Assembly (NCBI GenBank): GCA_015066015.1
Contig: SVPE01000004.1
Location: forward strand, 62,001 to 126,000
DNA: 64,000 nucleotides
Direction: 5' to 3'
From: Oscillospiraceae bacterium
GTDB taxonomy: Bacteria > Bacillota > Clostridia > Oscillospirales > Acutalibacteraceae
The notes under the pieces were generated by a model. That model saw only the letters and a program-made list of their open reading frames with translations, was not told the DNA's origin and ran no database searches. Made by a program: the position numbers and the translations under genes. Below are positions 1 through 64,000 of the stretch, in pieces. Every line of letters starts with the position of its first letter. Position 1 is the first letter of the stretch.

Positions 1-1182
1 AAATCCCTTATAGACGGGGACAGTAACTTAAAAAATATATATGTTTCAGGTGAAATATCTAATTTCACCAATCATTACAGAACAGGTCATTTTTATTTCA
101 CTGTTAAGGATGACAAAGCGGCTATAAAGGCAGTTATGTTCCGTTCTGCAGCAGAGAGACTTCGTTTTGTTCCGGAAAACGGAATGAAGGTGCTTGTAAG
201 GTGTAATGTCTCACTTTATGAAAGAGACGGAGTCTACCAGCTTTACTGTGAGGATATGCAGCCTGACGGTGTTGGTGAACTGACTGTCGCTTTTGAACAG
301 CTTAAGGAAAGGCTTTCAAAGGAAGGTCTTTTCGCATCTGAACATAAAAAGCCATTGCCTCATTATCCTCAGCGCATCGGGGTTGTCACTTCAACTTCAG
401 GTGCAGCAATAGAGGATATAAAAAATGTTCTTTCACGAAGATACCCCTTTGCTGAAATTATTCTTGCCGGGGTTCTTGTTCAGGGTGATGATGCACCGAT
501 ACAGATAGCTGATGCAATCAGACGCTTTGACCGTTTGGGATGTTGCGATGTGCTTATTGTAGGTCGTGGCGGGGGCTCTGTTGAAGATTTGTGGGCATTC
601 AATGATGAGGGCGTTGCGCGTGCAATTTATGACTGCTCTGTTCCGGTTGTTTCAGCGGTAGGACATGAGGTTGACTTCACAATTTCTGATTTTGTTGCTG
701 ATATGAGGGCACCCACACCTTCTGCGGCAGCTGAGATAGTTGCACCTGACTATAAAGAGGTGCTTTATGCAGCCGATAAAACTCTTGACAGCATGACCGA
801 TAAGGTGCTGCATATTATCGACAGATATACACTTGCTATAAATGAACTTGAAAAAAGAATTTATGAAAAAAGCCCGGTAAGAGAATTTGAGTTATATTCT
901 ATGTGCGTTAATGCACTTGAGGAAAAGTTGAACGTCCTGATGCACAGGCGTGTTGAATTGTATAAAAATGCTCTTACTAATTTTGCAGTGCGGATTGATG
1001 CGGTCAGTCCTCTGAAGGTTCTCGGCAGAGGCTATGCAATGGTTAAAAATGATGTACTTGAGCCTGTAAAAACTGCACACAAAATAAATGAAGGCGAAAA
1101 CATTACGGTTATTATGCGTGACGGTACACTTTCCTGTGTTTGTGAAAAAATCGTATATGAGGAAAACTGTCCCGTAAACTGA
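1..1182 (+). CDS. xseA: Exodeoxyribonuclease VII large subunit (5' truncated)
   Basis: Large subunit of exonuclease VII, which degrades single-stranded DNA to oligonucleotides with XseB. The frame is open from base 1, and its first codons match the N-terminal OB-fold (VSGEISNF near residues 15-22, then GHFYFTVKD), so the true start lies upstream of the window; the Met at 136 is internal. The visible part is 392 residues against a usual 400-450, so only a short N-terminal piece is missing. The catalytic core shows IGVVTSTSGAAIEDI, VGRGGGSVEDLWAF and AVGHEVDFTISDFVAD. A helical region and the GRGYAMV C-terminal motif follow. xseB starts 16 bases downstream, as is usual. Confidence 0.97.
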   Translation, partial: KSLIDGDSNLKNIYVSGEISNFTNHYRTGHFYFTVKDDKAAIKAVMFRSAAERLRFVPENGMKVLVRCNVSLYERDGVYQLYCEDMQPDGVGELTVAFEQLKERLSKEGLFASEHKKPLPHYPQRIGVVTSTSGAAIEDIKNVLSRRYPFAEIILAGVLVQGDDAPIQIADAIRRFDRLGCCDVLIVGRGGGSVEDLWAFNDEGVARAIYDCSVPVVSAVGHEVDFTISDFVADMRAPTPSAAAEIVAPDYKEVLYAADKTLDSMTDKVLHIIDRYTLAINELEKRIYEKSPVREFELYSMCVNALEEKLNVLMHRRVELYKNALTNFAVRIDAVSPLKVLGRGYAMVKNDVLEPVKTAHKINEGENITVIMRDGTLSCVCEKIVYEENCPVN

Positions 1183-1198
1183 AAGGAAAAACAGTAAA

Positions 1199-1408
1199 AT
1201 GGAAATGTATACACTTGATACAGCAATGATACGCTTAAAGGAAATTGCCGAAGAGCTTGAGAACGGAGACCATGACCTTGAAATGGCAATGAAGCTTTAC
1301 GAGGAAGGTGTAAGAATTATATCTTTCTGTAACAAAGCTCTTTCGGGCGCAAAGCAGAAAATAACAGAAATTTCTCAGTATGAGGAAGAGGATTTAGAAA
1401 ATGAATAA
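1199..1408 (+). CDS. xseB: Exodeoxyribonuclease VII small subunit
   Basis: Small helical subunit (69 aa, normal for the family) that associates with XseA. The family pattern is clear: a LKEIAEELENGDHDLEMAM segment followed by LYEEGVRI and a C-terminal acidic tail. The ATG at 1199 follows a GAAAGGAA ribosome-binding region. The 3' end overlaps ispA by 8 bases, which suggests translational coupling within the xseA-xseB-ispA-dxs run. Confidence 0.95.
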   Translation: MEMYTLDTAMIRLKEIAEELENGDHDLEMAMKLYEEGVRIISFCNKALSGAKQKITEISQYEEEDLENE

Positions 1409-2288
1409 GTCATACACATTTAATGATTATATTTCAATGATTAATTCACAGCTTGATTCTTTTATACCCGAATGTACATACGGTGAGCCCGTAGTGTGCG
1501 ATGCGATGAAGTACAGTCTCGGCATCGGAGGTAAGAGAATCAGGCCTGTGTTGCTTCTTGAGTTTTGCAGAGTATGCGGCGGAGATGTAAAAAAAGCAAT
1601 TCCATTTGCCGTAGCACTTGAAATGATACACACATATTCTCTTATCCACGATGATCTGCCCTGTATGGACGATGATGATATGAGAAGAGGCAAGCCTTCA
1701 TGTCACATAAAGTATGGTGAGGAATATGCCCTTCTTGCCGGTGATGGTCTACTTACCAGGGCTTTCGGTGTAATTGCACAAAGCGATGCTGCAAAAGAAA
1801 ATCCTCTTTGCGGAATTAAAGCTATCGCAGTATTGTCTGATCTTGCCGGTGTTGAGGGAATGATAGGCGGTCAGACAGTTGACCTTAAGAATGAAGGTAG
1901 AAAAGCCTCACTTGAAACCCTTGAAATTATGGATAGCCTCAAAACAGGTGCGCTTATTGTCTGTGCAGCGGAGCTTGGCTGTATAGTCGCAGGCGCCGAT
2001 GATGAAAAAGCGACTGCGGCAGTTACCTTCTGTAAAAAAATCGGACATGCATTTCAGATTGTTGACGATATTCTTGATGTTATTGGAGATGAAACGGAGC
2101 TCGGCAAACCTATAGGAAGTGACGGCGAGAGCTCAAAATCCACATATGTATCTATTCTGGGACTTGAAAAATCCAGAGAATACGCAGACAGACTTACACG
2201 CGAAGCCGTAGAAGCTCTGGAAATCTTCGGCGATGAAGCAAATCTGCTGAAAGAAATAGCGGGAATGCTTATAAATCGCAGAAACTGA
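1401..2288 (+). CDS. ispA: Polyprenyl (farnesyl-type) diphosphate synthase
   Basis: All-alpha prenyltransferase that condenses isopentenyl diphosphate with allylic diphosphates, probably to farnesyl or geranylgeranyl diphosphate, for quinone, undecaprenyl and other isoprenoids. The first Asp-rich motif, DDLPCMDDDD, starts at residue 84 and the second, DDILD, at residue 222; GGKRIRP near residue 43 binds isopentenyl diphosphate. The length of 295 aa is typical of short-chain synthases. It lies between xseB and dxs, a conserved Firmicute order that pairs precursor supply with chain elongation. Product chain length cannot be fixed from sequence alone. Confidence 0.95.
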   Translation: MNKSYTFNDYISMINSQLDSFIPECTYGEPVVCDAMKYSLGIGGKRIRPVLLLEFCRVCGGDVKKAIPFAVALEMIHTYSLIHDDLPCMDDDDMRRGKPSCHIKYGEEYALLAGDGLLTRAFGVIAQSDAAKENPLCGIKAIAVLSDLAGVEGMIGGQTVDLKNEGRKASLETLEIMDSLKTGALIVCAAELGCIVAGADDEKATAAVTFCKKIGHAFQIVDDILDVIGDETELGKPIGSDGESSKSTYVSILGLEKSREYADRLTREAVEALEIFGDEANLLKEIAGMLINRRN

Positions 2289-2302
2289 AAAGGACGGTTT
2301 AA

Positions 2303-4156
2303 ATGGATTACAGACTCCTTTCTAAAATCAAATCTCCTGCAGATATAAAGGATATGAGCTATCAGCAGCTTGAAAGCCTTGCGCAGGAAATCAGATATAA
2401 ATTGCTTGAAACCGTTTCAGAGAACGGCGGGCATCTTGCGCCTAATCTTGGTGTTGTTGAGCTTACTCTTGCAATTCATAAGGTTTTTGATTCACCGAAG
2501 GATCAGATTGTGTTTGATGTAGGTCATCAATGCTATACACATAAGCTGCTTACGGGCAGATTTGAGCAGTTCTCCACACTCAGAAAAAAAGACGGAATTT
2601 CCGGCTTTTGCAGACCCGGGGAAAGTGAACATGATATTTTTTATTCGGGCCATAGCGGAACTTCTGTTTCGTCAGGTCTCGGACTTGCTCACGCCAAGGA
2701 GCTTCAAAAAGATGGCAGTTATGTTATCTCGGTAATCGGTGACGGCTCTTTTACCGGCGGTATGGTCTATGAAGCTCTTAACAATGGCGGCAGAACAAAT
2801 GCAAAGCATATTATTATCCTTAATGACAATAAAATGTCCATTTCCGAAAATGTCGGCGCTTTTGCCAAGTATCTTGCGATAATCCGTTCAAAACCCGGAT
2901 ATTATTCCTTTAAGGCAGGCACAGAAAAGTTTTTAAGCCGTGTTCCTATGGGTAAAAGCGTTGCACGGAAGCTTTATGACATTAAAACCGATATAAAGAA
3001 CAAGCTTTATTCACAGAGTACCTTTTTTGAGGATCTCGGCTACAGATACATGGGTCCTGTTGACGGTCATAATATTGAGAATCTCTGTGATGCACTTGAA
3101 ACTGCCAAGAATGTAAATATGCCCGTTGTTCTTCACGTTCTTACTGTCAAAGGTAGAGGCTACGGCTATGCCGAGAAGCATCCCAGTATTTTTCACGGTA
3201 TTTCAGATTTTGATGTTGAAACAGGTGAGGCCAAGGCTTCGGGCGGTAACTTTTCGGAAAAATTCGGTGAATATCTCTGCAAAAAGGCCGAGATTGACGA
3301 AAGTATATGTGCAATTACCGCTGCAATGGGAATAGGAACCGGACTAAGAACGTTCAGCGAAAAATATCCTAAACGCTTTTTTGATGTAGGTATTGCTGAA
3401 GAACATGCAGTAACCTTCGCCTCAGGTCTTGCTAAAAACGGAATGAAGCCGGTGTATGCGGTTTATTCGACTTTCTTTCAGCGTTGCTATGATCAGCTTA
3501 TACACGATGTTTCTCTTCAGAAGCTTAAGGTTATATTTGCAGTTGACCGTGCAGGATTTGTCGGTGAAGACGGAGAAACCCATCACGGATTGTTTGATGT
3601 TTCTTTTTTAAGCACAGTGCCTGACATCAAGATTTATTCTCCTTGCTGCTACCGTTCTCTTGAGGCTGATATAAACAATGTTCTTTATGCTGATGAGTAT
3701 TCTGCCGTTGTAAGATATCCGAGGGGCAAACCTAAAGAAAATGTACAGAAGCTGCACTATGACTGCATAGAATATGCAACTTACGGTAATCCTGAATCAA
3801 AAACAGTAATTCTCACATACGGAAGAATTACTTCTGAAGGTATAGAAGCGGTTGACAGACTTTCACAGGCAGGCAAGAGTGTTTTCCTTGTTTCCCTCAA
3901 TCTTATCAAGCCGATTCCTGAAAATGTTTTTCAACTTCTTACAGATAAAGATAATATATACTTCTTTGAAGAAGGAATGAAAAACGGCGGCATTGCAGAG
4001 CGAATAGGTTTTATGTTGCTTGAGAAGGGGTACAAGGGCCGATATACGGCAAAAGCTGTAGATAATAAATTTGTTGAGCAGGCAAGTGTAAGTGAACAGC
4101 TTTCAGCTTACGGACTTGACTGTGAGTCAATGATTAAACTTATAGGTGAAAATTAA
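2303..4156 (+). CDS. dxs: 1-deoxy-D-xylulose-5-phosphate synthase
   Basis: TPP-dependent enzyme that makes 1-deoxyxylulose 5-phosphate from pyruvate and glyceraldehyde 3-phosphate, the entry step of the MEP isoprenoid pathway. The TPP/Mg motif GDGSFTGG lies near residue 146, the catalytic Glu of the pyrimidine-binding domain is in the EEHAVTFASG segment near 366, and the DRAGFVGEDGETHHGLFD signature follows. The C-terminal transketolase domain is complete. The length of 617 aa is normal. The start is 14 bases after ispA, and the stop shares one base with the tlyA start (TAATG), so the genes look cotranscribed and coupled. Confidence 0.97.
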   Translation: MDYRLLSKIKSPADIKDMSYQQLESLAQEIRYKLLETVSENGGHLAPNLGVVELTLAIHKVFDSPKDQIVFDVGHQCYTHKLLTGRFEQFSTLRKKDGISGFCRPGESEHDIFYSGHSGTSVSSGLGLAHAKELQKDGSYVISVIGDGSFTGGMVYEALNNGGRTNAKHIIILNDNKMSISENVGAFAKYLAIIRSKPGYYSFKAGTEKFLSRVPMGKSVARKLYDIKTDIKNKLYSQSTFFEDLGYRYMGPVDGHNIENLCDALETAKNVNMPVVLHVLTVKGRGYGYAEKHPSIFHGISDFDVETGEAKASGGNFSEKFGEYLCKKAEIDESICAITAAMGIGTGLRTFSEKYPKRFFDVGIAEEHAVTFASGLAKNGMKPVYAVYSTFFQRCYDQLIHDVSLQKLKVIFAVDRAGFVGEDGETHHGLFDVSFLSTVPDIKIYSPCCYRSLEADINNVLYADEYSAVVRYPRGKPKENVQKLHYDCIEYATYGNPESKTVILTYGRITSEGIEAVDRLSQAGKSVFLVSLNLIKPIPENVFQLLTDKDNIYFFEEGMKNGGIAERIGFMLLEKGYKGRYTAKAVDNKFVEQASVSEQLSAYGLDCESMIKLIGEN

Positions 4157-4974
4157 TGAAAGAAAAAATAAGACTTGATGTCGCGCTGTTTGAAAGAGGC
4201 TTTGTTGACAGCCGTGAAAAAGGAAAGGCATTGATTATGGCGGGCCTTGTCTATATAAACGGCAACAAGGAAACCAAGGCGGGCGCATCGGTAAAGCCTG
4301 AGGACTGTATTGAACTCAGAGGCGAAAAAATGCCTTTTGTAAGCCGCGGAGGCTATAAGCTGAAAAAAGCTGTTGACGAATTCGGCTTAAAGCTTGATGG
4401 CAGTGTGTGTATGGATATCGGTGCTTCAACGGGCGGCTTTACAGACTGCATGCTTCAGAACGGTGCGACAAAGGTATATTCTATTGATGTAGGTTACGGT
4501 CAGCTTGCCTGGAAACTCAGACAGGATGAACGCGTTATCAATATGGAGCGTACTAATTTCCGATATGTGACTCATGATGATATACCCGAGGAGATTGATT
4601 TTGCAAGTGTCGATGTTTCATTTATTTCTCTTAAGCTTATTATTCCTGTTATGAGACAGCTTCTTAAGCAAGGTGGCAAGGCGGTTTGTCTTATTAAGCC
4701 GCAGTTTGAAGCAGGTAAGGAAAAAATAGGAAAAAAAGGCGTTGTAAGAGATATTTCAGTACACGAGGAAGTTGTCGGAATGATATTTGACTTTGCGCTC
4801 GAACAGGGCTTTTCCGTGCTTAATCTTGATTTCTCACCGATTAAAGGACCTCAGGGAAATATCGAATATCTTATTTTTCTTGAAAAAAGTGAAGAGCCCG
4901 TTTCTTTGCTTACGGCAACACCTTCAAAGATTGTTGCTGCATCTCATGAAACACTGGACGGCGGTGATAAGTAA
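4156..4974 (+). CDS. tlyA: TlyA-family rRNA 2'-O-methyltransferase
   Basis: An S4 RNA-binding domain (about residues 1-65: [20 protein letters not shown]) is followed by an FtsJ-like methyltransferase domain with the SAM loop [13 protein letters not shown]. TlyA proteins methylate rRNA ribose 2'-OH groups; some family members are also described as hemolysins. The length of 272 aa is normal. It is coupled to dxs by TAATG and to nadK by another one-base overlap. This position between dxs and nadK is the usual one in clostridia and bacilli. Confidence 0.93.
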
Positions 4975-5852
4975 TGACGGTTTCATTGTATGTGAACCTC
5001 ACTAGAAAAAATGCCTACAAGGTTGCACTCGATGTTATAAAAGAGCTTGAAAAGCTCAGTATCAATATATTAATGCCCGAAGAATTCAAAGACGAGTTCA
5101 ATTTTGCAAATGTTGATTTTGTACCGTCTAATGATTTTATCAGACAGTCGGAGCTTCTTATTTCAATCGGCGGTGACGGCACGATAATACATTCGGCACA
5201 CAGAGCCGCAGCTTATGACAAGCCTATTCTCGGTATAAATGCCGGAAGACTCGGGTTCCTTGCCGGACTTGAAAAAGAAGAACTCTACCTTCTTAAAGCT
5301 CTTAAGGAAAATGCATATACTGTTGATAGCAGAATGATGCTTTCCGTAAAGCATTATGAGGGTGACAGATTTGTGAAAGAGTACATATGTCTCAATGATG
5401 TTGTTGTCGCAAGGGGAAATTCCCTCAGACTATGTGACGTTGAGGTTTGTAACGGTGACAGACTGGTTTTTGATTATCAGGCGGACGGCATTATTATATC
5501 TACACCTACCGGTTCAACGGCTTATTCGCTTTCGGCGGGCGGACCTGTTGTGGATACCTCGATTGAAAGCCTGATACTTACACCAATATGCAACCACTCA
5601 TTATTCTCACGCTCTATGATTTTCAGACCGGATTCTGTATTAAGGCTGAGGGTAAGCAATTATGCCAATAGCCTTCCTATTTTCAGCTGTGACGGTGAAA
5701 GAGGAATTCAGATGACTGAAAAGTCTTCTGTTACTGTTGCGCGCAGTGAAAAATATGCGAAGATAATAAGGATAAAAGGGGACAGCTTTGCTGATATACT
5801 TTCCCATAAATTAATTGAGCGTTACGTTCGTGAAAAAGGAGAAAAAGAATGA
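4974..5852 (+). CDS. nadK: NAD kinase
   Basis: ATP- or polyphosphate-dependent kinase that makes NADP from NAD. The glycine-rich GGDGT motif is at residues 66-70, followed by [11 protein letters not shown] and then the NDVVVARG and [15 protein letters not shown] substrate-binding segments. The length of 292 aa is normal. It overlaps argR by 4 bases (ATGA) and sits in the conserved tlyA-nadK-argR-recN order. Confidence 0.96.
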
Positions 5853-6307
5853 AAAAGAACAGACACGAGGCTATTTTAAGCCTTATATCTCAGCAAGATA
5901 TCGGCACCCAGGAGGAGTTGATGCAGAAGCTTAATGATATGGGATACAAGGTAACACAGGCTACTGTATCCCGAGATATCAAATATCTGAAATTAATTAA
6001 GACCCCTGTTGCGTCAGGACAGTACAAATACTCCTATGTCAACAATGATTCTGAAGATTTCTCAGGAAAGTATTACTCAATTCTTTCTCATTCTGTAACA
6101 GCCGTTGATTACGCCGGAAATATGGCAGTAATTAAATGCTATGCAGGTATGGCAAATGCTGCCTGTGCAGCTATGGACAGTCTCGAAATTGAAAATGTAG
6201 TAGGAACACTTGCAGGTGACGATACTATATTCGTGCTTTGCCGCAATGAGGAGAGCGCCGCATATCTTAAACAGTATATCGAAAAAATCACAGGTAAAAA
6301 CAAGTAA
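5849..6307 (+). CDS. argR: Arginine repressor ArgR/AhrC
   Basis: Arginine-responsive regulator of arginine synthesis and catabolism. The N-terminal winged helix carries the recognition segment [15 protein letters not shown], with the conserved Ser-Arg at residues 41-42. The C-terminal domain ends in [13 protein letters not shown], the arginine-binding and hexamerisation motif with its paired aspartates. The length of 152 aa is typical. Its likely target lies in the same window: an ARG-box-like palindrome at 23204-23221 upstream of argCJBD. It is translationally coupled to nadK. Confidence 0.96.
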
Positions 6308-6331
6308 AATATATAAAGGAAATACAGCACT

Positions 6332-8005
6332 ATGTTATCCGAACTTAAAATAGAAAATGTTGCTGTCATTGAAAAAGCAGAAATAAATTTTGAAAACGGC
6401 CTTAACATTATGACAGGTGAAACCGGTGCGGGTAAATCGATAGTTATAGACTCAATTAATGCTGTTCTCGGAGAGCGGACTTCAAAAGATCTGGTAAGAA
6501 GCGGCACAACGTCAGCAAAAATTACTGCGTGTTTTGAAGATGTTTCAATGAGTGTTAAAAATGCACTTGAGCTCATGGAAATCGACTGCGAATCCGACGG
6601 TACACTTATTGTAAGTCGTACAATAAGCGCGGACGGAAGAAGCAGTTGCCGTGTCAACGGTCAGCCTGTTACGGTTTCGATGCTGAGGACTCTCGGAAGA
6701 GAGCTTGTGACTATTTGCGGTCAGCATGACAGTCAGCATCTTCTGCAAAAGGAAACACACATTGAGTATATTGATTTTCTCGCTGATATTGGCGAGATTC
6801 TTTCTGAATACAGAAATGTATATTCTTCTGTTGTCAAAAAGAAAAAAGAACTCAATGTCTTTCTTAAATCTTTGAAAGACAAAGAAGAAAGACGGGAATA
6901 TCTTTCTTTCCGCATAAAAGAGATCGAACAGGCCAAAATTGTTCCCGGTGAAAAAGAAAAACTGCTTGAAGACAGAAAGAAGCTTCAGAATAGAGAAAAG
7001 CTGGCTAAGGCTCTTTATGGAGCCGGGGTTGCGCTTAACGGCGATGACAATACGCCGGGATGTACTCAGAATCTCTATACGCTCAGAGCTTTTCTTAATC
7101 AGCTTGGCGAATATAATAGCGAATTTGAAAAGTATGCAAAAGGCATCGAAAAGCTTTCGTATATTCTTGAGGAGTGTTCATCGACAGTAAGCAGTGAGGT
7201 GTCTGCGCTTGAGGGTGAAGAGCTGGATGTAAACTATATCGAGGAAAGGCTCGATGTTCTTTACAGGCTTTCCAAAAAGTACGGTGAAACTGAAGAAGAA
7301 ATTCTCGGAATGCTTGAAGAGTATAAAGCTGAACTCGATGCACTGGAAATCAGTGATGAAAAAATTGCTGAGCTTGAGAATGAGGTTTATTTTTTAAGTG
7401 AAAATCTCTTTGACCTTGCTGAAGAAATTTCTGACAGGAGAAGAAAGGCGGCACTTGATTTTGAAAATGATGTTGTTGCTGAGCTTAACTACCTTGATAT
7501 GCCATCAGCTGTATTCAAGGTCAGCTTTACACAGACGGCAGCTACCTCAAAGGGTATTGATGATGTCGAATTCCTGATCAGTGCAAACAAGGGTCAGGAG
7601 CCTAAGCCTCTTTCAAAAATTGCTTCCGGTGGCGAGCTCTCAAGAATTATGCTTGCGATAAAATGTGTTCTTTCTGACCTCGAGACAGCCGACACAATGA
7701 TTTTTGATGAAATAGATACAGGTGTCAGCGGTAGAGCAGCGCATAAAATAGCTTATAAGCTGAAAAGAGTTTCCGAAAAGAGACAGGCAGTTTGTGTAAC
7801 CCACCTTGCTCAGATTGCCGCCGCATCCGACAATCACTTGTTTATCGAAAAGCTTACGGAAGATGGCAGAGCATATACAAAGGTAAGAAAGCTTGTCGAT
7901 GATGAACGTATTTATGAAATAGCACGAATAATCGGCGGTGATGTTATTACAAAATCCACGGTTATGTCAGCCTGCGAGCTCATTGATTTTGCCAATACAC
8001 CTTGA
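6332..8005 (+). CDS. recN: DNA repair protein RecN
   Basis: SMC-like ATPase of recombinational double-strand break repair. Walker A GETGAGKS is at residues 29-36, a coiled coil with many Glu/Lys heptads fills about 150-350, and the ABC signature IASGGELSRIMLAIK and Walker B TMIFDEIDTGVSGRAA follow. The length of 557 aa is normal. The start follows an AAAGGAAA site 24 bases after argR. Its stop codon lies inside the -35 box of the tyrS promoter. Confidence 0.96.
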   Translation: MLSELKIENVAVIEKAEINFENGLNIMTGETGAGKSIVIDSINAVLGERTSKDLVRSGTTSAKITACFEDVSMSVKNALELMEIDCESDGTLIVSRTISADGRSSCRVNGQPVTVSMLRTLGRELVTICGQHDSQHLLQKETHIEYIDFLADIGEILSEYRNVYSSVVKKKKELNVFLKSLKDKEERREYLSFRIKEIEQAKIVPGEKEKLLEDRKKLQNREKLAKALYGAGVALNGDDNTPGCTQNLYTLRAFLNQLGEYNSEFEKYAKGIEKLSYILEECSSTVSSEVSALEGEELDVNYIEERLDVLYRLSKKYGETEEEILGMLEEYKAELDALEISDEKIAELENEVYFLSENLFDLAEEISDRRRKAALDFENDVVAELNYLDMPSAVFKVSFTQTAATSKGIDDVEFLISANKGQEPKPLSKIASGGELSRIMLAIKCVLSDLETADTMIFDEIDTGVSGRAAHKIAYKLKRVSEKRQAVCVTHLAQIAAASDNHLFIEKLTEDGRAYTKVRKLVDDERIYEIARIIGGDVITKSTVMSACELIDFANTP

Positions 8006-8030
8006 CAGATAATAAATAAAAATGTATTAT
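8002..8030 (+). promoter_or_regulatory. Sigma-A-type promoter of tyrS
   Basis: TTGACA at 8002-8007 and TATTAT at 8025-8030 with a 17-base spacer, ending 22 bases before the tyrS ATG. The -35 box overlaps the recN stop codon. No T-box can fit between this promoter and the gene, so tyrS here lacks the Tyr T-box control common in Firmicutes. Confidence 0.7.
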
Positions 8031-8052
8031 ATATTGAAAAAATTGAAAGGAA

Positions 8053-9288
8053 ATGAAAAACATGCAGATATATGAAGAGCTTGTTGCAAGAGGACTTATT
8101 GCACAGGTTACAGATGAAGAAAGAATAAGAGACCTTATCAATAACGGTAAGGCAGTATTTTACATTGGCTTTGACCCTACAGCCGATTCACTCCATGTCG
8201 GTCACTTTATGGCGCTTTGCCTTATGAAGAGACTTCAGATGGCAGGTAACAAGCCCGTTGCTCTTATTGGCGGCGGTACAGCTATGATCGGTGACCCTTC
8301 AGGCAGAAGTGATATGCGCCAGATGATGACAACAGAAACAATTGCCCATAACTGTGAGTGCTTTAAAAAGCAGATGAGCAGATTTATAGATTTCTCCGAA
8401 GGCAAGGCAATTATGGTTAACAACGCCGATTGGCTTCTCAAGCTCAACTACATTGATGTTCTCCGTGAGGTAGGAGCTTGCTTCAGCGTTAACCGTATGC
8501 TTTCGGCTGAATGCTATAAGCAGAGAATGGAAAAAGGTCTTTCCTTCCTTGAATTCAACTATATGATTATGCAGAGCTATGACTTCTACGTGCTCTATCA
8601 GAAATATGGCTGTAACCTTCAGTTTGGCGGTGACGACCAGTGGAGCAATATGCTCGGCGGTACAGAGCTTATCAGAAGAAAGCTCGGCGAAGATGCTGCA
8701 GCTATGACTATTACGCTTCTTCTTAACTCCGAGGGTAAGAAGATGGGTAAAACTCAGTCAGGTGCAGTATGGCTTGACCCCAATAAGACCAGTCCCTTTG
8801 ATTTCTACCAGTATTGGAGAAATGTTGACGATGCCGACGTTCTCAAGTGTATCAGAATGCTTACCTTCCTTCCTCTCGAGGAAATTGAGAAGATGGATTC
8901 CTGGCAGGGCAGTGAGCTTAACAAGGCAAAGGAAATTCTTGCTTATGAGCTTACAAAGCTTGTTCACGGCGAAGAAGAAGCAAACAAGGCTCAGGAAGGT
9001 GCAAGAGCACTTTTCTCAGGTGCAGGTAATACTGACAATATGCCCACAACAGTTCTCGCTGATGCTGACTTTACTGACGGTGCAATCAGTGTTATTGATA
9101 TGATGCTCAAGGCTGAAATCATAAAGTCACGCGGTGAAGGCAGAAGACTTATTGAGCAGGGCGGTGTAGCTGTTGACGACGAAAAAGCAAAGACTGCTTT
9201 TGATACCGTAAATAAGGATGCCTTTGAAAAAGGTCACGTTATCGTGAAGAAGGGCAAGAAGGTTTTTGTTAAATTTGTAATTGAATAA
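8053..9288 (+). CDS. tyrS: Tyrosyl-tRNA synthetase
   Basis: Class I aminoacyl-tRNA synthetase charging tRNA-Tyr. The HIGH-type motif is HVGH at residues 48-51 in the segment FDPTADSLHVGH, and the KMSKS-type motif is KMGKT at 230-234. The C-terminal S4 domain has the KSRGEGRRLIEQGGVAV pattern. The length of 411 aa matches the TyrS1 family. The ATG at 8053 follows GAAAGGAA. A terminator hairpin starts 5 bases after the stop, so the gene looks monocistronic. Confidence 0.97.
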   Translation: MKNMQIYEELVARGLIAQVTDEERIRDLINNGKAVFYIGFDPTADSLHVGHFMALCLMKRLQMAGNKPVALIGGGTAMIGDPSGRSDMRQMMTTETIAHNCECFKKQMSRFIDFSEGKAIMVNNADWLLKLNYIDVLREVGACFSVNRMLSAECYKQRMEKGLSFLEFNYMIMQSYDFYVLYQKYGCNLQFGGDDQWSNMLGGTELIRRKLGEDAAAMTITLLLNSEGKKMGKTQSGAVWLDPNKTSPFDFYQYWRNVDDADVLKCIRMLTFLPLEEIEKMDSWQGSELNKAKEILAYELTKLVHGEEEANKAQEGARALFSGAGNTDNMPTTVLADADFTDGAISVIDMMLKAEIIKSRGEGRRLIEQGGVAVDDEKAKTAFDTVNKDAFEKGHVIVKKGKKVFVKFVIE

Positions 9289-9293
9289 AACTT

Positions 9294-9325
9294 ATAGCCG
9301 ACATATCTATGTGTCGGCTATTTTT
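9294..9325 (+). terminator. Rho-independent terminator after tyrS
   Basis: A perfect inverted repeat (AGCCGACA paired with TGTCGGCT, 9-10 bp in all) with an 8-base loop, followed by a short T tract. It separates tyrS from the glycosidase gene that starts at 9341. Confidence 0.85.
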
Positions 9326-9340
9326 AAAAGGAGCAATTAT

Positions 9341-10309
9341 ATGAAGAACTATCCCAATCCATTTATAGAAGAGAGAGCCGACCCTTATATAACAAAGGGC
9401 AGTGACGGGTATTACTATTTCACCGCATCTTACCCGGCACTTCACGATGAATTTCATGGCTACGACCGTGTTATCCTGAGGAAAAGCAAAACTGTTGAAG
9501 GGTTAAGAGCTTCCGAAGAAGTAACGGTGTGGAAAGCACATACCGAGGGGATTATGGCGAAGCACATCTGGGCACCTGAGATTCACGAAATCTGCGGTAA
9601 GTGGTATATTTTCTTTGCCGCAGGAGATAGTGACAACAAATGGAATATCCGTCCCTATGTTCTTTCCTGCGACGGAAGTGATCCGATAAATGACGGCTGG
9701 ACAGAAAGAGGAAGGGTTCAGCCTTTTGCCGGCGATGAGGTTTCCTTTACCGGTTTTTCTCTTGATATGACATACTTCGAGCATATGGGTAAGCATTATC
9801 TTATCTGGGCACAGAGTGTAGGAGATTCATCGCTCTTTATGGCAGAAATCAATCCCGACCGCCCGTGGAAGCTTACTTCAATGCCGATTCTGCTAAGTAA
9901 ACCCGAATACGATTGGGAAAAGAATCGCTTTAGTGTCAATGAGGGCGCAAGTGTGCTTAAAGGGAAGGATAAAATTTTTATCTTCTTTTCAGCTTCGGGT
10001 ACGGGCGCAGAATACTGTATGGGTTATCTGTGGGCGGATAATGACGCAGATTTAATGAAATCAGCTTCCTGGCACAAGAAAACATCGCCTGTCCTTTCAA
10101 CAAAGGACCTTACCGGTGAGGTTGGCCCCGGGCATAACAGCTTTGTTTATGATGAAGAGGGGGATTTGCTTCTTGTTTATCACGCAAGACCCGAAAATCA
10201 TCTGACAAAGGAATGCGGCACCTACGATGACGAATCTCTTTATGACCCTTGCCGCCACGCGAGAATACGCTATGTCAGCTTTGATGAAAAGGGGTTTCCT
10301 GTTTTGTGA
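9341..10309 (+). CDS. Glycoside hydrolase family 43-type protein
   Basis: A 322 aa five-bladed beta-propeller glycosidase of GH43 type, a family of arabinofuranosidases, xylosidases and arabinanases. The expected three acidic residues are visible: the base Asp14 in ERADPY, the pKa-modulating Asp142 in SLDMTYF and the acid Glu201 in VNEGAS. HIWAPEIH is the classic strand before the modulator. There is no signal peptide, so it should act in the cytoplasm on imported oligosaccharides. The ATG at 9341 is preferred over an upstream in-frame codon at 9281 because AAAAGGAG lies just before it and the terminator of tyrS lies between them. No transporter is adjacent. Substrate is unknown. Confidence 0.85.
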   Translation: MKNYPNPFIEERADPYITKGSDGYYYFTASYPALHDEFHGYDRVILRKSKTVEGLRASEEVTVWKAHTEGIMAKHIWAPEIHEICGKWYIFFAAGDSDNKWNIRPYVLSCDGSDPINDGWTERGRVQPFAGDEVSFTGFSLDMTYFEHMGKHYLIWAQSVGDSSLFMAEINPDRPWKLTSMPILLSKPEYDWEKNRFSVNEGASVLKGKDKIFIFFSASGTGAEYCMGYLWADNDADLMKSASWHKKTSPVLSTKDLTGEVGPGHNSFVYDEEGDLLLVYHARPENHLTKECGTYDDESLYDPCRHARIRYVSFDEKGFPVL

Positions 10310-10325
10310 AAAAATCAAAATTCCC

Positions 10326-10353
10326 TTGATTTATTCTGTATAAAGAGTATAAT
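10326..10353 (+). promoter_or_regulatory. Sigma-A-type promoter of upp
   Basis: TTGATT at 10326-10331 and TATAAT at 10348-10353 with a 16-base spacer. The upp ATG at 10394 follows after a short leader with an AAAGGAGAG ribosome-binding site. Confidence 0.65.
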
Positions 10354-10393
10354 AATACTTGAAGAAAAAACTAAAACAAAGGAGAGTTTAATT

Positions 10394-11026
10394 ATGTCAG
10401 AAAACGTAACAATCTTTGATCATCCTCTTATTCAGCACAAGCTTTCAATCCTTCGTGATAAGAACACCTCATCAAAGGATTTCAGAGCTCTTGTACACGA
10501 AATCTCAATGCTTATGTGCTACGAAGCTACAAGGGATCTTCCTCTGGAGGATATTGAAATAGAAACACCTATCTGTAAAACAACTGCAAAGCATATCTGT
10601 GGCAAAAAGCTTGCAATTGTTCCGATTCTTCGTGCAGGTCTCGGTATGGTTGAAGCAATCAGCTCACTTATCCCTTCTGCAAGAATCGGTCATATCGGTC
10701 TTTACAGAGATGAAGAAACACTTAAGCCTGTTGAATATTACTGCAAGCTCCCCAAGGATATCGGTGAAAGAGACGTAATCGTTGTTGACCCTATGCTTGC
10801 AACGGGCGGCTCAGCTATTGATGCCGTGTCACAGATTAAGCTCAGAAAACCTCGTTCGATCCGCTTTATGGGAATCATTGCCGCTCCCGAGGGAATCGAA
10901 GCCTTCTCAAAGGCTCATCCCGACGTCCACGTTTACTGCGCCGCCCTTGACGAAAAGCTCAATGAGGTAGGCTATATCGTGCCCGGTCTCGGTGATGCAG
11001 GCGACAGGATTTTCGGCACAAAATAA
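10394..11026 (+). CDS. upp: Uracil phosphoribosyltransferase
   Basis: Salvage enzyme making UMP from uracil and PRPP. The PRPP-binding loop D132-PMLATGGSA and the uracil-binding C-terminal segment [13 protein letters not shown] are both present. The length of 210 aa is normal. It has its own promoter and stands alone, with no uracil permease or pyrimidine gene beside it. No clear terminator is visible before the next promoter at 11073. Confidence 0.97.
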
Positions 11027-11072
11027 GATATATCAAAAAACACTTTAAAGCATTAAATTTTTGCAGAAATAC

Positions 11073-11101
11073 TTGACAAACACTTTTTTTGGTGCTAAAA
11101 T
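11073..11101 (+). promoter_or_regulatory. Promoter of the Leu T-box operon
   Basis: TTGACA at 11073-11078 and TAAAAT at 11096-11101 with a 17-base spacer, just upstream of the T-box leader. It is a near-consensus sigma-A promoter, so control is expected mainly by antitermination in the leader. Confidence 0.8.
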
Positions 11102-11109
11102 GTGTATCA

Positions 11110-11380
11110 ATATTTAGTAAATGCGTTGACGAAATTATGATTTGTCTGTCGTGCTTTCAGAGAGTCGGTGGTAGGTGTAAACCGACACACAATGACATAT
11201 CAGTCTCATTTCCGAGCAGGATTGCTGAAGGCACAGGCTGAGTAGGTAATCACGGATGCCCCGTTATCATGGCTAAAGACTTGTCGGAGTCTTGAAGTGA
11301 CTGCTTATGCAGTAAACAAGGTGGTACCGCGGATTTATTCGTCCTTGAAATTACGGTGTAGTTTCAGGGGCGTTTTTTTT
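11110..11380 (+). promoter_or_regulatory. T-box leader, apparent leucine (CTC) specifier
   Basis: The leader fills most of the 396-base gap between upp and the LeuA-like gene. Stem I apex GAGAGTCGGTGG pairs with ACCGAC. The segment after the specifier loop, ATTTCCGAGCAG, has the usual spacing, which places the specifier CTC (Leu) at 11205-11207. The T-box core AAGGTGGTACCGCGG is at 11318-11332. The terminator CGTCCTTGAAA (11340-11350) pairs with TTTCAGGGGCG (11362-11372), followed by eight T residues. Uncharged tRNA-Leu should stabilise the antiterminator and allow readthrough. The T-box call is firm; the specifier was placed by eye from spacing to the conserved GAG. Confidence 0.93.
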
Positions 11381-11422
11381 AATGCTTTACCGAATAAAAT
11401 TTCATTAAAGGAGTCAGTTGAT

Positions 11423-12811
11423 ATGAAAAAGATTTCTGTTGCAGACATTACACTTAAAAAGCTCTCGGAGGACAGAGCAGTTTCCTTGCTTTTCCGTGAA
11501 AAGGCGGCAATAGCAAACTGCGCCGATTCAATAGGAGCTGATATTATAGAGCTTCCTGCTGTAAAGTCTGTCCGTGAGGATACGATTATATATAAAACCA
11601 TCGCAAAGAATGTTAAGAAAGCAGCTCTTGCGATTCCTGTCGGATTTGCCGCAGAAGATGTTGCAACCGCCTGGGAATGCATCAGAGATGCAAAAAATCC
11701 CTGTCTTCAGGTTGAGCTTCCCGTTTCTACACTTCAGATGGAGTATACATATCATTTGAAGCAGGAAAAAATGCTCGGAAAAATTATTGAGCTTGTAAAG
11801 GCTGCTAAAGAGCTTTGTGATAATGTTGAATTCTCGGCGCTTGATGCTACAAGAGCGGATATTGATTTTCTTGTTTTGGCAGCAAACGAGGCTGTAGCTA
11901 ACGGCGCAAATGTTATTACTGTATGTGATAATGCCGGTGCATCAACTCCTGATGAAATTGCCGGAATTGTTGCAAAGCTTAAGGAAAGCATCTGTGTTCC
12001 TGTTTATGTTCAGGTGTCTGACCGTATCAGTATGGCAGTTGCATCTGCTTTTTCTTCAATTGCTAACGGTGCTGACGGACTTAAGTGTGCAATGGCAGGT
12101 AAAGATGTGCTTCTCGCCGGTGAAATCTCTGACGCTATGAGAGCGTGTGCTGCTCAGATCAAGGCTGAAATCAATCTTGACAGTACTAAAATTCATGCTA
12201 ACATTGACGATATTGTTTCAGGTATCAAGGATGGAGATTATGAACAGGATAACTCAGTAAACAGTGATAAAAACATTCTTCTCGATTCCGATACTACCCT
12301 TGCTCAGGTTACTCAGGCTGCAGCCGTTTTGGGCTACGAGCTTTCTGATTCAGATATCGGTAATGTATATAAGGCTCTCAGGCGCGTATGCGACAGAAAG
12401 GGATCTGTCGGTGCCAAGGAGTTCGAGGCTCTTATAGCAAGCTTTGCTATGCAGGCTCCCTCTACCTATCATTTTGAAACCTATACAACAACAAGCAGTA
12501 ATGTTTCAAATGCAATGTCTCAGGTTACACTTAAATGTAATAATGAGATTATACGCGGCGTAAGCTACGGTGACGGTCCCATTGATTCCGCCTTCCGTGC
12601 TATTGAGCAGTGTATCGGCCATCACTATGAGCTTGACGATTTCCAGATCCAGGCAGTTACAGAGGGTAAGGAGGCACTCGGCTCTGCCCTTGTAAAGCTT
12701 CGCAACAACGGCAAACTTTATTCCGGTAACGGAACTTCCACAGACATTGTTTCAGCAAGCATCAGAGCATACATCAATGCTCTTAATAAGATTGTATTCG
12801 AGGAGGCATAA
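11423..12811 (+). CDS. LeuA-like protein lacking isopropylmalate synthase catalytic residues
   Basis: A 462 aa homolog of 2-isopropylmalate synthase with a TIM-barrel region (about 1-280), a linker subdomain and a C-terminal LeuA allosteric domain (about 345-455, with GDGPIDSAFRAIE, KEALGSALVKL and NGTSTDIVSASIRAYINALN). The catalytic signature is gone. Where active enzymes have DTTLRDGEQ, this has DITLKKLSE, so the Arg-Asp pair is K12-K13. Where they have the metal-binding HxH, the ungapped match gives Q197 and S199. The NGxGERAGN loop reads AMAGKDVLLAGE. The leucine-binding domain looks intact, so a leucine-sensing or scaffold role is plausible (inference). The ATG at 11423 follows AAAGGAG; the longer frame from 11297 runs through the T-box and is rejected. 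It is the first gene of the Leu T-box operon. Confidence 0.85.
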   Translation: MKKISVADITLKKLSEDRAVSLLFREKAAIANCADSIGADIIELPAVKSVREDTIIYKTIAKNVKKAALAIPVGFAAEDVATAWECIRDAKNPCLQVELPVSTLQMEYTYHLKQEKMLGKIIELVKAAKELCDNVEFSALDATRADIDFLVLAANEAVANGANVITVCDNAGASTPDEIAGIVAKLKESICVPVYVQVSDRISMAVASAFSSIANGADGLKCAMAGKDVLLAGEISDAMRACAAQIKAEINLDSTKIHANIDDIVSGIKDGDYEQDNSVNSDKNILLDSDTTLAQVTQAAAVLGYELSDSDIGNVYKALRRVCDRKGSVGAKEFEALIASFAMQAPSTYHFETYTTTSSNVSNAMSQVTLKCNNEIIRGVSYGDGPIDSAFRAIEQCIGHHYELDDFQIQAVTEGKEALGSALVKLRNNGKLYSGNGTSTDIVSASIRAYINALNKIVFEEA

Positions 12812-12812
12812 T

Positions 12813-15272
12813 ATGAAAATTGTATTTTCAACAAAGAATGTAAGCCGTGCTTCTTTTCTTGATTTATGCCGTTATGCCTATGATTACGGCTTTGAAGGAT
12901 TTGAAATTTATGATGCGATCAAGGAGAGAAACGGACATTACGACAGCCTTCTCAGACAAGACCGTGTAGCAGATGCAAAAAGAAAACTTGTAAACAGAAA
13001 TCTTTCCGTTCCTGCTCTTCGTATGCCTAAGCCTGTCGAAAACGAGGAAACAACTGCCGAGCTTATTAGCAAATATGTATCTATGGCGGCTGCTTCAGGT
13101 GTTGAAAATGTCATTTTGCGCATTGAAGAAAAGTCAGATTACGATCTGCTTGATGAAAAGCTTATTGATGCAATAGGATACGCTGAAACAGTTGATGTAA
13201 ATGTTTTGTTTGAAACTGTCGGCTATCTCGCTAATACAGAAAACGTAATTGATATTATCAATCACTTTGCCTCGTCTGTTATCGGTGCTTCATGGAATGT
13301 AAGAGGAACATATTTTGATGCGGGTGAAACAGCTGAAACAACGATTAAAAACCTTGGTGCATATATCAAGTATGTGCGTTTGGGCGATATGAAGGATGGC
13401 AAGACAGTTCTTATCGGTGAGGGTGATCTTGATGTTGAAAAACTCATCAATGCGCTTTCTTCACTTAATTACGAGGGCTTTATTTGTGCAGCGTGGAACG
13501 AGGAAATCAGTGACGCTGATATTGTTCTTACCCATTTCACAAATTATATTTCAGCATTGAACCGTGATGAAAAATCTTTTGATCATGCTTACTATAACCG
13601 CGATAAGACGGGGACTTTTGTCTGGAAGAAGTATGATGTTATTGAAAAGACATTCTCAGATGTTCTTGACACAATGGCGGAAACCTATCCCGACCAGTAT
13701 GCATTCAAATATCCTACACTTGACTACACAAGAACTTATGAGCAGTTCCGCCGTGATGTTGATGAGTGCGCTGCAGCTCTTATTTCACTTGGTGTAAAAG
13801 CGGGTGATCACGTTGCCGTCTGGGCAACAAACGTTCCTCAGTGGTTTATAACTTTCTGGGCAACTACAAAAATCGGCGCAGTTCTTGTTACAGTAAATAC
13901 TGCTTATAAAATTCACGAAATAGAATACCTTTTAAAGCAGTCCGATACACATACTCTTGTTATGATTGAAGATTGCAAAGATATCAACTACAAGGAAATT
14001 ATTGAAGAACTTTGTCCTGAGCTTAAGAGCCTTATACCCGGTTCTCCTCTTTATTCAAAGAATCTTCCTTTCCTTCGCAATGTTGTAACTGTAGGCTTCA
14101 CAATGGACGGATGTCTTACATGGGAGCAGATGCTTTCACGCTCCGTGCTTATTCCCCGTGAAGAAGTGCGCAGACGTGCATCTCTTGTAAAACCTGACGA
14201 TGTTTGTAATATGCAGTACACATCAGGTACAACAGGATTCCCGAAGGGTGTTATGCTTACACACAGAAACATTGTCAATAACGGTAAAACAATCGGTGAC
14301 AGAATGGATCTTTCTACTGCTGATCGCATGATGATTCAGGTGCCGATGTTCCATTGCTTCGGTATGGTACTTTCAATGACATCGATGATGACTCACGGTG
14401 GTACACTTTGTCCAATTCCTTATTTCTCACCCAAGTCATCTCTTGCCTGCGTTAATGATGAGAGAATCACTTGCTTTAACGGTGTTCCTACAATGTTTAT
14501 CGCAATGTTCAACCATCCCGACTTTGCAAAAACCGATTTCTCATATATGAGAACAGGTATTATGGCAGGTGCAAACTGTCCTGCAGACCTTATGAGACGC
14601 GCATCTGTCGAAATGAATATGCGTGAGATTATTTCGGTTTACGGTCAGACAGAGGCTTCACCCGGCTGTACAATGGGCGAGGTTAACGAAGACCTTGATC
14701 ACCGTGTTGAAACTGTCGGCAGTGCTTTCCCCGGTGTTGAGTGCAAAATTATCGATCCCGAAACCGGAGATGAGCTTCCTGACGGTGAAAGCGGAGAATT
14801 TGTAGCACGTGGCTTCAATATTATGAAAGGCTACTACAAAATGCCCGAAGCAACTGCTCAGGCAATTGATTCTGACGGTTGGCTTCATTCGGGTGATATC
14901 TGTATGAGAACTTCTGACGGATATTATAAGGTTACAGGCCGACTTAAGGATATGATTATCCGCGGAGGTGAAAACCTCTATCCACGTGAGATTGAGGAGT
15001 TCTATCTTACAAATCCCAAGGTGCGCGATGTTCAGGTAGTAGGTGTTCCTGACGAAAGATACGGTGAAGAATGCTGCGCATGGATTATTCTTCATAAGGG
15101 CGAAATATCCGACGAAAACGAAATGAAGGAATTCGGCAATGCTTCAATCGCAAGACATAAGGTACCAAGATATTTTATGTTTGTCGATGAGTTTCCGATG
15201 AATGCTGCAGGTAAGATCCTCAAATACAAGATGAGAGATATATCTGCTGAAAAATTAGGTTTAAAAAAATAA
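12813..15272 (+). CDS. TIM-barrel (sugar isomerase-like) / acyl-CoA ligase fusion
   Basis: An 819 aa two-domain protein. Residues 1 to about 260 resemble the xylose isomerase-like/AP endonuclease 2 TIM barrel (GFEGFEIYD, VLFETVG with Glu134, IGEGDLDVEKLI). Several usual metal ligands look replaced: N162 and G165 in WNVRGT for Asp and His, R189 for a His, A227 for the last-strand Glu. Residues from about 285 form a complete ANL-superfamily acyl-CoA ligase with YTSGTTGFPKG (469-479), VYGQTEASPG, HSGDI, GRLKDMIIRGGENLYP and the catalytic Lys801 in AAGKILK. It should activate a carboxylic acid to an acyl-CoA using ATP. The ATG at 12813 is one base after the LeuA-like stop, with AGGAGG just upstream. 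Substrate is inferred to be a branched-chain acid from T-box context only. Confidence 0.85.
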   Translation: MKIVFSTKNVSRASFLDLCRYAYDYGFEGFEIYDAIKERNGHYDSLLRQDRVADAKRKLVNRNLSVPALRMPKPVENEETTAELISKYVSMAAASGVENVILRIEEKSDYDLLDEKLIDAIGYAETVDVNVLFETVGYLANTENVIDIINHFASSVIGASWNVRGTYFDAGETAETTIKNLGAYIKYVRLGDMKDGKTVLIGEGDLDVEKLINALSSLNYEGFICAAWNEEISDADIVLTHFTNYISALNRDEKSFDHAYYNRDKTGTFVWKKYDVIEKTFSDVLDTMAETYPDQYAFKYPTLDYTRTYEQFRRDVDECAAALISLGVKAGDHVAVWATNVPQWFITFWATTKIGAVLVTVNTAYKIHEIEYLLKQSDTHTLVMIEDCKDINYKEIIEELCPELKSLIPGSPLYSKNLPFLRNVVTVGFTMDGCLTWEQMLSRSVLIPREEVRRRASLVKPDDVCNMQYTSGTTGFPKGVMLTHRNIVNNGKTIGDRMDLSTADRMMIQVPMFHCFGMVLSMTSMMTHGGTLCPIPYFSPKSSLACVNDERITCFNGVPTMFIAMFNHPDFAKTDFSYMRTGIMAGANCPADLMRRASVEMNMREIISVYGQTEASPGCTMGEVNEDLDHRVETVGSAFPGVECKIIDPETGDELPDGESGEFVARGFNIMKGYYKMPEATAQAIDSDGWLHSGDICMRTSDGYYKVTGRLKDMIIRGGENLYPREIEEFYLTNPKVRDVQVVGVPDERYGEECCAWIILHKGEISDENEMKEFGNASIARHKVPRYFMFVDEFPMNAAGKILKYKMRDISAEKLGLKK

Positions 15273-15299
15273 TTCAGGCTTTTGAAAGGCATACTCTCA

Positions 15300-16115
15300 A
15301 TGAAAGAATATAGAATAATTGACTGTCACTGTCATATCTATCCCGAGAAAATTACCCAAAAAGCCGTCGCGGGAATAGAAAGCTTTTACGATCACCGTTA
15401 CCGCGGGTTTGACGGTACAATTGCCACTATGCTTCAAAACGGAGAAAAATCGGGTGTAAACCGCTATGTGATTTTTTCTGTTGCGACTTCACCTCGTCAG
15501 GTTTCTTCGATTAATCGCTTCATTGCTGAAAATGTCAGGAACAATGAAGATCTGTTTATCGGTCTCGGTACTCTTCATCCCGATTCTGATAATCTTGAAA
15601 AAGATTTTGAAGAGCTGATTTCGCTCGGACTTAAGGGTGTAAAGCTTCACCCTGATATTCAGCAGGTTGCAATCGATGATGAGCGTGCAAAGAAAATTTA
15701 CGCCTTATGCTCCGGAAGGGTTCCTGTTCTTCTTCATACAGGTGACTACAGATACGATTATTCCAATCCCGACAGGATGAGACGTGTTATTGAAGAATTT
15801 TCTGACTGCACATTTATCGGCGCACATTTCGGTGGCTGGTCTGTATGGGATGAGGCTGCAGAAAAGCTCAGCGGTTATCCGAATTTCTATGTTGACACCT
15901 CGTCAACCTTTTGTGACATTTCCGCGGAAAAGGTAAGCGGGCTTATAGATAAATACACTGCCGATAAAGTTCTCTTTGGTACGGATTATCCGTTGGGGGA
16001 TTGCGGCAAGGAAATAGCCCTTCTTGAAAAAGCTGTCGATAGTCAGGTAAGCCTGAAAAAAATCCTTTACGGAAACGCTGCAAAAATTTTCGGACTTACC
16101 GATAAATTTATTTGA
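15300..16115 (+). CDS. Amidohydrolase-family metal-dependent hydrolase
   Basis: A 271 aa amidohydrolase-2-type TIM barrel. The first-strand metal motif IIDCHCHIYPEK has the HxH pair, GVKLHPD and VLLHTGDY contribute the next ligands, FIGAHFGGW gives the second His, and VLFGTDYPLG carries the strand-8 Asp. Relatives include decarboxylases and lactone or amide hydrolases; the reaction is not predictable here. There is no signal peptide. The ATG at 15300 with AAAGG upstream is preferred over a TTG at 15282. It follows the fusion gene by 27 bases with no terminator between them, so it is probably the third gene of the Leu T-box operon. Confidence 0.82.
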   Translation: MKEYRIIDCHCHIYPEKITQKAVAGIESFYDHRYRGFDGTIATMLQNGEKSGVNRYVIFSVATSPRQVSSINRFIAENVRNNEDLFIGLGTLHPDSDNLEKDFEELISLGLKGVKLHPDIQQVAIDDERAKKIYALCSGRVPVLLHTGDYRYDYSNPDRMRRVIEEFSDCTFIGAHFGGWSVWDEAAEKLSGYPNFYVDTSSTFCDISAEKVSGLIDKYTADKVLFGTDYPLGDCGKEIALLEKAVDSQVSLKKILYGNAAKIFGLTDKFI

Positions 16116-16123
16116 AAAAACTA

Positions 16124-16152
16124 TTGACATAGTATTGTTATAGTGATATAAT
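16124..16152 (+). promoter_or_regulatory. Promoter of the Ile T-box gene
   Basis: Consensus TTGACA at 16124-16129 and TATAAT at 16147-16152 with a 17-base spacer, immediately before the second T-box leader and 8 bases after the amidohydrolase stop codon. Confidence 0.85.
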
Positions 16153-16174
16153 TTCATACAAATTAAATATAAAA

Positions 16175-16435
16175 GCTGTGACGAAGACGGACGATTCCGA
16201 GTTTTACAGAGAGCTGACGGTGGTGCAAGTCAGTAAACAGAGTATCAGGTCCCATCACTTCTGAGCTGAAGGTCCGAAAATTCATATGAATCAGTAGATG
16301 CCTTCCGTGACTACTGCGTTAATGTATAGAGCTTGTTGGAGCTTGAAGGTGGCGGATTTATCCGCAATTTGAGTGGTACCGCGGGTTACTTGTAAGTATC
16401 TCGTCTCAAAGTTTTTCTTTGAGACGAGTTTTTTT
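16175..16435 (+). promoter_or_regulatory. T-box leader, apparent isoleucine (ATC) specifier
   Basis: The leader fills the 355-base gap before the HTH-cupin-ligase gene. Stem I apex GAGAGCTGACGGTGG pairs with GTCAG. The ACTTCTGAGCTG segment after the specifier loop places the specifier ATC (Ile) at 16254-16256 by the same spacing rule used for the first T-box. A GCGGATTTATCCGC hairpin (stem III) comes before the core GAGTGGTACCGCGGG (16371-16385). The terminator CTCGTCTCAAAG (16400-16411) pairs perfectly with CTTTGAGACGAG (16417-16428), followed by seven T residues. Expression should rise when tRNA-Ile is uncharged. Specifier assignment is by eye. Confidence 0.93.
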
Positions 16436-16470
16436 ATTTTAAAAATTATCAGGAAAGGTCTGAGAAAACA

Positions 16471-18735
16471 ATGGAAAATTTGAACAAACGCCTGAAGGAT
16501 GTTGCTTCACGAATAAAGGAAATGCGTGAAATTGCCGGCTACACCGAAGCAGAAATGGCTGAAAAAACGGATACTACCGTTGAAGAGTATCTTGAGTATG
16601 AAAAAGGTGAGGCTGATTTCCCGTTTACATTTATTCATAAGTGCGCAAAAGCTTTTTCAATAGGAATGACAGACCTTCTCGAAGGTAAGAGTGCACGTCT
16701 TTCTTCCTATACCGTTACAAGAAAGGGTATGGGTAAAATCACCTCAAAAAAGGTCGGTATTGAGATAAATAATCTTGCACCTCTTTTCCGCCACAAGCTT
16801 GCTGAGCCTTATCTTGCAAAGTATGAGTATAAGCCTGAGCTTCAGGATGCTCCTATTGAAACAACTACCCACAGCGGTCAGGAATTTGACCTCGTTCTTT
16901 CCGGTAAGCTCAAGGTAAGAGTAGGCGACAATACCGAAATTCTTTCCGAAGGCGACAGCATTTATTATAAGAGCTCAATGCCTCACGGTATGATTGCTGT
17001 TGATGGTGAGGATTGCACCTTCCTTGCAGTTGTTGTTGCAGGTGACGATACAGGTGATGCCGCTGTTGAAAAGGCTTTTCACTCTGCAGTGAAATCCGAA
17101 TACAACCTTGTGGTTAAGAAATTCATCGAAACCGTAGAGGATGAAAACGGTGTTCTCAAGGATATTTCCTTTAAAAACGAGGATAAATTCAACTTTGCCT
17201 TTGATGTCGTAGATGCTGTTGCGGAAAAGCAGCCCGATAAGCTTGCTCTTCTTCATATTTCACGCGATAAGACGGAAAGACGCTTCACCTACAATGATAT
17301 CAAGAAAGAGTCTGCCCGTGCTGCTAACTATTTCAAGAGTCTCGGAATTACCAAGGGTGATAAAGTAATGCTTGTTCTCAAGCGTCACTATCAGTTCTGG
17401 ATTTGTGCTCTTGCACTTCATAAGCTTGGAGCGGTTATGATCCCTGCAACAAATCAGCTTGTTGAGCACGATTTTGAATACCGCTTCAAGGCAGCAGGAG
17501 TAAAGGCAATCCTCTGTACTGCAGACGGTGACACCTCCGATCACGTTGACAAGGCGGCAGCAAGCTACGGTGAGCTTGAATGCAAGATTATGGTCAACGG
17601 AGAGAAGGAAGGCTGGCGTTGCTTCGATACCGAATATAAGCTCTTCAGAAGCATATTTGAAAGACAGCCCGACAGTGCTTGCGGTGACGATCCTGTTCTT
17701 ATGTTCTTCACATCGGGTACAACAGGTTATCCCAAAATTGCATCACACTCCTGTAAATATGCACTCGGACATTTTGTTACGGCAAAGTATTGGCACGCTG
17801 TTGAGCCTACAGATCTCCACCTTACAATTTCCGATACCGGTTGGGGTAAGGCTCTTTGGGGTAAGTTCTACGGTCAGTGGATGTGTGAAGCTTCTGTGTT
17901 CGCTTACGATTTTGACCGCTTTGACGCATCGGATATTCTTCCTATGTTCGCTAAATATAACATCACAACCTTCTGTGCGCCTCCCACAATGTACAGAATG
18001 CTTATAAAGGAAGACCTTTCAAAGTTTGATCTTTCGACAATCAGATATGCCACAACTGCCGGTGAAGCTCTCAACCCCGAGGTTTACTTCCAGTTTGAAA
18101 AGGCAACCGGTCTTTCAATTATGGAGGGCTTCGGTCAGACAGAAACTACCCTTACAATTGCAAACCTTGTCGGCACAAAGAATAAGGTAGGCGCAATGGG
18201 CAAGCCTGTACCCGGTTATGACATTGTAATTGTTGACCCTGACGGAAATCCCTGTCCCGTAGGTGAAACCGGTGAAATCTGCGTCAGAACCGACAAGAAG
18301 ATTCCCTGCGGACTTTTCATGGGCTATTACAGAGATGAAGAGAAGACCGAAGAGGTATGGCACGACGGTATGTACCACACCGGCGACACTGCATGGTGCG
18401 ATGAGGATGGTTATTTCTGGTATGTCAGCCGTATTGATGATGTTATCAAGTCCTCGGGCTACCGTATCGGACCCTTCGAAATAGAAAACGTTATTATGGA
18501 GCTTCCTTATGTTCTTGAGTGTGGCGTTTCTGCTGCGCCTGATGAAATAAGAGGTCAGGTCGTAAAGGCAAGCGTAGTGCTTACCAAGGGCACCGAGCCG
18601 ACCGAAGAACTCAAAAAGGAAATCCAGAACTATGTAAAGAAGAATACCGCTCCCTATAAGTATCCGAGAATCGTTGTTTTCAGAGACGAGCTTCCGAAAA
18701 CAATCAGCGGTAAGATTCAGAGAAACAAATTGTAA
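16471..18735 (+). CDS. HTH-cupin-acyl-CoA ligase fusion protein
   Basis: A 754 aa protein with three parts. Residues about 10-65 form an XRE-type helix-turn-helix (IKEMREIAGYTEAEMAEKTD). Residues about 125-195 form a cupin (THSGQEFDLVLSGKLKV, GDSIYYKSSMPHG). From about 245 there is a complete acyl-CoA ligase of the acetyl/medium-chain type with FTSGTTGYPK (413-422), GFGQTETT, YHTGD, SRIDDVIKSSGYRIGPFE and the catalytic Lys748 in ISGKIQRNKL. The HTH-cupin pair is usual in transcription regulators that bind a small ligand. Here it may let the enzyme's acid or CoA product control DNA binding or activity (inference). It is the only gene between the Ile T-box and the next promoter at 18765. Confidence 0.9.
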   Translation: MENLNKRLKDVASRIKEMREIAGYTEAEMAEKTDTTVEEYLEYEKGEADFPFTFIHKCAKAFSIGMTDLLEGKSARLSSYTVTRKGMGKITSKKVGIEINNLAPLFRHKLAEPYLAKYEYKPELQDAPIETTTHSGQEFDLVLSGKLKVRVGDNTEILSEGDSIYYKSSMPHGMIAVDGEDCTFLAVVVAGDDTGDAAVEKAFHSAVKSEYNLVVKKFIETVEDENGVLKDISFKNEDKFNFAFDVVDAVAEKQPDKLALLHISRDKTERRFTYNDIKKESARAANYFKSLGITKGDKVMLVLKRHYQFWICALALHKLGAVMIPATNQLVEHDFEYRFKAAGVKAILCTADGDTSDHVDKAAASYGELECKIMVNGEKEGWRCFDTEYKLFRSIFERQPDSACGDDPVLMFFTSGTTGYPKIASHSCKYALGHFVTAKYWHAVEPTDLHLTISDTGWGKALWGKFYGQWMCEASVFAYDFDRFDASDILPMFAKYNITTFCAPPTMYRMLIKEDLSKFDLSTIRYATTAGEALNPEVYFQFEKATGLSIMEGFGQTETTLTIANLVGTKNKVGAMGKPVPGYDIVIVDPDGNPCPVGETGEICVRTDKKIPCGLFMGYYRDEEKTEEVWHDGMYHTGDTAWCDEDGYFWYVSRIDDVIKSSGYRIGPFEIENVIMELPYVLECGVSAAPDEIRGQVVKASVVLTKGTEPTEELKKEIQNYVKKNTAPYKYPRIVVFRDELPKTISGKIQRNKL

Positions 18736-18764
18736 TTTTTACCAAAAAAATATTTCTGAAATTG

Positions 18765-18793
18765 TTGCAAAAGTACAATATTTGTTTTATAAT
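18765..18793 (+). promoter_or_regulatory. Promoter of the ATPase-oxidoreductase-ilvE operon
   Basis: TTGCAA at 18765-18770 and TATAAT at 18788-18793 with a 17-base spacer, 35 bases before the GTG start of the ATPase gene. There is no T-box here, so this operon is either constitutive, controlled by a protein, or partly read through from the upstream gene, which has no visible terminator. Confidence 0.72.
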
Positions 18794-18828
18794 ATGCAGA
18801 TGACACTAAGAAAGAGTGGTGATATCAG

Positions 18829-19485
18829 GTGAAGCGGCTCACGCTTTTTGCAGGACATTACGGTAGCGGTAAAACTAATTTAGCAGTTAATTATGCTGTG
18901 ATGCTGAAAGAAAAAGGCTTTGATGTAATAATCGCTGATCTTGATATCGTAAACCCTTATTTCAGAACAAAGGACAGCGAAGATGAGCTTCGTGAAAAGG
19001 GTATAGAACTTATAAGCTCTAAGTTTGCAAACAGTAATCTTGACATTCCCTCAATTCCTCAGGAAATGTACCGCACCGTGCAGGATAAAAGCAAGTTTGC
19101 GGTTATGGATATCGGAGGTGACGACGCGGGGGCCATTGCTCTTGGTCGGTTTGCTCCTTATATTAAAGAGGAAGACAGTTACGATATGGTTTTTGTTGTA
19201 AACTTTTACAGACCTCTTTCCCGTAATGCTGAGGAAGCTATGCAGATTATGAGAGAAATTGAGGCGGCTTCAAAGCTTAAGTTCACATCTATTGTAAATA
19301 ATTCTAATCTCGGTGAACTTACAAGTGCCGACGATGTACTTTCAACGAGCGAAGAAATCCAGAAGCTTTCTGAGCTCTGCGGACTTCCCGTTAAGTTCAC
19401 AAGCGTGAAAGAAAGCATTTATAATCAGTTAAACAACAAGACAAAAAATCTGTTTTGCCTTGCTTTGCAAAATAAAATTTTTTAA
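18829..19485 (+). CDS. P-loop ATPase, MinD/CobQ-like
   Basis: A 218 aa ATPase of the SIMIBI (ParA/MinD/NifH-like) group. The Walker A-type loop GHYGSGKTNLA is at about residues 8-18, followed by the switch IADLDIVNPYFRT and the Walker B-like VMDIGGDDAGA. It has no membrane-targeting tail and no Cys pairs typical of Fe-S carriers. The GTG start follows a weak AAAGAGTGG site. The ferredoxin-like gene begins 14 bases after the stop, so it is in the operon with the 2-oxoacid oxidoreductase. It might help in cofactor loading or assembly of that enzyme, but nothing in the sequence proves this. Confidence 0.75.
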   Translation: MKRLTLFAGHYGSGKTNLAVNYAVMLKEKGFDVIIADLDIVNPYFRTKDSEDELREKGIELISSKFANSNLDIPSIPQEMYRTVQDKSKFAVMDIGGDDAGAIALGRFAPYIKEEDSYDMVFVVNFYRPLSRNAEEAMQIMREIEAASKLKFTSIVNNSNLGELTSADDVLSTSEEIQKLSELCGLPVKFTSVKESIYNQLNNKTKNLFCLALQNKIF

Positions 19486-19499
19486 AACGGAGGAGCGTT

Positions 19500-19706
19500 A
19501 TGGCGAAAGTAACATTCAGAACTGACTCTTGCAAGGGTTGCGGACTCTGTGTTCAGGCATGTCCGAAGCAAATTCTTGTAATAGCCAAGGAAAAAATTAA
19601 TGCTAAGGGTCATTCGCCTGCAGAAATGACTGATGAAAGCAAGTGCATAGGTTGTGCATTTTGTGCAACTATGTGCCCGGACTGTATAATCAAGGTTGAA
19701 AAGTGA
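19500..19706 (+). CDS. 2-oxoacid:ferredoxin oxidoreductase, ferredoxin-like delta subunit
   Basis: A 68 aa protein with two 4Fe-4S motifs: CKGCGLCVQACP and CIGCAFCATMCP. It is the expected delta subunit of KOR/VOR-type four-subunit 2-oxoacid:ferredoxin oxidoreductases and passes electrons between the catalytic core and soluble ferredoxin. The ATG at 19500 follows GGAGG. The alpha subunit gene begins 10 bases after its stop. Confidence 0.92.
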   Translation: MAKVTFRTDSCKGCGLCVQACPKQILVIAKEKINAKGHSPAEMTDESKCIGCAFCATMCPDCIIKVEK

Positions 19707-19716
19707 GGGTAAAAAA

Positions 19717-20781
19717 ATGGCAGACAAAGTACTCATGAAGGGTAACGAAGCGATTGCAGAGGCCGCGATTCTTGCAGGCTGCCGACATTACTTCGGTTAT
19801 CCTATTACTCCGCAGACAGAAATTGCGGCTTATATGGCAAAGAAAATGCCTAAAATTGGCGGTTGCTTCCTTCAGGCTGAAAGTGAAGTTGCTGCGATCA
19901 ATATGGTTTATGGTGTAGCCGGAACCGGTAAACGAGTTATGACATCATCTTCAAGTCCCGGAATTTCACTCAAGGCTGAAGGTCTTTCATATATGGCGGG
20001 CAGCGATCTTCCGTGCCTTGTGGTAAACGTACAACGCGGTGGCCCGGGTCTTGGCGGCATTCAGCCTTCTCAGGCAGACTACTTCCAGGCAACAAAGGGA
20101 TGCGGTCATGGCGACTACAGAATGATTGTACTTGCTCCCTCTTCCGTTCAGGAGATGGCAAGCCTTACGGTTAAGGGCTTCGATCTTGCCGATAAGTACA
20201 GAATGACTTCGATGATTCTTGCTGACGGTACACTCGGTCAGATGATGGAACCTGTGTCACTTGAAGATGCTCTTGTTAATGAATATGACAAGTCATGGGC
20301 CGTTACCGGCACTGAAATGAAGCGAAAGAAGAATCTCGTAAATTCTCTTTCGCTTGATCCCGAAGAGCTTGAGAGACTTAATTTTGCAAGATTTGAAAAG
20401 TATAAAACTATCGAAGAAAATGAAGTTATGTACGAAGAGTACATGATGGATGATGCCGAAATCTGCATCTGTGCTTTTGGTATTACTGCAAGAATTGCAA
20501 AAAATGCAATTGCAATGGCGCGTGAAAAGGGAATTAAGGCAGGTCTTATCCGTCCTATTACACTCTGGCCTTTCCCTGTAGATGTTTTTGAAAAAGCGGC
20601 CGATAAGGTAAAGGCTTTTATATGTGTTGAAATGTCAATGGGTCAGATGATCGAGGATGTCAGACTTGCAACAAAATGTAAGAAGCCCGTAACTCTTTGC
20701 AACAGAGTCGGCGGCATGATTCCTTCGCCCGAGCAGGTGCTTGAAAAAATTATTGAGGCAGACAAAGGAGGTAATGAATAA
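19717..20781 (+). CDS. 2-oxoacid:ferredoxin oxidoreductase, alpha subunit
   Basis: A 354 aa alpha subunit (pyrimidine-binding and domain II) of a KOR/VOR-type enzyme. It shows GNEAIAEAAILAGCRHYFGYP, YPITPQTEIAAYMA and AESEVAAINMVYGVAGTGKR near the N terminus, and a C-terminal VKAFICVEMSMGQMIEDV segment. The ATG at 19717 follows GAGGG; an in-frame TTG at 19696 would overlap the delta gene and is rejected. With the beta and gamma subunits it interconverts a 2-oxoacid with acyl-CoA and CO2 using ferredoxin. The next-door branched-chain aminotransferase favours branched-chain 2-oxoacids over 2-oxoglutarate as substrates (inference). Confidence 0.93.
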   Translation: MADKVLMKGNEAIAEAAILAGCRHYFGYPITPQTEIAAYMAKKMPKIGGCFLQAESEVAAINMVYGVAGTGKRVMTSSSSPGISLKAEGLSYMAGSDLPCLVVNVQRGGPGLGGIQPSQADYFQATKGCGHGDYRMIVLAPSSVQEMASLTVKGFDLADKYRMTSMILADGTLGQMMEPVSLEDALVNEYDKSWAVTGTEMKRKKNLVNSLSLDPEELERLNFARFEKYKTIEENEVMYEEYMMDDAEICICAFGITARIAKNAIAMAREKGIKAGLIRPITLWPFPVDVFEKAADKVKAFICVEMSMGQMIEDVRLATKCKKPVTLCNRVGGMIPSPEQVLEKIIEADKGGNE

Positions 20782-21539
20782 TGGTAGTATTTGATAAACC
20801 CAAGTCACTTTGTGATGTACCCTTACATTACTGTCCCGGATGTACTCACGGTATAATTCATCGCCTTGTTGCCGAAGCAATCGACGAGCTTGGCATTGAA
20901 GGAAGAACAATAGGTGTTGCTCCTGTAGGCTGCAGTGTTCTTGCATACAACTATTTCGCCTGCGATATGGTTGAGGCTGCTCACGGAAGAGCTCCTGCTG
21001 TTGCAACGGGTCTTAAACGTTCAGATCCCGAAAAGCACGTTGTATTTACTTATCAGGGTGACGGTGACCTTGCTTCGATCGGTATGGCTGAAACAGTACA
21101 TGCAGCAGCAAGAAATGAGAATATTACAGTTATCTTCGTTAATAATGCAATTTACGGTATGACCGGCGGACAGATGGCTCCTACCTCACTTCCCGGTCAG
21201 GTTACACAGACATCTCCTTACGGAAGAGACACAAATCATTGCGGTTTCCCTGTAAAGGTTTCCGAAATGCTTTCACAGCTTGATGGCGCAGGCTATATCG
21301 AAAGAGTCGCTGTCAATAATGTAAAGAACGTAAGAAATGCCAAAAAAGCAATTAAAAAGGCCTTCCAGAATCAGCTTGACGGTAAAGGCTTCTCGCTCGT
21401 TGAGGTTATTTCTACCTGTCCTACAAACTGGGGTATGACTCCCGTTGATGCACTCAAGTGGGTTGAGGAGAAGATGATTCCGTATTATCCTCTCGGTGTT
21501 TATAAGGACAGAGCTGCACAAAGCAAGGAGGAAGCATAA
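20781..21539 (+). CDS. 2-oxoacid:ferredoxin oxidoreductase, beta (TPP-binding) subunit
   Basis: A 252 aa TPP-binding subunit. It has YCPGCTHG at the N terminus, the TPP/Mg motif QGDGDLASIGMAETVHAA and the completing VIFVNNAIYGMTGGQ. Small beta subunits of this size without extra ferredoxin domains are typical of the KOR/VOR class, where the clusters sit in a separate delta subunit. The start overlaps the alpha stop by one base (TAATG), which fits equal expression of both subunits. Confidence 0.94.
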   Translation: MVVFDKPKSLCDVPLHYCPGCTHGIIHRLVAEAIDELGIEGRTIGVAPVGCSVLAYNYFACDMVEAAHGRAPAVATGLKRSDPEKHVVFTYQGDGDLASIGMAETVHAAARNENITVIFVNNAIYGMTGGQMAPTSLPGQVTQTSPYGRDTNHCGFPVKVSEMLSQLDGAGYIERVAVNNVKNVRNAKKAIKKAFQNQLDGKGFSLVEVISTCPTNWGMTPVDALKWVEEKMIPYYPLGVYKDRAAQSKEEA

Positions 21540-21540
21540 A

Positions 21541-22074
21541 ATGACAAAACAGATTTTAATTGCAGGTTTCGGCGGTCAGGGCGTTCTCTTTGCAGGAAAG
21601 CTCCTTGCTTATAAGGGACTTATCGCTGAAAAGCAGGTTTCATGGCTTCCTTCATACGGTCCTGAGATGCGTGGCGGTACTGCGAACTGCAGTGTTATTA
21701 TCAGTGATGAGCCGGTAGGTTCACCCATTATCTCAAATCCTGATGTTCTTGTTGCTATGAATCTTCCCTCACTTAAAAAATATGAGAATGAGGTTGTTTC
21801 AGGCGGTATAATCATTGTTGATTCAAGTCTTATTGCTGAGAAAGTCCAGCGTGACGATGTAACAGTATATTATGTGCCTGCTACAAAAATGGCAAAGGAT
21901 GAAGGCTTTGCTACACTTGCAAATATGATTCTTATGGGTAAGCTTATGAAGGCGGTTGATTATATCGGTTTTGACGGTGTTGACGCTGCTGTTTCAAAGG
22001 TTGTTCCTCCCAAAAAGGCAAATCTCATTGACGTAAATCTAAAAGCAATCAAATCCGGATACGATTTTGAATAA
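21541..22074 (+). CDS. 2-oxoacid:ferredoxin oxidoreductase, gamma subunit
   Basis: A 177 aa gamma subunit (CoA-binding side), with the opening pattern [19 protein letters not shown] and [19 protein letters not shown], both highly typical of KOR/VOR gamma chains. The ATG at 21541 follows AAGGAGG and is one base after the beta stop. It completes the delta-alpha-beta-gamma set encoded from 19500 to 22074. Confidence 0.94.
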
Positions 22075-22086
22075 GAGGTGTTAAAT

Positions 22087-23154
22087 ATGGAAATCAAGAT
22101 TACTAAAACTACTACTCCCAAGGCAAAGCCAAAAAAGGGTGAAAAGCTTGGCTTCGGCCACATTTTCACTGACCATATGTTTGTTATGAATTATACAGAA
22201 GGTAAGGGATGGCACGATGCAAGAATTGAGCCCTACGCTAATATTTCACTTGCTCCTTCTGCAATGGTTTTCCATTACGGTCAGGAAATGTTTGAAGGCC
22301 TCAAGGCTTATCGCGGAGAAGATGATTCAATTTATCTCTTCCGTCCCGATATGAATGCAAAGAGAGCCAACGCTTCAAATGAAAGACTCTGCATCCCTGA
22401 AATTCCAGAAGATGTTTTTGTAGATGCAATCAAGGCTCTTGTTGATATCGACAGAGACTGGGTTCCCTCCGATGAAGGCACATCACTTTATATCCGTCCC
22501 TTTGTTATTGCAACTGACGAGTTTCTCGGCGTTGCTCCTTCAAAGACATATCTCTTTATGGTAATTCTTTCACCCTCAGGTGCTTACTATGAAAGCGGAC
22601 TTGCTCCTGTAGGTATCTGGATCGAAGACGATTATGTAAGAGCTGTTAAGGGCGGTATGGGCTTTGCTAAGACCGGCGGTAACTATGCAGCTTCTCTTAT
22701 CGCTCAGGTAAAGGCTCACGATGAAGGTTATTCACAGGTGCTCTGGCTTGACGGTGTTGAAAGAAAGTATATCGAAGAAGTTGGCGCAATGAACATAATG
22801 TTCAAGATCAATGGTAAGGTAATTACTCCTGCTCTTAACGGAAGCATTCTTCCCGGTATTACACGTAACTCAATCATCAATGTATGCAAGGCATGGGGCT
22901 ATGAGGTTGAAGAAAGAAGAATTTCTGTTGATGAGCTTGTTGCAGCTGCAAAAGACGGTTCACTCGAAGAAGTTTGGGGAACTGGTACTGCAGCAGTTGT
23001 TTCACCTGTCGGCAAGCTTCGTTATATGAACGATGTAATGACAATCGGTGACGGTGGCATAGGCGAACTCACTCAGAAGCTCTATGATGAACTTACAGGC
23101 ATTCAGTGGGGTAAGAGAGAAGATCCTTACGGTTGGAGAATTCTTGTTAAATAA
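22087..23154 (+). CDS. ilvE: Branched-chain amino acid aminotransferase
   Basis: PLP fold-type IV aminotransferase exchanging amino groups between glutamate and the 2-oxoacids of Val, Leu and Ile. The PLP lysine is Lys195 in FAKTGGNYAAS, followed by LWLDGVERKYIEEVGAMNI and the phosphate-binding GSILPGITR. The length of 355 aa fits the BCAT2-like group. The ATG at 22087 with AGAGGTG upstream is preferred over a GTG at 22078 that would overlap this site. It lies 12 bases after the gamma subunit gene and ends the operon at a strong terminator. The linkage gives acyl-CoA, 2-oxoacid and amino acid in consecutive steps. Confidence 0.96.
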   Translation: MEIKITKTTTPKAKPKKGEKLGFGHIFTDHMFVMNYTEGKGWHDARIEPYANISLAPSAMVFHYGQEMFEGLKAYRGEDDSIYLFRPDMNAKRANASNERLCIPEIPEDVFVDAIKALVDIDRDWVPSDEGTSLYIRPFVIATDEFLGVAPSKTYLFMVILSPSGAYYESGLAPVGIWIEDDYVRAVKGGMGFAKTGGNYAASLIAQVKAHDEGYSQVLWLDGVERKYIEEVGAMNIMFKINGKVITPALNGSILPGITRNSIINVCKAWGYEVEERRISVDELVAAAKDGSLEEVWGTGTAAVVSPVGKLRYMNDVMTIGDGGIGELTQKLYDELTGIQWGKREDPYGWRILVK

Positions 23155-23162
23155 GAAATTAC

Positions 23163-23206
23163 AAATGGTGTATATGCAGATCAAAGTTTGTATATACACC
23201 ATTTTT
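23163..23206 (+). terminator. Terminator of the oxidoreductase-ilvE operon
   Basis: A perfect 13-bp inverted repeat (AAATGGTGTATAT at 23163-23175, ATATACACCATTT at 23192-23204) with a 16-base loop and a short T tract. The T tract directly adjoins the ARG-box-like palindrome of the next operon. Confidence 0.88.
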
Positions 23207-23221
23207 GCATAAATATGCAAT
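23204..23221 (+). promoter_or_regulatory. ARG-box-like ArgR operator
   Basis: TTTGCATAAATATGCAAT contains TGCAT-AAAT-ATGCA, an exact fit to the degenerate ARG box TGNAT-W4-ATNCA. It lies about 40 bases upstream of the argC -35 box. A weaker half-matching copy ending in ATATTCA lies at 23227-23240. ArgR is encoded in this window at 5849-6307. Operator function is inferred from the match and position. Confidence 0.7.
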
Positions 23222-23258
23222 ATACTTTAAAAAATATTCAAAAAATCCGAGGTTTCTA

Positions 23259-23286
23259 TTGACAATTATACTAAATGATGTATAAT
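23259..23286 (+). promoter_or_regulatory. Promoter of argCJBD
   Basis: TTGACA at 23259-23264 and TATAAT at 23281-23286 with a 16-base spacer. The argC ATG at 23319 follows an AGGGTGG ribosome-binding site. Confidence 0.8.
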
Positions 23287-23318
23287 TAATTCTATGAATT
23301 TTTGTTAGGGTGGAATCT

Positions 23319-24245
23319 ATGGTTAAAGTATTTATTGACGGACAGGCGGGTACAACAGGTTTACAGTTAAAAAGTAAGCTTGATAAGCACCCTTATGTTG
23401 AAATAATTGAAATAGAAGAAGATAAACGTAAGGACAGTTCTGAAAGACAGAGACTTATGAATGAATCTGATGTCGTTTTTCTTTGCCTTCCCGATGCAGC
23501 GGCGATTGAGGCGGTCAAGCTTGTGACAAACCCAAACACAGTCATAATAGATGCAAGCACTGCTCACAGAACTGCTGACGGATGGAGCTACGGTTTTCCC
23601 GAGTTGTCTGAGAAACACCGTTTAAATATTAAAAATTCAAAAAGAATTGCTAATCCCGGATGTCATGCTACAGGATTTATTTCTCTTGTATATCCGCTTA
23701 TTTCAGAAGGCATTATGTCTGCAGATTATCCGGTTACCGCCCACAGTATCACGGGATATAGCGGCGGCGGAAATAAAATGATAGGGGAATACGAATCCTC
23801 GGATCGTCCTTCGGAGTATGATTCACCGAGACAGTACGGACTAACTCAGAATCATAAGCATCTGCCTGAGATGAAAAAAATAACAGGCCTTGAAAATGAA
23901 CCTGTTTTTAATCCGATTGTCAGTGATTATTATTGCGGAATGGCGGTGAGTGTGCCTGTTCATACGGCACTTCTTAATAAATGTAAATCTGTACAAGAGC
24001 TTACGAAGTTTTTCACTGCGTATTATGCAGACAGTTGTTTTATCAGCGTCAGAATGCTTCCCGACAACGGATTTATTTCGCCTATGGGTCTTGAAGGCAC
24101 GAATAATCTTGTAATATATGTCGGCGGAAACGAAAGAAGGGTAACGCTTACAGCTGTTTTCGATAATCTGGGTAAAGGTGCATCATCAGCTGCTTTACAG
24201 AATATGAACATTGCTATGGGTTTTGATGAGAATACGGCTTTATAA
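23319..24245 (+). CDS. argC: N-acetyl-gamma-glutamyl-phosphate reductase
   Basis: NADPH-dependent reductase of the third step of ornithine synthesis. The N-terminal FIDGQAGTTGLQL loop and the catalytic Cys115 in NPGCHATG identify it, and the C-terminal half shows HKHLPEM. At 308 aa it belongs to the shorter ArgC type 2 family rather than the roughly 345 aa common form. The ATG at 23319 is preferred to a GTG at 23310 inside the ribosome-binding site. It is the first gene of argC-argJ-argB-argD. Confidence 0.95.
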   Translation: MVKVFIDGQAGTTGLQLKSKLDKHPYVEIIEIEEDKRKDSSERQRLMNESDVVFLCLPDAAAIEAVKLVTNPNTVIIDASTAHRTADGWSYGFPELSEKHRLNIKNSKRIANPGCHATGFISLVYPLISEGIMSADYPVTAHSITGYSGGGNKMIGEYESSDRPSEYDSPRQYGLTQNHKHLPEMKKITGLENEPVFNPIVSDYYCGMAVSVPVHTALLNKCKSVQELTKFFTAYYADSCFISVRMLPDNGFISPMGLEGTNNLVIYVGGNERRVTLTAVFDNLGKGASSAALQNMNIAMGFDENTAL

Positions 24246-24257
24246 TTGGAGGTAATT

Positions 24258-25472
24258 ATGAAATATATAAATGGCGGCGTAACTGCCGCAAAAGGATTTA
24301 CTGCTTCAGGTATACATTGCGGTATCAGAAAGAATCAGTCAAAAAAAGATCTTGCTATGATTAAAAGCGAGGTCAAGGCTGCTACTGCGGCAGTGTATAC
24401 ACAGAATAAGGTTTACGGAGCACCTATAACTGTCACAAGAAATAATATTTCAGATGGTTTTGCTCAGGCAGTTATTGTAAACAGCGGCAACGCGAACACA
24501 TGCAACAGTGACGGAATTGAAAAGGCGGAACTGATGTGTAAAATTGCAGCAGCAGCACTTAATGTTGATAAGAAGGACGTAATTGTTGCGTCAACCGGTG
24601 TTATAGGTATGAGTCTTGATGTTACACCTATTGCAAACAGTGCTGAAAAGCTTGCATCACAGATGTCAGCAGATGGTGGCAACGATGCTGCGAAAGCAAT
24701 TATGACCACAGATACTGTTTCAAAGGAGTGTGCCGTTGAAATTCAGCTTTCAGGCAAAACCGTAACTCTTGGAGCTTGTTGTAAAGGCTCGGGCATGATT
24801 CATCCTAACATGGCAACAATGCTTTGCTTTATGACGACAGACTGCTCAATCAGTTCGGAATTGCTTCAGAAAGCTCTCAGCGACACTGTCAAGGATACCT
24901 TCAATATGATTTCGGTTGACGGTGATACTTCGACAAATGATATGGTATGCATTATGGCTAACGGCTGTGCAGCTAATGATACAATTACTTGTGAGAATGA
25001 AGATTACTTTCTTTTCAAGGAAGCTTTGAAAGATGTTTCAGTAAAACTCTCAAGACTTATTGCAGGTGACGGCGAGGGAGCGCAGAGGCTTCTTGAATGC
25101 AAAGTCAGTGGAGCGCCTGATGAGATAACTGCTAAAAAAATTGCTAAGTCAATTATCTGTTCTTCGCTTGTCAAAACTGCTATGTTCGGAGCAGACGCCA
25201 ACTGGGGCAGAATTCTCTGTGCCATAGGATACACCGAAGGTGATTTCGCAGTTGATACAATAGATGTTTATCTTTCATCCTGTAAGGGTGAGGTTAAGGT
25301 TTGCGAGAAAGGCTATGGAATTGATTTTTCCGAAGAAAAAGCTAAAGAAATTCTTCTTGAGAGTGAAATAGCGCTTACTGTTGAAATGAATCAAGGGGAT
25401 TTTGTTGCTACTGCGTGGGGCTGTGACCTTACATATGACTACGTTAAAATCAACGGTGACTACCGTACATAA
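24258..25472 (+). CDS. argJ: Glutamate N-acetyltransferase / ornithine acetyltransferase
   Basis: ArgJ moves the acetyl group from N-acetylornithine to glutamate, recycling it. The self-cleavage site is the Ala186-Thr187 junction in HPNMATMLCFMTTD, where Thr187 becomes the nucleophile of the beta chain. The N-terminal GGVTAAKGFTASGIHCGI and the later GDGEGA and GADANWGRI segments are typical. The length of 404 aa is normal. The start at 24258 follows GGAGG, 12 bases after argC. Whether it is also an acetyl-CoA-dependent glutamate acetyltransferase cannot be decided here. Confidence 0.96.
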   Translation: MKYINGGVTAAKGFTASGIHCGIRKNQSKKDLAMIKSEVKAATAAVYTQNKVYGAPITVTRNNISDGFAQAVIVNSGNANTCNSDGIEKAELMCKIAAAALNVDKKDVIVASTGVIGMSLDVTPIANSAEKLASQMSADGGNDAAKAIMTTDTVSKECAVEIQLSGKTVTLGACCKGSGMIHPNMATMLCFMTTDCSISSELLQKALSDTVKDTFNMISVDGDTSTNDMVCIMANGCAANDTITCENEDYFLFKEALKDVSVKLSRLIAGDGEGAQRLLECKVSGAPDEITAKKIAKSIICSSLVKTAMFGADANWGRILCAIGYTEGDFAVDTIDVYLSSCKGEVKVCEKGYGIDFSEEKAKEILLESEIALTVEMNQGDFVATAWGCDLTYDYVKINGDYRT

Positions 25473-25484
25473 AGGTGACTTGGA

Positions 25485-26354
25485 ATGGAAGATAAAATTT
25501 TAACTGACAGTATGAAGGCTCAGGTTCTTACCGATGCTTTGCCTTATATACAGAAATACTACGGAAAAACCGTTGTAGTAAAATACGGCGGTAATGCAAT
25601 GATTAATCCGGAACTTAAACAGGCCGTAATGAGTGATATCATTCTTCTTACACTTATAGGAATTAAAATAGTGCTTATACATGGCGGTGGACCTGAAATC
25701 AGTGGTATGCTTAATAAGCTTGGTATAGAGTCCAAGTTCGTTAACGGACTTCGTTATACCGATAAAGAGACTGCAGAGGTTGTACAGATGGTTCTTGCCG
25801 GTAAGACAAACAAGGATCTTGTATCACTCGTTGAATGCTGTGGCGGTAAAGCGGTAGGTCTTTGCGGAATTGACGGCGCTATGATCAAGGCAAAGCCGAT
25901 GGAAGATGAATTTGATTACGGTTTTGTTGGTGAGATTACAGAGATTGATCCTAAACCTATTGAAAAGATTCTTGAGGAAGGTTATATTCCTGTTATTGCT
26001 ACAGTCGGAATAGATGAGGCGGGACAGGTATACAACATCAATGCTGATACTGCTGCGGCTGAGATTGCAGCAGCCCTTCACGCTGAAAACATCATAACTC
26101 TTTCTGATATCCCGGGGCTTTTAAGAGATGTAAATAATCCCAAGTCACTTATTCCGGAGATACATGTTGATGAGGTTTCGGCACTCATTGAAAGCGGAAT
26201 AATTTCCGGCGGCATGATACCCAAAATGAAAAGCTGTGAAAAAGCAGTAAGAAGCGGTGTGAAAAAAGCAGTTATGATTGACGGAAGAATTCCACATTCA
26301 ATTCTTATTGAAATGTTTTCAAACGAGGGTATAGGTACCCTTATGGTAAAGTGA
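25485..26354 (+). CDS. argB: Acetylglutamate kinase
   Basis: Amino acid kinase that phosphorylates N-acetylglutamate. It shows VVKYGGNAM, IVLIHGGGPEISGML and the C-terminal SGGMIPKMKSCEKAV. The length of 289 aa is normal. Clostridial relatives are often the arginine-inhibited enzyme, but this was not tested. It lies 12 bases after argJ and 7 before argD. Confidence 0.96.
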   Translation: MEDKILTDSMKAQVLTDALPYIQKYYGKTVVVKYGGNAMINPELKQAVMSDIILLTLIGIKIVLIHGGGPEISGMLNKLGIESKFVNGLRYTDKETAEVVQMVLAGKTNKDLVSLVECCGGKAVGLCGIDGAMIKAKPMEDEFDYGFVGEITEIDPKPIEKILEEGYIPVIATVGIDEAGQVYNINADTAAAEIAAALHAENIITLSDIPGLLRDVNNPKSLIPEIHVDEVSALIESGIISGGMIPKMKSCEKAVRSGVKKAVMIDGRIPHSILIEMFSNEGIGTLMVK

Positions 26355-26361
26355 GGCTATT

Positions 26362-27546
26362 ATGAGTAATTTTGAAAAAATACAGTCAAAAGATAAGCAA
26401 TATGTTGCAAATACCTACGGTCGCTTTCCTGTTGCCATTGAAAAAGGTAAGGGTGCAACCTGCTACGATTTTGATGGCAAAAAATACATTGATTTTTCAA
26501 GTGGTATCGGTGTAAATTCTCTCGGATTTTGTGATGAAGGTTGGATTGATGCAGTTACAAAGCAGCTGACAACTCTGCAGCATATCTCAAATCTTTATTA
26601 TACGTCTCCCTGCGGTGAAGTAGCTGAGATTCTTTGTGAAAGAACGGGAATGAAGAAGGTTTTCTTCTCCAATAGCGGTGCAGAAAGCAATGAAGGAGCT
26701 ATCAAGTGTGCAAGAAAATACAGCTTCAGTAAATATGGTGAAGGCAGAAGTAAAATTCTCACCCTTAATAATTCCTTCCACGGAAGAACTGTAACAACTC
26801 TTGCTGCAACCGGTCAGGATGTTTTTCACAATTTCTTCTTTCCGTTTACAGAGGGATTTGAATTCACTCCGGCTAATGACATCGATGCTTTGAAGAAAGC
26901 ACTTGAAGATTCTTCTGTTTGTGCTTTGATGATGGAGCTTATCCAGGGTGAGGGGGGTGTTATGCCTCTTGATAAGGAATTTGTTTTTGAAGCAGTAAAG
27001 CTTTGCAGAGAAAAGGACATTCTCATTATAATTGATGAAGTACAGACCGGTGTAGGAAGAACGGGCAAGCTTTTTGCTTTCCAAAAATACGGAATAGAGC
27101 CCGATATTGTTACAACGGCAAAGGGTATCGGCGGAGGACTTCCGTTGGGTTGCGTTATGTTCTCGGAAAAGACAGAAAATGTACTTGTTGCAGGTGACCA
27201 TGCAACAACCTTTGGTGGCAATCCCGTTGCAACCGCAGGTGCAAAATATATCCTTGAAAAGATGAATGACTCATTTCTTGAAGATGTTGAAAGAAAAGGT
27301 GAATATATAAGGCAGAGGCTTTCCAAAATGCCTTGTGTGGTCGGTTGTGACGGAATGGGCATGATGATTGGCGTACGTCTTGAAGAGGGCGTGAAAGCTG
27401 CTGATATTGTTAAAAAAGGCATTGAAAACGGCGTGCTTGCACTTACTGCCAAAGTAAAGCTCCGTCTTCTTCCTTCTTTGACTATAAGCTATGAGGAAAT
27501 CGATGAAGGTCTTTCTGCGCTTGAAAAGACTCTGAGTGAAATCTGA
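26362..27546 (+). CDS. argD: Acetylornithine aminotransferase
   Basis: PLP class III aminotransferase converting N-acetylglutamate semialdehyde to N-acetylornithine. FSSGIGVNSLGF, the PLP contact IIDEVQTGVGRTGKLFAF and the PLP lysine in TTAKGIGGGLPLG are all present. The length of 394 aa is normal. It ends the argCJBD operon; argF, argG and argH are not in the window. Confidence 0.95.
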   Translation: MSNFEKIQSKDKQYVANTYGRFPVAIEKGKGATCYDFDGKKYIDFSSGIGVNSLGFCDEGWIDAVTKQLTTLQHISNLYYTSPCGEVAEILCERTGMKKVFFSNSGAESNEGAIKCARKYSFSKYGEGRSKILTLNNSFHGRTVTTLAATGQDVFHNFFFPFTEGFEFTPANDIDALKKALEDSSVCALMMELIQGEGGVMPLDKEFVFEAVKLCREKDILIIIDEVQTGVGRTGKLFAFQKYGIEPDIVTTAKGIGGGLPLGCVMFSEKTENVLVAGDHATTFGGNPVATAGAKYILEKMNDSFLEDVERKGEYIRQRLSKMPCVVGCDGMGMMIGVRLEEGVKAADIVKKGIENGVLALTAKVKLRLLPSLTISYEEIDEGLSALEKTLSEI

Positions 27547-27557
27547 TATATACATTT

Positions 27558-27591
27558 TTATGACAGTGAATTTTTTCACTGTCATTTTTTT
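27558..27591 (+). terminator. Terminator after argD
   Basis: Perfect inverted repeat TGACAGTGAA (27561-27570) and TTCACTGTCA (27575-27584) with a 4-base loop and seven following T residues. Confidence 0.9.
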
Positions 27592-27656
27592 GCATAGCAT
27601 ATGTTTTTTTCGCATAGTTATTTATCGTAACAATTTATAAAGAGGACGGATGACAT

Positions 27657-29129
27657 ATGACAAGCATTTATGATTCAATTGCAAATCGTACCCAAGGAGA
27701 TATTTATATTGGTGTTGTAGGACCGGTACGTACCGGAAAATCCACGTTTATAAAGAGCTTTATGGATAAGGCTGTTATTCCTAATATTGAGAACCTATCA
27801 CAGAAGCAGAGAGCCGAGGACGAACTTCCTCAGTCTGCCTCAGGAAAAACAATTATGACAACTGAGCCGAAGTTTGTACCTGAAAAAGCTGTGAAGATTT
27901 CGGTAGATAATTCAGCTGCCTTCAGTGTGAGGCTGATAGATTGTGTCGGATACGTTGTTCCGGGTAGCATGGGTTATATTGAAAACGGAAAGGCCAGAAT
28001 GGTAAAAACTCCCTGGTTTGATAAAGAAATACCCTTTAACCTTGCAGCAGAGGTAGGTACACAGAAGGTTATAAGAGAACATTCAACAGTAGGTCTTGTT
28101 GTTACTACAGACGGAACTATATCTGAGCTTGAAAGAGACGATTATATAAATGCTGAAGAGCTGGTTGTTGAAGAGTTGAGACACCTCAATAAGCCTTTTC
28201 TTGTACTGCTGAACAGTAAGTTTCCTGAATCGGAAGAATGTAAAAAAATGGCAGAAATCCTCAGTGATAAATATTCTGTGAAGGTTTTACCGGTTAACTG
28301 TCTTGAACTTGACAGAGAAAGAATTAACTCAATAATTTCAGAATTGCTTTATGAATTTCCGGTAAAAGAAATGAGAATTCATTTTCCGAAATGGATATCG
28401 GGACTTGAAAAAGAGCATGAAATCAGAAAAAGTATATATGATTCTGTAAAAAAATCAGCTGAGAACATTATTAAGATGCGGGACAGCAAGCACTTTGCCG
28501 AATCAATGATGAAACACGGTTGTGTTGCAGGCTGCAGTACCGAAAATGTCGATCTGACTAAAGGCTGCGTTGAAATAAGATGCGATGTAGATGCCGACTT
28601 GTTTTATAGCGTTCTCAGTGAAAAAACAGGACTGAAGATAGAAAATGAACAGGAGCTTCTTAATAAGCTTATTGAGTTTACAAAGGCAAAAAAAGAATTT
28701 GATCGTTTTTCTGAAGCGTTAAAGGAGGTCGAATCAACGGGATATGGAATTGTTATGCCTACTATGGATGAATTGTCTCTGGAGGAGCCTGAAATAATGC
28801 GGCAAGGCGGAAGATACGGTGTAAGATTAAAGGCGTCTGCACCGTCTATACATATGTTAAAGGCGGATATAACAACAGAGGTTGCACCGATTGTTGGCTC
28901 AGAGAGCCAGTCTGAGGAGCTTATTATGTACCTGCTTAAAGAATTTGAAGAGGATCCTGCGAAAATCTGGGAGTCAAACATATTTGGTAAAAGCCTTCAC
29001 AGTCTCGTTAATGAGGGACTTCACAACAAGCTTTATAAAATGCCCTCTGATGCACGGATGAAAATCCAGGAAACATTAGAAAGAGTTATAAATGAAGGTT
29101 GCAGCGGGCTTATATGCATAATACTTTAA
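27657..29129 (+). CDS. spoIVA: Stage IV sporulation protein A (SpoIVA)
   Basis: ATPase that polymerises on the outer forespore membrane to form the base of the spore coat. The start IYDSIANRTQGDIYIGVVGP, Walker A GPVRTGKS at residues 22-29 and KTIMTTEPKFVP are hallmark segments. The length of 490 aa matches the family's roughly 490. The gene stands alone between two terminators and starts after AAGAGGA. The 110-base upstream gap holds no good sigma-A promoter; GCATAG-like boxes near 27592 and 27613 could be a sigma-E promoter, but the match is weak. Its presence shows the lineage makes, or recently made, endospores. Confidence 0.96.
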   Translation: MTSIYDSIANRTQGDIYIGVVGPVRTGKSTFIKSFMDKAVIPNIENLSQKQRAEDELPQSASGKTIMTTEPKFVPEKAVKISVDNSAAFSVRLIDCVGYVVPGSMGYIENGKARMVKTPWFDKEIPFNLAAEVGTQKVIREHSTVGLVVTTDGTISELERDDYINAEELVVEELRHLNKPFLVLLNSKFPESEECKKMAEILSDKYSVKVLPVNCLELDRERINSIISELLYEFPVKEMRIHFPKWISGLEKEHEIRKSIYDSVKKSAENIIKMRDSKHFAESMMKHGCVAGCSTENVDLTKGCVEIRCDVDADLFYSVLSEKTGLKIENEQELLNKLIEFTKAKKEFDRFSEALKEVESTGYGIVMPTMDELSLEEPEIMRQGGRYGVRLKASAPSIHMLKADITTEVAPIVGSESQSEELIMYLLKEFEEDPAKIWESNIFGKSLHSLVNEGLHNKLYKMPSDARMKIQETLERVINEGCSGLICIIL

Positions 29130-29140
29130 TTATCATTTAG

Positions 29141-29186
29141 AAAAAAGCAACTTTTTGTTTCAAAAGAAGCAAAAAGTTGCTTTTGC
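29141..29186 (+). terminator. Terminator after spoIVA
   Basis: Perfect 15-bp inverted repeat (AAAAGCAACTTTTTG at 29143-29157, CAAAAAGTTGCTTTT at 29170-29184) with a 12-base loop. The A and T runs on both sides would allow termination from either direction. Confidence 0.85.
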
Positions 29187-29302
29187 ACATTAGTGTTGCA
29201 AAATTTTCACTTTGTTTACAAAAAAAAGAAAATTAAAATATATTATACATATATAATTTCAAAGGTATTTTGATTATTATTTGTTAAATTGGAGAGCATC
29301 AG

Positions 29303-30838
29303 ATGAATACAACAATAAAAACCGTAAAACAGCTTGCACATTACGCTGCTGAAAAATATCAAAGTAAGGATTTTTGCCGTTTTTTCCGTGACAATGAAAT
29401 GGTAAAAAAAAGCTTTGATACTTTTTATAATGACAGTCTTGCTGTTTGCCGTTATATTCGAAGTGTAACCAAAGAAAAAATACATATCGGATTCATAGGA
29501 AAGACAAGCTACGAGTATATTGCTTGTCTTACAGGTATGATTTTCAGCGGAAATGTTGTTGTGCCGTTCGCTCCTGAAATAACAGTTGAGGAAGCTTGTG
29601 AGCTTTTTGATGATGCGGACATTGAGATGCTTTTCTGTGAGGAAGAATTTGAAGAAAAGGCTAAAGAAATCAAAAAATCTTATTCAGGACTTAAACAGAT
29701 AGTTTCTCTTGGAGACTGGCGTTGGTTTGAGAGAATATTTGATGTCTATTCGTCGGATTCATTTTACGCTTATCTTTCTGATATAACAGAGAAACCTGAT
29801 GAATGTTCGCTTATCATATATACGTCCGGTACGACGGGAGAAAGAAAAGGTGTTATGCTTTCCAATCATAACCTTGCGTCAAATTCCTGTTATGAGGCAT
29901 ACAGTATGGATAATGATGATATCAGCTTCTCTATTCTTCCGATGCATCACGTTTTTTGTTATGCCTGCGATGTACTTAAAACACTTTTTGACGGAGGAAC
30001 ACTTTGTCTCAACGGAGATCTTGTGCGCCTTTATATTAATATTCTTAAGTTTCAGCCGACTATTATGAGAATTGTACCGTCAATATGCAAGTCAATGCTC
30101 ACAAAAATTAAAATTGCAGAAAGAAATCATCCGGAGCTTTCAAAGCGTGAGGCTGCTGAGCTGGTAGTAGGAAAAAACTTCAGGCGTATGATAGCCGGAA
30201 GTGCATTTCTCAGCGGAACACTCATTGATGAATTTGAGAAGTACGGTATTACAGCGCGTCAGGGTTATGGTATGAGTGAGTGCAGTCCGAGAATTTCAAC
30301 CTCAGATTTTTCGGATGTGTGCAAATATTCAAACGGAAAGCTTCTTGGGACTGATGAGGTCAGGGTTTGTGACGGAGAAATCCAGGTAAAGGGTCCTTCG
30401 GTTATGCTCGGATATTATAAAAAACCTGAGAGAACGAGAGAAGCATTTACTGAAGATGGATTCTTACATACAGGTGACCTCGGCTATATTGACGGAGAGC
30501 ATATATATCTGGTAGGCAGAAAGAAAAATCTCATAATCCTGTCAAACGGTGAAAACATATCTCCCGAGGAAATCGAAAACTGTTTTATTGATGACGGTAT
30601 CGTAAAGGAGATTGTTGTGTTTGCCGAAGGAGACCGTATTATTGCTGAAATTTTCCCTGATATGCTTCTCGCGCAGTCTCTTGGCATTGATGATGTTTAT
30701 GGTGAAGTCAGTAATATTGTAGACAGAGTAAATATCAGGCTTAATTCGGACAGGCAGATTCATACTTTCAGACTCAGAGAAACTCCTTTTGCCCGTACCT
30801 CAACAGGTAAAATCAAAAGAACCGAGTTTTATTATTAA
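29303..30838 (+). CDS. AMP-dependent acyl-CoA/acyl-acid ligase
   Basis: A 511 aa ANL-superfamily enzyme with IIYTSGTTGERKGVM, GYGMSECSP, HTGDLGYIDG, GRKKNLIILSNGENISPEE and the catalytic lysine in TSTGKIKRTEF. It should adenylate a fatty or related acid and transfer it to CoA or a carrier. It is more like long-chain fatty acyl ligases than the two BCAA-region fusions, and has no extra domains. It starts after GGAGAG. A weak TTTACA/TATATT promoter may lie at 29215-29244. It lies between spoIVA and sigK, so a role in sporulation lipid metabolism is possible but unproven. Confidence 0.85.
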   Translation: MNTTIKTVKQLAHYAAEKYQSKDFCRFFRDNEMVKKSFDTFYNDSLAVCRYIRSVTKEKIHIGFIGKTSYEYIACLTGMIFSGNVVVPFAPEITVEEACELFDDADIEMLFCEEEFEEKAKEIKKSYSGLKQIVSLGDWRWFERIFDVYSSDSFYAYLSDITEKPDECSLIIYTSGTTGERKGVMLSNHNLASNSCYEAYSMDNDDISFSILPMHHVFCYACDVLKTLFDGGTLCLNGDLVRLYINILKFQPTIMRIVPSICKSMLTKIKIAERNHPELSKREAAELVVGKNFRRMIAGSAFLSGTLIDEFEKYGITARQGYGMSECSPRISTSDFSDVCKYSNGKLLGTDEVRVCDGEIQVKGPSVMLGYYKKPERTREAFTEDGFLHTGDLGYIDGEHIYLVGRKKNLIILSNGENISPEEIENCFIDDGIVKEIVVFAEGDRIIAEIFPDMLLAQSLGIDDVYGEVSNIVDRVNIRLNSDRQIHTFRLRETPFARTSTGKIKRTEFYY

Positions 30839-30856
30839 AAATTAAAACTATACGTG

Positions 30857-30889
30857 CACCTGTTTTGTTTTTTCAAAGCAGGTGTTTTT
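30857..30889 (+). terminator. Terminator between ligase gene and sigK
   Basis: An 11-bp stem (CACCTGTTTTG at 30857-30867, CAAAGCAGGTG at 30874-30884, with one G-U pair) followed by TTTTTA. It separates the ligase transcript from sigK. Confidence 0.8.
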
Positions 30890-30957
30890 ATATGCGGACA
30901 GGCAAAAAAACAGTACACGGATAATAAATATTAATACTTGATATTTGGAGTGATATT

Positions 30958-31641
30958 ATGTTTGAGCTTATTCGTTTTATTTTTCAAAACATTACTTTTT
31001 TTGCTTTGCACCTGAAAAATATGAATTCTTTTCCGAAACCATTATCGGCAAAAAAAGAAAAAGAACTTCTCGAAAAAAAGACTCAGGGTGATCTGAATGC
31101 GAGGAATACGCTTATTGAACATAACCTCAGGTTGGTGTCTCATATAGTAAAAAAGTATTATTCGGATTATGCCGAGCAGGAAGACCTTATTTCTATGGGT
31201 ACAATAGGTCTCATAAAAGGAATTGACACTTTCAATGCTGATAAGGGTACAAGACTTGTCACATATGCAGCAAGATGTGTTGAAAATGAAATTCTGATGT
31301 ATTTCCGTTCAAGAAAAAAAGAATCAAACGTCCTGTCTTTGAATGAGCCTATAGACAGCGACAGCGAGGGAAATCCGCTGACGCTCAATGATGTGATTTA
31401 CTGTGAAGATACGATTTGCGATGATATTGATTTATGTAATAAGACGGTCAAACTTTACGAAATGATTAGCGAGATGTCCGATGAAAGAGAACGTGAAATT
31501 ATCATCAGGCGGTACGGGCTTTACAACACAAAAGCACTTACACAAAGAGAAATTGCTGAAAAAATGGGAATTTCCAGGTCGTACGTATCAAGAATTGAAA
31601 AACGAATTATTGATGAACTCAGAGAAAAATTCGATTTATGA
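30958..31641 (+). CDS. sigK: Sporulation sigma factor, pro-sigma-K
   Basis: Sigma-70 family factor, 227 aa, directing late mother-cell transcription in sporulation. Region 2 reads ARNTLIEHNLRLVSHIVKKY, DLISMGTIGLIKGIDTF and TYAARCVENEILM. Region 4 reads TQREIAEKMGISRSYVSRIEKR. The 20-odd hydrophobic residues before NSFPKPLSAKKEKELLEKK resemble the cleaved pro-sequence of B. subtilis pro-sigma-K. The gene is continuous, with no skin-type element inserted. Sigma-E was considered, but the N terminus and the PLSAKKEKELL segment fit sigma-K better. The upstream 68 bases hold no clear sigma-A promoter. Confidence 0.92.
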   Translation: MFELIRFIFQNITFFALHLKNMNSFPKPLSAKKEKELLEKKTQGDLNARNTLIEHNLRLVSHIVKKYYSDYAEQEDLISMGTIGLIKGIDTFNADKGTRLVTYAARCVENEILMYFRSRKKESNVLSLNEPIDSDSEGNPLTLNDVIYCEDTICDDIDLCNKTVKLYEMISEMSDEREREIIIRRYGLYNTKALTQREIAEKMGISRSYVSRIEKRIIDELREKFDL

Positions 31642-31660
31642 TAAAAAAATTAAAAAATGT

Positions 31661-31689
31661 TTTACTTATTTAAAGTTAGGGTGTATAAT
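31661..31689 (+). promoter_or_regulatory. Promoter of the chromate transporter pair
   Basis: TTTACT at 31661-31666 and TATAAT at 31684-31689 with a 17-base spacer, 31 bases before the GTG start of the first transporter gene. Confidence 0.72.
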
Positions 31690-31720
31690 TAAAAAAATTG
31701 GTTTAAAGGGGAGGATATCA

Positions 31721-32305
31721 GTGAAAAAGACAAAGCTGAGTGTGTTGTTTTTTACAATGCTCAAGATAGGACTGTTTACCTTTGGCGGTGGTTATGCCAT
31801 GCTTGCTCTACTTGAAAACGAGTTCATTGAAAAGAAAAAATGGATTGAAAAAGACGAGTTTTTAGATGTTGCGGCAATTGCTGAATCTACTCCCGGACCA
31901 ATTGCTATTAACGCAGCAACATATGTTGGATATAAAATGCGGGGGTTTGCAGGTGCTTTCATTTCAACTGTTGCCGTCTGTATACCTTCGGTTACCATAA
32001 TTTATATCATTTCTCTGTTTTTTGACGAGTTTTTATCGCTGGAATATGTGGCTTATGCTTTTCGCGGTATTCAGGTGGGCGTTATTTATCTGATACTTTC
32101 TGCGGGATTAAGAATATTCAAAGGTATAAAAAAGGATGCTTTTAATATTACGATAGTTGTTACAGTTATGAGCGTAATGATTTTATTTTCGCTTTTAGCT
32201 ATAAGGTTTTCGACTGTGTTTTATATTTTGATATGCGGCTTTGCCGGTGTTATGGCTTATCTTATAAAGAGTCTTAAAGAGAGAAAGGCAGGTGGTGGAG
32301 AATGA
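31721..32305 (+). CDS. Chromate transporter, first half (CHR family)
   Basis: A 194 aa membrane protein of the CHR family. It has the conserved LFTFGGGYAMLALLENEF, KKWIEKDEFLDVAAIAEST and STPGPIAINAATYVGY patterns and about five to six predicted helices. It is a single-domain (short) type that normally works with a second half encoded next to it. The GTG at 31721 with AGGGGAGG upstream is preferred over the longer frame from 31481, which overlaps sigK. Some family members export chromate; in gut anaerobes the natural substrate is uncertain. Confidence 0.88.
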   Translation: MKKTKLSVLFFTMLKIGLFTFGGGYAMLALLENEFIEKKKWIEKDEFLDVAAIAESTPGPIAINAATYVGYKMRGFAGAFISTVAVCIPSVTIIYIISLFFDEFLSLEYVAYAFRGIQVGVIYLILSAGLRIFKGIKKDAFNITIVVTVMSVMILFSLLAIRFSTVFYILICGFAGVMAYLIKSLKERKAGGGE

Positions 32306-32874
32306 TATATCTTCAGCTTTTTCTTGCTTTTCTCGAAATAGGGGCTGTTTCTTTTGGCGGCGGTTATGGTATGATTTCGCTTATCCGTGAGAAGGTTATT
32401 TCAAATGGATGGTTGACTGATAGCGAATTACTTAATATCGTCGCAGTTGCCGAGTCAACTCCCGGACCTATAGCTGTAAATATGGCTACATTTGTAGGAT
32501 CGGATCAGGGGGGCTTTTTGGGGAGTATGTGTGCGACTGTTGGTGTCGTTTTACCTTCCTTTGTTATCATTCTTCTGATTTCGGCTCTTATGAAAAACCT
32601 TTTGAAATATAAAGGCATTTCTGCATTTTTATCAGGAGTCCGTCCTTGTGTTGCGGGTATGATTCTTGCTACGGCGCTGACGATGCTGCTTTCAAAAATT
32701 TTTAGCGTTACTGATATTAGCAGCGCAGCAGCGGTTGATTTTTTCGCGATAATTATTTTTATGCTACTTATACTTTTTACCTTTGTTTATAAAAAAATAA
32801 AGAAATCAAAGCCGTCTCCCATACTTATGATTATAATTTCAGCTTTACTCGGTACAGTACTTTATACTTTGTAA
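32302..32874 (+). CDS. Chromate transporter, second half (CHR family)
   Basis: A 190 aa paralog of the preceding gene, with VSFGGGYGMISLIREKV, NGWLTDSELLNIVAVAEST and STPGPIAVNMATFVG. The two genes overlap by 4 bases (ATGA), which fits a heterodimer made in equal amounts. Five to six hydrophobic helices are visible, ending in a very hydrophobic C terminus. No chrB regulator gene is adjacent. Confidence 0.88.
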   Translation: MIYLQLFLAFLEIGAVSFGGGYGMISLIREKVISNGWLTDSELLNIVAVAESTPGPIAVNMATFVGSDQGGFLGSMCATVGVVLPSFVIILLISALMKNLLKYKGISAFLSGVRPCVAGMILATALTMLLSKIFSVTDISSAAAVDFFAIIIFMLLILFTFVYKKIKKSKPSPILMIIISALLGTVLYTL

Positions 32875-32888
32875 TTCATCTGATGGTA

Positions 32889-32917
32889 TTGAAATAATCT
32901 CATTGAGGGTATATAAT
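32889..32917 (+). promoter_or_regulatory. Promoter of the FAD oxidoreductase gene
   Basis: TTGAAA at 32889-32894 and TATAAT at 32912-32917 with a 17-base spacer. The gene starts at 32948 after AAGGAGAGAG. Confidence 0.75.
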
Positions 32918-32947
32918 TAAAATAATAAAATAAAGGAGAGAGAAGAA

Positions 32948-34279
32948 ATGAAGAAAAAAATTATTGTTGCAGGCGGTGGCCACGGCGGTATAGGTTGTGC
33001 TGCGTTACTTGCAAAAAAAGGCTTTGATGTAACAGTTTACGACAAAAACAAAAGAGAAGATATGGGGTACGATTGGACCGATATTTTTGACAAAAAAGCC
33101 TTTGCCGCTATCGGAATGGACGTTCCTGATAAGGAGTTGTGGTGCCTTAAAAACGATATGACTTTTTATGGACCGAATATGACTGTAGCGCTCAAACAGG
33201 ATACTCCCGAAGATCAGCTGGAAATTCAGATGGAAAGAAAAGTTATTTATGACTGCATAATAAAATATGCAGAAGACTGCGGCGTGAAGTTTGAGTTTGG
33301 TAATGCTGTTGAAGGCCCTGTAATGCTTGGTAACCGTGTTGTAGGCGTACTGACTGAAAAAGGAGAAGTTCTCGGTGATCTTGTTATTGACTCGTGTGGA
33401 ATGAATTCTCCGGTCAGAGCAAAGCTTCCGTCATATCTCGGCATTCAGGCTGATGCACAGCCTTTTGAACGTTTTTATGTATGGCGCGGATTTTATGAAA
33501 AGCTTGAGTGCGATAGTGTTCCGGATAAGTTCAAGCTGATGCTTTTCCACAAGGGTAAGCTTGGCATTTCCTGGGTAGCCGAAGAAGAGGATTATACAGA
33601 CGTTCTTATCGGCAGATTTGTCGAGCCTGATATGGAAGAGATTGAAAAGACCCTTGCCTTACTTCGTGAAGAGAATCCTCATTTAGGTGAAAAGCTTGTA
33701 CGTGGCGGTGCATTCGCACAGATTCCCGTAAGACAACCTCTTGCTGTACTTGTTGCTGACGGCTATGCCGCTATCGGTGACTGTGCATTTATGACGGTGC
33801 CTATTATCGGCTCGGGTATAGCCAACAGTATGAAGGCTGCAAAAATTCTTGCCGATGTTATCATTAACGATAAAACCCAGAGCTACAGTGCTGCATCTTT
33901 GTGGAAGTATCAGAAGGAATACTGGGCACAAATAGGCAATTCAATGGCACCTATGGCTGCGGTTAAGCTTCTTCTTACACGCCTTGAGCCACAGGAGCTC
34001 GATTATATTTTTGAAAGAGGAATTCTCAATGCTGATGATATGACCATCAGCGCTGACACAACCAGCCTTTTTGATATGGTTAAGGATATGGTTGAGCCGG
34101 AGCCTCTCAAGGCAAAAATAACCGGTCTTGCAGGCAATCCTAAAGTGCTCAGAAAAATTCTGCGTATGGTTAAAGATATTGCTGCAGCAACTGTTATAAC
34201 AACTGTTATGCCGAAGACATACGAAGTGAACAAGGTTCGTAAGTGGGCAGAAAAATACAATGCATGCTTTAAAAGATGA
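32948..34279 (+). CDS. FAD-dependent oxidoreductase, geranylgeranyl reductase-like
   Basis: A 443 aa flavoprotein of the group containing geranylgeranyl reductases and aromatic hydroxylases. The N-terminal dinucleotide fold is AGGGHGGIGCAALLAKKGF with the acidic VTVYDK strand end. The second FAD motif is AAIGDCAFMTVPIIGSGIA at about 275-293. GGGHGG replaces the common GGGPAG. The C-terminal roughly 100 residues are helical without a recognised domain. The substrate is unknown; it is monocistronic, between its own promoter and a bidirectional terminator. No isoprenoid or polyketide genes lie near it. Confidence 0.82.
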   Translation: MKKKIIVAGGGHGGIGCAALLAKKGFDVTVYDKNKREDMGYDWTDIFDKKAFAAIGMDVPDKELWCLKNDMTFYGPNMTVALKQDTPEDQLEIQMERKVIYDCIIKYAEDCGVKFEFGNAVEGPVMLGNRVVGVLTEKGEVLGDLVIDSCGMNSPVRAKLPSYLGIQADAQPFERFYVWRGFYEKLECDSVPDKFKLMLFHKGKLGISWVAEEEDYTDVLIGRFVEPDMEEIEKTLALLREENPHLGEKLVRGGAFAQIPVRQPLAVLVADGYAAIGDCAFMTVPIIGSGIANSMKAAKILADVIINDKTQSYSAASLWKYQKEYWAQIGNSMAPMAAVKLLLTRLEPQELDYIFERGILNADDMTISADTTSLFDMVKDMVEPEPLKAKITGLAGNPKVLRKILRMVKDIAAATVITTVMPKTYEVNKVRKWAEKYNACFKR

Positions 34280-34288
34280 ATAAAGATA

Positions 34289-34323
34289 CCCCGTAAATCT
34301 TTTCTGTGATTTACGGGGATCAT
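34289..34323. terminator. Bidirectional terminator between convergent genes
   Basis: Stem CCCCGTAAATC (34289-34299) and GATTTACGGGG (34308-34318) with an 8-base loop. T-rich sequence follows on the + side. It serves the oxidoreductase gene (+) and tatD (minus), whose stop codon is at 34325. Confidence 0.8.
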
Positions 34324-34324
34324 T

Positions 34325-35092
34325 TTATTTAATTGTGAAAAGCTGTTTTGCGTTTTCGTTACAGATGTTGATTAATTCTTGTACATCAATGCCTTTGATT
34401 TCAGCGATTTTTTCAGCGGTGTAAGCAATGTGAGATGAATCACAGCGCTGACCTCTGAAGGGAACAGGAGTCATATAGGGAGCATCCGTTTCGAGAAGCA
34501 ATCTGTCAACAGGTAGGTATTCAACGACCTCGACAGGCTTTTTTGCGTTTTTAAAGGTTACTGCACCGCCGATTCCTATATACATACCAAGCTTTACAAT
34601 TTCCTTTGCCATTTCAGCTGAGCCCGAAAAACAGTGAACGACGCCTTTAGGTCGGTACTTCTTAAGAAGATTCATTGTGTCTTCGTGAGCCTCTCTGTCG
34701 TGAATGATTACAGGTAAATCAAGTTCCTTTGAAAGCATAAGCTGACACTCAAAAATTTCGATCTGACGTTCTCTCGGTGAAAAGTTGTAGTGATAGTCCA
34801 GACCTATTTCACCAACAGCAACAACCTTTTTATTACTGTAAAGTTTTTTGATTTTTTGAAGATCGCTTTCGGTTGCCTCATCAGCCTCATGTGCGTGTAT
34901 ACCGACAGCAGCATAAATGAAATCGAAGCTTTCTGCCAAAGAAACTGTTGTAATGCAGGATTTCAGGTCGCAGCCGCAGTTAATTATATGACTTATACCT
35001 TTACTTTTCAAGGAAGAGATAAGGGCGTTTCTGTCTTCGTCAAAGCGACTGTCATCGTAATGAGCGTGTGTATCGAAAATGTTACTGTACAT
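34325..35092 (-). CDS. tatD: TatD-family metal-dependent hydrolase (DNase)
   Basis: A 255 aa TIM-barrel hydrolase, with the metal motif FDTHAHYDD at the N terminus, VAVGEIGLDYHYNFSP with the bridging Glu, VIIHDREAHEDTM, VVHCFSGS and LLLETDAPYMTP. Family members have 3'-5' DNase activity or process small substrates. It overlaps the metG stop codon by one base (TAATG on the minus strand), the conserved metG-tatD order of Firmicutes. Confidence 0.95.
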   Translation of the reverse strand: MYSNIFDTHAHYDDSRFDEDRNALISSLKSKGISHIINCGCDLKSCITTVSLAESFDFIYAAVGIHAHEADEATESDLQKIKKLYSNKKVVAVGEIGLDYHYNFSPRERQIEIFECQLMLSKELDLPVIIHDREAHEDTMNLLKKYRPKGVVHCFSGSAEMAKEIVKLGMYIGIGGAVTFKNAKKPVEVVEYLPVDRLLLETDAPYMTPVPFRGQRCDSSHIAYTAEKIAEIKGIDVQELINICNENAKQLFTIK

Positions 35093-37056
35093 TATCTTAC
35101 CTTTGATCCCGTGGGGATACCGTCAACAAAGATTACTTTAACATCGTCTTCGCTACAGTCGGCAGCAAGAATCATACCTTGACTTTCAACGCCACAAAGA
35201 ACAGCCGGCTTAAGATTTGATACAACGATAATGCTCTTACCGATAAGATCTTCGGGCTTGTACCATTTTGCAATACCGGATGCAACTGTTCTGGGTTCAC
35301 CTGTGCCGTCATCAAGAGTAAGCTTAAGAAGCTTCTTTGCGCGTTTGACAGGCTCACAGTCTGTTATTTTTGCAACGCGGAGATCAACCTTCATAAAGTC
35401 CTCGATGCCTATTTTTGCAATGCCTTCGATTTCAGCTTTTTTTTCTTCCTGCACGGTTTCTTCATAGCTCTTTTCGTTTTCCTGAGCAGCCTTCTGCTGA
35501 GCTTCTATTTCTGCAAGGAATTTTTCGGCATCGATTCTTGCAAACAGGGGAGTGGCAGTTCCTACTTTATTTCCGCTTTTGATTGCACCGAAAGCAGCAA
35601 GACTGTCGTAGTCGGCAATATCACAGTTGATTTGTTCGAGGATTGCCTTTGAGGTGTCAGGCATAAAGGGAGAAACAAGAACGGCAATATATCTGATACC
35701 TTCGAGAAGATTATAAAGAACTGTTCCGAGCCTTTCTTTGTTGGCTTCGTCCTTTGCTAGTGTCCAGGGAGCAGTTTCGTCAATGTATTTGTTGCAACGT
35801 TTAGCAAGATTGATAACTGCTTCAACAGCGTCAGCCATATGATATGAGCTGATTTTGTTGTCGACTGTTTTAACAGTTTCGAGTGCAAAACTCTTGAGAT
35901 CCTCATCGACAGTATCTGCACAAGAAGGTGCCATAATTTCACCGTCGAAGTATTTGTTTGTCATTGCAACAGTTCTGTTTACGAGATTGCCGAGAGTGTT
36001 GGCAAGATCTGAATTGAATCTTTCAATGATCGTGCTATAAGAGATTGAACCGTCGTTTGCGTGAGGCATCTCTGAAAGCAGATAGTATCTTGTGGCATCA
36101 ACACCGATGAGTTTGGAGAGCTCGTCAGCATATATAACATTACCTTTTGACTTGCTCATTTTATCCTCGCCGAAAAGAAGCCAGGGATGGCCGTAAACCT
36201 GCTTTGGAAGCTCTTCGCCGAGTGCCATAAGCATAATAGGCCAGTAGATTGTGTGGAAGCGCACAATGTCTTTGCCTATGATATGAACGTCGGCAGGCCA
36301 GTATTTGTTGTAGAGCTCACCTGAGCCGTCAGGGTCGTATCCGAGAGCTGTGATATAATTTGAAAGAGCATCAATCCACACATAGATGACGTGCTTGTCG
36401 TCGAATGAAACGGGAATGCCCCATTTGAACGAAGTTCTTGATACGCAGAGATCCTGAAGGCCGGGTTTAATGAAATTATTAAGCATTTCCTTTTTGCGAC
36501 TTTCGGGATAAATGAAGTTTTCATTACTTTCTATATACTCCTCAAGCTGCTTCTGATATTTAGAGAGTCTGAGGAAATATGCCTCTTCTTTAGCTTTCTT
36601 TACTTCTCTGCCGCAGTCAGGACACTTTCCGTCAACGAGCTGTGCTTCAGTCCAGAATGACTCGCAAGGCGTACAGTAAAGACCTTCGTATTCACTCTTA
36701 TAGATGTCACCCTGATCATAAAGCTTTTTAAAAATCTTCTGAACAGCTGCCTCGTGATAATCATCAGTTGTGCGGATGAACTTATCATAGGTGGTGTTAA
36801 GTGTGTCGCATATTGCGCGGATTTCACCTGCAATATTGTCAACATACTCTTTAGGTGTTATACCTGCACTTTTTGCGTATTCTTCAATTTTTTGTCCGTG
36901 TTCATCGGTTCCGGTAAGAAAGAACACATCGTATCCTACAAGCCTTTTATAACGTGCTATGGCGTCAGTCAGCACGATTTCATAGCTGTTACCTATATGA
37001 GGCTTTCTGGAAGTATAGGCAATAGCGGTTGTTATGTAAAATTTACCCTTGGACAT
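35092..37056 (-). CDS. metG: Methionyl-tRNA synthetase
   Basis: Class I synthetase, 654 aa. The HIGH-type motif is PHIG (residues 19-22) in YTSRKPHIGN, and the KMSKS motif is KMSKSKGNVI. The zinc knuckle has two CxxC pairs, CTPC and CPDC, about 25 residues apart. The C-terminal roughly 110 residues form the EMAP-II/Trbp111-type tRNA-binding domain (EDFMKVDLRVAKI, VVSNLKPAVLCG), typical of the dimeric bacterial enzyme. It has no T-box; a promoter lies at 37090-37119. Confidence 0.97.
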   Translation of the reverse strand: MSKGKFYITTAIAYTSRKPHIGNSYEIVLTDAIARYKRLVGYDVFFLTGTDEHGQKIEEYAKSAGITPKEYVDNIAGEIRAICDTLNTTYDKFIRTTDDYHEAAVQKIFKKLYDQGDIYKSEYEGLYCTPCESFWTEAQLVDGKCPDCGREVKKAKEEAYFLRLSKYQKQLEEYIESNENFIYPESRKKEMLNNFIKPGLQDLCVSRTSFKWGIPVSFDDKHVIYVWIDALSNYITALGYDPDGSGELYNKYWPADVHIIGKDIVRFHTIYWPIMLMALGEELPKQVYGHPWLLFGEDKMSKSKGNVIYADELSKLIGVDATRYYLLSEMPHANDGSISYSTIIERFNSDLANTLGNLVNRTVAMTNKYFDGEIMAPSCADTVDEDLKSFALETVKTVDNKISSYHMADAVEAVINLAKRCNKYIDETAPWTLAKDEANKERLGTVLYNLLEGIRYIAVLVSPFMPDTSKAILEQINCDIADYDSLAAFGAIKSGNKVGTATPLFARIDAEKFLAEIEAQQKAAQENEKSYEETVQEEKKAEIEGIAKIGIEDFMKVDLRVAKITDCEPVKRAKKLLKLTLDDGTGEPRTVASGIAKWYKPEDLIGKSIIVVSNLKPAVLCGVESQGMILAADCSEDDVKVIFVDGIPTGSKVR

Positions 37057-37089
37057 ATTTACATCCCTTTCAATATATATTTATATATC

Positions 37090-37119
37090 ATTTTACCAAC
37101 ATTACAACCCGTTTGTCAA
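37090..37119 (-). promoter_or_regulatory. Promoter of metG-tatD
   Basis: On the minus strand, TTGACA (complement of 37114-37119) and TAAAAT (complement of 37090-37095) with an 18-base spacer. The 33 bases to the metG start include AAAGGGATG as ribosome-binding site. The intergenic region 37057-37383 otherwise holds a palindrome at 37157-37174, the + strand promoter at 37290-37318 and AT-rich sequence without a recognised element. Confidence 0.75.
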
Positions 37120-37156
37120 GCAATTTATAAGTTTGTATACAAGTGTTGAAAAGGTA

Positions 37157-37174
37157 AGTGAGCAGCTGCTCACT
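37157..37174. promoter_or_regulatory. 18-bp perfect palindrome in divergent promoter region
   Basis: AGTGAGCAGCTGCTCACT is a gap-free palindrome 38 bases upstream of the metG -35 box and about 115 bases upstream of the peptidase gene's -35 box. A gapless palindrome has no loop, so a protein operator fits better than an RNA hairpin. No regulator gene is adjacent. Function is unassigned. Confidence 0.45.
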
Positions 37175-37289
37175 AAATCTTGGTAAAAAACTTAAAAAGA
37201 AACATAAAATTCACAATGTTAAAAAATGATTAATATTTGTTTAACATCAGTTTTAATTATAAAAAAATATTTAACTTTCACAAAAAAAC

Positions 37290-37318
37290 TCGACTAAAAT
37301 TAATAATTGTGGTAGAAT
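37290..37318 (+). promoter_or_regulatory. Promoter of the M28 peptidase gene
   Basis: TCGACT at 37290-37295 and TAGAAT at 37313-37318 with a 17-base spacer. The start codon at 37384 follows an AAAAGGAGAG ribosome-binding site. Confidence 0.6.
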
Positions 37319-37383
37319 AAGCACGATAAAAGCGGTTTTGTTGCAGAACAAAAGGTTTTGTCACACGTTAATTAAAAGGAGAG

Positions 37384-38643
37384 ATGGTTTTGAAGGCCAA
37401 CGAAAGCGTAAAGAATTACGCATCCTCTGTCAGAATGTATACAAATTACACTGTCAGAGAAATTAAAAAAATCTGTAAGAATATCGGTCCGAGAATTGCC
37501 GGTAGCGAGCAGGAACACGAAGCACACAAGTACATAGCAGAAGAAATGAAAACCTGTTGCGATAAGGTTGATATTGAAGAATTCAAGCTTTCGCCGGAGG
37601 CTTTTATGAGCTGGGTCAGAATTGACGGTGCTCTTGTTCTTTTGTCAGTTATTTTTGCTTGGATAAATAACTTTGTTGAGTTACCTTTCAGCCTCGCGTG
37701 GGTATCGGTTGCTCTTTCGGCTCTCGCACTTCTGTTTCTTTTCTGCGAGTTTCTTATGTATTGGGAGTTTTACGATTTTCTTTTCCCCAAGGCTATATCC
37801 CATAACACTATCGGTGTCAGAAGAGCTGGCGGAGAAGCAAAGCAGAGAATAATTTTCTCAGGACATGTTGACTCATCACATGAGTGGACATACACCCATC
37901 TTGGCGGCAAAATATTACTTTTTGCTGTTGGCGGTTACGGTGTTGTCAGTATGCTTTATGTTCTTGTTTCATCAATTCTTATTGCAGCTGATGTAGCTCC
38001 CGGAGCAACACCAACGCTCAGAATTATTCAGCTTGTCTGCATTCCCGGTGCAATTGCAGTTATGTTTTTTGTTAATTTCAGAAGAACTGTTGAAGGTGCA
38101 AATGATAACCTTACAGGTACAATGTCTTCTGTTGCAATTATGAAGTACCTTGAAGATAACGGTATCCGTTTTGAAAACACTGAGGTTGTTGCTTTGGCAG
38201 CCGGTTCTGAAGAATCAGGTCTTCGCGGTTCAAGATCTTACGTTAAGCGTCATATCGATGAACTTAAGGAAATTCCTACAGTATTCATTGGTCTTGAAAC
38301 ATTCAGAGACTACGATAGTATTGCAATTTATGCACGTGATATGACCGGTACTGTTAAGATGGATTCCAGAGTATGTTCACTTGTAAAAAAAGCCGGTGAA
38401 TATGCTGGTATGGATCTTCCTTACAGCTCTGTATATATTGGTGCATCTGACGGTGCGGCTGTACAGAAGCTCGGAATTCCCGCTGTTACTCTTGCAGCTA
38501 TGGATCCGGGTCCACCGAGATACTACCATACAAGAGGCGACACAGCAGAGAATATGAATCCCAAAACTGTTGAAAAGTGCCTCGATATCGCTCTTAACAC
38601 ACTCTTTATTTATGATGAAGAGGGTCTTAAGGACAGCTATTGA
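37384..38643 (+). CDS. Membrane-embedded M28-family zinc peptidase
   Basis: A 419 aa aminopeptidase-like protein. The di-zinc site residues are His161 and Asp163 (SGHVDS), Asp241 (GANDNLTG), Glu276-Glu277 (GSEESGLRGS) and His382 (YYHTRGD). Four hydrophobic segments are visible: about 81-98, 102-124, 175-201 and 212-231. The last two lie between the first His and the bridging Asp, so membrane helices interrupt the catalytic fold. There is no cleavable signal peptide. It is preceded by its own promoter and followed by a terminator, and is probably a cell-envelope or membrane-facing peptidase of unknown substrate. Confidence 0.85.
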   Translation: MVLKANESVKNYASSVRMYTNYTVREIKKICKNIGPRIAGSEQEHEAHKYIAEEMKTCCDKVDIEEFKLSPEAFMSWVRIDGALVLLSVIFAWINNFVELPFSLAWVSVALSALALLFLFCEFLMYWEFYDFLFPKAISHNTIGVRRAGGEAKQRIIFSGHVDSSHEWTYTHLGGKILLFAVGGYGVVSMLYVLVSSILIAADVAPGATPTLRIIQLVCIPGAIAVMFFVNFRRTVEGANDNLTGTMSSVAIMKYLEDNGIRFENTEVVALAAGSEESGLRGSRSYVKRHIDELKEIPTVFIGLETFRDYDSIAIYARDMTGTVKMDSRVCSLVKKAGEYAGMDLPYSSVYIGASDGAAVQKLGIPAVTLAAMDPGPPRYYHTRGDTAENMNPKTVEKCLDIALNTLFIYDEEGLKDSY

Positions 38644-38674
38644 TTTTTAAATAATCTTATGTAAAAACGGACAG

Positions 38675-38708
38675 TCCCGTAACGCTTAAGTGTTGCGGGA
38701 TTTTTTTA
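38675..38708 (+). terminator. Terminator after the M28 peptidase gene
   Basis: Imperfect stem TCCCGTAAC paired with GTTGCGGGA (one G-U pair) with a small loop, followed by seven T residues. Confidence 0.82.
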
Positions 38709-38793
38709 TTGGTACGGAGTTAATTTCGTTTGTGTTTCTTTCCCGTATTCGAATTATCTGTCAAGTAAAAATGAGTTAAAAATAAGAATACCC

Positions 38794-38822
38794 TTGAAAA
38801 AAATTAATTTATAGCATATAAT
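38794..38822 (+). promoter_or_regulatory. Promoter of the VanY-type carboxypeptidase gene
   Basis: TTGAAA at 38794-38799 and TATAAT at 38817-38822 with a 17-base spacer, 33 bases before the ATG at 38856, which follows AAGGAG. Confidence 0.75.
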
Positions 38823-38855
38823 GTAGTTAATGACAAAAATAAGGAGTTAAAAACT

Positions 38856-39947
38856 ATGGAGAAAAAAGTGGCTAAAAAAAGTAAAAACGACATTATAATA
38901 AAAATTCTTACGGCAGCTTGTATACTTTGTGCGGTTTTACTTGTTGTTGTTCTTGTTTTCGCTTTTGTTGGCGGAGACGATAATGTTACATCGGGCAATG
39001 TTACCCCTGACACTGTTGTTACTGACCCTGTATCAACCACGCTTCCGATAATTGATAATAATGTGCTGACAACAGCTCCTGTTACTGAGGCTTTGCCGAC
39101 AAGTACAACTTTGGCGGCTAACCCCAATCAGATTACTGCATATGCAACCGAAGAGGTCAACATCCGCAGCGCACCGTCAACAGATGCAACAATCCTCGGT
39201 AAGCTTCCTGCCGGAGGCAGTGTTATTTTCCTTTCAAAGGATGAGAATGACTGGTGCAAGGTAATGTATGACGGAGAAATCTGTTATATTTACCGTGAAT
39301 ACCTTACCACTGTTAAGCCTGCTGAACCGGTGACTCAGCCGGGCGCAGATGCTACAACCCGTAAGACTGTCAACGTAACCGGAGACAACTGGTATATTGT
39401 TATTGTTGATAAAAACAGACAGATACCTGAAGGATATGTACCTGCCACTGAATACATAGCTGATTCGGATTGTTCTCTCGATGCACGTATTGCTAAATAT
39501 TATGACGCAATGTATAATGCTGCACTTGAAGACGGCATAGAGCTTACTCCGTACTCAGGTTACAGAAGCTACGAAACACAGGAATACAATTATAACAATC
39601 TTGTAGATATGTATCTTGAAGAGGGTTACACTCAGGAAGAAGCTGAAGCAGAAGCAGCAACAGAGATTCTTCCTCCGGGATGCAGTGAGCATAATCTTGG
39701 TCTTGCAATTGACATTATAAGCACGGATTATGATTTCGCAGAAATTTATGAGGAAGAATACAATTGGCTCGTTGAGCATGCTCATGAATACGGTTTCATT
39801 GAGCGCTATACTGAAGATAAGCAGGATATTACCGGAATTATCCCTGAGCCCTGGCATTGGAGATTTGTAGGTAAGCATGCGACTGCTATCAAAAATTCAG
39901 GTCTTTGCCTCGAAGAGTACTATCAGCATTACGGTGTAGAATATTAA
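38856..39947 (+). CDS. SH3-domain D-alanyl-D-alanine carboxypeptidase, VanY type (M15B)
   Basis: A 363 aa extracytoplasmic peptidoglycan enzyme. A Lys-rich start and one hydrophobic helix (about 11-43) form a membrane anchor or uncleaved signal. A Thr/Pro-rich linker (about 45-85) follows. A bacterial SH3 domain (about 89-150) has VNIRSAPSTDATILGKL and WCKVMYDGEICYIYREYL. The M15B catalytic domain carries YSGYRSYETQ, SEHNLGLAIDI (zinc His and Asp) and EPWHWRFVG. It should trim the terminal D-Ala of stem peptides. No VanR/S genes are near, so it is a housekeeping wall enzyme rather than a resistance gene. Confidence 0.92.
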   Translation: MEKKVAKKSKNDIIIKILTAACILCAVLLVVVLVFAFVGGDDNVTSGNVTPDTVVTDPVSTTLPIIDNNVLTTAPVTEALPTSTTLAANPNQITAYATEEVNIRSAPSTDATILGKLPAGGSVIFLSKDENDWCKVMYDGEICYIYREYLTTVKPAEPVTQPGADATTRKTVNVTGDNWYIVIVDKNRQIPEGYVPATEYIADSDCSLDARIAKYYDAMYNAALEDGIELTPYSGYRSYETQEYNYNNLVDMYLEEGYTQEEAEAEAATEILPPGCSEHNLGLAIDIISTDYDFAEIYEEEYNWLVEHAHEYGFIERYTEDKQDITGIIPEPWHWRFVGKHATAIKNSGLCLEEYYQHYGVEY

Positions 39948-39969
39948 ATAAAAAAATCTGAAAAAATAC

Positions 39970-39998
39970 TTGACAAAAGTCTTGGCTTGTGGTAATAT
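39970..39998 (+). promoter_or_regulatory. Promoter of infC-rpmI-rplT
   Basis: TTGACA at 39970-39975 and TAATAT at 39993-39998 with a 17-base spacer, just before the structured leader. Confidence 0.8.
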
Positions 39999-40004
39999 AC
40001 TCAA

Positions 40005-40118
40005 GCATAAAGCAGAGCAGTAGAGTTCTCACCTACGGAATTCCGTTTCCTTGGGTCAATAGACTGATTATTTTTAGTGTATTGATGCGTGAACAGCTCT
40101 CTGTTCACGCATTTTTTT
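40005..40118 (+). promoter_or_regulatory. infC-rpmI-rplT leader with terminator (L20/IF3 leader type)
   Basis: A structured leader between the promoter and infC. It ends in a strong terminator (GCGTGAACAG at 40087-40096 paired with CTGTTCACGC at 40101-40110, then seven T residues at 40112-40118). The segment GTTCTCACCTACGG and the downstream GGGTCAATAGACTG resemble the Firmicute L20-binding autoregulatory leader. Excess L20 would be expected to cause early termination. The family assignment is from memory of its pattern and position. Confidence 0.75.
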
Positions 40119-40150
40119 CGACAAACGTCGGTAATTATTTTTGGAGGTGT

Positions 40151-40675
40151 ATGAACATCGCTATCAAAGAATTGCAAATCAATGAAGAAATCCGTGACAA
40201 GGAAGTAAGAGTAATCACCGGTGACGGTGAAGTTCTTGGAATCATGTCCGCACAGGAAGCTCTTGCAATTGCTGAAGAGAAGAATCTTGATTTAGTAAAA
40301 ATTGCTCCTCAGGCCGTTCCTCCCGTGTGCAAAATCATGGACTACGGTAAATATCGTTTTGAACAGTCAAAGAAAGAAAAGGAAGCAAAAAAGAATCAGC
40401 ATGTTGTTGAAATCAAGGAAATCAGACTCTCGCTCAACATTGATACACATGACTTTGAAACAAAGGTAAACCATGCAAAACGTTTCCTTACAAGCGGAAA
40501 TAAAGTAAAGGTTTCAATACGTTTCAGAGGTCGTGAGCTTGCTCATACCGAAAACGGTCTTGTTACGATGAAGCAATTTGCCGATGCCTGCACAGATTTC
40601 AGTAACGTTGAAAAAGCTGCAAAGCTTGAAGGTAAATCAATGATGATGTTCCTGGCACCAAAGCCAAAAAAGTAA
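40151..40675 (+). CDS. infC: Translation initiation factor IF-3
   Basis: IF-3 prevents subunit association and checks the initiator tRNA and start codon. The N domain has INEEIRDKEVRVI and KIMDYGKYRFEQSKKEKE (linker); the C domain has KEIRLSLNIDTHDF and KVKVSIRFRGRE. The length of 174 aa is normal. It starts with ATG at 40151 after GGAGGT, not the AUU used in enteric bacteria. The longer frame beginning at 39989 runs through the leader and is rejected. Confidence 0.97.
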   Translation: MNIAIKELQINEEIRDKEVRVITGDGEVLGIMSAQEALAIAEEKNLDLVKIAPQAVPPVCKIMDYGKYRFEQSKKEKEAKKNQHVVEIKEIRLSLNIDTHDFETKVNHAKRFLTSGNKVKVSIRFRGRELAHTENGLVTMKQFADACTDFSNVEKAAKLEGKSMMMFLAPKPKK

Positions 40676-40693
40676 TAACAGGAGGAATTAACA

Positions 40694-40891
40694 ATGCCTA
40701 AAATTAAGACACACAGCGGTGCAAAGAAGCGTTTTAAGCTTTCAAAGAACGGTAAGCCCATTCGCTACCATGCAAACAAATCCCACATTCTTACAAAGAA
40801 GAACACAAAACGTAAGAGAGGTCTTCGCACAACAGTTGTTGCTGACAAGACAAACGAGAAGCAGATTAAGCGTCTTATTCCTTACAAATAA
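40694..40891 (+). CDS. rpmI: 50S ribosomal protein L35
   Basis: A 65 aa basic protein, with the family start [20 protein letters not shown] and the [15 protein letters not shown] segment. It lies 18 bases after infC with an AGGAGG site, and 53 bases before rplT. Confidence 0.97.
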
Positions 40892-40944
40892 TTCAAGGCA
40901 ACATCAAACAAAAATAGTATAATAACAAACGGAGGTACTTAATC

Positions 40945-41298
40945 ATGGCTCGTATTAAAGGCGCAATGATGACTCGTAAGAGAAGAAATAAAGTATTAAA
41001 GCTTGCAAAGGGTTACTACGGCTCAAAGCACAGCCTCTTCAAGACAGCTAAGCAGGCTGTTATGAAGTCAGGTAACTATGCTTACATCGGCAGAAAGCAG
41101 AAGAAGAGAGATTTCCGTCGTCTTTGGATTACAAGAATCTCAGCTGCTTGCAAGGCAAACGGCACAAACTATTCAACATTTATGAATGGTCTCAAGAAGG
41201 CAGACATCACTCTTAACAGAAAGATGCTTTCAGAAATTGCAATTGCTGATCCCGCAGCTTTTACAGCTCTTGTTGAAAAAGCAAAGGCAGCTCTTTAA
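40945..41298 (+). CDS. rplT: 50S ribosomal protein L20
   Basis: A 117 aa ribosome assembly protein and probable regulator of this operon through its leader. Typical segments are [33 protein letters not shown] and [10 protein letters not shown]. The ATG follows GGAGG. It is the last gene of the ribosomal operon, before a weak terminator. Confidence 0.97.
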
Positions 41299-41310
41299 TC
41301 ACAATAAATT

Positions 41311-41348
41311 GCGTCCGAGATTTTCTCTCGGGCGTATTTGTGTTTTTT
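41311..41348 (+). terminator. Weak terminator after rplT
   Basis: A 10-bp stem (GCGTCCGAGA at 41311-41320, TCTCGGGCGT at 41326-41335, with two G-U pairs) followed by ATTTGTGTTTTTT. The interrupted T run suggests partial readthrough into the trmH-dprA-topA run. Confidence 0.6.
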
Positions 41349-41381
41349 GATGATATATTTTTTTGAAAGGGGAAGGTTAAA

Positions 41382-42167
41382 ATGCTTCGCATTGAAAGTA
41401 CATCCAATGACAAAATAAAACTCGCAGTCAAGGTTGCTACCTCAGCGAAATGCCGCAAAGAAACGGGTTTGTTTTTTCTTGAGGGACTTCGGCTTTGTCG
41501 TGATGCAGCGCTTACCGGTTACGAGATTGAAACAACTTTCATAACTGATTCTGCAGCCGAAAAATTCTCTGAAGACATAGATTTTATCACTTCCTCATCT
41601 GAGTATGCATATCTGATATCTGAAAGCATTGAAAAGAAAATCACTCAGGCTCAGACTCCCCAGGGAATATTCTGCCTTTGCAGGATGAAAAAAATATGTC
41701 ATGAAATAAATTTTTCGAGCGGTAAGTACGTTGCTCTCGAAAACATTCAGGATCCTGCTAATTTCGGTGCGATTTTACGTACTGCTGAAGCTCTCGGTAT
41801 CAGTGGCGCTATAACTTTTCAGTGCTGCGATATTTATAATCCGAAAACACAAAGGGCGGCAATGGGTTCGGCTCTCAGACTGCCTGTAATTAAAAGCGTC
41901 AATTTGTGCGAAACTTTAACAGATCTTGCAAAAAAAGGTATGAAGCTTTATGCCACAACGCCGGACAACGGTGCTGATAAAATAACAAATGAAGATTTAT
42001 CGGGCGGCATAATAGCAGTTATCGGTAATGAAGGAAACGGCGTCAGTGACGAAGTTTTTGAAATATGCCGAAAGGTTACGATTCCCATGGCGGGACGTGC
42101 GGAATCGCTGAATGCATCAATGGCTGCAGCAATAACGATGTGGGAGATGATGAGAAGTGACGGATAA
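41382..42167 (+). CDS. TrmH/SpoU-family RNA 2'-O-methyltransferase
   Basis: A 261 aa SPOUT methyltransferase for rRNA or tRNA ribose methylation. The N-terminal substrate-binding domain has LFFLEGLRLCRDA. The knotted domain has YVALENIQDPANFGAILRTAEALG, then IAVIGNEGNGVSDE and the final VTIPMAGRAESLNASMAAAI. It is of RlmB/TrmH type, and the target nucleotide is not predictable. It starts after AAAGGGGAAGG. Its 3' end overlaps dprA by 11 bases. Confidence 0.92.
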   Translation: MLRIESTSNDKIKLAVKVATSAKCRKETGLFFLEGLRLCRDAALTGYEIETTFITDSAAEKFSEDIDFITSSSEYAYLISESIEKKITQAQTPQGIFCLCRMKKICHEINFSSGKYVALENIQDPANFGAILRTAEALGISGAITFQCCDIYNPKTQRAAMGSALRLPVIKSVNLCETLTDLAKKGMKLYATTPDNGADKITNEDLSGGIIAVIGNEGNGVSDEVFEICRKVTIPMAGRAESLNASMAAAITMWEMMRSDG

Positions 42168-43404
42168 GCTTCTGTATTGGTTGTGGCTTCAGGATTGTCT
42201 CGGGAGCTATTATAATATCAGGCAGTTGTTTGAAAAGTATGGAGATGCCGAAGCGATATTTGTGGAACGTGAAAGGATCAGTAAAGAAGAAAAGTTTCTT
42301 GCAACCATAAAAGAAAGATTTATTAAAAATAAGCTTGAGGATTTTGCTGACAGACTCAAATTTTGTAAGGATCATAAAATCCACCTTGTAACTCCTGACA
42401 GTAAATATTATCCCGAAAGGCTTTTTGATATCGAAAATTATCCTCTTGTTTTGTATGTAAGAGGCGATTATAGAATTCTGGCAAATCCAAGAATGATTGC
42501 TGTAATCGGCAGCAGAACGCCAAGTGTTTACGGGGAAAAATCAGCTGAAAAAATTGTTTCAACGCTTGCAGTAAATGATTATATTGTCGTAAGCGGAGGA
42601 GCTTTGGGTATAGACAGTGTTGCGCATAGCAACGCCTTGAGCACTGGCGGCAAAACAGTACTGATAATGGGTTGCGGTCACGGTACCCCGTATCTGCCTG
42701 AAAATTCTGCTTTGAGAAAAGCGGTTGCAGAAGGTGGTGCACTTGTTTCCGAGTATCCGCCATACGCTCCGGTAACTCAGGGATCTTTTCCTCGCAGAAA
42801 CAGAATAATTTCCGGTATGAGCAAAGGCGTAGTAATTGTTGAGGCTGCTGAGCGAAGTGGAACATTCAGCACGGCAAACCATGCACTCGAGCAGGGAAGA
42901 GATGTTTTTGTGCTTCCGGGTGATATTGAAAGCGGAAACTTCGCAGGCTCAAATAAGCTTATAAGCGACGGTGCCAATCCTATATTTTCCGGCGAAGACA
43001 TTTTACTGTTTTATCGTGACATTACGAAAATTAAAAAATCGGGTAAAATGAAAACCGGTAATGCTTTTGAAAACATAAATGTTGATTCAGAATATTCAAA
43101 AAAGGTTGTTCCAAAAATCAGAAGAAAAAAGACGAAGAAAGAAAACGAAGACTCTGAAACGGAATTAACGATAAAAAAAAGCGATAACCTTGTAAAAAAA
43201 TCTGAAAAAATTTCTCTTGAAGGTATTTCTAAAAACGCTATGATAGTGTATAATATAATGTCTGATGGAAATTGTTTTCTCGATGACATCAAAAGAGAAA
43301 GTGGGCTTGACATCAGCAAGGTTCTGGTTTCACTTACAGAGCTTGAGATGTTCGGTATTGCGGAAAGTGACGGACCGAACAGGTATAAATTGAAATTAAT
43401 CTAG
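42157..43404 (+). CDS. dprA: DNA processing protein DprA/Smf
   Basis: A 415 aa RecA loader for incoming single-stranded DNA. The Rossmann-like core carries IAVIGSRTPSVYGEK, VSGGALGIDSVAHSNAL and FPRRNRIISGMSKGVVIVEA. A Lys/Glu-rich linker (about 300-345) precedes a C-terminal winged-helix segment (MIVYNIMSDGNCFLDDI). The GTG start is inside the trmH gene, which suggests coupling. Its presence fits possible natural competence, but no com genes are in the window. Confidence 0.95.
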   Translation: MTDKLLYWLWLQDCLGSYYNIRQLFEKYGDAEAIFVERERISKEEKFLATIKERFIKNKLEDFADRLKFCKDHKIHLVTPDSKYYPERLFDIENYPLVLYVRGDYRILANPRMIAVIGSRTPSVYGEKSAEKIVSTLAVNDYIVVSGGALGIDSVAHSNALSTGGKTVLIMGCGHGTPYLPENSALRKAVAEGGALVSEYPPYAPVTQGSFPRRNRIISGMSKGVVIVEAAERSGTFSTANHALEQGRDVFVLPGDIESGNFAGSNKLISDGANPIFSGEDILLFYRDITKIKKSGKMKTGNAFENINVDSEYSKKVVPKIRRKKTKKENEDSETELTIKKSDNLVKKSEKISLEGISKNAMIVYNIMSDGNCFLDDIKRESGLDISKVLVSLTELEMFGIAESDGPNRYKLKLI

Positions 43405-43419
43405 AAAAGGTGAATATAT

Positions 43420-45525
43420 ATGGCAGATTTAATTATTGTAGAGTCTCCTTCAAAGGCAAAAACTCTTAAAAACTATCTAGGAAGCGGCTATAATATTGTT
43501 GCTTCAAAGGGTCATATAAGAGATCTTCCTGCAGCCAGACTCAGTGTCGATGTAAAACATGATTTTGCACCGAAATACAGCATTGTAAAAGGTAAGGAAA
43601 AGCTTGTGAAAGAGCTTAAAGAGGCCGTGGCTGACAGCAACAGAGTTTATCTCGCAACTGACCCTGACCGCGAAGGAGAAGCTATTTCGTGGCATCTTGC
43701 TGAGATTCTGGGTCTTGATCTTGATGAGGCTAACAGAGTTACGTTTAACGAAATAACAAAGACCGGTGTAAAAAACGGTATGGCTAATCCGAGAAAAGTC
43801 GATCTTGATCTTGTAAATGCTCAGCAGGCAAGACGAATTCTTGACAGGCTCGTAGGCTACAAGCTCAGTCCTTTTGTATCGCAGAAGATCAGACGAGGTC
43901 TTTCGGCCGGCAGAGTACAGAGTGTTGCACTCAGAATAATCACCGACAGAGAAAACGAAATCAGAGCTTTTGTGCCTGAAGAGTACTGGAGTCTTGAGGG
44001 TAAATTTACTTCTTCAAAGAAGACATTTACTGCAGAGTTTTACGGCGATGAAACCGGAAAAATAGATCTTAAAACTGAGGACCAGGTTGATTCTTATATC
44101 AGGCGTCTTGATGGTGCTTCGTACTACATTCATTCGCTTAAAACAGGAACCAGAAAAAAGAATCCTGCACCGCCGTTTATCACATCTACTCTTCAGCAGG
44201 AAGCTTCAAAAAGACTTGGTTTCAGAGCTGAGAGGACAATGAAAATTGCACAGGAGCTTTACGAAGGTGTCAATATCCCGGGTTACGGCTCAATAGGTCT
44301 TATCACTTACATGAGAACAGACTCTCTCAGAGTTTCAGAGGAAGCACGTCAGGCTGCACATGAATTCATCAGCGGCACGTACGGTGAAAAGTACAACCCC
44401 GACAAGCCTAATTATTACAAATCAAGAAGTAACGCCCAGGACGGACATGAAGCTATAAGACCGTCTACAGTTTCTATAACTCCCGATAGCATAAAAGACA
44501 GTCTTTCAGCTGAACAGTATAAGCTTTACTCACTTATATGGAAAAGGTTTATAGCAAGTATGATGGCTCCATGCCTTCAGAATGCAACAAAGCTCGAAAT
44601 CAGAAGTACGGTGAGCGGTCAGCCTGAAGAAAAATACTGCGTATTTACCGCCAGTGGATACAGTGTCAAGTTTGACGGATTTACGGTTATATATAACGTA
44701 AATGATGATGAAGAGAAATCGAAGCTTCCCGAAGGACTTAAGGCAAATGAAAGCATAAAGCTCAAGGAGCTTTCAAAAAACCAGCACTTCACTCAGGCTC
44801 CTCCGAGATTCACTGAAGAATCTCTTATCAAGACACTTGAAGAAAACGGTGTCGGACGTCCCAGTACTTACGCTACAATTATTTCAACTATTGTAAAAAG
44901 AGAATATATCACAAGAAAATCCAAACAGCTTATACCTACAGAGCTGGGTGAAGCAATTGTGGGACTTCTTAAGGATAAATTCAAGAATATCGTAAATGTC
45001 AAATTCACTGCTCAGATGGAGACAAGTCTTGATAAAGTAGGTGAAGGCGAAGAGGATTACATCCGTATGCTTCACGAATTCTACGATGATTTTGACAAGA
45101 ATCTACAGAAGGTAAAATCTGAAATGGACGGTGTTAAAATTCAGCTCAAAGAAGATGAAACCGACATTCCCTGCGAAAAATGCGGCAGAATGATGGTTAT
45201 AAAAACCGGACGCTTCGGCAAATTCCTTGCTTGTCCTGCTTATCCTGAGTGTAAGACAACAAAACCTTATGTGCTTGAAACAGAGGCAACCTGTCCTGCT
45301 TGCGGCGGAAAGGTTATTTCAAAAAAATCAAAAAGAGGATACACTTTCTTCGGTTGTGACAATTGGCCCGAATGTAACTTTATGACATGGGATAAGCCTA
45401 CAAAGGAAAAATGTCCTAACTGTGGAAAATCCTTGTTCAAGGGCAAGGGCGGTATACTTTCATGCCTTGATGAAAAGTGCGGTTACAAGGTGAAAGAAAC
45501 TAAAAAAAGTAAATCCAAAGGTTAA
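43420..45525 (+). CDS. topA: DNA topoisomerase I
   Basis: Type IA topoisomerase, 701 aa, relaxing negative supercoils. The Toprim domain has LIIVESPSKAKTLKNYLG and ATDPDREGEAISWHLAE. The catalytic Tyr297 is in IGLITYMRTDSLRVS. The C terminus has three zinc ribbons, each with a CxxC pair and a second Cys pair: CEKCGRMM, CPACGGKV and CPNCGKSL. dprA-topA-trmFO is a conserved Firmicute order. Confidence 0.97.
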   Translation: MADLIIVESPSKAKTLKNYLGSGYNIVASKGHIRDLPAARLSVDVKHDFAPKYSIVKGKEKLVKELKEAVADSNRVYLATDPDREGEAISWHLAEILGLDLDEANRVTFNEITKTGVKNGMANPRKVDLDLVNAQQARRILDRLVGYKLSPFVSQKIRRGLSAGRVQSVALRIITDRENEIRAFVPEEYWSLEGKFTSSKKTFTAEFYGDETGKIDLKTEDQVDSYIRRLDGASYYIHSLKTGTRKKNPAPPFITSTLQQEASKRLGFRAERTMKIAQELYEGVNIPGYGSIGLITYMRTDSLRVSEEARQAAHEFISGTYGEKYNPDKPNYYKSRSNAQDGHEAIRPSTVSITPDSIKDSLSAEQYKLYSLIWKRFIASMMAPCLQNATKLEIRSTVSGQPEEKYCVFTASGYSVKFDGFTVIYNVNDDEEKSKLPEGLKANESIKLKELSKNQHFTQAPPRFTEESLIKTLEENGVGRPSTYATIISTIVKREYITRKSKQLIPTELGEAIVGLLKDKFKNIVNVKFTAQMETSLDKVGEGEEDYIRMLHEFYDDFDKNLQKVKSEMDGVKIQLKEDETDIPCEKCGRMMVIKTGRFGKFLACPAYPECKTTKPYVLETEATCPACGGKVISKKSKRGYTFFGCDNWPECNFMTWDKPTKEKCPNCGKSLFKGKGGILSCLDEKCGYKVKETKKSKSKG

Positions 45526-45548
45526 AAACAATGAAAGGCGGTGAAAAA

Positions 45549-46880
45549 ATGGCAGATAAAATTAAAGTAATAGGCGGCGGTCTTGCCGGTGTAGAAGCGG
45601 CTTGGCAGATAGCATCACACGGTTTTGATGTTGAGCTTTACGAAATGAAGCCTGTCAGGTTTTCGCCGGCTCACAAAATGCCTCTTTTAGGCGAACTTGT
45701 TTGTTCAAATTCACTGAAAGCAAAAAGGCTGGAATCTGCGGCAGGTCTTCTTAAAACCGAAATGAGAGTTTTCGGTTCAATTTGTATGGAGTGTGCAGAT
45801 AAGTCTGAGGTTCCTGCCGGCGGCGCACTTGCGGTCGACAGAGCTATATTTGCAAAGCTTATCACTGAGAAAATTGAAAATAACAAAAGAATAACACTTG
45901 TCCGTAATGAAGTCACGGAAATTCCCGAAGGAAATGTTATTATTGCTGCAGGGCCTCTCGCATCTGATCTGCTCAGTGAAAAAATAAGTGAACTGTGCGG
46001 TAACGGACTTCATTTTTACGATGCAGCAGCACCTATTGTTTCCAGAGACAGTATTGATATGGAAAGTGCTTTTACAGCCTCAAGATATGAAAGGGGAGGC
46101 GAAGATGATTATATCAACTGTCCTATGAATAAGGCTGAATATGAGGCTTTTTATGAGGCTCTTGTAAATGCTGAAAGTGCTGAACTTCATTCTTTCGACA
46201 AACGAAAAGACGTTTATGAGGGTTGTATGCCCATTGAAGTTATGGCATCGAGAGGCAAAGATACTATGCGCTTCGGTCCTATGAAGCCGGTAGGTCTTGT
46301 TGATCCCCGTACCGGTCACAGACCTTGGGCGGTTTTACAGTTGCGCAAAGAAAACAGTAAAGGCACAATGCTTAATCTTGTAGGTTTTCAGACGAATCTT
46401 AAGTTTTCTGAGCAAAAGCGTGTTTTCTCGATGATTCCTGCACTGAAAAATGCTGAGTTTCTTCGTTATGGTGTTATGCATAGGAATACGTTTATAAATT
46501 CACCTGAGCTACTTGATGCAACGTTTTCATTCAAAGGGCGAAAGAATCTTTTCTTTGCAGGACAGATCACGGGTGTTGAGGGTTATATGGAATCAGCATC
46601 CTCGGGCATACTTGCCGGTCTGAATATGGTAAGACTGCTTCAGGAAAAAGAGCTTCTTGTTTTACCTGAAACAACAATGATGGGTGCTTTAAGCAGATAT
46701 ATCAGTGACAGTACTGTCAGGAATTTTCAGCCTATGGGTGCAAATTTCGGTGTGTTGCCGCCGATTGAGCCTAAAATAAGAGATAAAGCTCAAAGATACG
46801 AAGCTTTAAGCAAAAGGGCTATGTCAGATTTAAAAATATATCTTGAAAGGATGGGTTATAATGGATTTTACGGAGCTTGA
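45549..46880 (+). CDS. trmFO: Folate/FAD-dependent tRNA (uracil-54-C5)-methyltransferase
   Basis: Flavoprotein that makes ribothymidine at tRNA position 54 using methylenetetrahydrofolate. The FAD fold is VIGGGLAGVEAAWQIA, followed by PAHKMPLLGELVCSNSLKA and the C-terminal GQITGVEGYMESASSG. The length is 443 aa. The ATG at 45549 after AAAGGCGGTG is preferred over one at 45531, which leaves the ribosome-binding site inside the frame. Its last 20 bases overlap rnc. Confidence 0.95.
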   Translation: MADKIKVIGGGLAGVEAAWQIASHGFDVELYEMKPVRFSPAHKMPLLGELVCSNSLKAKRLESAAGLLKTEMRVFGSICMECADKSEVPAGGALAVDRAIFAKLITEKIENNKRITLVRNEVTEIPEGNVIIAAGPLASDLLSEKISELCGNGLHFYDAAAPIVSRDSIDMESAFTASRYERGGEDDYINCPMNKAEYEAFYEALVNAESAELHSFDKRKDVYEGCMPIEVMASRGKDTMRFGPMKPVGLVDPRTGHRPWAVLQLRKENSKGTMLNLVGFQTNLKFSEQKRVFSMIPALKNAEFLRYGVMHRNTFINSPELLDATFSFKGRKNLFFAGQITGVEGYMESASSGILAGLNMVRLLQEKELLVLPETTMMGALSRYISDSTVRNFQPMGANFGVLPPIEPKIRDKAQRYEALSKRAMSDLKIYLERMGYNGFYGA

Positions 46881-47541
46881 AGAACGAATCGGCTATAAGT
46901 TTAAAAATATTACATTACTTGAGACTGCTATGACTCATTCCTCATATGCAAATGAAAAGCAGCTTTCAAGAGAGTGTAATGAGCGACTTGAATTTCTAGG
47001 TGATTCCGTTCTCGGAATTATCACTGCAGAATACTTCTATCACAATCTCAATCATCTTCCCGAAGGCGAGATGACAAAGCGCAGAGCAGCGTGTGCATGC
47101 GAAAAGTCACTTTTTGATTTCGCAAAAGAAATCGATTTAGGTAAATATATTCTTCTCGGTCGGGGTGAGGAACGAACCGGCGGAAGAAAAAGGGCATCTA
47201 TTCTTGCTGATGCATTTGAAGCTCTTATTGCAGCGGTTTATCTTGATTCCGGTCTCGAAGATGCAAGGAAGTTTGTTCTTGATTTTGTTAAAAAGGCAGC
47301 TGATAAGCAGACACGCCTCAGAGATTACAAAACAGAGCTTCAGGAGATTGTTCAGAAAAATCCCCATGAACACCTTTCTTACGTTCTGGTTGGTGAGAGT
47401 GGACCTGATCACGACAAGCGCTTTGAGGTTGAAGTAAATCTCAACAGTAATGTTGTAGGCTGCGGCGTAGGAAGAAGTAAAAAACTTGCTGAGCAGCAGG
47501 CTGCAAAGCAGGCACTGGAATTAATGGGGATAAAAATTTGA
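46861..47541 (+). CDS. rnc: Ribonuclease III
   Basis: Double-stranded RNA endonuclease for rRNA and mRNA processing. The nuclease signature is ERLEFLGDSVLGIITAEY with the second Asp/Glu site in ADAFEALIAAVYLD. The C-terminal dsRNA-binding domain has YKTELQEIVQKNP and GVGRSKKLAEQQAAKQALE. The length of 226 aa is normal. The start at 46861 overlaps trmFO by 20 bases, with AAAGG upstream. It is followed by the radical SAM gene and smc, as in related clostridia. Confidence 0.96.
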   Translation: MDFTELEERIGYKFKNITLLETAMTHSSYANEKQLSRECNERLEFLGDSVLGIITAEYFYHNLNHLPEGEMTKRRAACACEKSLFDFAKEIDLGKYILLGRGEERTGGRKRASILADAFEALIAAVYLDSGLEDARKFVLDFVKKAADKQTRLRDYKTELQEIVQKNPHEHLSYVLVGESGPDHDKRFEVEVNLNSNVVGCGVGRSKKLAEQQAAKQALELMGIKI

Positions 47542-48533
47542 AACATATAAATGTTGCACTTTTTGTGCCTGATGCCGGTTGTCCGCACAGATGTAGCTTC
47601 TGTAATCAGAAAACAATTTCAGGTTCAGTTAACGCTCTTCGTCCGGATGAAATCGATTCATCGGTAAAAACAGCGTTGAGCAGTGCCGATTGTAATGAAG
47701 GTGAAATCGCTTTTTTCGGTGGTAGCTTCACTGCAATCGACAGAGAATATATGATTTCGCTTCTTGCAAGAGCTTATGCATATGTAAACAAGGGCTTATT
47801 CAAAGGTATCCGTATATCGACGAGACCTGACTGCATTTCGCAGGAGATACTTGTTATATTGAAAAAATACGGTGTGACTGCAATTGAGCTCGGTTGTCAG
47901 AGTATGGATGACGATGTATTACTTTTAAACAGCCGCGGACACAGTAAGTCTGATGTCATCAGGTCAGTCGAAATGATTAAACATTTCGGATTTGAGCTTG
48001 GTTTACAGATGATGACCGGCCTGTACGGTGATACTGAGGAAAAGACAATTGCTACTGCGGAATCAATAATTTCACTCAAGCCCGATACAGTAAGAATTTA
48101 TCCTACCGTGGTGTTGGAAGGTACAAGACTTTGTGAGCTTTACAGGCAAGGTGAGTATAGACCGCAAACCGTTGAGGAGGCGGCTCAGCTTTGTAAAAGG
48201 CTTCTGAAAATGTTCAATGAAGCCAATATCAGGGTTATTAGATTAGGACTTCATTCCGGTGGCAATGTAGATGACGGCTTTGTAGCGGGTGCATATCATC
48301 CGGCTTTCAGAGAAATATGCGAAAGTAAGCTTTATTTTGATGAAGTTGTGTCGCAGATTGAATCAGAAGCCATTCCAAAAGGTAAAATAGAGATAACCGT
48401 CGGCAATAAATATGTTTCAATGCTGACAGGACAAAAGAAATCAAATCTTCATATGCTTAATGATTTGGGTTATGAGGTAACAATTGTTCAAAATAAGGAC
48501 TATCCAAAATATAAAGTTAGTGTGCGAGGTTAA
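47538..48533 (+). CDS. Radical SAM protein, Elp3-like
   Basis: A 331 aa radical SAM enzyme. The cluster-binding motif CPHRCSFC (CxxxCxxC) follows FVPDAG, and IAFFGGSFTAID is the next SAM-fold strand. Segments ELGCQSMDDDVL and VRIYPTVVLEGTRL match the Elp3 radical SAM domain. The acetyltransferase domain of Elp3 is absent. The TTG start at 47538 overlaps the rnc stop codon. Its role is unknown; the position between rnc and smc is conserved, which suggests an RNA or tRNA modification role (inference). Confidence 0.85.
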   Translation: MKHINVALFVPDAGCPHRCSFCNQKTISGSVNALRPDEIDSSVKTALSSADCNEGEIAFFGGSFTAIDREYMISLLARAYAYVNKGLFKGIRISTRPDCISQEILVILKKYGVTAIELGCQSMDDDVLLLNSRGHSKSDVIRSVEMIKHFGFELGLQMMTGLYGDTEEKTIATAESIISLKPDTVRIYPTVVLEGTRLCELYRQGEYRPQTVEEAAQLCKRLLKMFNEANIRVIRLGLHSGGNVDDGFVAGAYHPAFREICESKLYFDEVVSQIESEAIPKGKIEITVGNKYVSMLTGQKKSNLHMLNDLGYEVTIVQNKDYPKYKVSVRG

Positions 48534-48537
48534 CAGT

Positions 48538-51500
48538 ATGATATTAACAGCACTTGAAATGCAGGGCTTCAAATCCTTTCCCGAAAAAACAGTTCTTAAA
48601 TTCGGAAAAGGTATAACTGCTGTTGTCGGACCTAACGGTAGCGGTAAGAGTAACATTTCCGATGCCGTTCGTTGGGTTCTTGGTGAGCAGTCAAGTAAGT
48701 CTTTGCGCGGTTCTAAAATGGAAGATGTCATTTTTGACGGTACAAAGGTAAGAAAAGCATACGGCTATGCTCAGGTTACTCTGCGCCTTGACAACAAGGA
48801 CAGATCGCTTAAGGGTTATGATTCCGACGAAGTAAGTGTTACAAGGCGTTACTACCGTTCAGGTGAAAGTGAATACAAGATTAACGGTGCCTCTGTCAGA
48901 TTACGTGATGTTCATGAGCTTTTTATGGATACAGGTCTCGGCAGAGATGGCTATTCAATGGTAAGCCAGGGAAAAATTGCCGATATGGTAAGCGGTAAAG
49001 GTAAGGAATGCCGAGAAATGCTGGAAGAAGCTGCCGGCATCTCATCTTACCGTTACAGAAGAAATGATTCACTTAAAAAGCTTGCTCAGGCTGAGGATAA
49101 TCTTATAAGATTAAGAGATATTCTTTCTGAACTTGAAAGCAGAGTCGGACCCTTGAAGCATCAGAGTGAAAAAGCCGAGAAATTTCTTGTGCTTTCTGAA
49201 GAAAAGAAAAAGCTTGAAATCGGATTATGGCTTCACAATATTGATAAGCTCCGTGATGATCTGAGAAAACAGGAAGATAATATTGCAATTGCTTCGGGTC
49301 ATTACGGTGAGGTTGAAGAAGAGCTTTCAAAAATTGAAGAACAGATAGAAGAAAGCATAAAAACTACTCAGAATATCAACATCGAAATTGAAGAAATTCG
49401 TCATAATATTTCCCTTCTTGAAGAGGAGGCTGCATCTGCAGGTAGCCAAAAGGCAGTTCTCGAAAGCTCGATTGTTCACAGCAGAGACACTATTGAACGT
49501 ATTGAAAAAAGCCGTGATGACAGTGAAAGTGACAAAAACGAGCTTTTAAAAGAGATTCAAACAGAAGAAAAGCTTATTTCACAGATTGAAAGTATAAAAG
49601 CTAAGAAAACCGAAGAGTATAATGCAGCAAATGCAGAGCTTGAAAAAATGAAGAGCTCGGGCGGTGAGCTCAAGCAGGAACGAGATAAAATTTCAGGTGA
49701 AATTACTGCTCTTACAGCATTGCTTGCAGACTACAGAGTAAAGATGTCAACGGCACTGTCTTCAAAGAATGAAATTCTCGCAAGACAGGAAATCGTTGAT
49801 AGCCTCGTTGTCGGTAAAAAGAATGCTGTTGCAGAATTCGAAGGCAAAATTACAGATGTAAAAAAGTCTGTTGAGGAAAGCGCAAATGAAATAACAGAGT
49901 TAAACAACGCCTTGAGCGGTTACAGCCTCAGATATAGGCAAAAGAATGAAAAGGCGGACAAGCTGAAAAAAGAACTTGATGAAAAGTTGTTTGAAAGTCA
50001 GCGGGTCTCATCTAAAATAAAAATGCTCCTTGAACTTGAAAAAAATATGGAAGGTTATTCGGGAGCAGTCAAAAGAGTTATCAAAGAAGGCGAAAAAGGC
50101 GCTTTAAAGGGTATCCACGGCACAATTTCACAGCTGATTTCTGTGAAATCAGAGTTTGCGGTTGCAATTGAAACTGCTTTTGGTAATTCAATTCAGAATA
50201 TAGTTACTGATACAGAAAATGATGCAAAGGTTGCTATTAATTTCCTTAAAAAATCCAACCTTGGACGAGCTACTTTTCAACCGATTTCTGCAATTAAGGG
50301 AAAGACCCTTGATGAGAATGACCTTGAAGATTGCTACGGTTACGTTGATACTGCAGTAAACCTTATAACATATGATGCTTTATATCATGAAATTATAACT
50401 TCACTTATTGGCAAAACTGTTGTGGCAGAGGATCTTACAAGTGCAATCAACATAGCCAAAAAGTACGGTCACAGATTCAAAATCGTTACTCTTGACGGAC
50501 AGGTTATCAATCCGGGCGGATCTATGACCGGCGGTTCTCAGGACAGAAGTGCCGGTTTTCTTTCAAGATCAACCGAAATTGAAGAAATGAAGGTTAAACA
50601 AACAGCTCTTGATGAAAAGGTGGAGTCTCTTACCTCTTCTTATGAAAAGCTTACGGCGGAGTTAGATGCACTTGAACGTGAAACCGAGTGTCTGAAGCAG
50701 AGCGTAGCAGTTGCTCAGGAAGAAAAGATCCGTATCGAAGGACAGCTTGATCTTGTTTTACAACAGTATACTTCTGTTAAGCTGGATCTTGAAGAGCTTC
50801 TAAGGGAAAAGTCAGAGTCTGAAAAGAGACTCAAAGAAATTGAAGATGATTACAATAAATCCGTTCAGGCAGTAAATGATTTCACTCAGAGGATTGAAGG
50901 CGGAGAAGAAAGTCTTAAGAATCTTAGCGAAAAGAATGAAGTTATTATTAGTAAAAGTGAAGAAATTGCCTCTATGATTTCCGGACTGACTCTTGACATA
51001 CACGGTGCTGACAAAGATTTGCAGGCACGTATGCAGGCTTTGAATATGCTTAAAGCAAGACTTATCAACTATGAAAATAAAGATAAGGAGCTTGACGAGG
51101 AAATAGTGTCAATCAAGCTTAAAATAACAGAAACTGAAGGCAAAATTCTCGAACTTGCAGAGCTTTCAAGAAATCTCTATGATAAGAGAAAGCAGAGCAA
51201 CAATGATATACTCGAACTGCAGAAGAGAAGAAGCGCTGAAGAGGAAAGAGCCTCTGAGCTTCGTACAACCGAGCGCTCAAAGACTGCTGAAAGAGAAAAA
51301 GTAAACGGAGAACTTGCTCGTCTTGAAGAGCGCAAGGAATCAATGCAGAAGGATTGTCTTGATACAGAAAACAAGCTTTTTGATGAGTATCAGCTTACAA
51401 GGCGAGAAGCAGAAGCTACCGTTGCAAAGCCCGCTGAACCAAGAGTTGCTCAGAGAACTCTTAATGAAATCAAAGGCAAAATCAGAGCTCTCGGCTCCGT

Positions 51501-52113
51501 TCATGTAGGCGCTATCGAAGAGTATAAGGAAGTGAAGGAACGCTTTGAATTTATGTCAGAGCAGGTAGAAGATGTTGAGAAATCCAAGAGAGAGCTCACA
51601 AGACTTATTACTGAGCTTACTGATAAGATGTCATGTCAGTTCAGAGAGCAGTTTACAAAAATCAATCTGAACTTCAACGATACCTTCCGTGAGCTTTTCG
51701 GTGGCGGCAAGGCAGAGCTGATTATTGAAAATCCCGCAGATATACTTGAAAGCAACATCGACATCAAGCTTCAACCGCCCGGAAAAAATGTAAAGAGACT
51801 AGATTCTCTTTCCGGTGGTGAAAAAGGCCTTTCAGCGATCGCTCTTCTCTTTGCTATTATGAAGGTTAACCCGGCTCCGTTCTGTATTTTTGACGAGGTT
51901 GAGGCTGCTCTTGACGACGTTAATGTAACAAGATATGCTCAGTATGTAAGAAAAATGACTGATAATACGCAGTTTATCCTTATCACCCACAGACGCGGTA
52001 CAATGGAAGAAGCCGATATGCTTTACGGTATTACAATGCAGGAGCAGGGTGTTTCAAAGCTTCTTGAGCTTAAAACCGCAGAGCTTGCAAAGCAGCTCGG
52101 CATTACAGGTTAA
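48538..52113 (+). CDS. smc: Chromosome segregation protein SMC
   Basis: A 1191 aa condensin ATPase. Walker A GPNGSGKS is at residues 31-38, two long coiled coils (about 165-500 and 680-1020) flank a hinge near 505-670 (GIHGTISQLISV, NPGGSMTGGSQD), and the C-terminal head has LSGGEKGLSAIALLFAI and CIFDEVEAALDDVN. The start at 48538, five bases after the radical SAM stop and with GCGAGG upstream, matches the usual SMC N terminus. ftsY follows. Confidence 0.97.
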   Translation: MILTALEMQGFKSFPEKTVLKFGKGITAVVGPNGSGKSNISDAVRWVLGEQSSKSLRGSKMEDVIFDGTKVRKAYGYAQVTLRLDNKDRSLKGYDSDEVSVTRRYYRSGESEYKINGASVRLRDVHELFMDTGLGRDGYSMVSQGKIADMVSGKGKECREMLEEAAGISSYRYRRNDSLKKLAQAEDNLIRLRDILSELESRVGPLKHQSEKAEKFLVLSEEKKKLEIGLWLHNIDKLRDDLRKQEDNIAIASGHYGEVEEELSKIEEQIEESIKTTQNINIEIEEIRHNISLLEEEAASAGSQKAVLESSIVHSRDTIERIEKSRDDSESDKNELLKEIQTEEKLISQIESIKAKKTEEYNAANAELEKMKSSGGELKQERDKISGEITALTALLADYRVKMSTALSSKNEILARQEIVDSLVVGKKNAVAEFEGKITDVKKSVEESANEITELNNALSGYSLRYRQKNEKADKLKKELDEKLFESQRVSSKIKMLLELEKNMEGYSGAVKRVIKEGEKGALKGIHGTISQLISVKSEFAVAIETAFGNSIQNIVTDTENDAKVAINFLKKSNLGRATFQPISAIKGKTLDENDLEDCYGYVDTAVNLITYDALYHEIITSLIGKTVVAEDLTSAINIAKKYGHRFKIVTLDGQVINPGGSMTGGSQDRSAGFLSRSTEIEEMKVKQTALDEKVESLTSSYEKLTAELDALERETECLKQSVAVAQEEKIRIEGQLDLVLQQYTSVKLDLEELLREKSESEKRLKEIEDDYNKSVQAVNDFTQRIEGGEESLKNLSEKNEVIISKSEEIASMISGLTLDIHGADKDLQARMQALNMLKARLINYENKDKELDEEIVSIKLKITETEGKILELAELSRNLYDKRKQSNNDILELQKRRSAEEERASELRTTERSKTAEREKVNGELARLEERKESMQKDCLDTENKLFDEYQLTRREAEATVAKPAEPRVAQRTLNEIKGKIRALGSVHVGAIEEYKEVKERFEFMSEQVEDVEKSKRELTRLITELTDKMSCQFREQFTKINLNFNDTFRELFGGGKAELIIENPADILESNIDIKLQPPGKNVKRLDSLSGGEKGLSAIALLFAIMKVNPAPFCIFDEVEAALDDVNVTRYAQYVRKMTDNTQFILITHRRGTMEEADMLYGITMQEQGVSKLLELKTAELAKQLGITG

Positions 52114-52144
52114 ATATTTATTTTCACCCCTTAGGAGGTAAATT

Positions 52145-53080
52145 ATGGGAATTTTTAAAAAGTTCGGGTTTGGTCTGAAGAAAACCCGTGAGGGAATGAC
52201 CGGCAGAATCGAAGATGTTCTCGGTGCATATGAGGAAATCACCGATGATTTTTACGATGATCTTGAGGAAGCACTCATTATGGGCGATATCGGTATGAAA
52301 ACCGCAACCGATATTGTTGAGGAGCTCAGAAAAAGAGTAAATCACAACGAAGTGCGTAACCCGAAGCACGCCAAGATGATTATTTCAGATATTATTGCAG
52401 ATATGATCGATGGCGGCGAGGATATGGGTCTTGTTACCATTCCTTCAATTATACTTGTTATCGGTGTTAACGGTGTCGGCAAAACAACCACCATCGGTAA
52501 GCTTGCTGCAATGTATAAAAAAGAGGGGAAGCGTGTAATCCTCGGTGCGGCAGATACCTTCAGAGCCGCTGCAATTGAACAGCTCGAAATATGGGCTGAC
52601 AGAGCCGGTGTTGATATTATTAAGCACAAAGAAGGTGCTGACCCTGCTGCAGTTGTTTACGATACAATTGAAGCCGGTCTTTCGAGAGACTGCGACATCA
52701 TCATCTGCGACACTGCAGGCAGACTCCACAACAAGAAAAACCTTATGGATGAGCTTGCAAAGATTTACAGAGTCGTTGAAAAGAAGCTCCCTTACGCCGA
52801 CCGTGAAATTCTCCTTGTGCTTGATGCGACAACGGGTCAGAATGCGGTAAATCAGGCAAAGGAATTTATGAACGTTGCTGAGCTTACGGGTATTGCTCTT
52901 ACAAAGCTTGACGGTACTGCAAGAGGCGGTGTTGTGCTTACTATTAAAAACGAGCTGAAGCTTCCCGTCAAGTTTATCGGTGTCGGTGAGCAGATTGATG
53001 ATCTTCAGCCGTTTAAGCCGAAAATTTTTGCAAAGGCTCTTTTTGAGGATACCTCAACGACTTTTGCAGATGAGGATTGA
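52145..53080 (+). CDS. ftsY: Signal recognition particle receptor FtsY
   Basis: SRP GTPase receptor for membrane-protein targeting. The NG domain has GVNGVGKT at residues 107-114, ADTFRAAAIEQL, CDTAGRLHNKKNLM and TKLDGTARGG. At 311 aa it is close to the minimal NG-type, without the long acidic A domain of enteric FtsY. The start follows an excellent GGAGG site, and the stop overlaps rdgB by one base (TGATG). Confidence 0.97.
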   Translation: MGIFKKFGFGLKKTREGMTGRIEDVLGAYEEITDDFYDDLEEALIMGDIGMKTATDIVEELRKRVNHNEVRNPKHAKMIISDIIADMIDGGEDMGLVTIPSIILVIGVNGVGKTTTIGKLAAMYKKEGKRVILGAADTFRAAAIEQLEIWADRAGVDIIKHKEGADPAAVVYDTIEAGLSRDCDIIICDTAGRLHNKKNLMDELAKIYRVVEKKLPYADREILLVLDATTGQNAVNQAKEFMNVAELTGIALTKLDGTARGGVVLTIKNELKLPVKFIGVGEQIDDLQPFKPKIFAKALFEDTSTTFADED

Positions 53081-53667
53081 TGAAAATGAAAATATTAATT
53101 GCAACTCACAATAAGCACAAATTAGCTGAAATATCAAGAATTCTTGAACCGATGGGTTATGAGGTCGTGACCGACAGAGATGTAGGCATAGAGCTTACTG
53201 ATGTTGAAGAAAACGGCAAGACCTTTCTCGAGAACGCAAGGATTAAGGCCGAATCCGGTTGCCGTGAAAGCGGACTTCCTTGTATCGCTGATGACAGCGG
53301 ACTTTGTGTTGACGCGCTGGGCGGTGAGCCTGGTGTTTATTCCGCAAGATATGCAGGAAATCACGGTGATGATGCTGCCAACAACGAAAAGCTTCTTTTA
53401 AATCTGAAGAATGTTCCTGATGAAAAAAGAACAGCGCGATTCGTATGTTCTATTTGTGTGTCATTTCCTGACGGAAGCGAAATTACCGCAGAAGGTGTCT
53501 GTGAAGGTAAAATTGGTTATGAGTACAGAGGTAACAACGGTTTCGGATACGATCCGCTTTTTATGGTAGGGGATAAAAGCTTCGCTGAATTTACTTCCGA
53601 AGAGAAAGATGCCGTCAGTCACAGAGGCAATGCACTAAAGAATCTGCAACAATTAATGAGAAACTAA
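53080..53667 (+). CDS. rdgB: XTP/dITP pyrophosphatase (RdgB/HAM1)
   Basis: A 195 aa house-cleaning NTPase that removes ITP, XTP and dITP. Its signatures are IATHNKHKLAEIS, DDSGLCVDALGGEPGVYSA and GFGYDPLF with the SHRGNALK C-terminal motif. The ATG at 53080 overlaps the ftsY stop. An in-frame ATG two codons later is also possible. Confidence 0.95.
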   Translation: MKMKILIATHNKHKLAEISRILEPMGYEVVTDRDVGIELTDVEENGKTFLENARIKAESGCRESGLPCIADDSGLCVDALGGEPGVYSARYAGNHGDDAANNEKLLLNLKNVPDEKRTARFVCSICVSFPDGSEITAEGVCEGKIGYEYRGNNGFGYDPLFMVGDKSFAEFTSEEKDAVSHRGNALKNLQQLMRN

Positions 53668-53689
53668 ACTTATATACAGGAGATTTACA

Positions 53690-54097
53690 ATGACTGGTAA
53701 AGAAAGAGCAAAATTCAGAGCGCAGGCGAATCATCTTGAACCTCTTTTTCAGGTTGGTAAGGGTGGAATGTCTGATGCACTTATAAAGCAGACTGATGAC
53801 GCTTTAAGAGCACGTGAGCTTATTAAGGTTAAGGTTCTTCTGGAATCTTCACCTATTACTCCGAGAGAAACTGCGGATGCACTTGCTGCGGCAACCGGTG
53901 CAGAGGTTATTCAGGTAATCGGCGGTGTAATTGTTCTTTACAGAGAAAGCCCCGAGCTAAAAGAAAAGGCGCTGATTAAAGAGCAAAATAAAAAGAAAGC
54001 CGCAAAGCTTCAGCGTGAAAAGGCTGCAGCTGAAAGACGCGAAAGCAATAAAAAGTTTCGTTTCACCGGTAAGGTGAGTGCAAAGGGTAAGAAATAA
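53690..54097 (+). CDS. yhbY: YhbY-family (CRM domain) RNA-binding protein
   Basis: A 135 aa protein with a CRM/YhbY domain (about 1-97: FRAQANHLEPLFQVGKGGMS and KVKVLLESSPITPRE), which binds pre-50S ribosomal particles. A Lys/Arg-rich tail of about 38 residues extends beyond the normal roughly 97 aa domain. It starts after AGGAG. The stop is followed at once by nadD, the conserved yhbY-nadD-yqeK-rsfS order. Confidence 0.93.
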   Translation: MTGKERAKFRAQANHLEPLFQVGKGGMSDALIKQTDDALRARELIKVKVLLESSPITPRETADALAAATGAEVIQVIGGVIVLYRESPELKEKALIKEQNKKKAAKLQREKAAAERRESNKKFRFTGKVSAKGKK

Positions 54098-54098
54098 A

Positions 54099-55292
54099 AT
54101 GCGTATCGGAATTTTCGGCGGAACCTTCAATCCGCCTCATCTCGGACATAAGCATCTTGCTGAAGAAATTAAAGAAAAGGCAAGCCTTGATAAAATAGTA
54201 ATCATACCTGCATATACTCCTCCCCACAAGGTGAGTAAGGAGCTTGCCGATGCAGAGCATCGTGTGAAGATGTGTGAGTTGCTTTTTAGCGAAGATTTTT
54301 ACGAGGTAAGCGACCTTGAAATAAAGCGGCAGGGTAAAAGCTATACCGTTGACACGGTTACGCAGCTAAGGAAGTTTTATCCCGAGGACGAGCTGTTTCT
54401 TATAATCGGTGCCGATATGCTTATGAGCTTTGACAAATGGTACCGCTATGAGGATATATTGACTGATGTAAAGCTGTGTGTTTCCGTAAGGGACGATGAA
54501 GTGAAAACAGCTGACCTTTGCGATTTTGCAAAAAACTCACTTAAGCTTGATGTTGAAAAAAACGAAATCATAATTGCAGATGTAGAACCTTATATCTGCA
54601 GCTCAACCGATGTAAGGCTGCATATTTCAATAGGAATTGACGCAACGATGCTTACAAGTGTTGAGGTTTATAATTATGCAAGACTCAATCTTCTGTACGA
54701 GAGTCCTCATATGGATATTAAAAAGCTTTTAAAAGAAAAGCTCGACGATTATAGATTCCTTCATTCGCTTAATGTTGCAGAAAGTGCGGCAATGCTTGCA
54801 CTGATGTACGGCGGTGATGAAGAGAAAGCGTATTTCGCAGGACTTGTCCATGACATAATGAAAAATGCAACTAAAGAAGAACAGTTGCAAATTATGGAAA
54901 AAGGTGGTATAATCCTTAGTCGGACCGAAAAAAACAACCCCAAGCTGTGGCACGCTATGGCAGGGGAATGTTATCTTCGCACTGAAATGGGTATAACGGA
55001 TAATGAAATACTTTCTGCTGTAAGATATCACACTACGGGAAAAGCAGGTATGAGTCTGCTTGACAAAATTGTTTATATCGCGGATTATATTTCAGCAGAG
55101 AGAGATTATTCCGATGTTGACGTTATGCGTCAGCTTGCTGTAACAAAGGATCTTGATGAGGCAGCTTTATATGCACTTAAGTATTCTTTTGTGTCACTTT
55201 CTGAAAAGGAAAAGCTCATCCATCCCGACAGCGTTGAATACTATAATGAGCTTATCATAAAAATTAAAAAGAAAAGGAGAAAATTTTTATGA
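54099..55292 (+). CDS. nadD: NadD-YqeK fusion: nicotinate-nucleotide adenylyltransferase / HD phosphohydrolase
   Basis: A 397 aa bifunctional protein. Residues 1 to about 190 are nicotinate-mononucleotide adenylyltransferase (GIFGGTFNPPHLGHKHLA, IIGADMLMSFDKWYRYE, SSTDVR). Residues from about 205 are a YqeK-type HD domain (FLHSLNVAESAAML, AGLVHDIMKNATKEE, LLDKIVYIADYIS). YqeK proteins are described as Ap4A hydrolases. In most Firmicutes the two are adjacent separate genes. The ATG at 54099 is one base after the yhbY stop. The join keeps both active sites, so a working fusion is likely. Confidence 0.93.
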   Translation: MRIGIFGGTFNPPHLGHKHLAEEIKEKASLDKIVIIPAYTPPHKVSKELADAEHRVKMCELLFSEDFYEVSDLEIKRQGKSYTVDTVTQLRKFYPEDELFLIIGADMLMSFDKWYRYEDILTDVKLCVSVRDDEVKTADLCDFAKNSLKLDVEKNEIIIADVEPYICSSTDVRLHISIGIDATMLTSVEVYNYARLNLLYESPHMDIKKLLKEKLDDYRFLHSLNVAESAAMLALMYGGDEEKAYFAGLVHDIMKNATKEEQLQIMEKGGIILSRTEKNNPKLWHAMAGECYLRTEMGITDNEILSAVRYHTTGKAGMSLLDKIVYIADYISAERDYSDVDVMRQLAVTKDLDEAALYALKYSFVSLSEKEKLIHPDSVEYYNELIIKIKKKRRKFL

Positions 55293-55645
55293 CAGATCTT
55301 GAAATTTTAAAAGAAATTGTCAGAGTCCTTGATAAAAAGAAGGCAAAAGACATTAAGGCAATTGAAATTACGGAGCATTCAATCGTTGCCGATTACTTCA
55401 TTATCTGCTCGGGTACATCAAATACTCATGTAAAGTCTCTTTCCGATGAGGTTGAGTACGAGCTGAAGGAAAAGGGTGTTAATCCTTATCATATTGAAGG
55501 TAAGGCGACAGGATGGATTCTTCTTGATTATAACAGTATCCTTGTGCATGTTTTTACGGGTGAAACAAGAGATTACTATAACCTTGAAAGACTTTGGCAG
55601 GATGCAAGAGAAATTGACATTTCCGATGTAGTAACGGAAGACTAA
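55289..55645 (+). CDS. rsfS: Ribosomal silencing factor RsfS
   Basis: A 118 aa protein that binds L14 and blocks subunit joining in starvation. Family segments are IEITEHSIVADYFIICSGTSNTHVKS (about 26-51) and YNLERLW at the C terminus. It overlaps the end of the nadD-yqeK gene by 4 bases after AAAGGAG. Confidence 0.95.
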   Translation: MTDLEILKEIVRVLDKKKAKDIKAIEITEHSIVADYFIICSGTSNTHVKSLSDEVEYELKEKGVNPYHIEGKATGWILLDYNSILVHVFTGETRDYYNLERLWQDAREIDISDVVTED

Positions 55646-55674
55646 AATGTAATTAATTAAACGGAGTGATAAAT

Positions 55675-58083
55675 TTGTACTACGATTTTAAAAACGCGGA
55701 AAAAAAGTGGCAGGACAACTGGGAAAAAGCAGGTGTTTTCCACGCACAGGACAATTCAGATAAGAAGAAATTCTACGCTCTTGTAGAATTCCCTTATCCC
55801 AGCGGTGCAGGTATGCACGTTGGACACATCAAGGCTTATTCAGGCCTTGAGGTAGTTTCACGTAAGAGAAGAATGGAAGGCTACAATGTTCTTTTCCCCA
55901 TCGGATTTGATGCTTACGGACTTCCTACTGAAAACTATGCAATCAAGACAGGTATTCACCCCAGAAAGGTTACTGACGATAATATTGCAAAGTTTACTTC
56001 TCAGCTTAAGAGAGTAGGCTTCTCTTTTGACTGGAACAGAGTTGTAGACACGACTGAAGAGGGCTATTACAAATGGACACAGTGGATTTTCCTTAAAATG
56101 TTTGAAAACGGTCTTGCTTTCAGAGATAAGACTCTTGTAAACTATTGTCCTTCATGTAAGGTTGTTCTTTCAAACGAAGACTCACAGGGCGGTAAGTGCG
56201 ATATCTGTCACAGTGACATAGTTCAGAAGTCAAAGGACGTATGGTATCTTCGTATTACCGAATATGCCGATAAGCTTCTTGAGGGACTTAAAGATGTTGA
56301 CTATCTTCCTAATGTAAAGCTCCAACAGGAAAACTGGATCGGTAAATCAACGGGTGCATTTGTTAATTTTGATGTTAAGAACACCGATGAGACACTTCGT
56401 ATTTATACAACACGTCCCGATACACTTTTCGGTGTAACCTTTATGGTTATGGCTCCCGAGCATCCTATGCTTGATAAGTATAAGGATATGATTACAAACT
56501 TCGATGCAGTTGAAAATTACAGAAGTGAATGTGCTAAGAAGACAGAATTTGAACGTACACAGCTTGTCAAGGATAAGACAGGTGTCAAGCTTGAAGGTTT
56601 TGTCGCCATAAATCCTGTAAACGGTAAGGAAATTCCCATTTTCATCTCAGACTATGTTATGATGGGTTACGGTACCGGTGCTATTATGGCTGTTCCTGCA
56701 CACGACCAGCGTGACTATGATTTCGCTAAGGAGTTCGGTATTGATATTATTGAAGTAATCAAGGGCGGTGACATTTCAGTCGAAGCTTATACCGGCGACG
56801 GTGAAATGGTTAACTCTGATTATCTCAACGGATATAAGGACAAGAAGTCCTCAATCGCAAGAGTTCTTGAAGAGCTTGAAAAGAAGGGTATAGGTGAACG
56901 CGGTGTTCAGTATAAGATGAAGGACTGGGCATTCAACCGTCAGCGTTATTGGGGCGAGCCCATTCCCATTGTTCACTGTGAAAAGTGCGGTATGGTAGCT
57001 GTTCCTTATGAAGAGCTTCCTTTAAAGCTTCCCGAGGTTGAAAATTTTGAACCCGGTCAGGATGGCGAAAGCCCCCTTGCAAAAATTGATTCTTTCGTAA
57101 ATTGCACCTGTCCCAAGTGCGGTGCTGCAGCCAAGAGAGAAACAGATACAATGCCTCAGTGGGCAGGCTCATCCTGGTATTTTCTTCGCTATATCGATCC
57201 TCACAACGATAACGAGCTTGCAAATATGGAAAAGCTTAACTATTGGATGCCCGTTGACTGGTATAACGGCGGTATGGAGCACGTTACACGTCATCTTATC
57301 TATTCACGCTTCTGGCACAAGTTCCTTTATGATATCGGTGCTGTTCCTTGTGAAGAGCCCTATGCAAAGAGAACTGCTCAGGGTCTTATTCTCGGCCCCG
57401 ACGGTGTCAAGATGAGTAAATCACGCGGAAACGTTATTGACCCCAATGAGGTTGTTGATGTTTACGGTGCAGATGTTCTTCGTACTTATGTTCTTTTCAT
57501 GGGTGACTATGAGCAGGCAGCTCCTTGGTCAGAAAGCTCAGTTAAGGGCTGTAAGAGATTTGTAGACAGAATCTGGAATCTTCAGGAAATTCTTACTGAT
57601 GGTGATGAGTTCTCAAAGGAGCTCTCTTCATCCTTCCATAAGACAATAAAGAAGGTTACCGAGGATATTGAAGCCCTCAAGTATAATACTGCAATTGCTG
57701 CTCTTATGACCCTTCTTAATGCGATTTATGCAAAGGGCTCAATCAACAAAGCAGAGCTTAAGGCACTTCTTCTTCTTGTTAACCCGTTTGCACCTCACGT
57801 AACAGAAGAAATTAATGAGATTGTTTTCGCAGACAGTGAGCTTCTTGCAATTACTCAGTGGCCCACCTATGATGAAGCTAAGTGTGTTGACGATGAAATT
57901 GAAATTGTTGTACAGCTTAACGGTAAGGTCAGAGCAAAGATGAACGTTCCTGCTGATGTTGATCAGGATGAAGCAATTGCTATGGCAAAGGCGGACGAGA
58001 AGATTTCTGCTGAAATTGCAGGTAAAACCATTGTTAAAGAGCTTTACGTTAAGGGTAGACTTGTAAATATTGTCGTAAAATAA
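55675..58083 (+). CDS. leuS: Leucyl-tRNA synthetase
   Basis: Class I synthetase, 802 aa. HVGH is at residues 48-51 in PYPSGAGMHVGH and KMSKS at 579-583 in GVKMSKSRGNVI. The editing domain has the threonine-rich YTTRPDTLFGVTF segment and the AVPAHDQRDYDFA loop. The start is taken as TTG at 55675, because GGAG lies 8 bases before it and the family usually begins MxYDFKxxE; a GTG at 55666 lies in the ribosome-binding site. It has no T-box, though a Leu T-box controls genes near 11 kb. Confidence 0.96.
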   Translation: MYYDFKNAEKKWQDNWEKAGVFHAQDNSDKKKFYALVEFPYPSGAGMHVGHIKAYSGLEVVSRKRRMEGYNVLFPIGFDAYGLPTENYAIKTGIHPRKVTDDNIAKFTSQLKRVGFSFDWNRVVDTTEEGYYKWTQWIFLKMFENGLAFRDKTLVNYCPSCKVVLSNEDSQGGKCDICHSDIVQKSKDVWYLRITEYADKLLEGLKDVDYLPNVKLQQENWIGKSTGAFVNFDVKNTDETLRIYTTRPDTLFGVTFMVMAPEHPMLDKYKDMITNFDAVENYRSECAKKTEFERTQLVKDKTGVKLEGFVAINPVNGKEIPIFISDYVMMGYGTGAIMAVPAHDQRDYDFAKEFGIDIIEVIKGGDISVEAYTGDGEMVNSDYLNGYKDKKSSIARVLEELEKKGIGERGVQYKMKDWAFNRQRYWGEPIPIVHCEKCGMVAVPYEELPLKLPEVENFEPGQDGESPLAKIDSFVNCTCPKCGAAAKRETDTMPQWAGSSWYFLRYIDPHNDNELANMEKLNYWMPVDWYNGGMEHVTRHLIYSRFWHKFLYDIGAVPCEEPYAKRTAQGLILGPDGVKMSKSRGNVIDPNEVVDVYGADVLRTYVLFMGDYEQAAPWSESSVKGCKRFVDRIWNLQEILTDGDEFSKELSSSFHKTIKKVTEDIEALKYNTAIAALMTLLNAIYAKGSINKAELKALLLLVNPFAPHVTEEINEIVFADSELLAITQWPTYDEAKCVDDEIEIVVQLNGKVRAKMNVPADVDQDEAIAMAKADEKISAEIAGKTIVKELYVKGRLVNIVVK

Positions 58084-58104
58084 GAAAAATACTTATTTTA
58101 GTAC

Positions 58105-58133
58105 TTGACAAGCGGGTTTAAATTATGTATAAT
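58105..58133 (+). promoter_or_regulatory. Consensus promoter of rpsU
   Basis: Perfect TTGACA (58105-58110) and TATAAT (58128-58133) with a 17-base spacer, the best sigma-A match in the window. A 57-base leader with a possible CCCT/AGGG hairpin runs to the rpsU start. Confidence 0.9.
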
Positions 58134-58190
58134 ATCTCGTGAATCCGTTTGGAAATATACCCCTGCTACAGGTAAGGGAGGGAAATATAA

Positions 58191-58367
58191 ATGAGTCAGG
58201 TAAAAGTTAAAGAGAACGAGTCACTCGACAGCGCTCTCAGACGTTTTAAGAGACAGACTTCACGCGATGGCATCATCCAGGAGGTTCGTAAAAGAGAACA
58301 CTACGAAAAGCCGTCAGTAGCAAGAAAAAAGAAGTCTGAGGCCGCTCGTAAGCGTAAATTCAAGTAA
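58191..58367 (+). CDS. rpsU: 30S ribosomal protein S21
   Basis: A 58 aa basic protein beginning [19 protein letters not shown]. It has the family signature [20 protein letters not shown] and a Lys/Arg-rich tail ending in RKRKFK. The ATG at 58191 follows AAGGGAGGG. It stands alone between its consensus promoter and a strong terminator. Confidence 0.96.
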
Positions 58368-58372
58368 TTTTC

Positions 58373-58406
58373 AAAAAACACCCAAGGACTTCCATGGGTG
58401 TTTTTT
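58373..58406 (+). terminator. Terminator after rpsU
   Basis: Stem AAAAAACACCCA paired with TGGGTGTTTTTT, with a 10-base loop and the T tract built into the 3' arm. Confidence 0.88.
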
Positions 58407-58440
58407 ATCTTATAGAAGATAATATAAGGAGTATTGCATA

Positions 58441-59502
58441 ATGGTTGAACAGTTAAAAAGTTGTTTGAAAAACGGCGAAGCAGCTCTGATAATGAGTGAA
58501 GAAAATATATCTTACTTCACGTCCTTTCATTCTTCAAACGGTTATCTTGTTGTCACAAAGGACAAATCATTTTTTCTGACTGATTCAAGGTATATTGAAG
58601 CTGCAGGTAACACTATAAAGTCCTGTGATGAAATATTACTACTCAAATCCTTACAGAGCGATCTTGTGAATCTTATTGATTCTCTTGATATAAATGAGAT
58701 TATGCTTGAAAGCGAAAGAACAACTGTTTCAAGATATAATAAGATTAAAGAGCTTCTGCCTGATATAACTGTTTCGGCTGCAGGGGATCTTGATAATTAT
58801 ATTGATGAAATAAGAATCACAAAAAACAAAAAGGAATTTTCAAAAATAATAAAAGCTCAGAGAATTGCCGAAAGAGCATTCGACCACATACTTTCATTCA
58901 TTTCCACGGAAAAGACTGAAAAGGAGATTGCGCTTGAGCTTGATTACTTTATGCTAAAAAACGGCGCCGATGCATTGTCTTTTGAGACAATATCGGTAAG
59001 CGGAAAAAACAGTTCAATGCCGCATGGTGTGCCGTCCGATAAAAAAATAGAAAACGGCGACTTTATTACTATGGATTTTGGTGCGATTTTTGATTTTTAT
59101 CATAGTGATATGACGCGTACGGTTGCTGTCGGTGAGGTCTCCACAAAGCAGATAGAGGTTTACGAAACAGTTCTTACCGCTCAGCTTGAAGCCATTGCAA
59201 AAATTAAGGCAGGAGCCGTCTGCAGAGATGTTGATAAGGTTGCAAGAGATATAATTACCTCAAAGGGCTATTCCGAATGTTTTGGTCACGGACTCGGTCA
59301 CGGGGTTGGCGTAGAAATACACGAATCGCCTTCATTGAATCCCACCTCATCATATGTTCTTAAAACGGGTAATATTGTTACAGTTGAGCCCGGTATTTAT
59401 ATACCCGGTGAATTTGGCGTAAGAATCGAGGATATGGGTGCGGTTACTGAAAACGGTTTCGAAAACTTCACTTTAAGTGAGAAAAAACTTATTGTACTTT
59501 AA
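58441..59502 (+). CDS. M24-family Xaa-Pro aminopeptidase
   Basis: A 353 aa pita-bread metallopeptidase that removes residues before proline (aminopeptidase P or prolidase type). Metal ligands are visible in DFGAIFDFYHSDMTRT, the His of GHGLGHGVG, EPGIYIPGEFG and RIEDMG. The N-terminal creatinase-like domain has YFTSFHSSNGYLVV and LTDSRYIEAA. The start follows AAGGAG. hflX begins 26 bases downstream. Confidence 0.93.
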   Translation: MVEQLKSCLKNGEAALIMSEENISYFTSFHSSNGYLVVTKDKSFFLTDSRYIEAAGNTIKSCDEILLLKSLQSDLVNLIDSLDINEIMLESERTTVSRYNKIKELLPDITVSAAGDLDNYIDEIRITKNKKEFSKIIKAQRIAERAFDHILSFISTEKTEKEIALELDYFMLKNGADALSFETISVSGKNSSMPHGVPSDKKIENGDFITMDFGAIFDFYHSDMTRTVAVGEVSTKQIEVYETVLTAQLEAIAKIKAGAVCRDVDKVARDIITSKGYSECFGHGLGHGVGVEIHESPSLNPTSSYVLKTGNIVTVEPGIYIPGEFGVRIEDMGAVTENGFENFTLSEKKLIVL

Positions 59503-59528
59503 TTATGTGTTAAAAAGGAAATGCGGTT

Positions 59529-60776
59529 ATGACACTTTACGAAAATTCCAAGAAGCAGGAAAAGGCCTTACTGGTCAGCGTTGATACCGGAGATTTTGAC
59601 GCTGAGGTTTCCATCGATGAACTTGCTGAGCTTGCTGATACAGCAGGTGCTGTTGTTGCGGGTAAGGTAATACAAAAGCGAGAAGCGCCTGAGAAAGCAA
59701 CTTTTGTAGGTGTAGGAAAGCTTGCTGAAATAATTGCTTTTTGCTTAAATGAAGCTGTTGACCTGATTATTGTAGACAGTGAGCTTTCACCTTCGCAACA
59801 GCGAAATCTTGAAAAGCTAACCAAGGTAAGAGTCATCGACCGAACAATGCTTATTCTTGATATTTTTGCTATGAGAGCAAGGTCTGCTGAAGGTAAGCTG
59901 CAGGTTGAGCTTGCTCAGCTTCGCTATCAGCTTCCGAGGCTTGCCGGACAGGGCACATCGCTTTCGCGTCTGGGTGGCGGTATTGGTACAAGAGGTCCCG
60001 GTGAAACCAAGCTTGAAAGTGATAAGCGTCATATAAGAAGACGAATACAGAAGCTTGAGGAAGAGCTTTTGGCTCTTGAAAAGCGCCGTAATCAAATGAG
60101 AAAACGACGCGAAAAAGACGGTGTGCAGACTGTTGCTATAGTAGGTTATACAAATGCAGGCAAATCTACACTGATGAATGCTCTTACAGATGCCGGAGTG
60201 CTTGCACAAAATAAGCTTTTTGCCACACTTGACCCGACTTCAAGGGCGCTTATTCTTCCTGACGGAAGACAGGTTATGCTTGTTGATACGGTAGGTCTTA
60301 TCAGAAGGCTACCCCATAAGCTTATTGAAGCTTTTAAATCAACTCTTGAAGAAGCTGCAGCGGCTACCGTTATTATGAATGTTTGTGACGCTTCCGATGA
60401 ACATGCTTCCGAACATCTTGAGGTAACAAAAAATCTGCTCAACGAGCTCGGTTGTGAAAACAAACCCGTTATTTCTGTTATGAATAAGTGTGACCTTGTC
60501 GGTGATGTTTATTCGATGCCCACTTTCGGTAAAACAGTTATGATTTCGGCACTTAACAGACGCGGATTTGATGAGCTTCTTGACACTATATTAAAAGAGC
60601 TTCCGCCTACACGTAAAGAGGCTGAATTCATGATTCCTTTTTCGGCAGGGGCATTCGCTGCAAGAATACGCAAGGAAGGTGTCGTGCACGAAGAAGAATA
60701 CCGTGAGGAAGGCTTATATATGCGTGCAACTGTAGATATCATTCTTCTTGAAGAAGGTAAGAGCTATCTTCTATGA
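59529..60776 (+). CDS. hflX: GTPase HflX
   Basis: A 415 aa ribosome-associated GTPase. The N-terminal domain has the LDIFAMRARSAEGKLQVELAQ segment and SRLGGGIGTRGPGETKLE. The G domain has G1 GYTNAGKS at 206-213, G3 DTVGLIRRLP and G4 NKCD. HflX rescues or splits stalled ribosomes. Its last 38 bases overlap the 3' end of the convergent minus-strand gene. Confidence 0.96.
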   Translation: MTLYENSKKQEKALLVSVDTGDFDAEVSIDELAELADTAGAVVAGKVIQKREAPEKATFVGVGKLAEIIAFCLNEAVDLIIVDSELSPSQQRNLEKLTKVRVIDRTMLILDIFAMRARSAEGKLQVELAQLRYQLPRLAGQGTSLSRLGGGIGTRGPGETKLESDKRHIRRRIQKLEEELLALEKRRNQMRKRREKDGVQTVAIVGYTNAGKSTLMNALTDAGVLAQNKLFATLDPTSRALILPDGRQVMLVDTVGLIRRLPHKLIEAFKSTLEEAAAATVIMNVCDASDEHASEHLEVTKNLLNELGCENKPVISVMNKCDLVGDVYSMPTFGKTVMISALNRRGFDELLDTILKELPPTRKEAEFMIPFSAGAFAARIRKEGVVHEEEYREEGLYMRATVDIILLEEGKSYLL

Positions 60777-61269
60777 TATTTTCTGTTGCTTCGGGTGCAA
60801 ATCCGTGCATAAATCCGCCAAGTTCTATTGAACAGACATCCCCACCGATGATTTTTCCGTTACAGGTCAGAAGATTTCCTCTTATTATACCGTCGGAATT
60901 TTCATATCCCGGATAATTGATTATTTCGTAGCTCCAGGATTTTACACGGACACCCTTGTATTTTTCAAGGTCAAAATTCTGATTTTTCTGTATTTCGTTA
61001 TATTTACTGTAGCTTTCACTGAACTCATCGGGAATTACGGTTTCTTTGACCTCGAGGGGATCCTCGGCAATCTCCCAACCAAAATGTTGAAAGAAGGCTT
61101 TTCGTTCTTCATGGGTTTCACCTTTAAGAGACACTTCATCAAATGAGCCTACAGTTACCGTGCGGTCTGACATAACAGAGACTACACCGCCTATAACTGC
61201 CAGTAATGATACAAAAACTGAAAAAGCAACTTTTTTGATGATTTTTGACTTAACAGAAATAATAAACAT
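60739..61269 (-). CDS. DUF4830-type secreted or anchored protein
   Basis: A 176 aa protein of unknown function. An N-terminal hydrophobic segment (about 12-33: VAFSVFVSLLAVIGGVVSVM) fits a signal anchor. The rest matches, from memory, the DUF4830 pattern: EERKAFFQHFGWEI, PDEFSESYSKYNEIQ, INYPGYENSDGIIRGNL and GGDVCSIELGGFMHGF. This family is found mostly in clostridia of the gut. The start is ATG at 61269 on the minus strand. It is convergent with hflX and overlaps its 3' end by 38 bases, and lies 90 bases from the divergent amylase gene. Confidence 0.8.
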   Translation of the reverse strand: MFIISVKSKIIKKVAFSVFVSLLAVIGGVVSVMSDRTVTVGSFDEVSLKGETHEERKAFFQHFGWEIAEDPLEVKETVIPDEFSESYSKYNEIQKNQNFDLEKYKGVRVKSWSYEIINYPGYENSDGIIRGNLLTCNGKIIGGDVCSIELGGFMHGFAPEATENIIEDSSYLLQEE

Positions 61270-61359
61270 ATTGCATACCTCAATCTTTTTTGGTAAAATA
61301 TATGCTTGAGAATAATAGATAAGAACATAGTTTTATATTGTATTCAGCAGAGGTGGATA

Positions 61360-63231
61360 ATGGATTATATACCATACAATTCCAGAAATAATATACATAA
61401 AAATAAATTCGGAGCATTAAAGCAAGGTGAACACGTGGTATTCAAGGTGATACTGCCGCGCAGTCTCGGTTGTACGGGTGTTGATTTTGTTATCCGCAGC
61501 GATAAAGGCGAAAACAGATATTCTCCTATGTCCTGGCTTTCGATGGAAGGTAATGATCAGGAATGGTGGGCACTTGGCTACACTGCCGAAGAGCCGGATA
61601 TATACTTTTATTATTTTGAATATAACACCCCATGGGGAAAAACAAAAATTATGCACGACGGTAGCTGCTTAGGCTCGCTGTCAAAGGGTAGCTGTGCGTG
61701 GCAGCTTACAGTTTATGATAAAGATTTTTCAACTCCCGACTGGCTGAAGGGTGGCGTTTTTTATCAGATTTTTCCTGACCGTTTTTATAATTCGGGCAAG
61801 AAAAAGGAAAATGTTCCTACAGACAGAGTTCTGAGAAATGATCTTGAAGGTGAGCCCGAATGGCGTCCGACAAAGGAAGGTAAGGTCCTTAATAACGATT
61901 ATTTCTGTGGTGATCTCAAAGGTATTGAAATGAAGCTTCCTTATATATCGGAGCTTGGTGTAACCTGCTTGTATCTTAATCCGATATTTGAATCACACAG
62001 CAACCATAGATATGATACATCGGATTATAACAGAATAGATCCGTTGTTAGGTAATGAAAAGGATTTTGTAAGCCTGTGTAAAAAGGCTTCAGAGCTTGGA
62101 ATATCGGTTATTCTTGATGGTGTTTTCAGTCATACCGGTGATGATAGCATATATTTCAACAAATACGGCAGATACGGTGATTCAGGTGCTTACCGTTCAA
62201 AGAATTCCGAATACTTTGATTGGTATAAATTCGTGAATTATCCTGATGAATATCGTTCTTGGTGGGGGATAAGTATTCTGCCTGAGATCAAAGAGGAGTG
62301 CCCCGGTTTTATTGAATTTATTGCCGGTGAAAACGGTGTTGCACGTAAATGGCTGAGATTGGGAGCCGGAGGATGGCGTCTGGATGTTGCAGACGAACTG
62401 CCTGATGTTTTTCTTGATGCATTCAGAAAAGCCGTAAAATCTGAGAATCCCGAAGCTTTGGTTCTCGGCGAAGTTTGGGAAGATGCCTCGAATAAATTCA
62501 GTTACGGTGAAAGACGCCGCTATTTCAGCGGTAAGCAGCTTGACAGCGTTATGAATTATCCGTTTGCTGAAGCCATTTTCAACTTTATAAGAAGCGGAAA
62601 GGTTGAAGGGTTTTCCGACAAAATTCTTACAATCCTCGAAAATTATCCGAAATGTTGCGTTGATGTGCTTATGAATCACATAGGTACCCACGACACAATG
62701 AGAGCTATTACTCGACTTGCAGGCGAAAGTTGTGAGTACCGCGACAGACAGTGGCAGAGTGAACATTTCCTCACCGATAAGCAATATGCTAAAGGTGTTA
62801 AATTGTTAAAATTAGCATCAGTTATTCAGTTTACGCTTCCGGGTGTGCCTTGTATTTATTACGGCGATGAAGCCGGAATGCAGGGCTATAAGGATCCGTT
62901 TAACAGAAAATTTTATCCGTGGGGCAAGGAGAACTCAGAGCTGCTTGAGCATTATAAGCAGCTTGGTAAAATGAGAAAAAATTGTAGATGTCTTGCAGAC
63001 GGTGAGTACCGTACTGTTTCTGAAATGCTCGGTTGTCTGGCTTTTATCAGATATAACGATTATGATAAAATTTTGGTTATAATAAACCGTAATGATCACG
63101 ATATAGATTATTATCTTCCTGCCGAATGGCACAATGCAAAGGCCGTTTTTGGTTCTGAAATGCAAGGACAAAAGGCCGTGCTTAAAGCTTTTGGTTCGAT
63201 TATTTTAAAAAAGGAGAAAAAGTATGAGTGA
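61360..63231 (+). CDS. GH13 alpha-amylase family enzyme, neopullulanase/cyclomaltodextrinase type
   Basis: A 623 aa GH13 enzyme. An N-terminal domain of about 125 residues (VVFKVILPRSLGC, YYFEYNTPWGK) resembles the CBM34 domain of neopullulanase-type enzymes. In the barrel, Asp342 (WRLDVADE) is the expected nucleophile, Glu371 (GEVWED) the acid, and Asp445 (HIGTHDT) the third acid; DGVFSHTG and GVPCIYYGDEAG frame them. There is no signal peptide, so it should cut maltodextrins or cyclodextrins inside the cell. The ATG at 61360 after GAGGTGG is preferred over an upstream codon at 61306. prmA overlaps its end by 8 bases. Confidence 0.92.
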   Translation: MDYIPYNSRNNIHKNKFGALKQGEHVVFKVILPRSLGCTGVDFVIRSDKGENRYSPMSWLSMEGNDQEWWALGYTAEEPDIYFYYFEYNTPWGKTKIMHDGSCLGSLSKGSCAWQLTVYDKDFSTPDWLKGGVFYQIFPDRFYNSGKKKENVPTDRVLRNDLEGEPEWRPTKEGKVLNNDYFCGDLKGIEMKLPYISELGVTCLYLNPIFESHSNHRYDTSDYNRIDPLLGNEKDFVSLCKKASELGISVILDGVFSHTGDDSIYFNKYGRYGDSGAYRSKNSEYFDWYKFVNYPDEYRSWWGISILPEIKEECPGFIEFIAGENGVARKWLRLGAGGWRLDVADELPDVFLDAFRKAVKSENPEALVLGEVWEDASNKFSYGERRRYFSGKQLDSVMNYPFAEAIFNFIRSGKVEGFSDKILTILENYPKCCVDVLMNHIGTHDTMRAITRLAGESCEYRDRQWQSEHFLTDKQYAKGVKLLKLASVIQFTLPGVPCIYYGDEAGMQGYKDPFNRKFYPWGKENSELLEHYKQLGKMRKNCRCLADGEYRTVSEMLGCLAFIRYNDYDKILVIINRNDHDIDYYLPAEWHNAKAVFGSEMQGQKAVLKAFGSIILKKEKKYE

Positions 63232-64000
63232 CTGGATTGAAGTTAAAATAAGTGTTAATGCAGACGATGTCGACAGAGCCGGAGATATTGCTTCAATGGT
63301 TGTTCCCTACGGTATATACATCGAAGATTACCGTGATCTTGAAAAAGAAGCTTGGGAAATTGCGCATATTGATCTTATTGACGAGGACCTTTTGCAGAAA
63401 GACAGATCAAAAGCCATCGTTCATGTCTATATTTCGCCTGAAGAGAACCCGAATGAAGCTGTGGCTTTCCTTAGAGAAAGATACACCGCAGAAGGTATTG
63501 ACAATGACATTATTCTTAATCAGTGCAAGAATGAAGACTGGGAAAACAACTGGAAACAATATTTTCACCCGATTCCCGTCGGTGAAAAGCTTCTCATACG
63601 TCCTACCTGGGAGGATGAGTTCGATGCGGGTGACAGAAAGGTTCTGAATATTGAGCCTGGGCTTGCTTTTGGTACAGGTACACACGAAACAACAAGACTT
63701 TGTCTTGAAACACTCGAGAAGCACGTTTGTAAAGGTAATACAGTGCTTGATATAGGATGTGGCAGCGGTATACTTTCAATTGCAGCTCTTCTTCTCGGAG
63801 CTGAGAAAGCTGTCGGAGTTGACATTGATGCCCTTGCCGTGAAAACTGCAATAGAAAACGGAGAAGTTAACAATTTTCGTCAGCCCGAATATACAATTCT
63901 GCAGGGTAACCTTACCGATAAAGTAAGCGGAAAATTTGATATTGTTGTTGCGAATATAGTTGCTGATGTAATTATAATGTTCTGTAAGGATGTTGCTTCC
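63224..64000 (+). CDS. prmA: Ribosomal protein L11 methyltransferase (3' truncated)
   Basis: The first 259 residues of PrmA, which trimethylates L11. The frame is open to the end of the window, and the stop lies outside. The start is MSDWIEVKI at 63224 after AAGGAG, inside the last codons of the amylase gene. The signature PGLAFGTGTHETTRLCLE, the SAM loop LDIGCGSGILSIAA and IVVANIVADVI are present. About 50 more residues are expected downstream, by family length. Confidence 0.95.
   Translation, partial: MSDWIEVKISVNADDVDRAGDIASMVVPYGIYIEDYRDLEKEAWEIAHIDLIDEDLLQKDRSKAIVHVYISPEENPNEAVAFLRERYTAEGIDNDIILNQCKNEDWENNWKQYFHPIPVGEKLLIRPTWEDEFDAGDRKVLNIEPGLAFGTGTHETTRLCLETLEKHVCKGNTVLDIGCGSGILSIAALLLGAEKAVGVDIDALAVKTAIENGEVNNFRQPEYTILQGNLTDKVSGKFDIVVANIVADVIIMFCKDVAS

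Follow-up and report, generated by a model that had tools for sequence, protein, structure and literature searches.

T-box leaders with leucine and isoleucine specifiers ahead of acyl-CoA ligases: a proposed route from branched-chain acids to amino acids

Why would genes of acyl-CoA ligases be placed behind T-box leaders that read codons of leucine and isoleucine? The window analyzed here, a stretch of 64,000 nucleotides from an Oscillospiraceae bacterium, contains two such ligases, and genes of an oxidoreductase and an aminotransferase follow the second. We consider it highly likely that the locus serves an assimilatory route, in which isovalerate would be converted to leucine, and 2-methylbutyrate to isoleucine, by reductive carboxylation controlled by the charging of tRNA. 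The same conversions, together with that of isobutyrate to valine, by carboxylation and amination, were described in rumen bacteria by Allison and co-workers in 1962-1971 (summarized in PMC7356843); the portion of that summary covered here names no genes, whereas the present locus offers candidate genes, with one ligase per acid, control by tRNA, and a catalytically dead LeuA. In Bacillales and Clostridia, T-boxes have been reported for genes of branched-chain amino acid biosynthesis, and two proteobacteria have them at leuA (PMC2494555). The leaders described below differ in that they control acyl-CoA ligases of what would be another route, and the terms 'acyl-CoA', 'CoA ligase' and 'oxidoreductase' are absent from the main text of PMC2494555.

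Leaders and genes of the locus

The features of the locus are as follows.

11073..11101, +, promoter-like site of T-box 1 (TTGACA-17-TAAAAT), 11/12 match to a sigma-70-like pattern
11117..11349, +, T-box leader 1, specifier CUC (Leu) by register, RF00230 114 bits, cut-off 93
11340..11372, +, intrinsic terminator of T-box 1, hairpin and T-run, by pattern and folding
11423..12811, +, catalytically dead 2-isopropylmalate synthase homologue (HMGL-like barrel and LeuA allosteric domain), by profiles, residues and model
12813..15272, +, fusion of a TIM-barrel (AP_endonuc_2) and an AMP-binding acyl-CoA ligase, proposed isovalerate-CoA ligase, by profiles and neighbourhood
15300..16115, +, Amidohydro_2 family protein, by profile match
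16124..16152, +, promoter-like site of T-box 2 (TTGACA-17-TATAAT), 12/12 match to a sigma-70-like pattern
16169..16411, +, T-box leader 2, specifier AUC (Ile) by register, RF00230 91.8 bits, 1.2 below the cut-off of 93, E 6e-21
16400..16428, +, intrinsic terminator of T-box 2, hairpin and T-run, by pattern and folding
16471..18735, +, fusion of HTH, cupin and MbcS/MacsMa-like acyl-CoA ligase, proposed 2-methylbutyrate-CoA ligase, by profiles, PDB match and tree
18765..18793, +, possible second promoter 5' of the oxidoreductase genes, 10/12 match
18832..19485, +, P-loop NTPase (CbiA/ParA-like), by profile; a frequent neighbour of the oxidoreductase in relatives
19500..19706, +, 2-oxoacid:ferredoxin oxidoreductase delta (4Fe-4S ferredoxin type), by profile
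19717..20781, +, oxidoreductase alpha, VorB subfamily (NF005507, 555.8 bits, cut-off 399)
20781..21539, +, oxidoreductase beta (TPP), by profile
21541..22074, +, oxidoreductase gamma, by profile
22087..23154, +, branched-chain amino acid aminotransferase IlvE (TIGR01123, 417.6 bits, cut-off 250)

The initial annotation had placed a leucine-type T-box ahead of one acyl-CoA ligase operon and an isoleucine-type T-box ahead of a second ligase, and the covariance model recovers both. Its account of the leucine operon holds for the ligase, but omitted the LeuA-like first gene and the later amidohydrolase; the four oxidoreductase subunits and ilvE do lie downstream of the second ligase, but do not directly adjoin it, as the P-loop NTPase gene intervenes. 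As to the envisaged route to all three amino acids, leucine and isoleucine have their T-box ligases here, whereas valine is left to the normal genes, and Val boxes are found in relatives. No Val-type T-box was detected in the window, where RF00230 finds one box over the cut-off, plus the Ile box.

Both leaders have an antiterminator/terminator and an upstream promoter-like site, as judged by pattern and folding only, and their 3' parts fold well (z -3.3 for T-box 1 and -4.2 for T-box 2). The additional site at 18765-18793 may provide basal expression of the NTPase and oxidoreductase part, so that the oxidoreductase may not be controlled solely by T-boxes; such sites number 34 in the region, against 25.4 expected.

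Specifiers were taken by their register relative to the GAGC of Stem I. An unfiltered script, which among 11 boxes of the own genome misread those of alaS and paaK and gave no reading for trpB, pheS and aspS, was applied to relatives. Ahead of the dead-LeuA gene it read CTC in 23 of 32 relatives and CTG in 2 (1 unread, 5 without core, 1 too short); at 80 named loci of the same gene it read CTC at 54, CTG at 4 and ATC at 1 (7 unread, 10 without core, 3 cut by the contig end, 1 too short). For 81 ligases the readings were ATC 54, GTA 21, and GTC, GGC and TCA one each (1 without core, 2 too short). Some lists, namely those of LeuA leaders, named loci and most tree labels, were filtered to the expected codons and are weaker evidence. 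Chance origin of the boxes was considered and ruled out, being very unlikely because boxes with identical specifiers recur ahead of orthologous genes in many genomes.

Elsewhere in the same genome, a Phe (UUC) T-box precedes a phenylacetate-CoA ligase homologue (530 bits versus a cut-off of 646) and an ACT-type protein. A UUC box is found by pattern at 5 of 30 homologous loci, this one included, so that relatives share this aromatic counterpart only in part.

The LeuA homologue at the head of the leucine operon

The protein encoded at 11423-12811 resembles 2-isopropylmalate synthase (IPMS, LeuA) in its barrel fold and in the possession of the LeuA allosteric domain (PF08502, 106.8 bits, cut-off 24.9), and differs from it in the loss of catalytic residues. 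The HxH motif and the NGxGER catalytic loop are absent in all 33 orthologues, with both metal-binding histidines changed and the loop deleted; the first Asp of the DTTLRDGEQ motif is kept in 33/33 and the Arg in 7/33, which departs from the IPMS motif. Judged by these residues, the protein is not an IPMS. A decaying leuA pseudogene was ruled out: the reading frame is open in all 33 orthologues, and median omega is 0.10 in the barrel and 0.017 in the regulatory domain (11 non-independent pairs from nine loci, with one regulatory dS saturated). The strongest purifying selection is found in the leucine-allosteric-type domain, which the protein retains; dead LeuA probably senses leucine in partnership with the proposed isovalerate ligase.

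Within the same overall reading, a smaller yet real chance has to be given to a role of dead LeuA other than leucine sensing, be it catalysis of a new reaction or a structural partnership. D8 and several further barrel residues are invariant in 33/33, the barrel is itself constrained at omega of about 0.10, and, while the predicted model matches 3ewb, 3rmj and, at large rmsd, Leu-bound 3fig, its regulatory part is poorly predicted. Loss of both metal histidines and of the loop throughout the family, and conservation that is highest in the allosteric domain, argue for the sensor.

Ligases and oxidoreductase

The best PDB match of the Ile-box ligase is 3etc (630 bits), with homology along the full length of the ligase and with Trp259 aligned and kept; 3etc is the Methanosarcina acetivorans enzyme MacsMa, described as preferring 2-methylbutyrate (PMC10455477). 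The best NCBIfam model is MbcS (NF047394), at 438.1 bits, below the cut-off of 850, and on sequence grounds the protein is an MbcS homologue that is not classed as MbcS. The Staphylococcus aureus MbcS is reported to select 2-methylbutyrate and isobutyrate and to use isovalerate poorly (PMC10026030). We propose that the HTH-cupin fusion at 16471-18735 is a 2-methylbutyrate-CoA ligase. It shares with MbcS and MacsMa a homologous ligase domain and the proposed class of substrates; it differs in being fused to HTH and cupin domains, in its T-box control, and in belonging to a family divided into Ile-box and Val-box clades.

This division is seen in several ways. Among 60 upstream regions of the family, 56 have a box (38 Ile and 18 Val, 7 of the 56 read by eye) and 4 have none; the reading was partly unfiltered, and where a leader offered several candidates the one in register was taken. 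Wherever a genome has two copies of full length (at least 1000 bits), one lies behind an Ile box and the other behind a Val box (22/22). In the protein tree of 81 ligases, a single branch with SH-aLRT of 100 separates 55 Ile-box from 24 Val-box rows, and 0 of 500 label shuffles came as low; the labels comprise 61 from the filtered script and 18 assigned by eye before tree building (17 from printed leaders, and one, L261, from L068), with 2 left open. Identical proteins were entered once, and some genomes may belong to both the anonymous and the named set. One position of the ligase domain satisfied the separation cut-offs: it is Gly459 in 54 of 55 Ile rows and Ala in all 24 Val rows, and it aligns with Gly255 of MacsMa, four residues before the acyl-site Trp259, which would place it near the acyl pocket. 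Eight additional copies, weaker or unfused, have an AUC box in 4 cases and no box in 4.

For the TIM-barrel/AMP-binding fusion, the Leu T-box and the logic of the pathway lead us to propose isovalerate-CoA ligase activity; poor use of isovalerate by MbcS fits a separate type of ligase under the Leu box. Examination of the TIM-barrel domain yielded no clear functional reading. The specifier of a T-box hints at the acid used by the ligase behind it.

The four-subunit enzyme of the window is predicted to be of the 2-oxoisovalerate:ferredoxin oxidoreductase (VOR) type, with specificity for branched 2-oxoacids: its alpha subunit passes the VorB cut-off, and genes of the enzyme and ilvE are clustered with the ligases in many relatives. 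An improbable alternative is that it serves 2-oxoglutarate or another acid, with the T-box ligases feeding a second oxidoreductase or some other enzyme. The beta, gamma and delta subunits exceed no NCBIfam cut-off, with beta and delta scoring best, below cut-off, against 2-oxoglutarate models, and the genome does encode a second four-subunit oxidoreductase, VorB-like, with its alpha subunit 49% identical and an AMP-binding ligase adjacent. This second enzyme makes the one in the window only a candidate for carboxylation of branched acyl-CoA; subfamily assignment of alpha and the frequent linkage to ligases and ilvE argue for the branched substrates.

Gene content of relatives and the proposed route

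The genome has ilvB, ilvN, ilvC and ilvD, all over cut-off. Its LeuA/citramalate-synthase-like (HMGL) matches are dead LeuA and two partial ones, with no intact LeuA; no LeuC was found, the sole aconitase-family protein being a 763-residue 'hydratase' (NF008503, 1220 bits); and no ilvA was found, the three matches to threonine deaminase models being two cysteine synthases and TrpB. These absences are provisional, because the genome is 91% complete. The combination of ilvBNCD with undetected leuA, leuC and ilvA matches the Leu and Ile boxes of the window.

The arrangement is found again in Clostridia related to this one; where a source is named, it is mostly a herbivore gut. Some of these relatives have one more ligase of the Ile type, which lies behind a Val T-box. 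Across 150 genomes of the family, ilvC is present in 6/33 carriers of dead LeuA and 80/117 others (p 3e-7), and in 3/22 Val-box carriers, counted among fused full-length ligases, and 83/128 others (p 9e-6; Fisher tests ignoring phylogeny). No match passed the leuC cut-off in these genomes, and fewer than three leuC-model matches served as a proxy for absence; at least three are found in 3/33 carriers of dead LeuA and 81/117 others (p 5e-10, phylogeny likewise ignored, and G060, with a possibly split dead LeuA, counted as a non-carrier). Strict replacement is contradicted by three carriers, G056, G133 and G148, in which ilvC and a gene of leuC size are both present. Conserved neighbourhood, gene absences, anticorrelation with leuC and ilvC, and the two ligase clades together support the salvage of branched-chain acids suggested by the initial annotation.

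In the proposed route, each branched acid would be activated to its CoA ester by a dedicated ligase; the VOR-type oxidoreductase, working in reverse with reduced ferredoxin, would combine acyl-CoA and CO2 into the 2-oxoacid; and IlvE would transaminate the latter to the amino acid. Read-through of the terminator ahead of each ligase operon would require uncharged tRNA of the amino acid produced. Dead LeuA would act as leucine sensor paired with the isovalerate ligase, and, in relatives, an additional Val T-box ligase would extend the scheme to isobutyrate.

It is quite improbable that the ligases instead provide membrane fatty acid synthesis with branched acyl-CoA primers, the tRNA switch responding to a shortage of branched-chain amino acids that cuts the flow of the usual primers. 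MbcS and MacsMa are the enzymes closest to the Ile/Val ligase, and S. aureus MbcS feeds fatty acid synthesis (PMC10026030), but the amino acid route is favored by linkage to the genes of the oxidoreductase and ilvE, by the anticorrelation with leuC and ilvC, and by the use of one ligase per amino acid; beside this route, primer supply is a possible side role. A degradative cluster, converting the amino acids to branched acids through ilvE, the oxidoreductase and the ligases in reverse, is very unlikely: the oxidoreductase and transaminase reactions are reversible, but AMP-forming ligases favor activation, induction by uncharged tRNA would run the cluster during starvation, and leuC and ilvC are missing from most carriers.

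Work dating back to the 1960s established that rumen bacteria make branched-chain amino acids out of branched volatile fatty acids; to this the locus adds a set of concrete candidate genes, in which the T-box specifier labels the acid expected for each ligase. The odds are about even for a broader picture of one family of Clostridia: up to three fatty-acid carboxylation routes gauged by tRNA, each with the ligase of a single amino acid, would have taken the place of some or all of the acetolactate and isopropylmalate pathways. The carriers would retain IPMS as a catalytically dead protein that senses leucine and tunes the isovalerate ligase, and specifiers would annotate substrates across species. 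Dead LeuA would be a candidate case of a biosynthetic enzyme turned regulator. Isoacids are used as a feed additive for ruminants (PMC12272956), and the gene set predicts which gut bacteria may depend on isoacids from others.

The two operons and their leaders

The initial annotation proposed a Leu-type and an Ile-type T-box in this cluster, and both are recognisable, with specifiers read in register relative to the GAGC of Stem I; each leader has a promoter-like site close upstream, and a terminator.

T-box leaders of the two operons
11117-11349, T-box leader 1, specifier CUC (Leu)
16169-16411, T-box leader 2, specifier AUC (Ile)

The Leu operon encodes, in order, a LeuA-like protein (11423-12811; HMGL-like and LeuA_dimer domains), a xylose-isomerase-like TIM barrel fused to an AMP-binding ligase (TIM-ligase), and an Amidohydro_2 protein. 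The Ile operon consists of a second fusion (HTH-cupin-ligase), a P-loop NTPase, the four genes of a 2-oxoacid:ferredoxin oxidoreductase (delta, which is ferredoxin-type, then alpha, beta and gamma), and ilvE. The oxidoreductase and ilvE, said to lie directly after the second ligase, are indeed downstream of it, but the P-loop NTPase gene intervenes, and a promoter-like site upstream of that gene allows for basal oxidoreductase expression. The alpha subunit scores above the VorB subfamily cut-off and IlvE above two family cut-offs; beta, gamma and delta pass none of those compared. A further AMP-binding ligase (29303-30838) is likewise under all cut-offs compared.

The same genome (2.38 Mb draft, 42 contigs, 91% complete) encodes two more POR_N proteins, whose lengths of 1190 and 590 residues are those of pyruvate and indolepyruvate oxidoreductases, and, on contig C12 (L293), a second four-subunit VorB-like enzyme (alpha 49% identical) directly 3' of another AMP-binding ligase; assignment of the window oxidoreductase to branched acids therefore draws on linkage and subfamily score, which make it a candidate for this role.

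Eleven T-boxes are found in the genome at E ≤ 0.001, the window pair included. Eight of the other nine precede apparent tRNA ligase genes, trpB or cysE, as read from translations, and one precedes a phenylacetate-CoA ligase. This last box (in L012:621-2737, contig C2) is of Phe type (UUC), and an ACT-type protein is encoded downstream of it along with the phenylacetate-CoA ligase homologue, an aromatic counterpart of the Leu/Ile logic; a UUC box occurs in 5 of the 30 homologous loci examined. Among the open-literature titles and abstract starts listed, which for some searches were the best-ranked part of the papers found, and with most subscription papers and all preprints outside this scope, none describes T-box-controlled fatty acid ligases for branched-chain amino acid synthesis, or a ligase accompanied by an inactive isopropylmalate synthase.

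The LeuA-like protein and its neighbourhood

Full-length orthologues of the LeuA-like protein (at least 280 bits; no other score exceeds 153 bits) are present in 33 of 150 genomes of the same family. Compared with three LeuA proteins of that family with intact motifs, all 33 have both metal-binding histidines altered and the NGxGER loop deleted, while the first Asp is kept in 33 and the catalytic Arg in 7; the lost histidines and deleted loop rule out isopropylmalate synthase identity. Conservation is highest in the regulatory domain, with a mean majority share of 0.74 versus 0.55 in the barrel; the median omega values of these two parts are about 0.017 and 0.10, respectively. Judged by its sequence, the protein is catalytically dead and under selection, and it may serve in leucine sensing. 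The predicted structure (mean pLDDT 81, pTM 0.58, residues 404-437 below 50) matches MAM synthase and isopropylmalate synthase in PDB, with the barrel carrying the match, and Leu-bound M. tuberculosis LeuA with a large rmsd.

The suggested search of related genomes bears out the neighbourhood. The TIM-ligase directly follows the dead LeuA in all 32 relatives fetched, and a T-box core lies at most 500 bases upstream in 26, with an unfiltered specifier reading of a Leu codon in 25 and one unread; at L053 the core is 1.3 kb upstream. Many of the 32 regions are truncated at a contig end; 18 contain oxidoreductase genes and 16 contain ilvE. Among the best 80 of 584 named candidate loci, the TIM-ligase starts at most 80 bases downstream in 77, and record titles give a ruminant gut segment for 49, reindeer for 1, horse feces for 2, and no habitat for 28. 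Three of these 80 loci are labelled Spirochaetales; the pairs of dead LeuA and TIM-ligase in these MAGs (L213, L219, L220) may reflect gene transfer or misbinning. At L230 (~4470-4990), tandem leaders, Leu (CUC) then Ile (AUC), precede the dead-LeuA gene.

Ile-box and Val-box ligases and their proposed acids

Two full-length copies of HTH-cupin-ligase (at least 1000 bits) are found in 22 of the 150 genomes. The 60 upstream regions have an Ile box in 38 cases, a Val box in 18 and no box in 4 (7 read by eye), and every two-copy genome (22/22, counting copies in the regions around the dead LeuA) has one Ile box and one Val box. In a tree of 81 ligases, built from proteins and labelled from the RNA upstream of their genes, a single branch (SH-aLRT 100; none of 500 shuffles as low) parts 55 Ile-box from 24 Val-box rows, 2 rows being unlabelled. 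Seven clade-separating positions meet the cut-offs. Six of them lie in the HTH-cupin part; the only one within the ligase domain is Gly459, present in 54 of 55 Ile-box proteins and replaced by Ala in 24 of 24 Val-box proteins. The bulkier side chain is suggestive of a fit to the smaller acid, isobutyrate. Six homologues (L167, L168, L169, L170, L172, L173) have their HTH-cupin and ligase parts broken up by stop codons, as if two genes, with an Ile T-box in two; the fusion may be a later event than separate genes.

The M. acetivorans synthetase MacsMa prefers 2-methylbutyrate (PMC10455477), and S. aureus MbcS selects 2-methylbutyrate and isobutyrate, whereas it performs poorly with isovalerate (PMC10026030); the presence of a separate ligase under the Leu box fits this. 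In the rumen, as summarised with the original references in PMC7356843, isovalerate is carboxylated to Leu, and 2-methylbutyrate and isobutyrate are precursors of Ile and Val.

Presence and apparent loss of the normal routes

Comparison with the ilv and leu genes, also proposed initially, points in the expected direction, in tests that ignore phylogeny. Among the 150 genomes, ilvC is found in 6/33 dead-LeuA carriers versus 80/117 others, and in 3/22 Val-box carriers versus 83/128 others; at least three leuC-model matches, a proxy for leuC, occur in 3/33 dead-LeuA carriers versus 81/117 others. The anticorrelation persists when only genomes with a completeness of 90% or more (115) are counted; three carriers (G056, G133, G148) have both routes. 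Within the genus, G138, with dead LeuA, ilvC and a single weak match to the leuC model, resembles the window genome, and G003, without dead LeuA, has a leuC-size frame close to ilvC.

In the window genome, ilvB, ilvN, ilvC and ilvD form one operon, each above an NCBIfam cut-off. The HMGL family, which includes isopropylmalate and citramalate synthases, has no members there beyond the dead LeuA and a pair of partial matches. This pair (L015 and L016, contig C2) consists of 463-residue frames with identical partial matches, 4 kb apart; they look like a recent duplication and are probably biotin-enzyme-like. The aconitase family has a single member, which is a 763-residue 'hydratase' (NF008503) rather than LeuC. 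The threonine deaminase model gave three matches in this 91% complete genome, all under its cut-off, which is passed by only 5 of 14 control genomes; cysteine synthases, above their own cut-off, account for two of the three, and the third reads as TrpB. With no intact LeuA, no LeuC and no threonine deaminase found and with ilvBNCD present, Leu and Ile seem, from gene content, to be without their normal routes, and Val seems to have retained its own. Of the three branched-chain amino acids, exactly Leu and Ile, the two without apparent normal routes, have T-box ligases in this genome.
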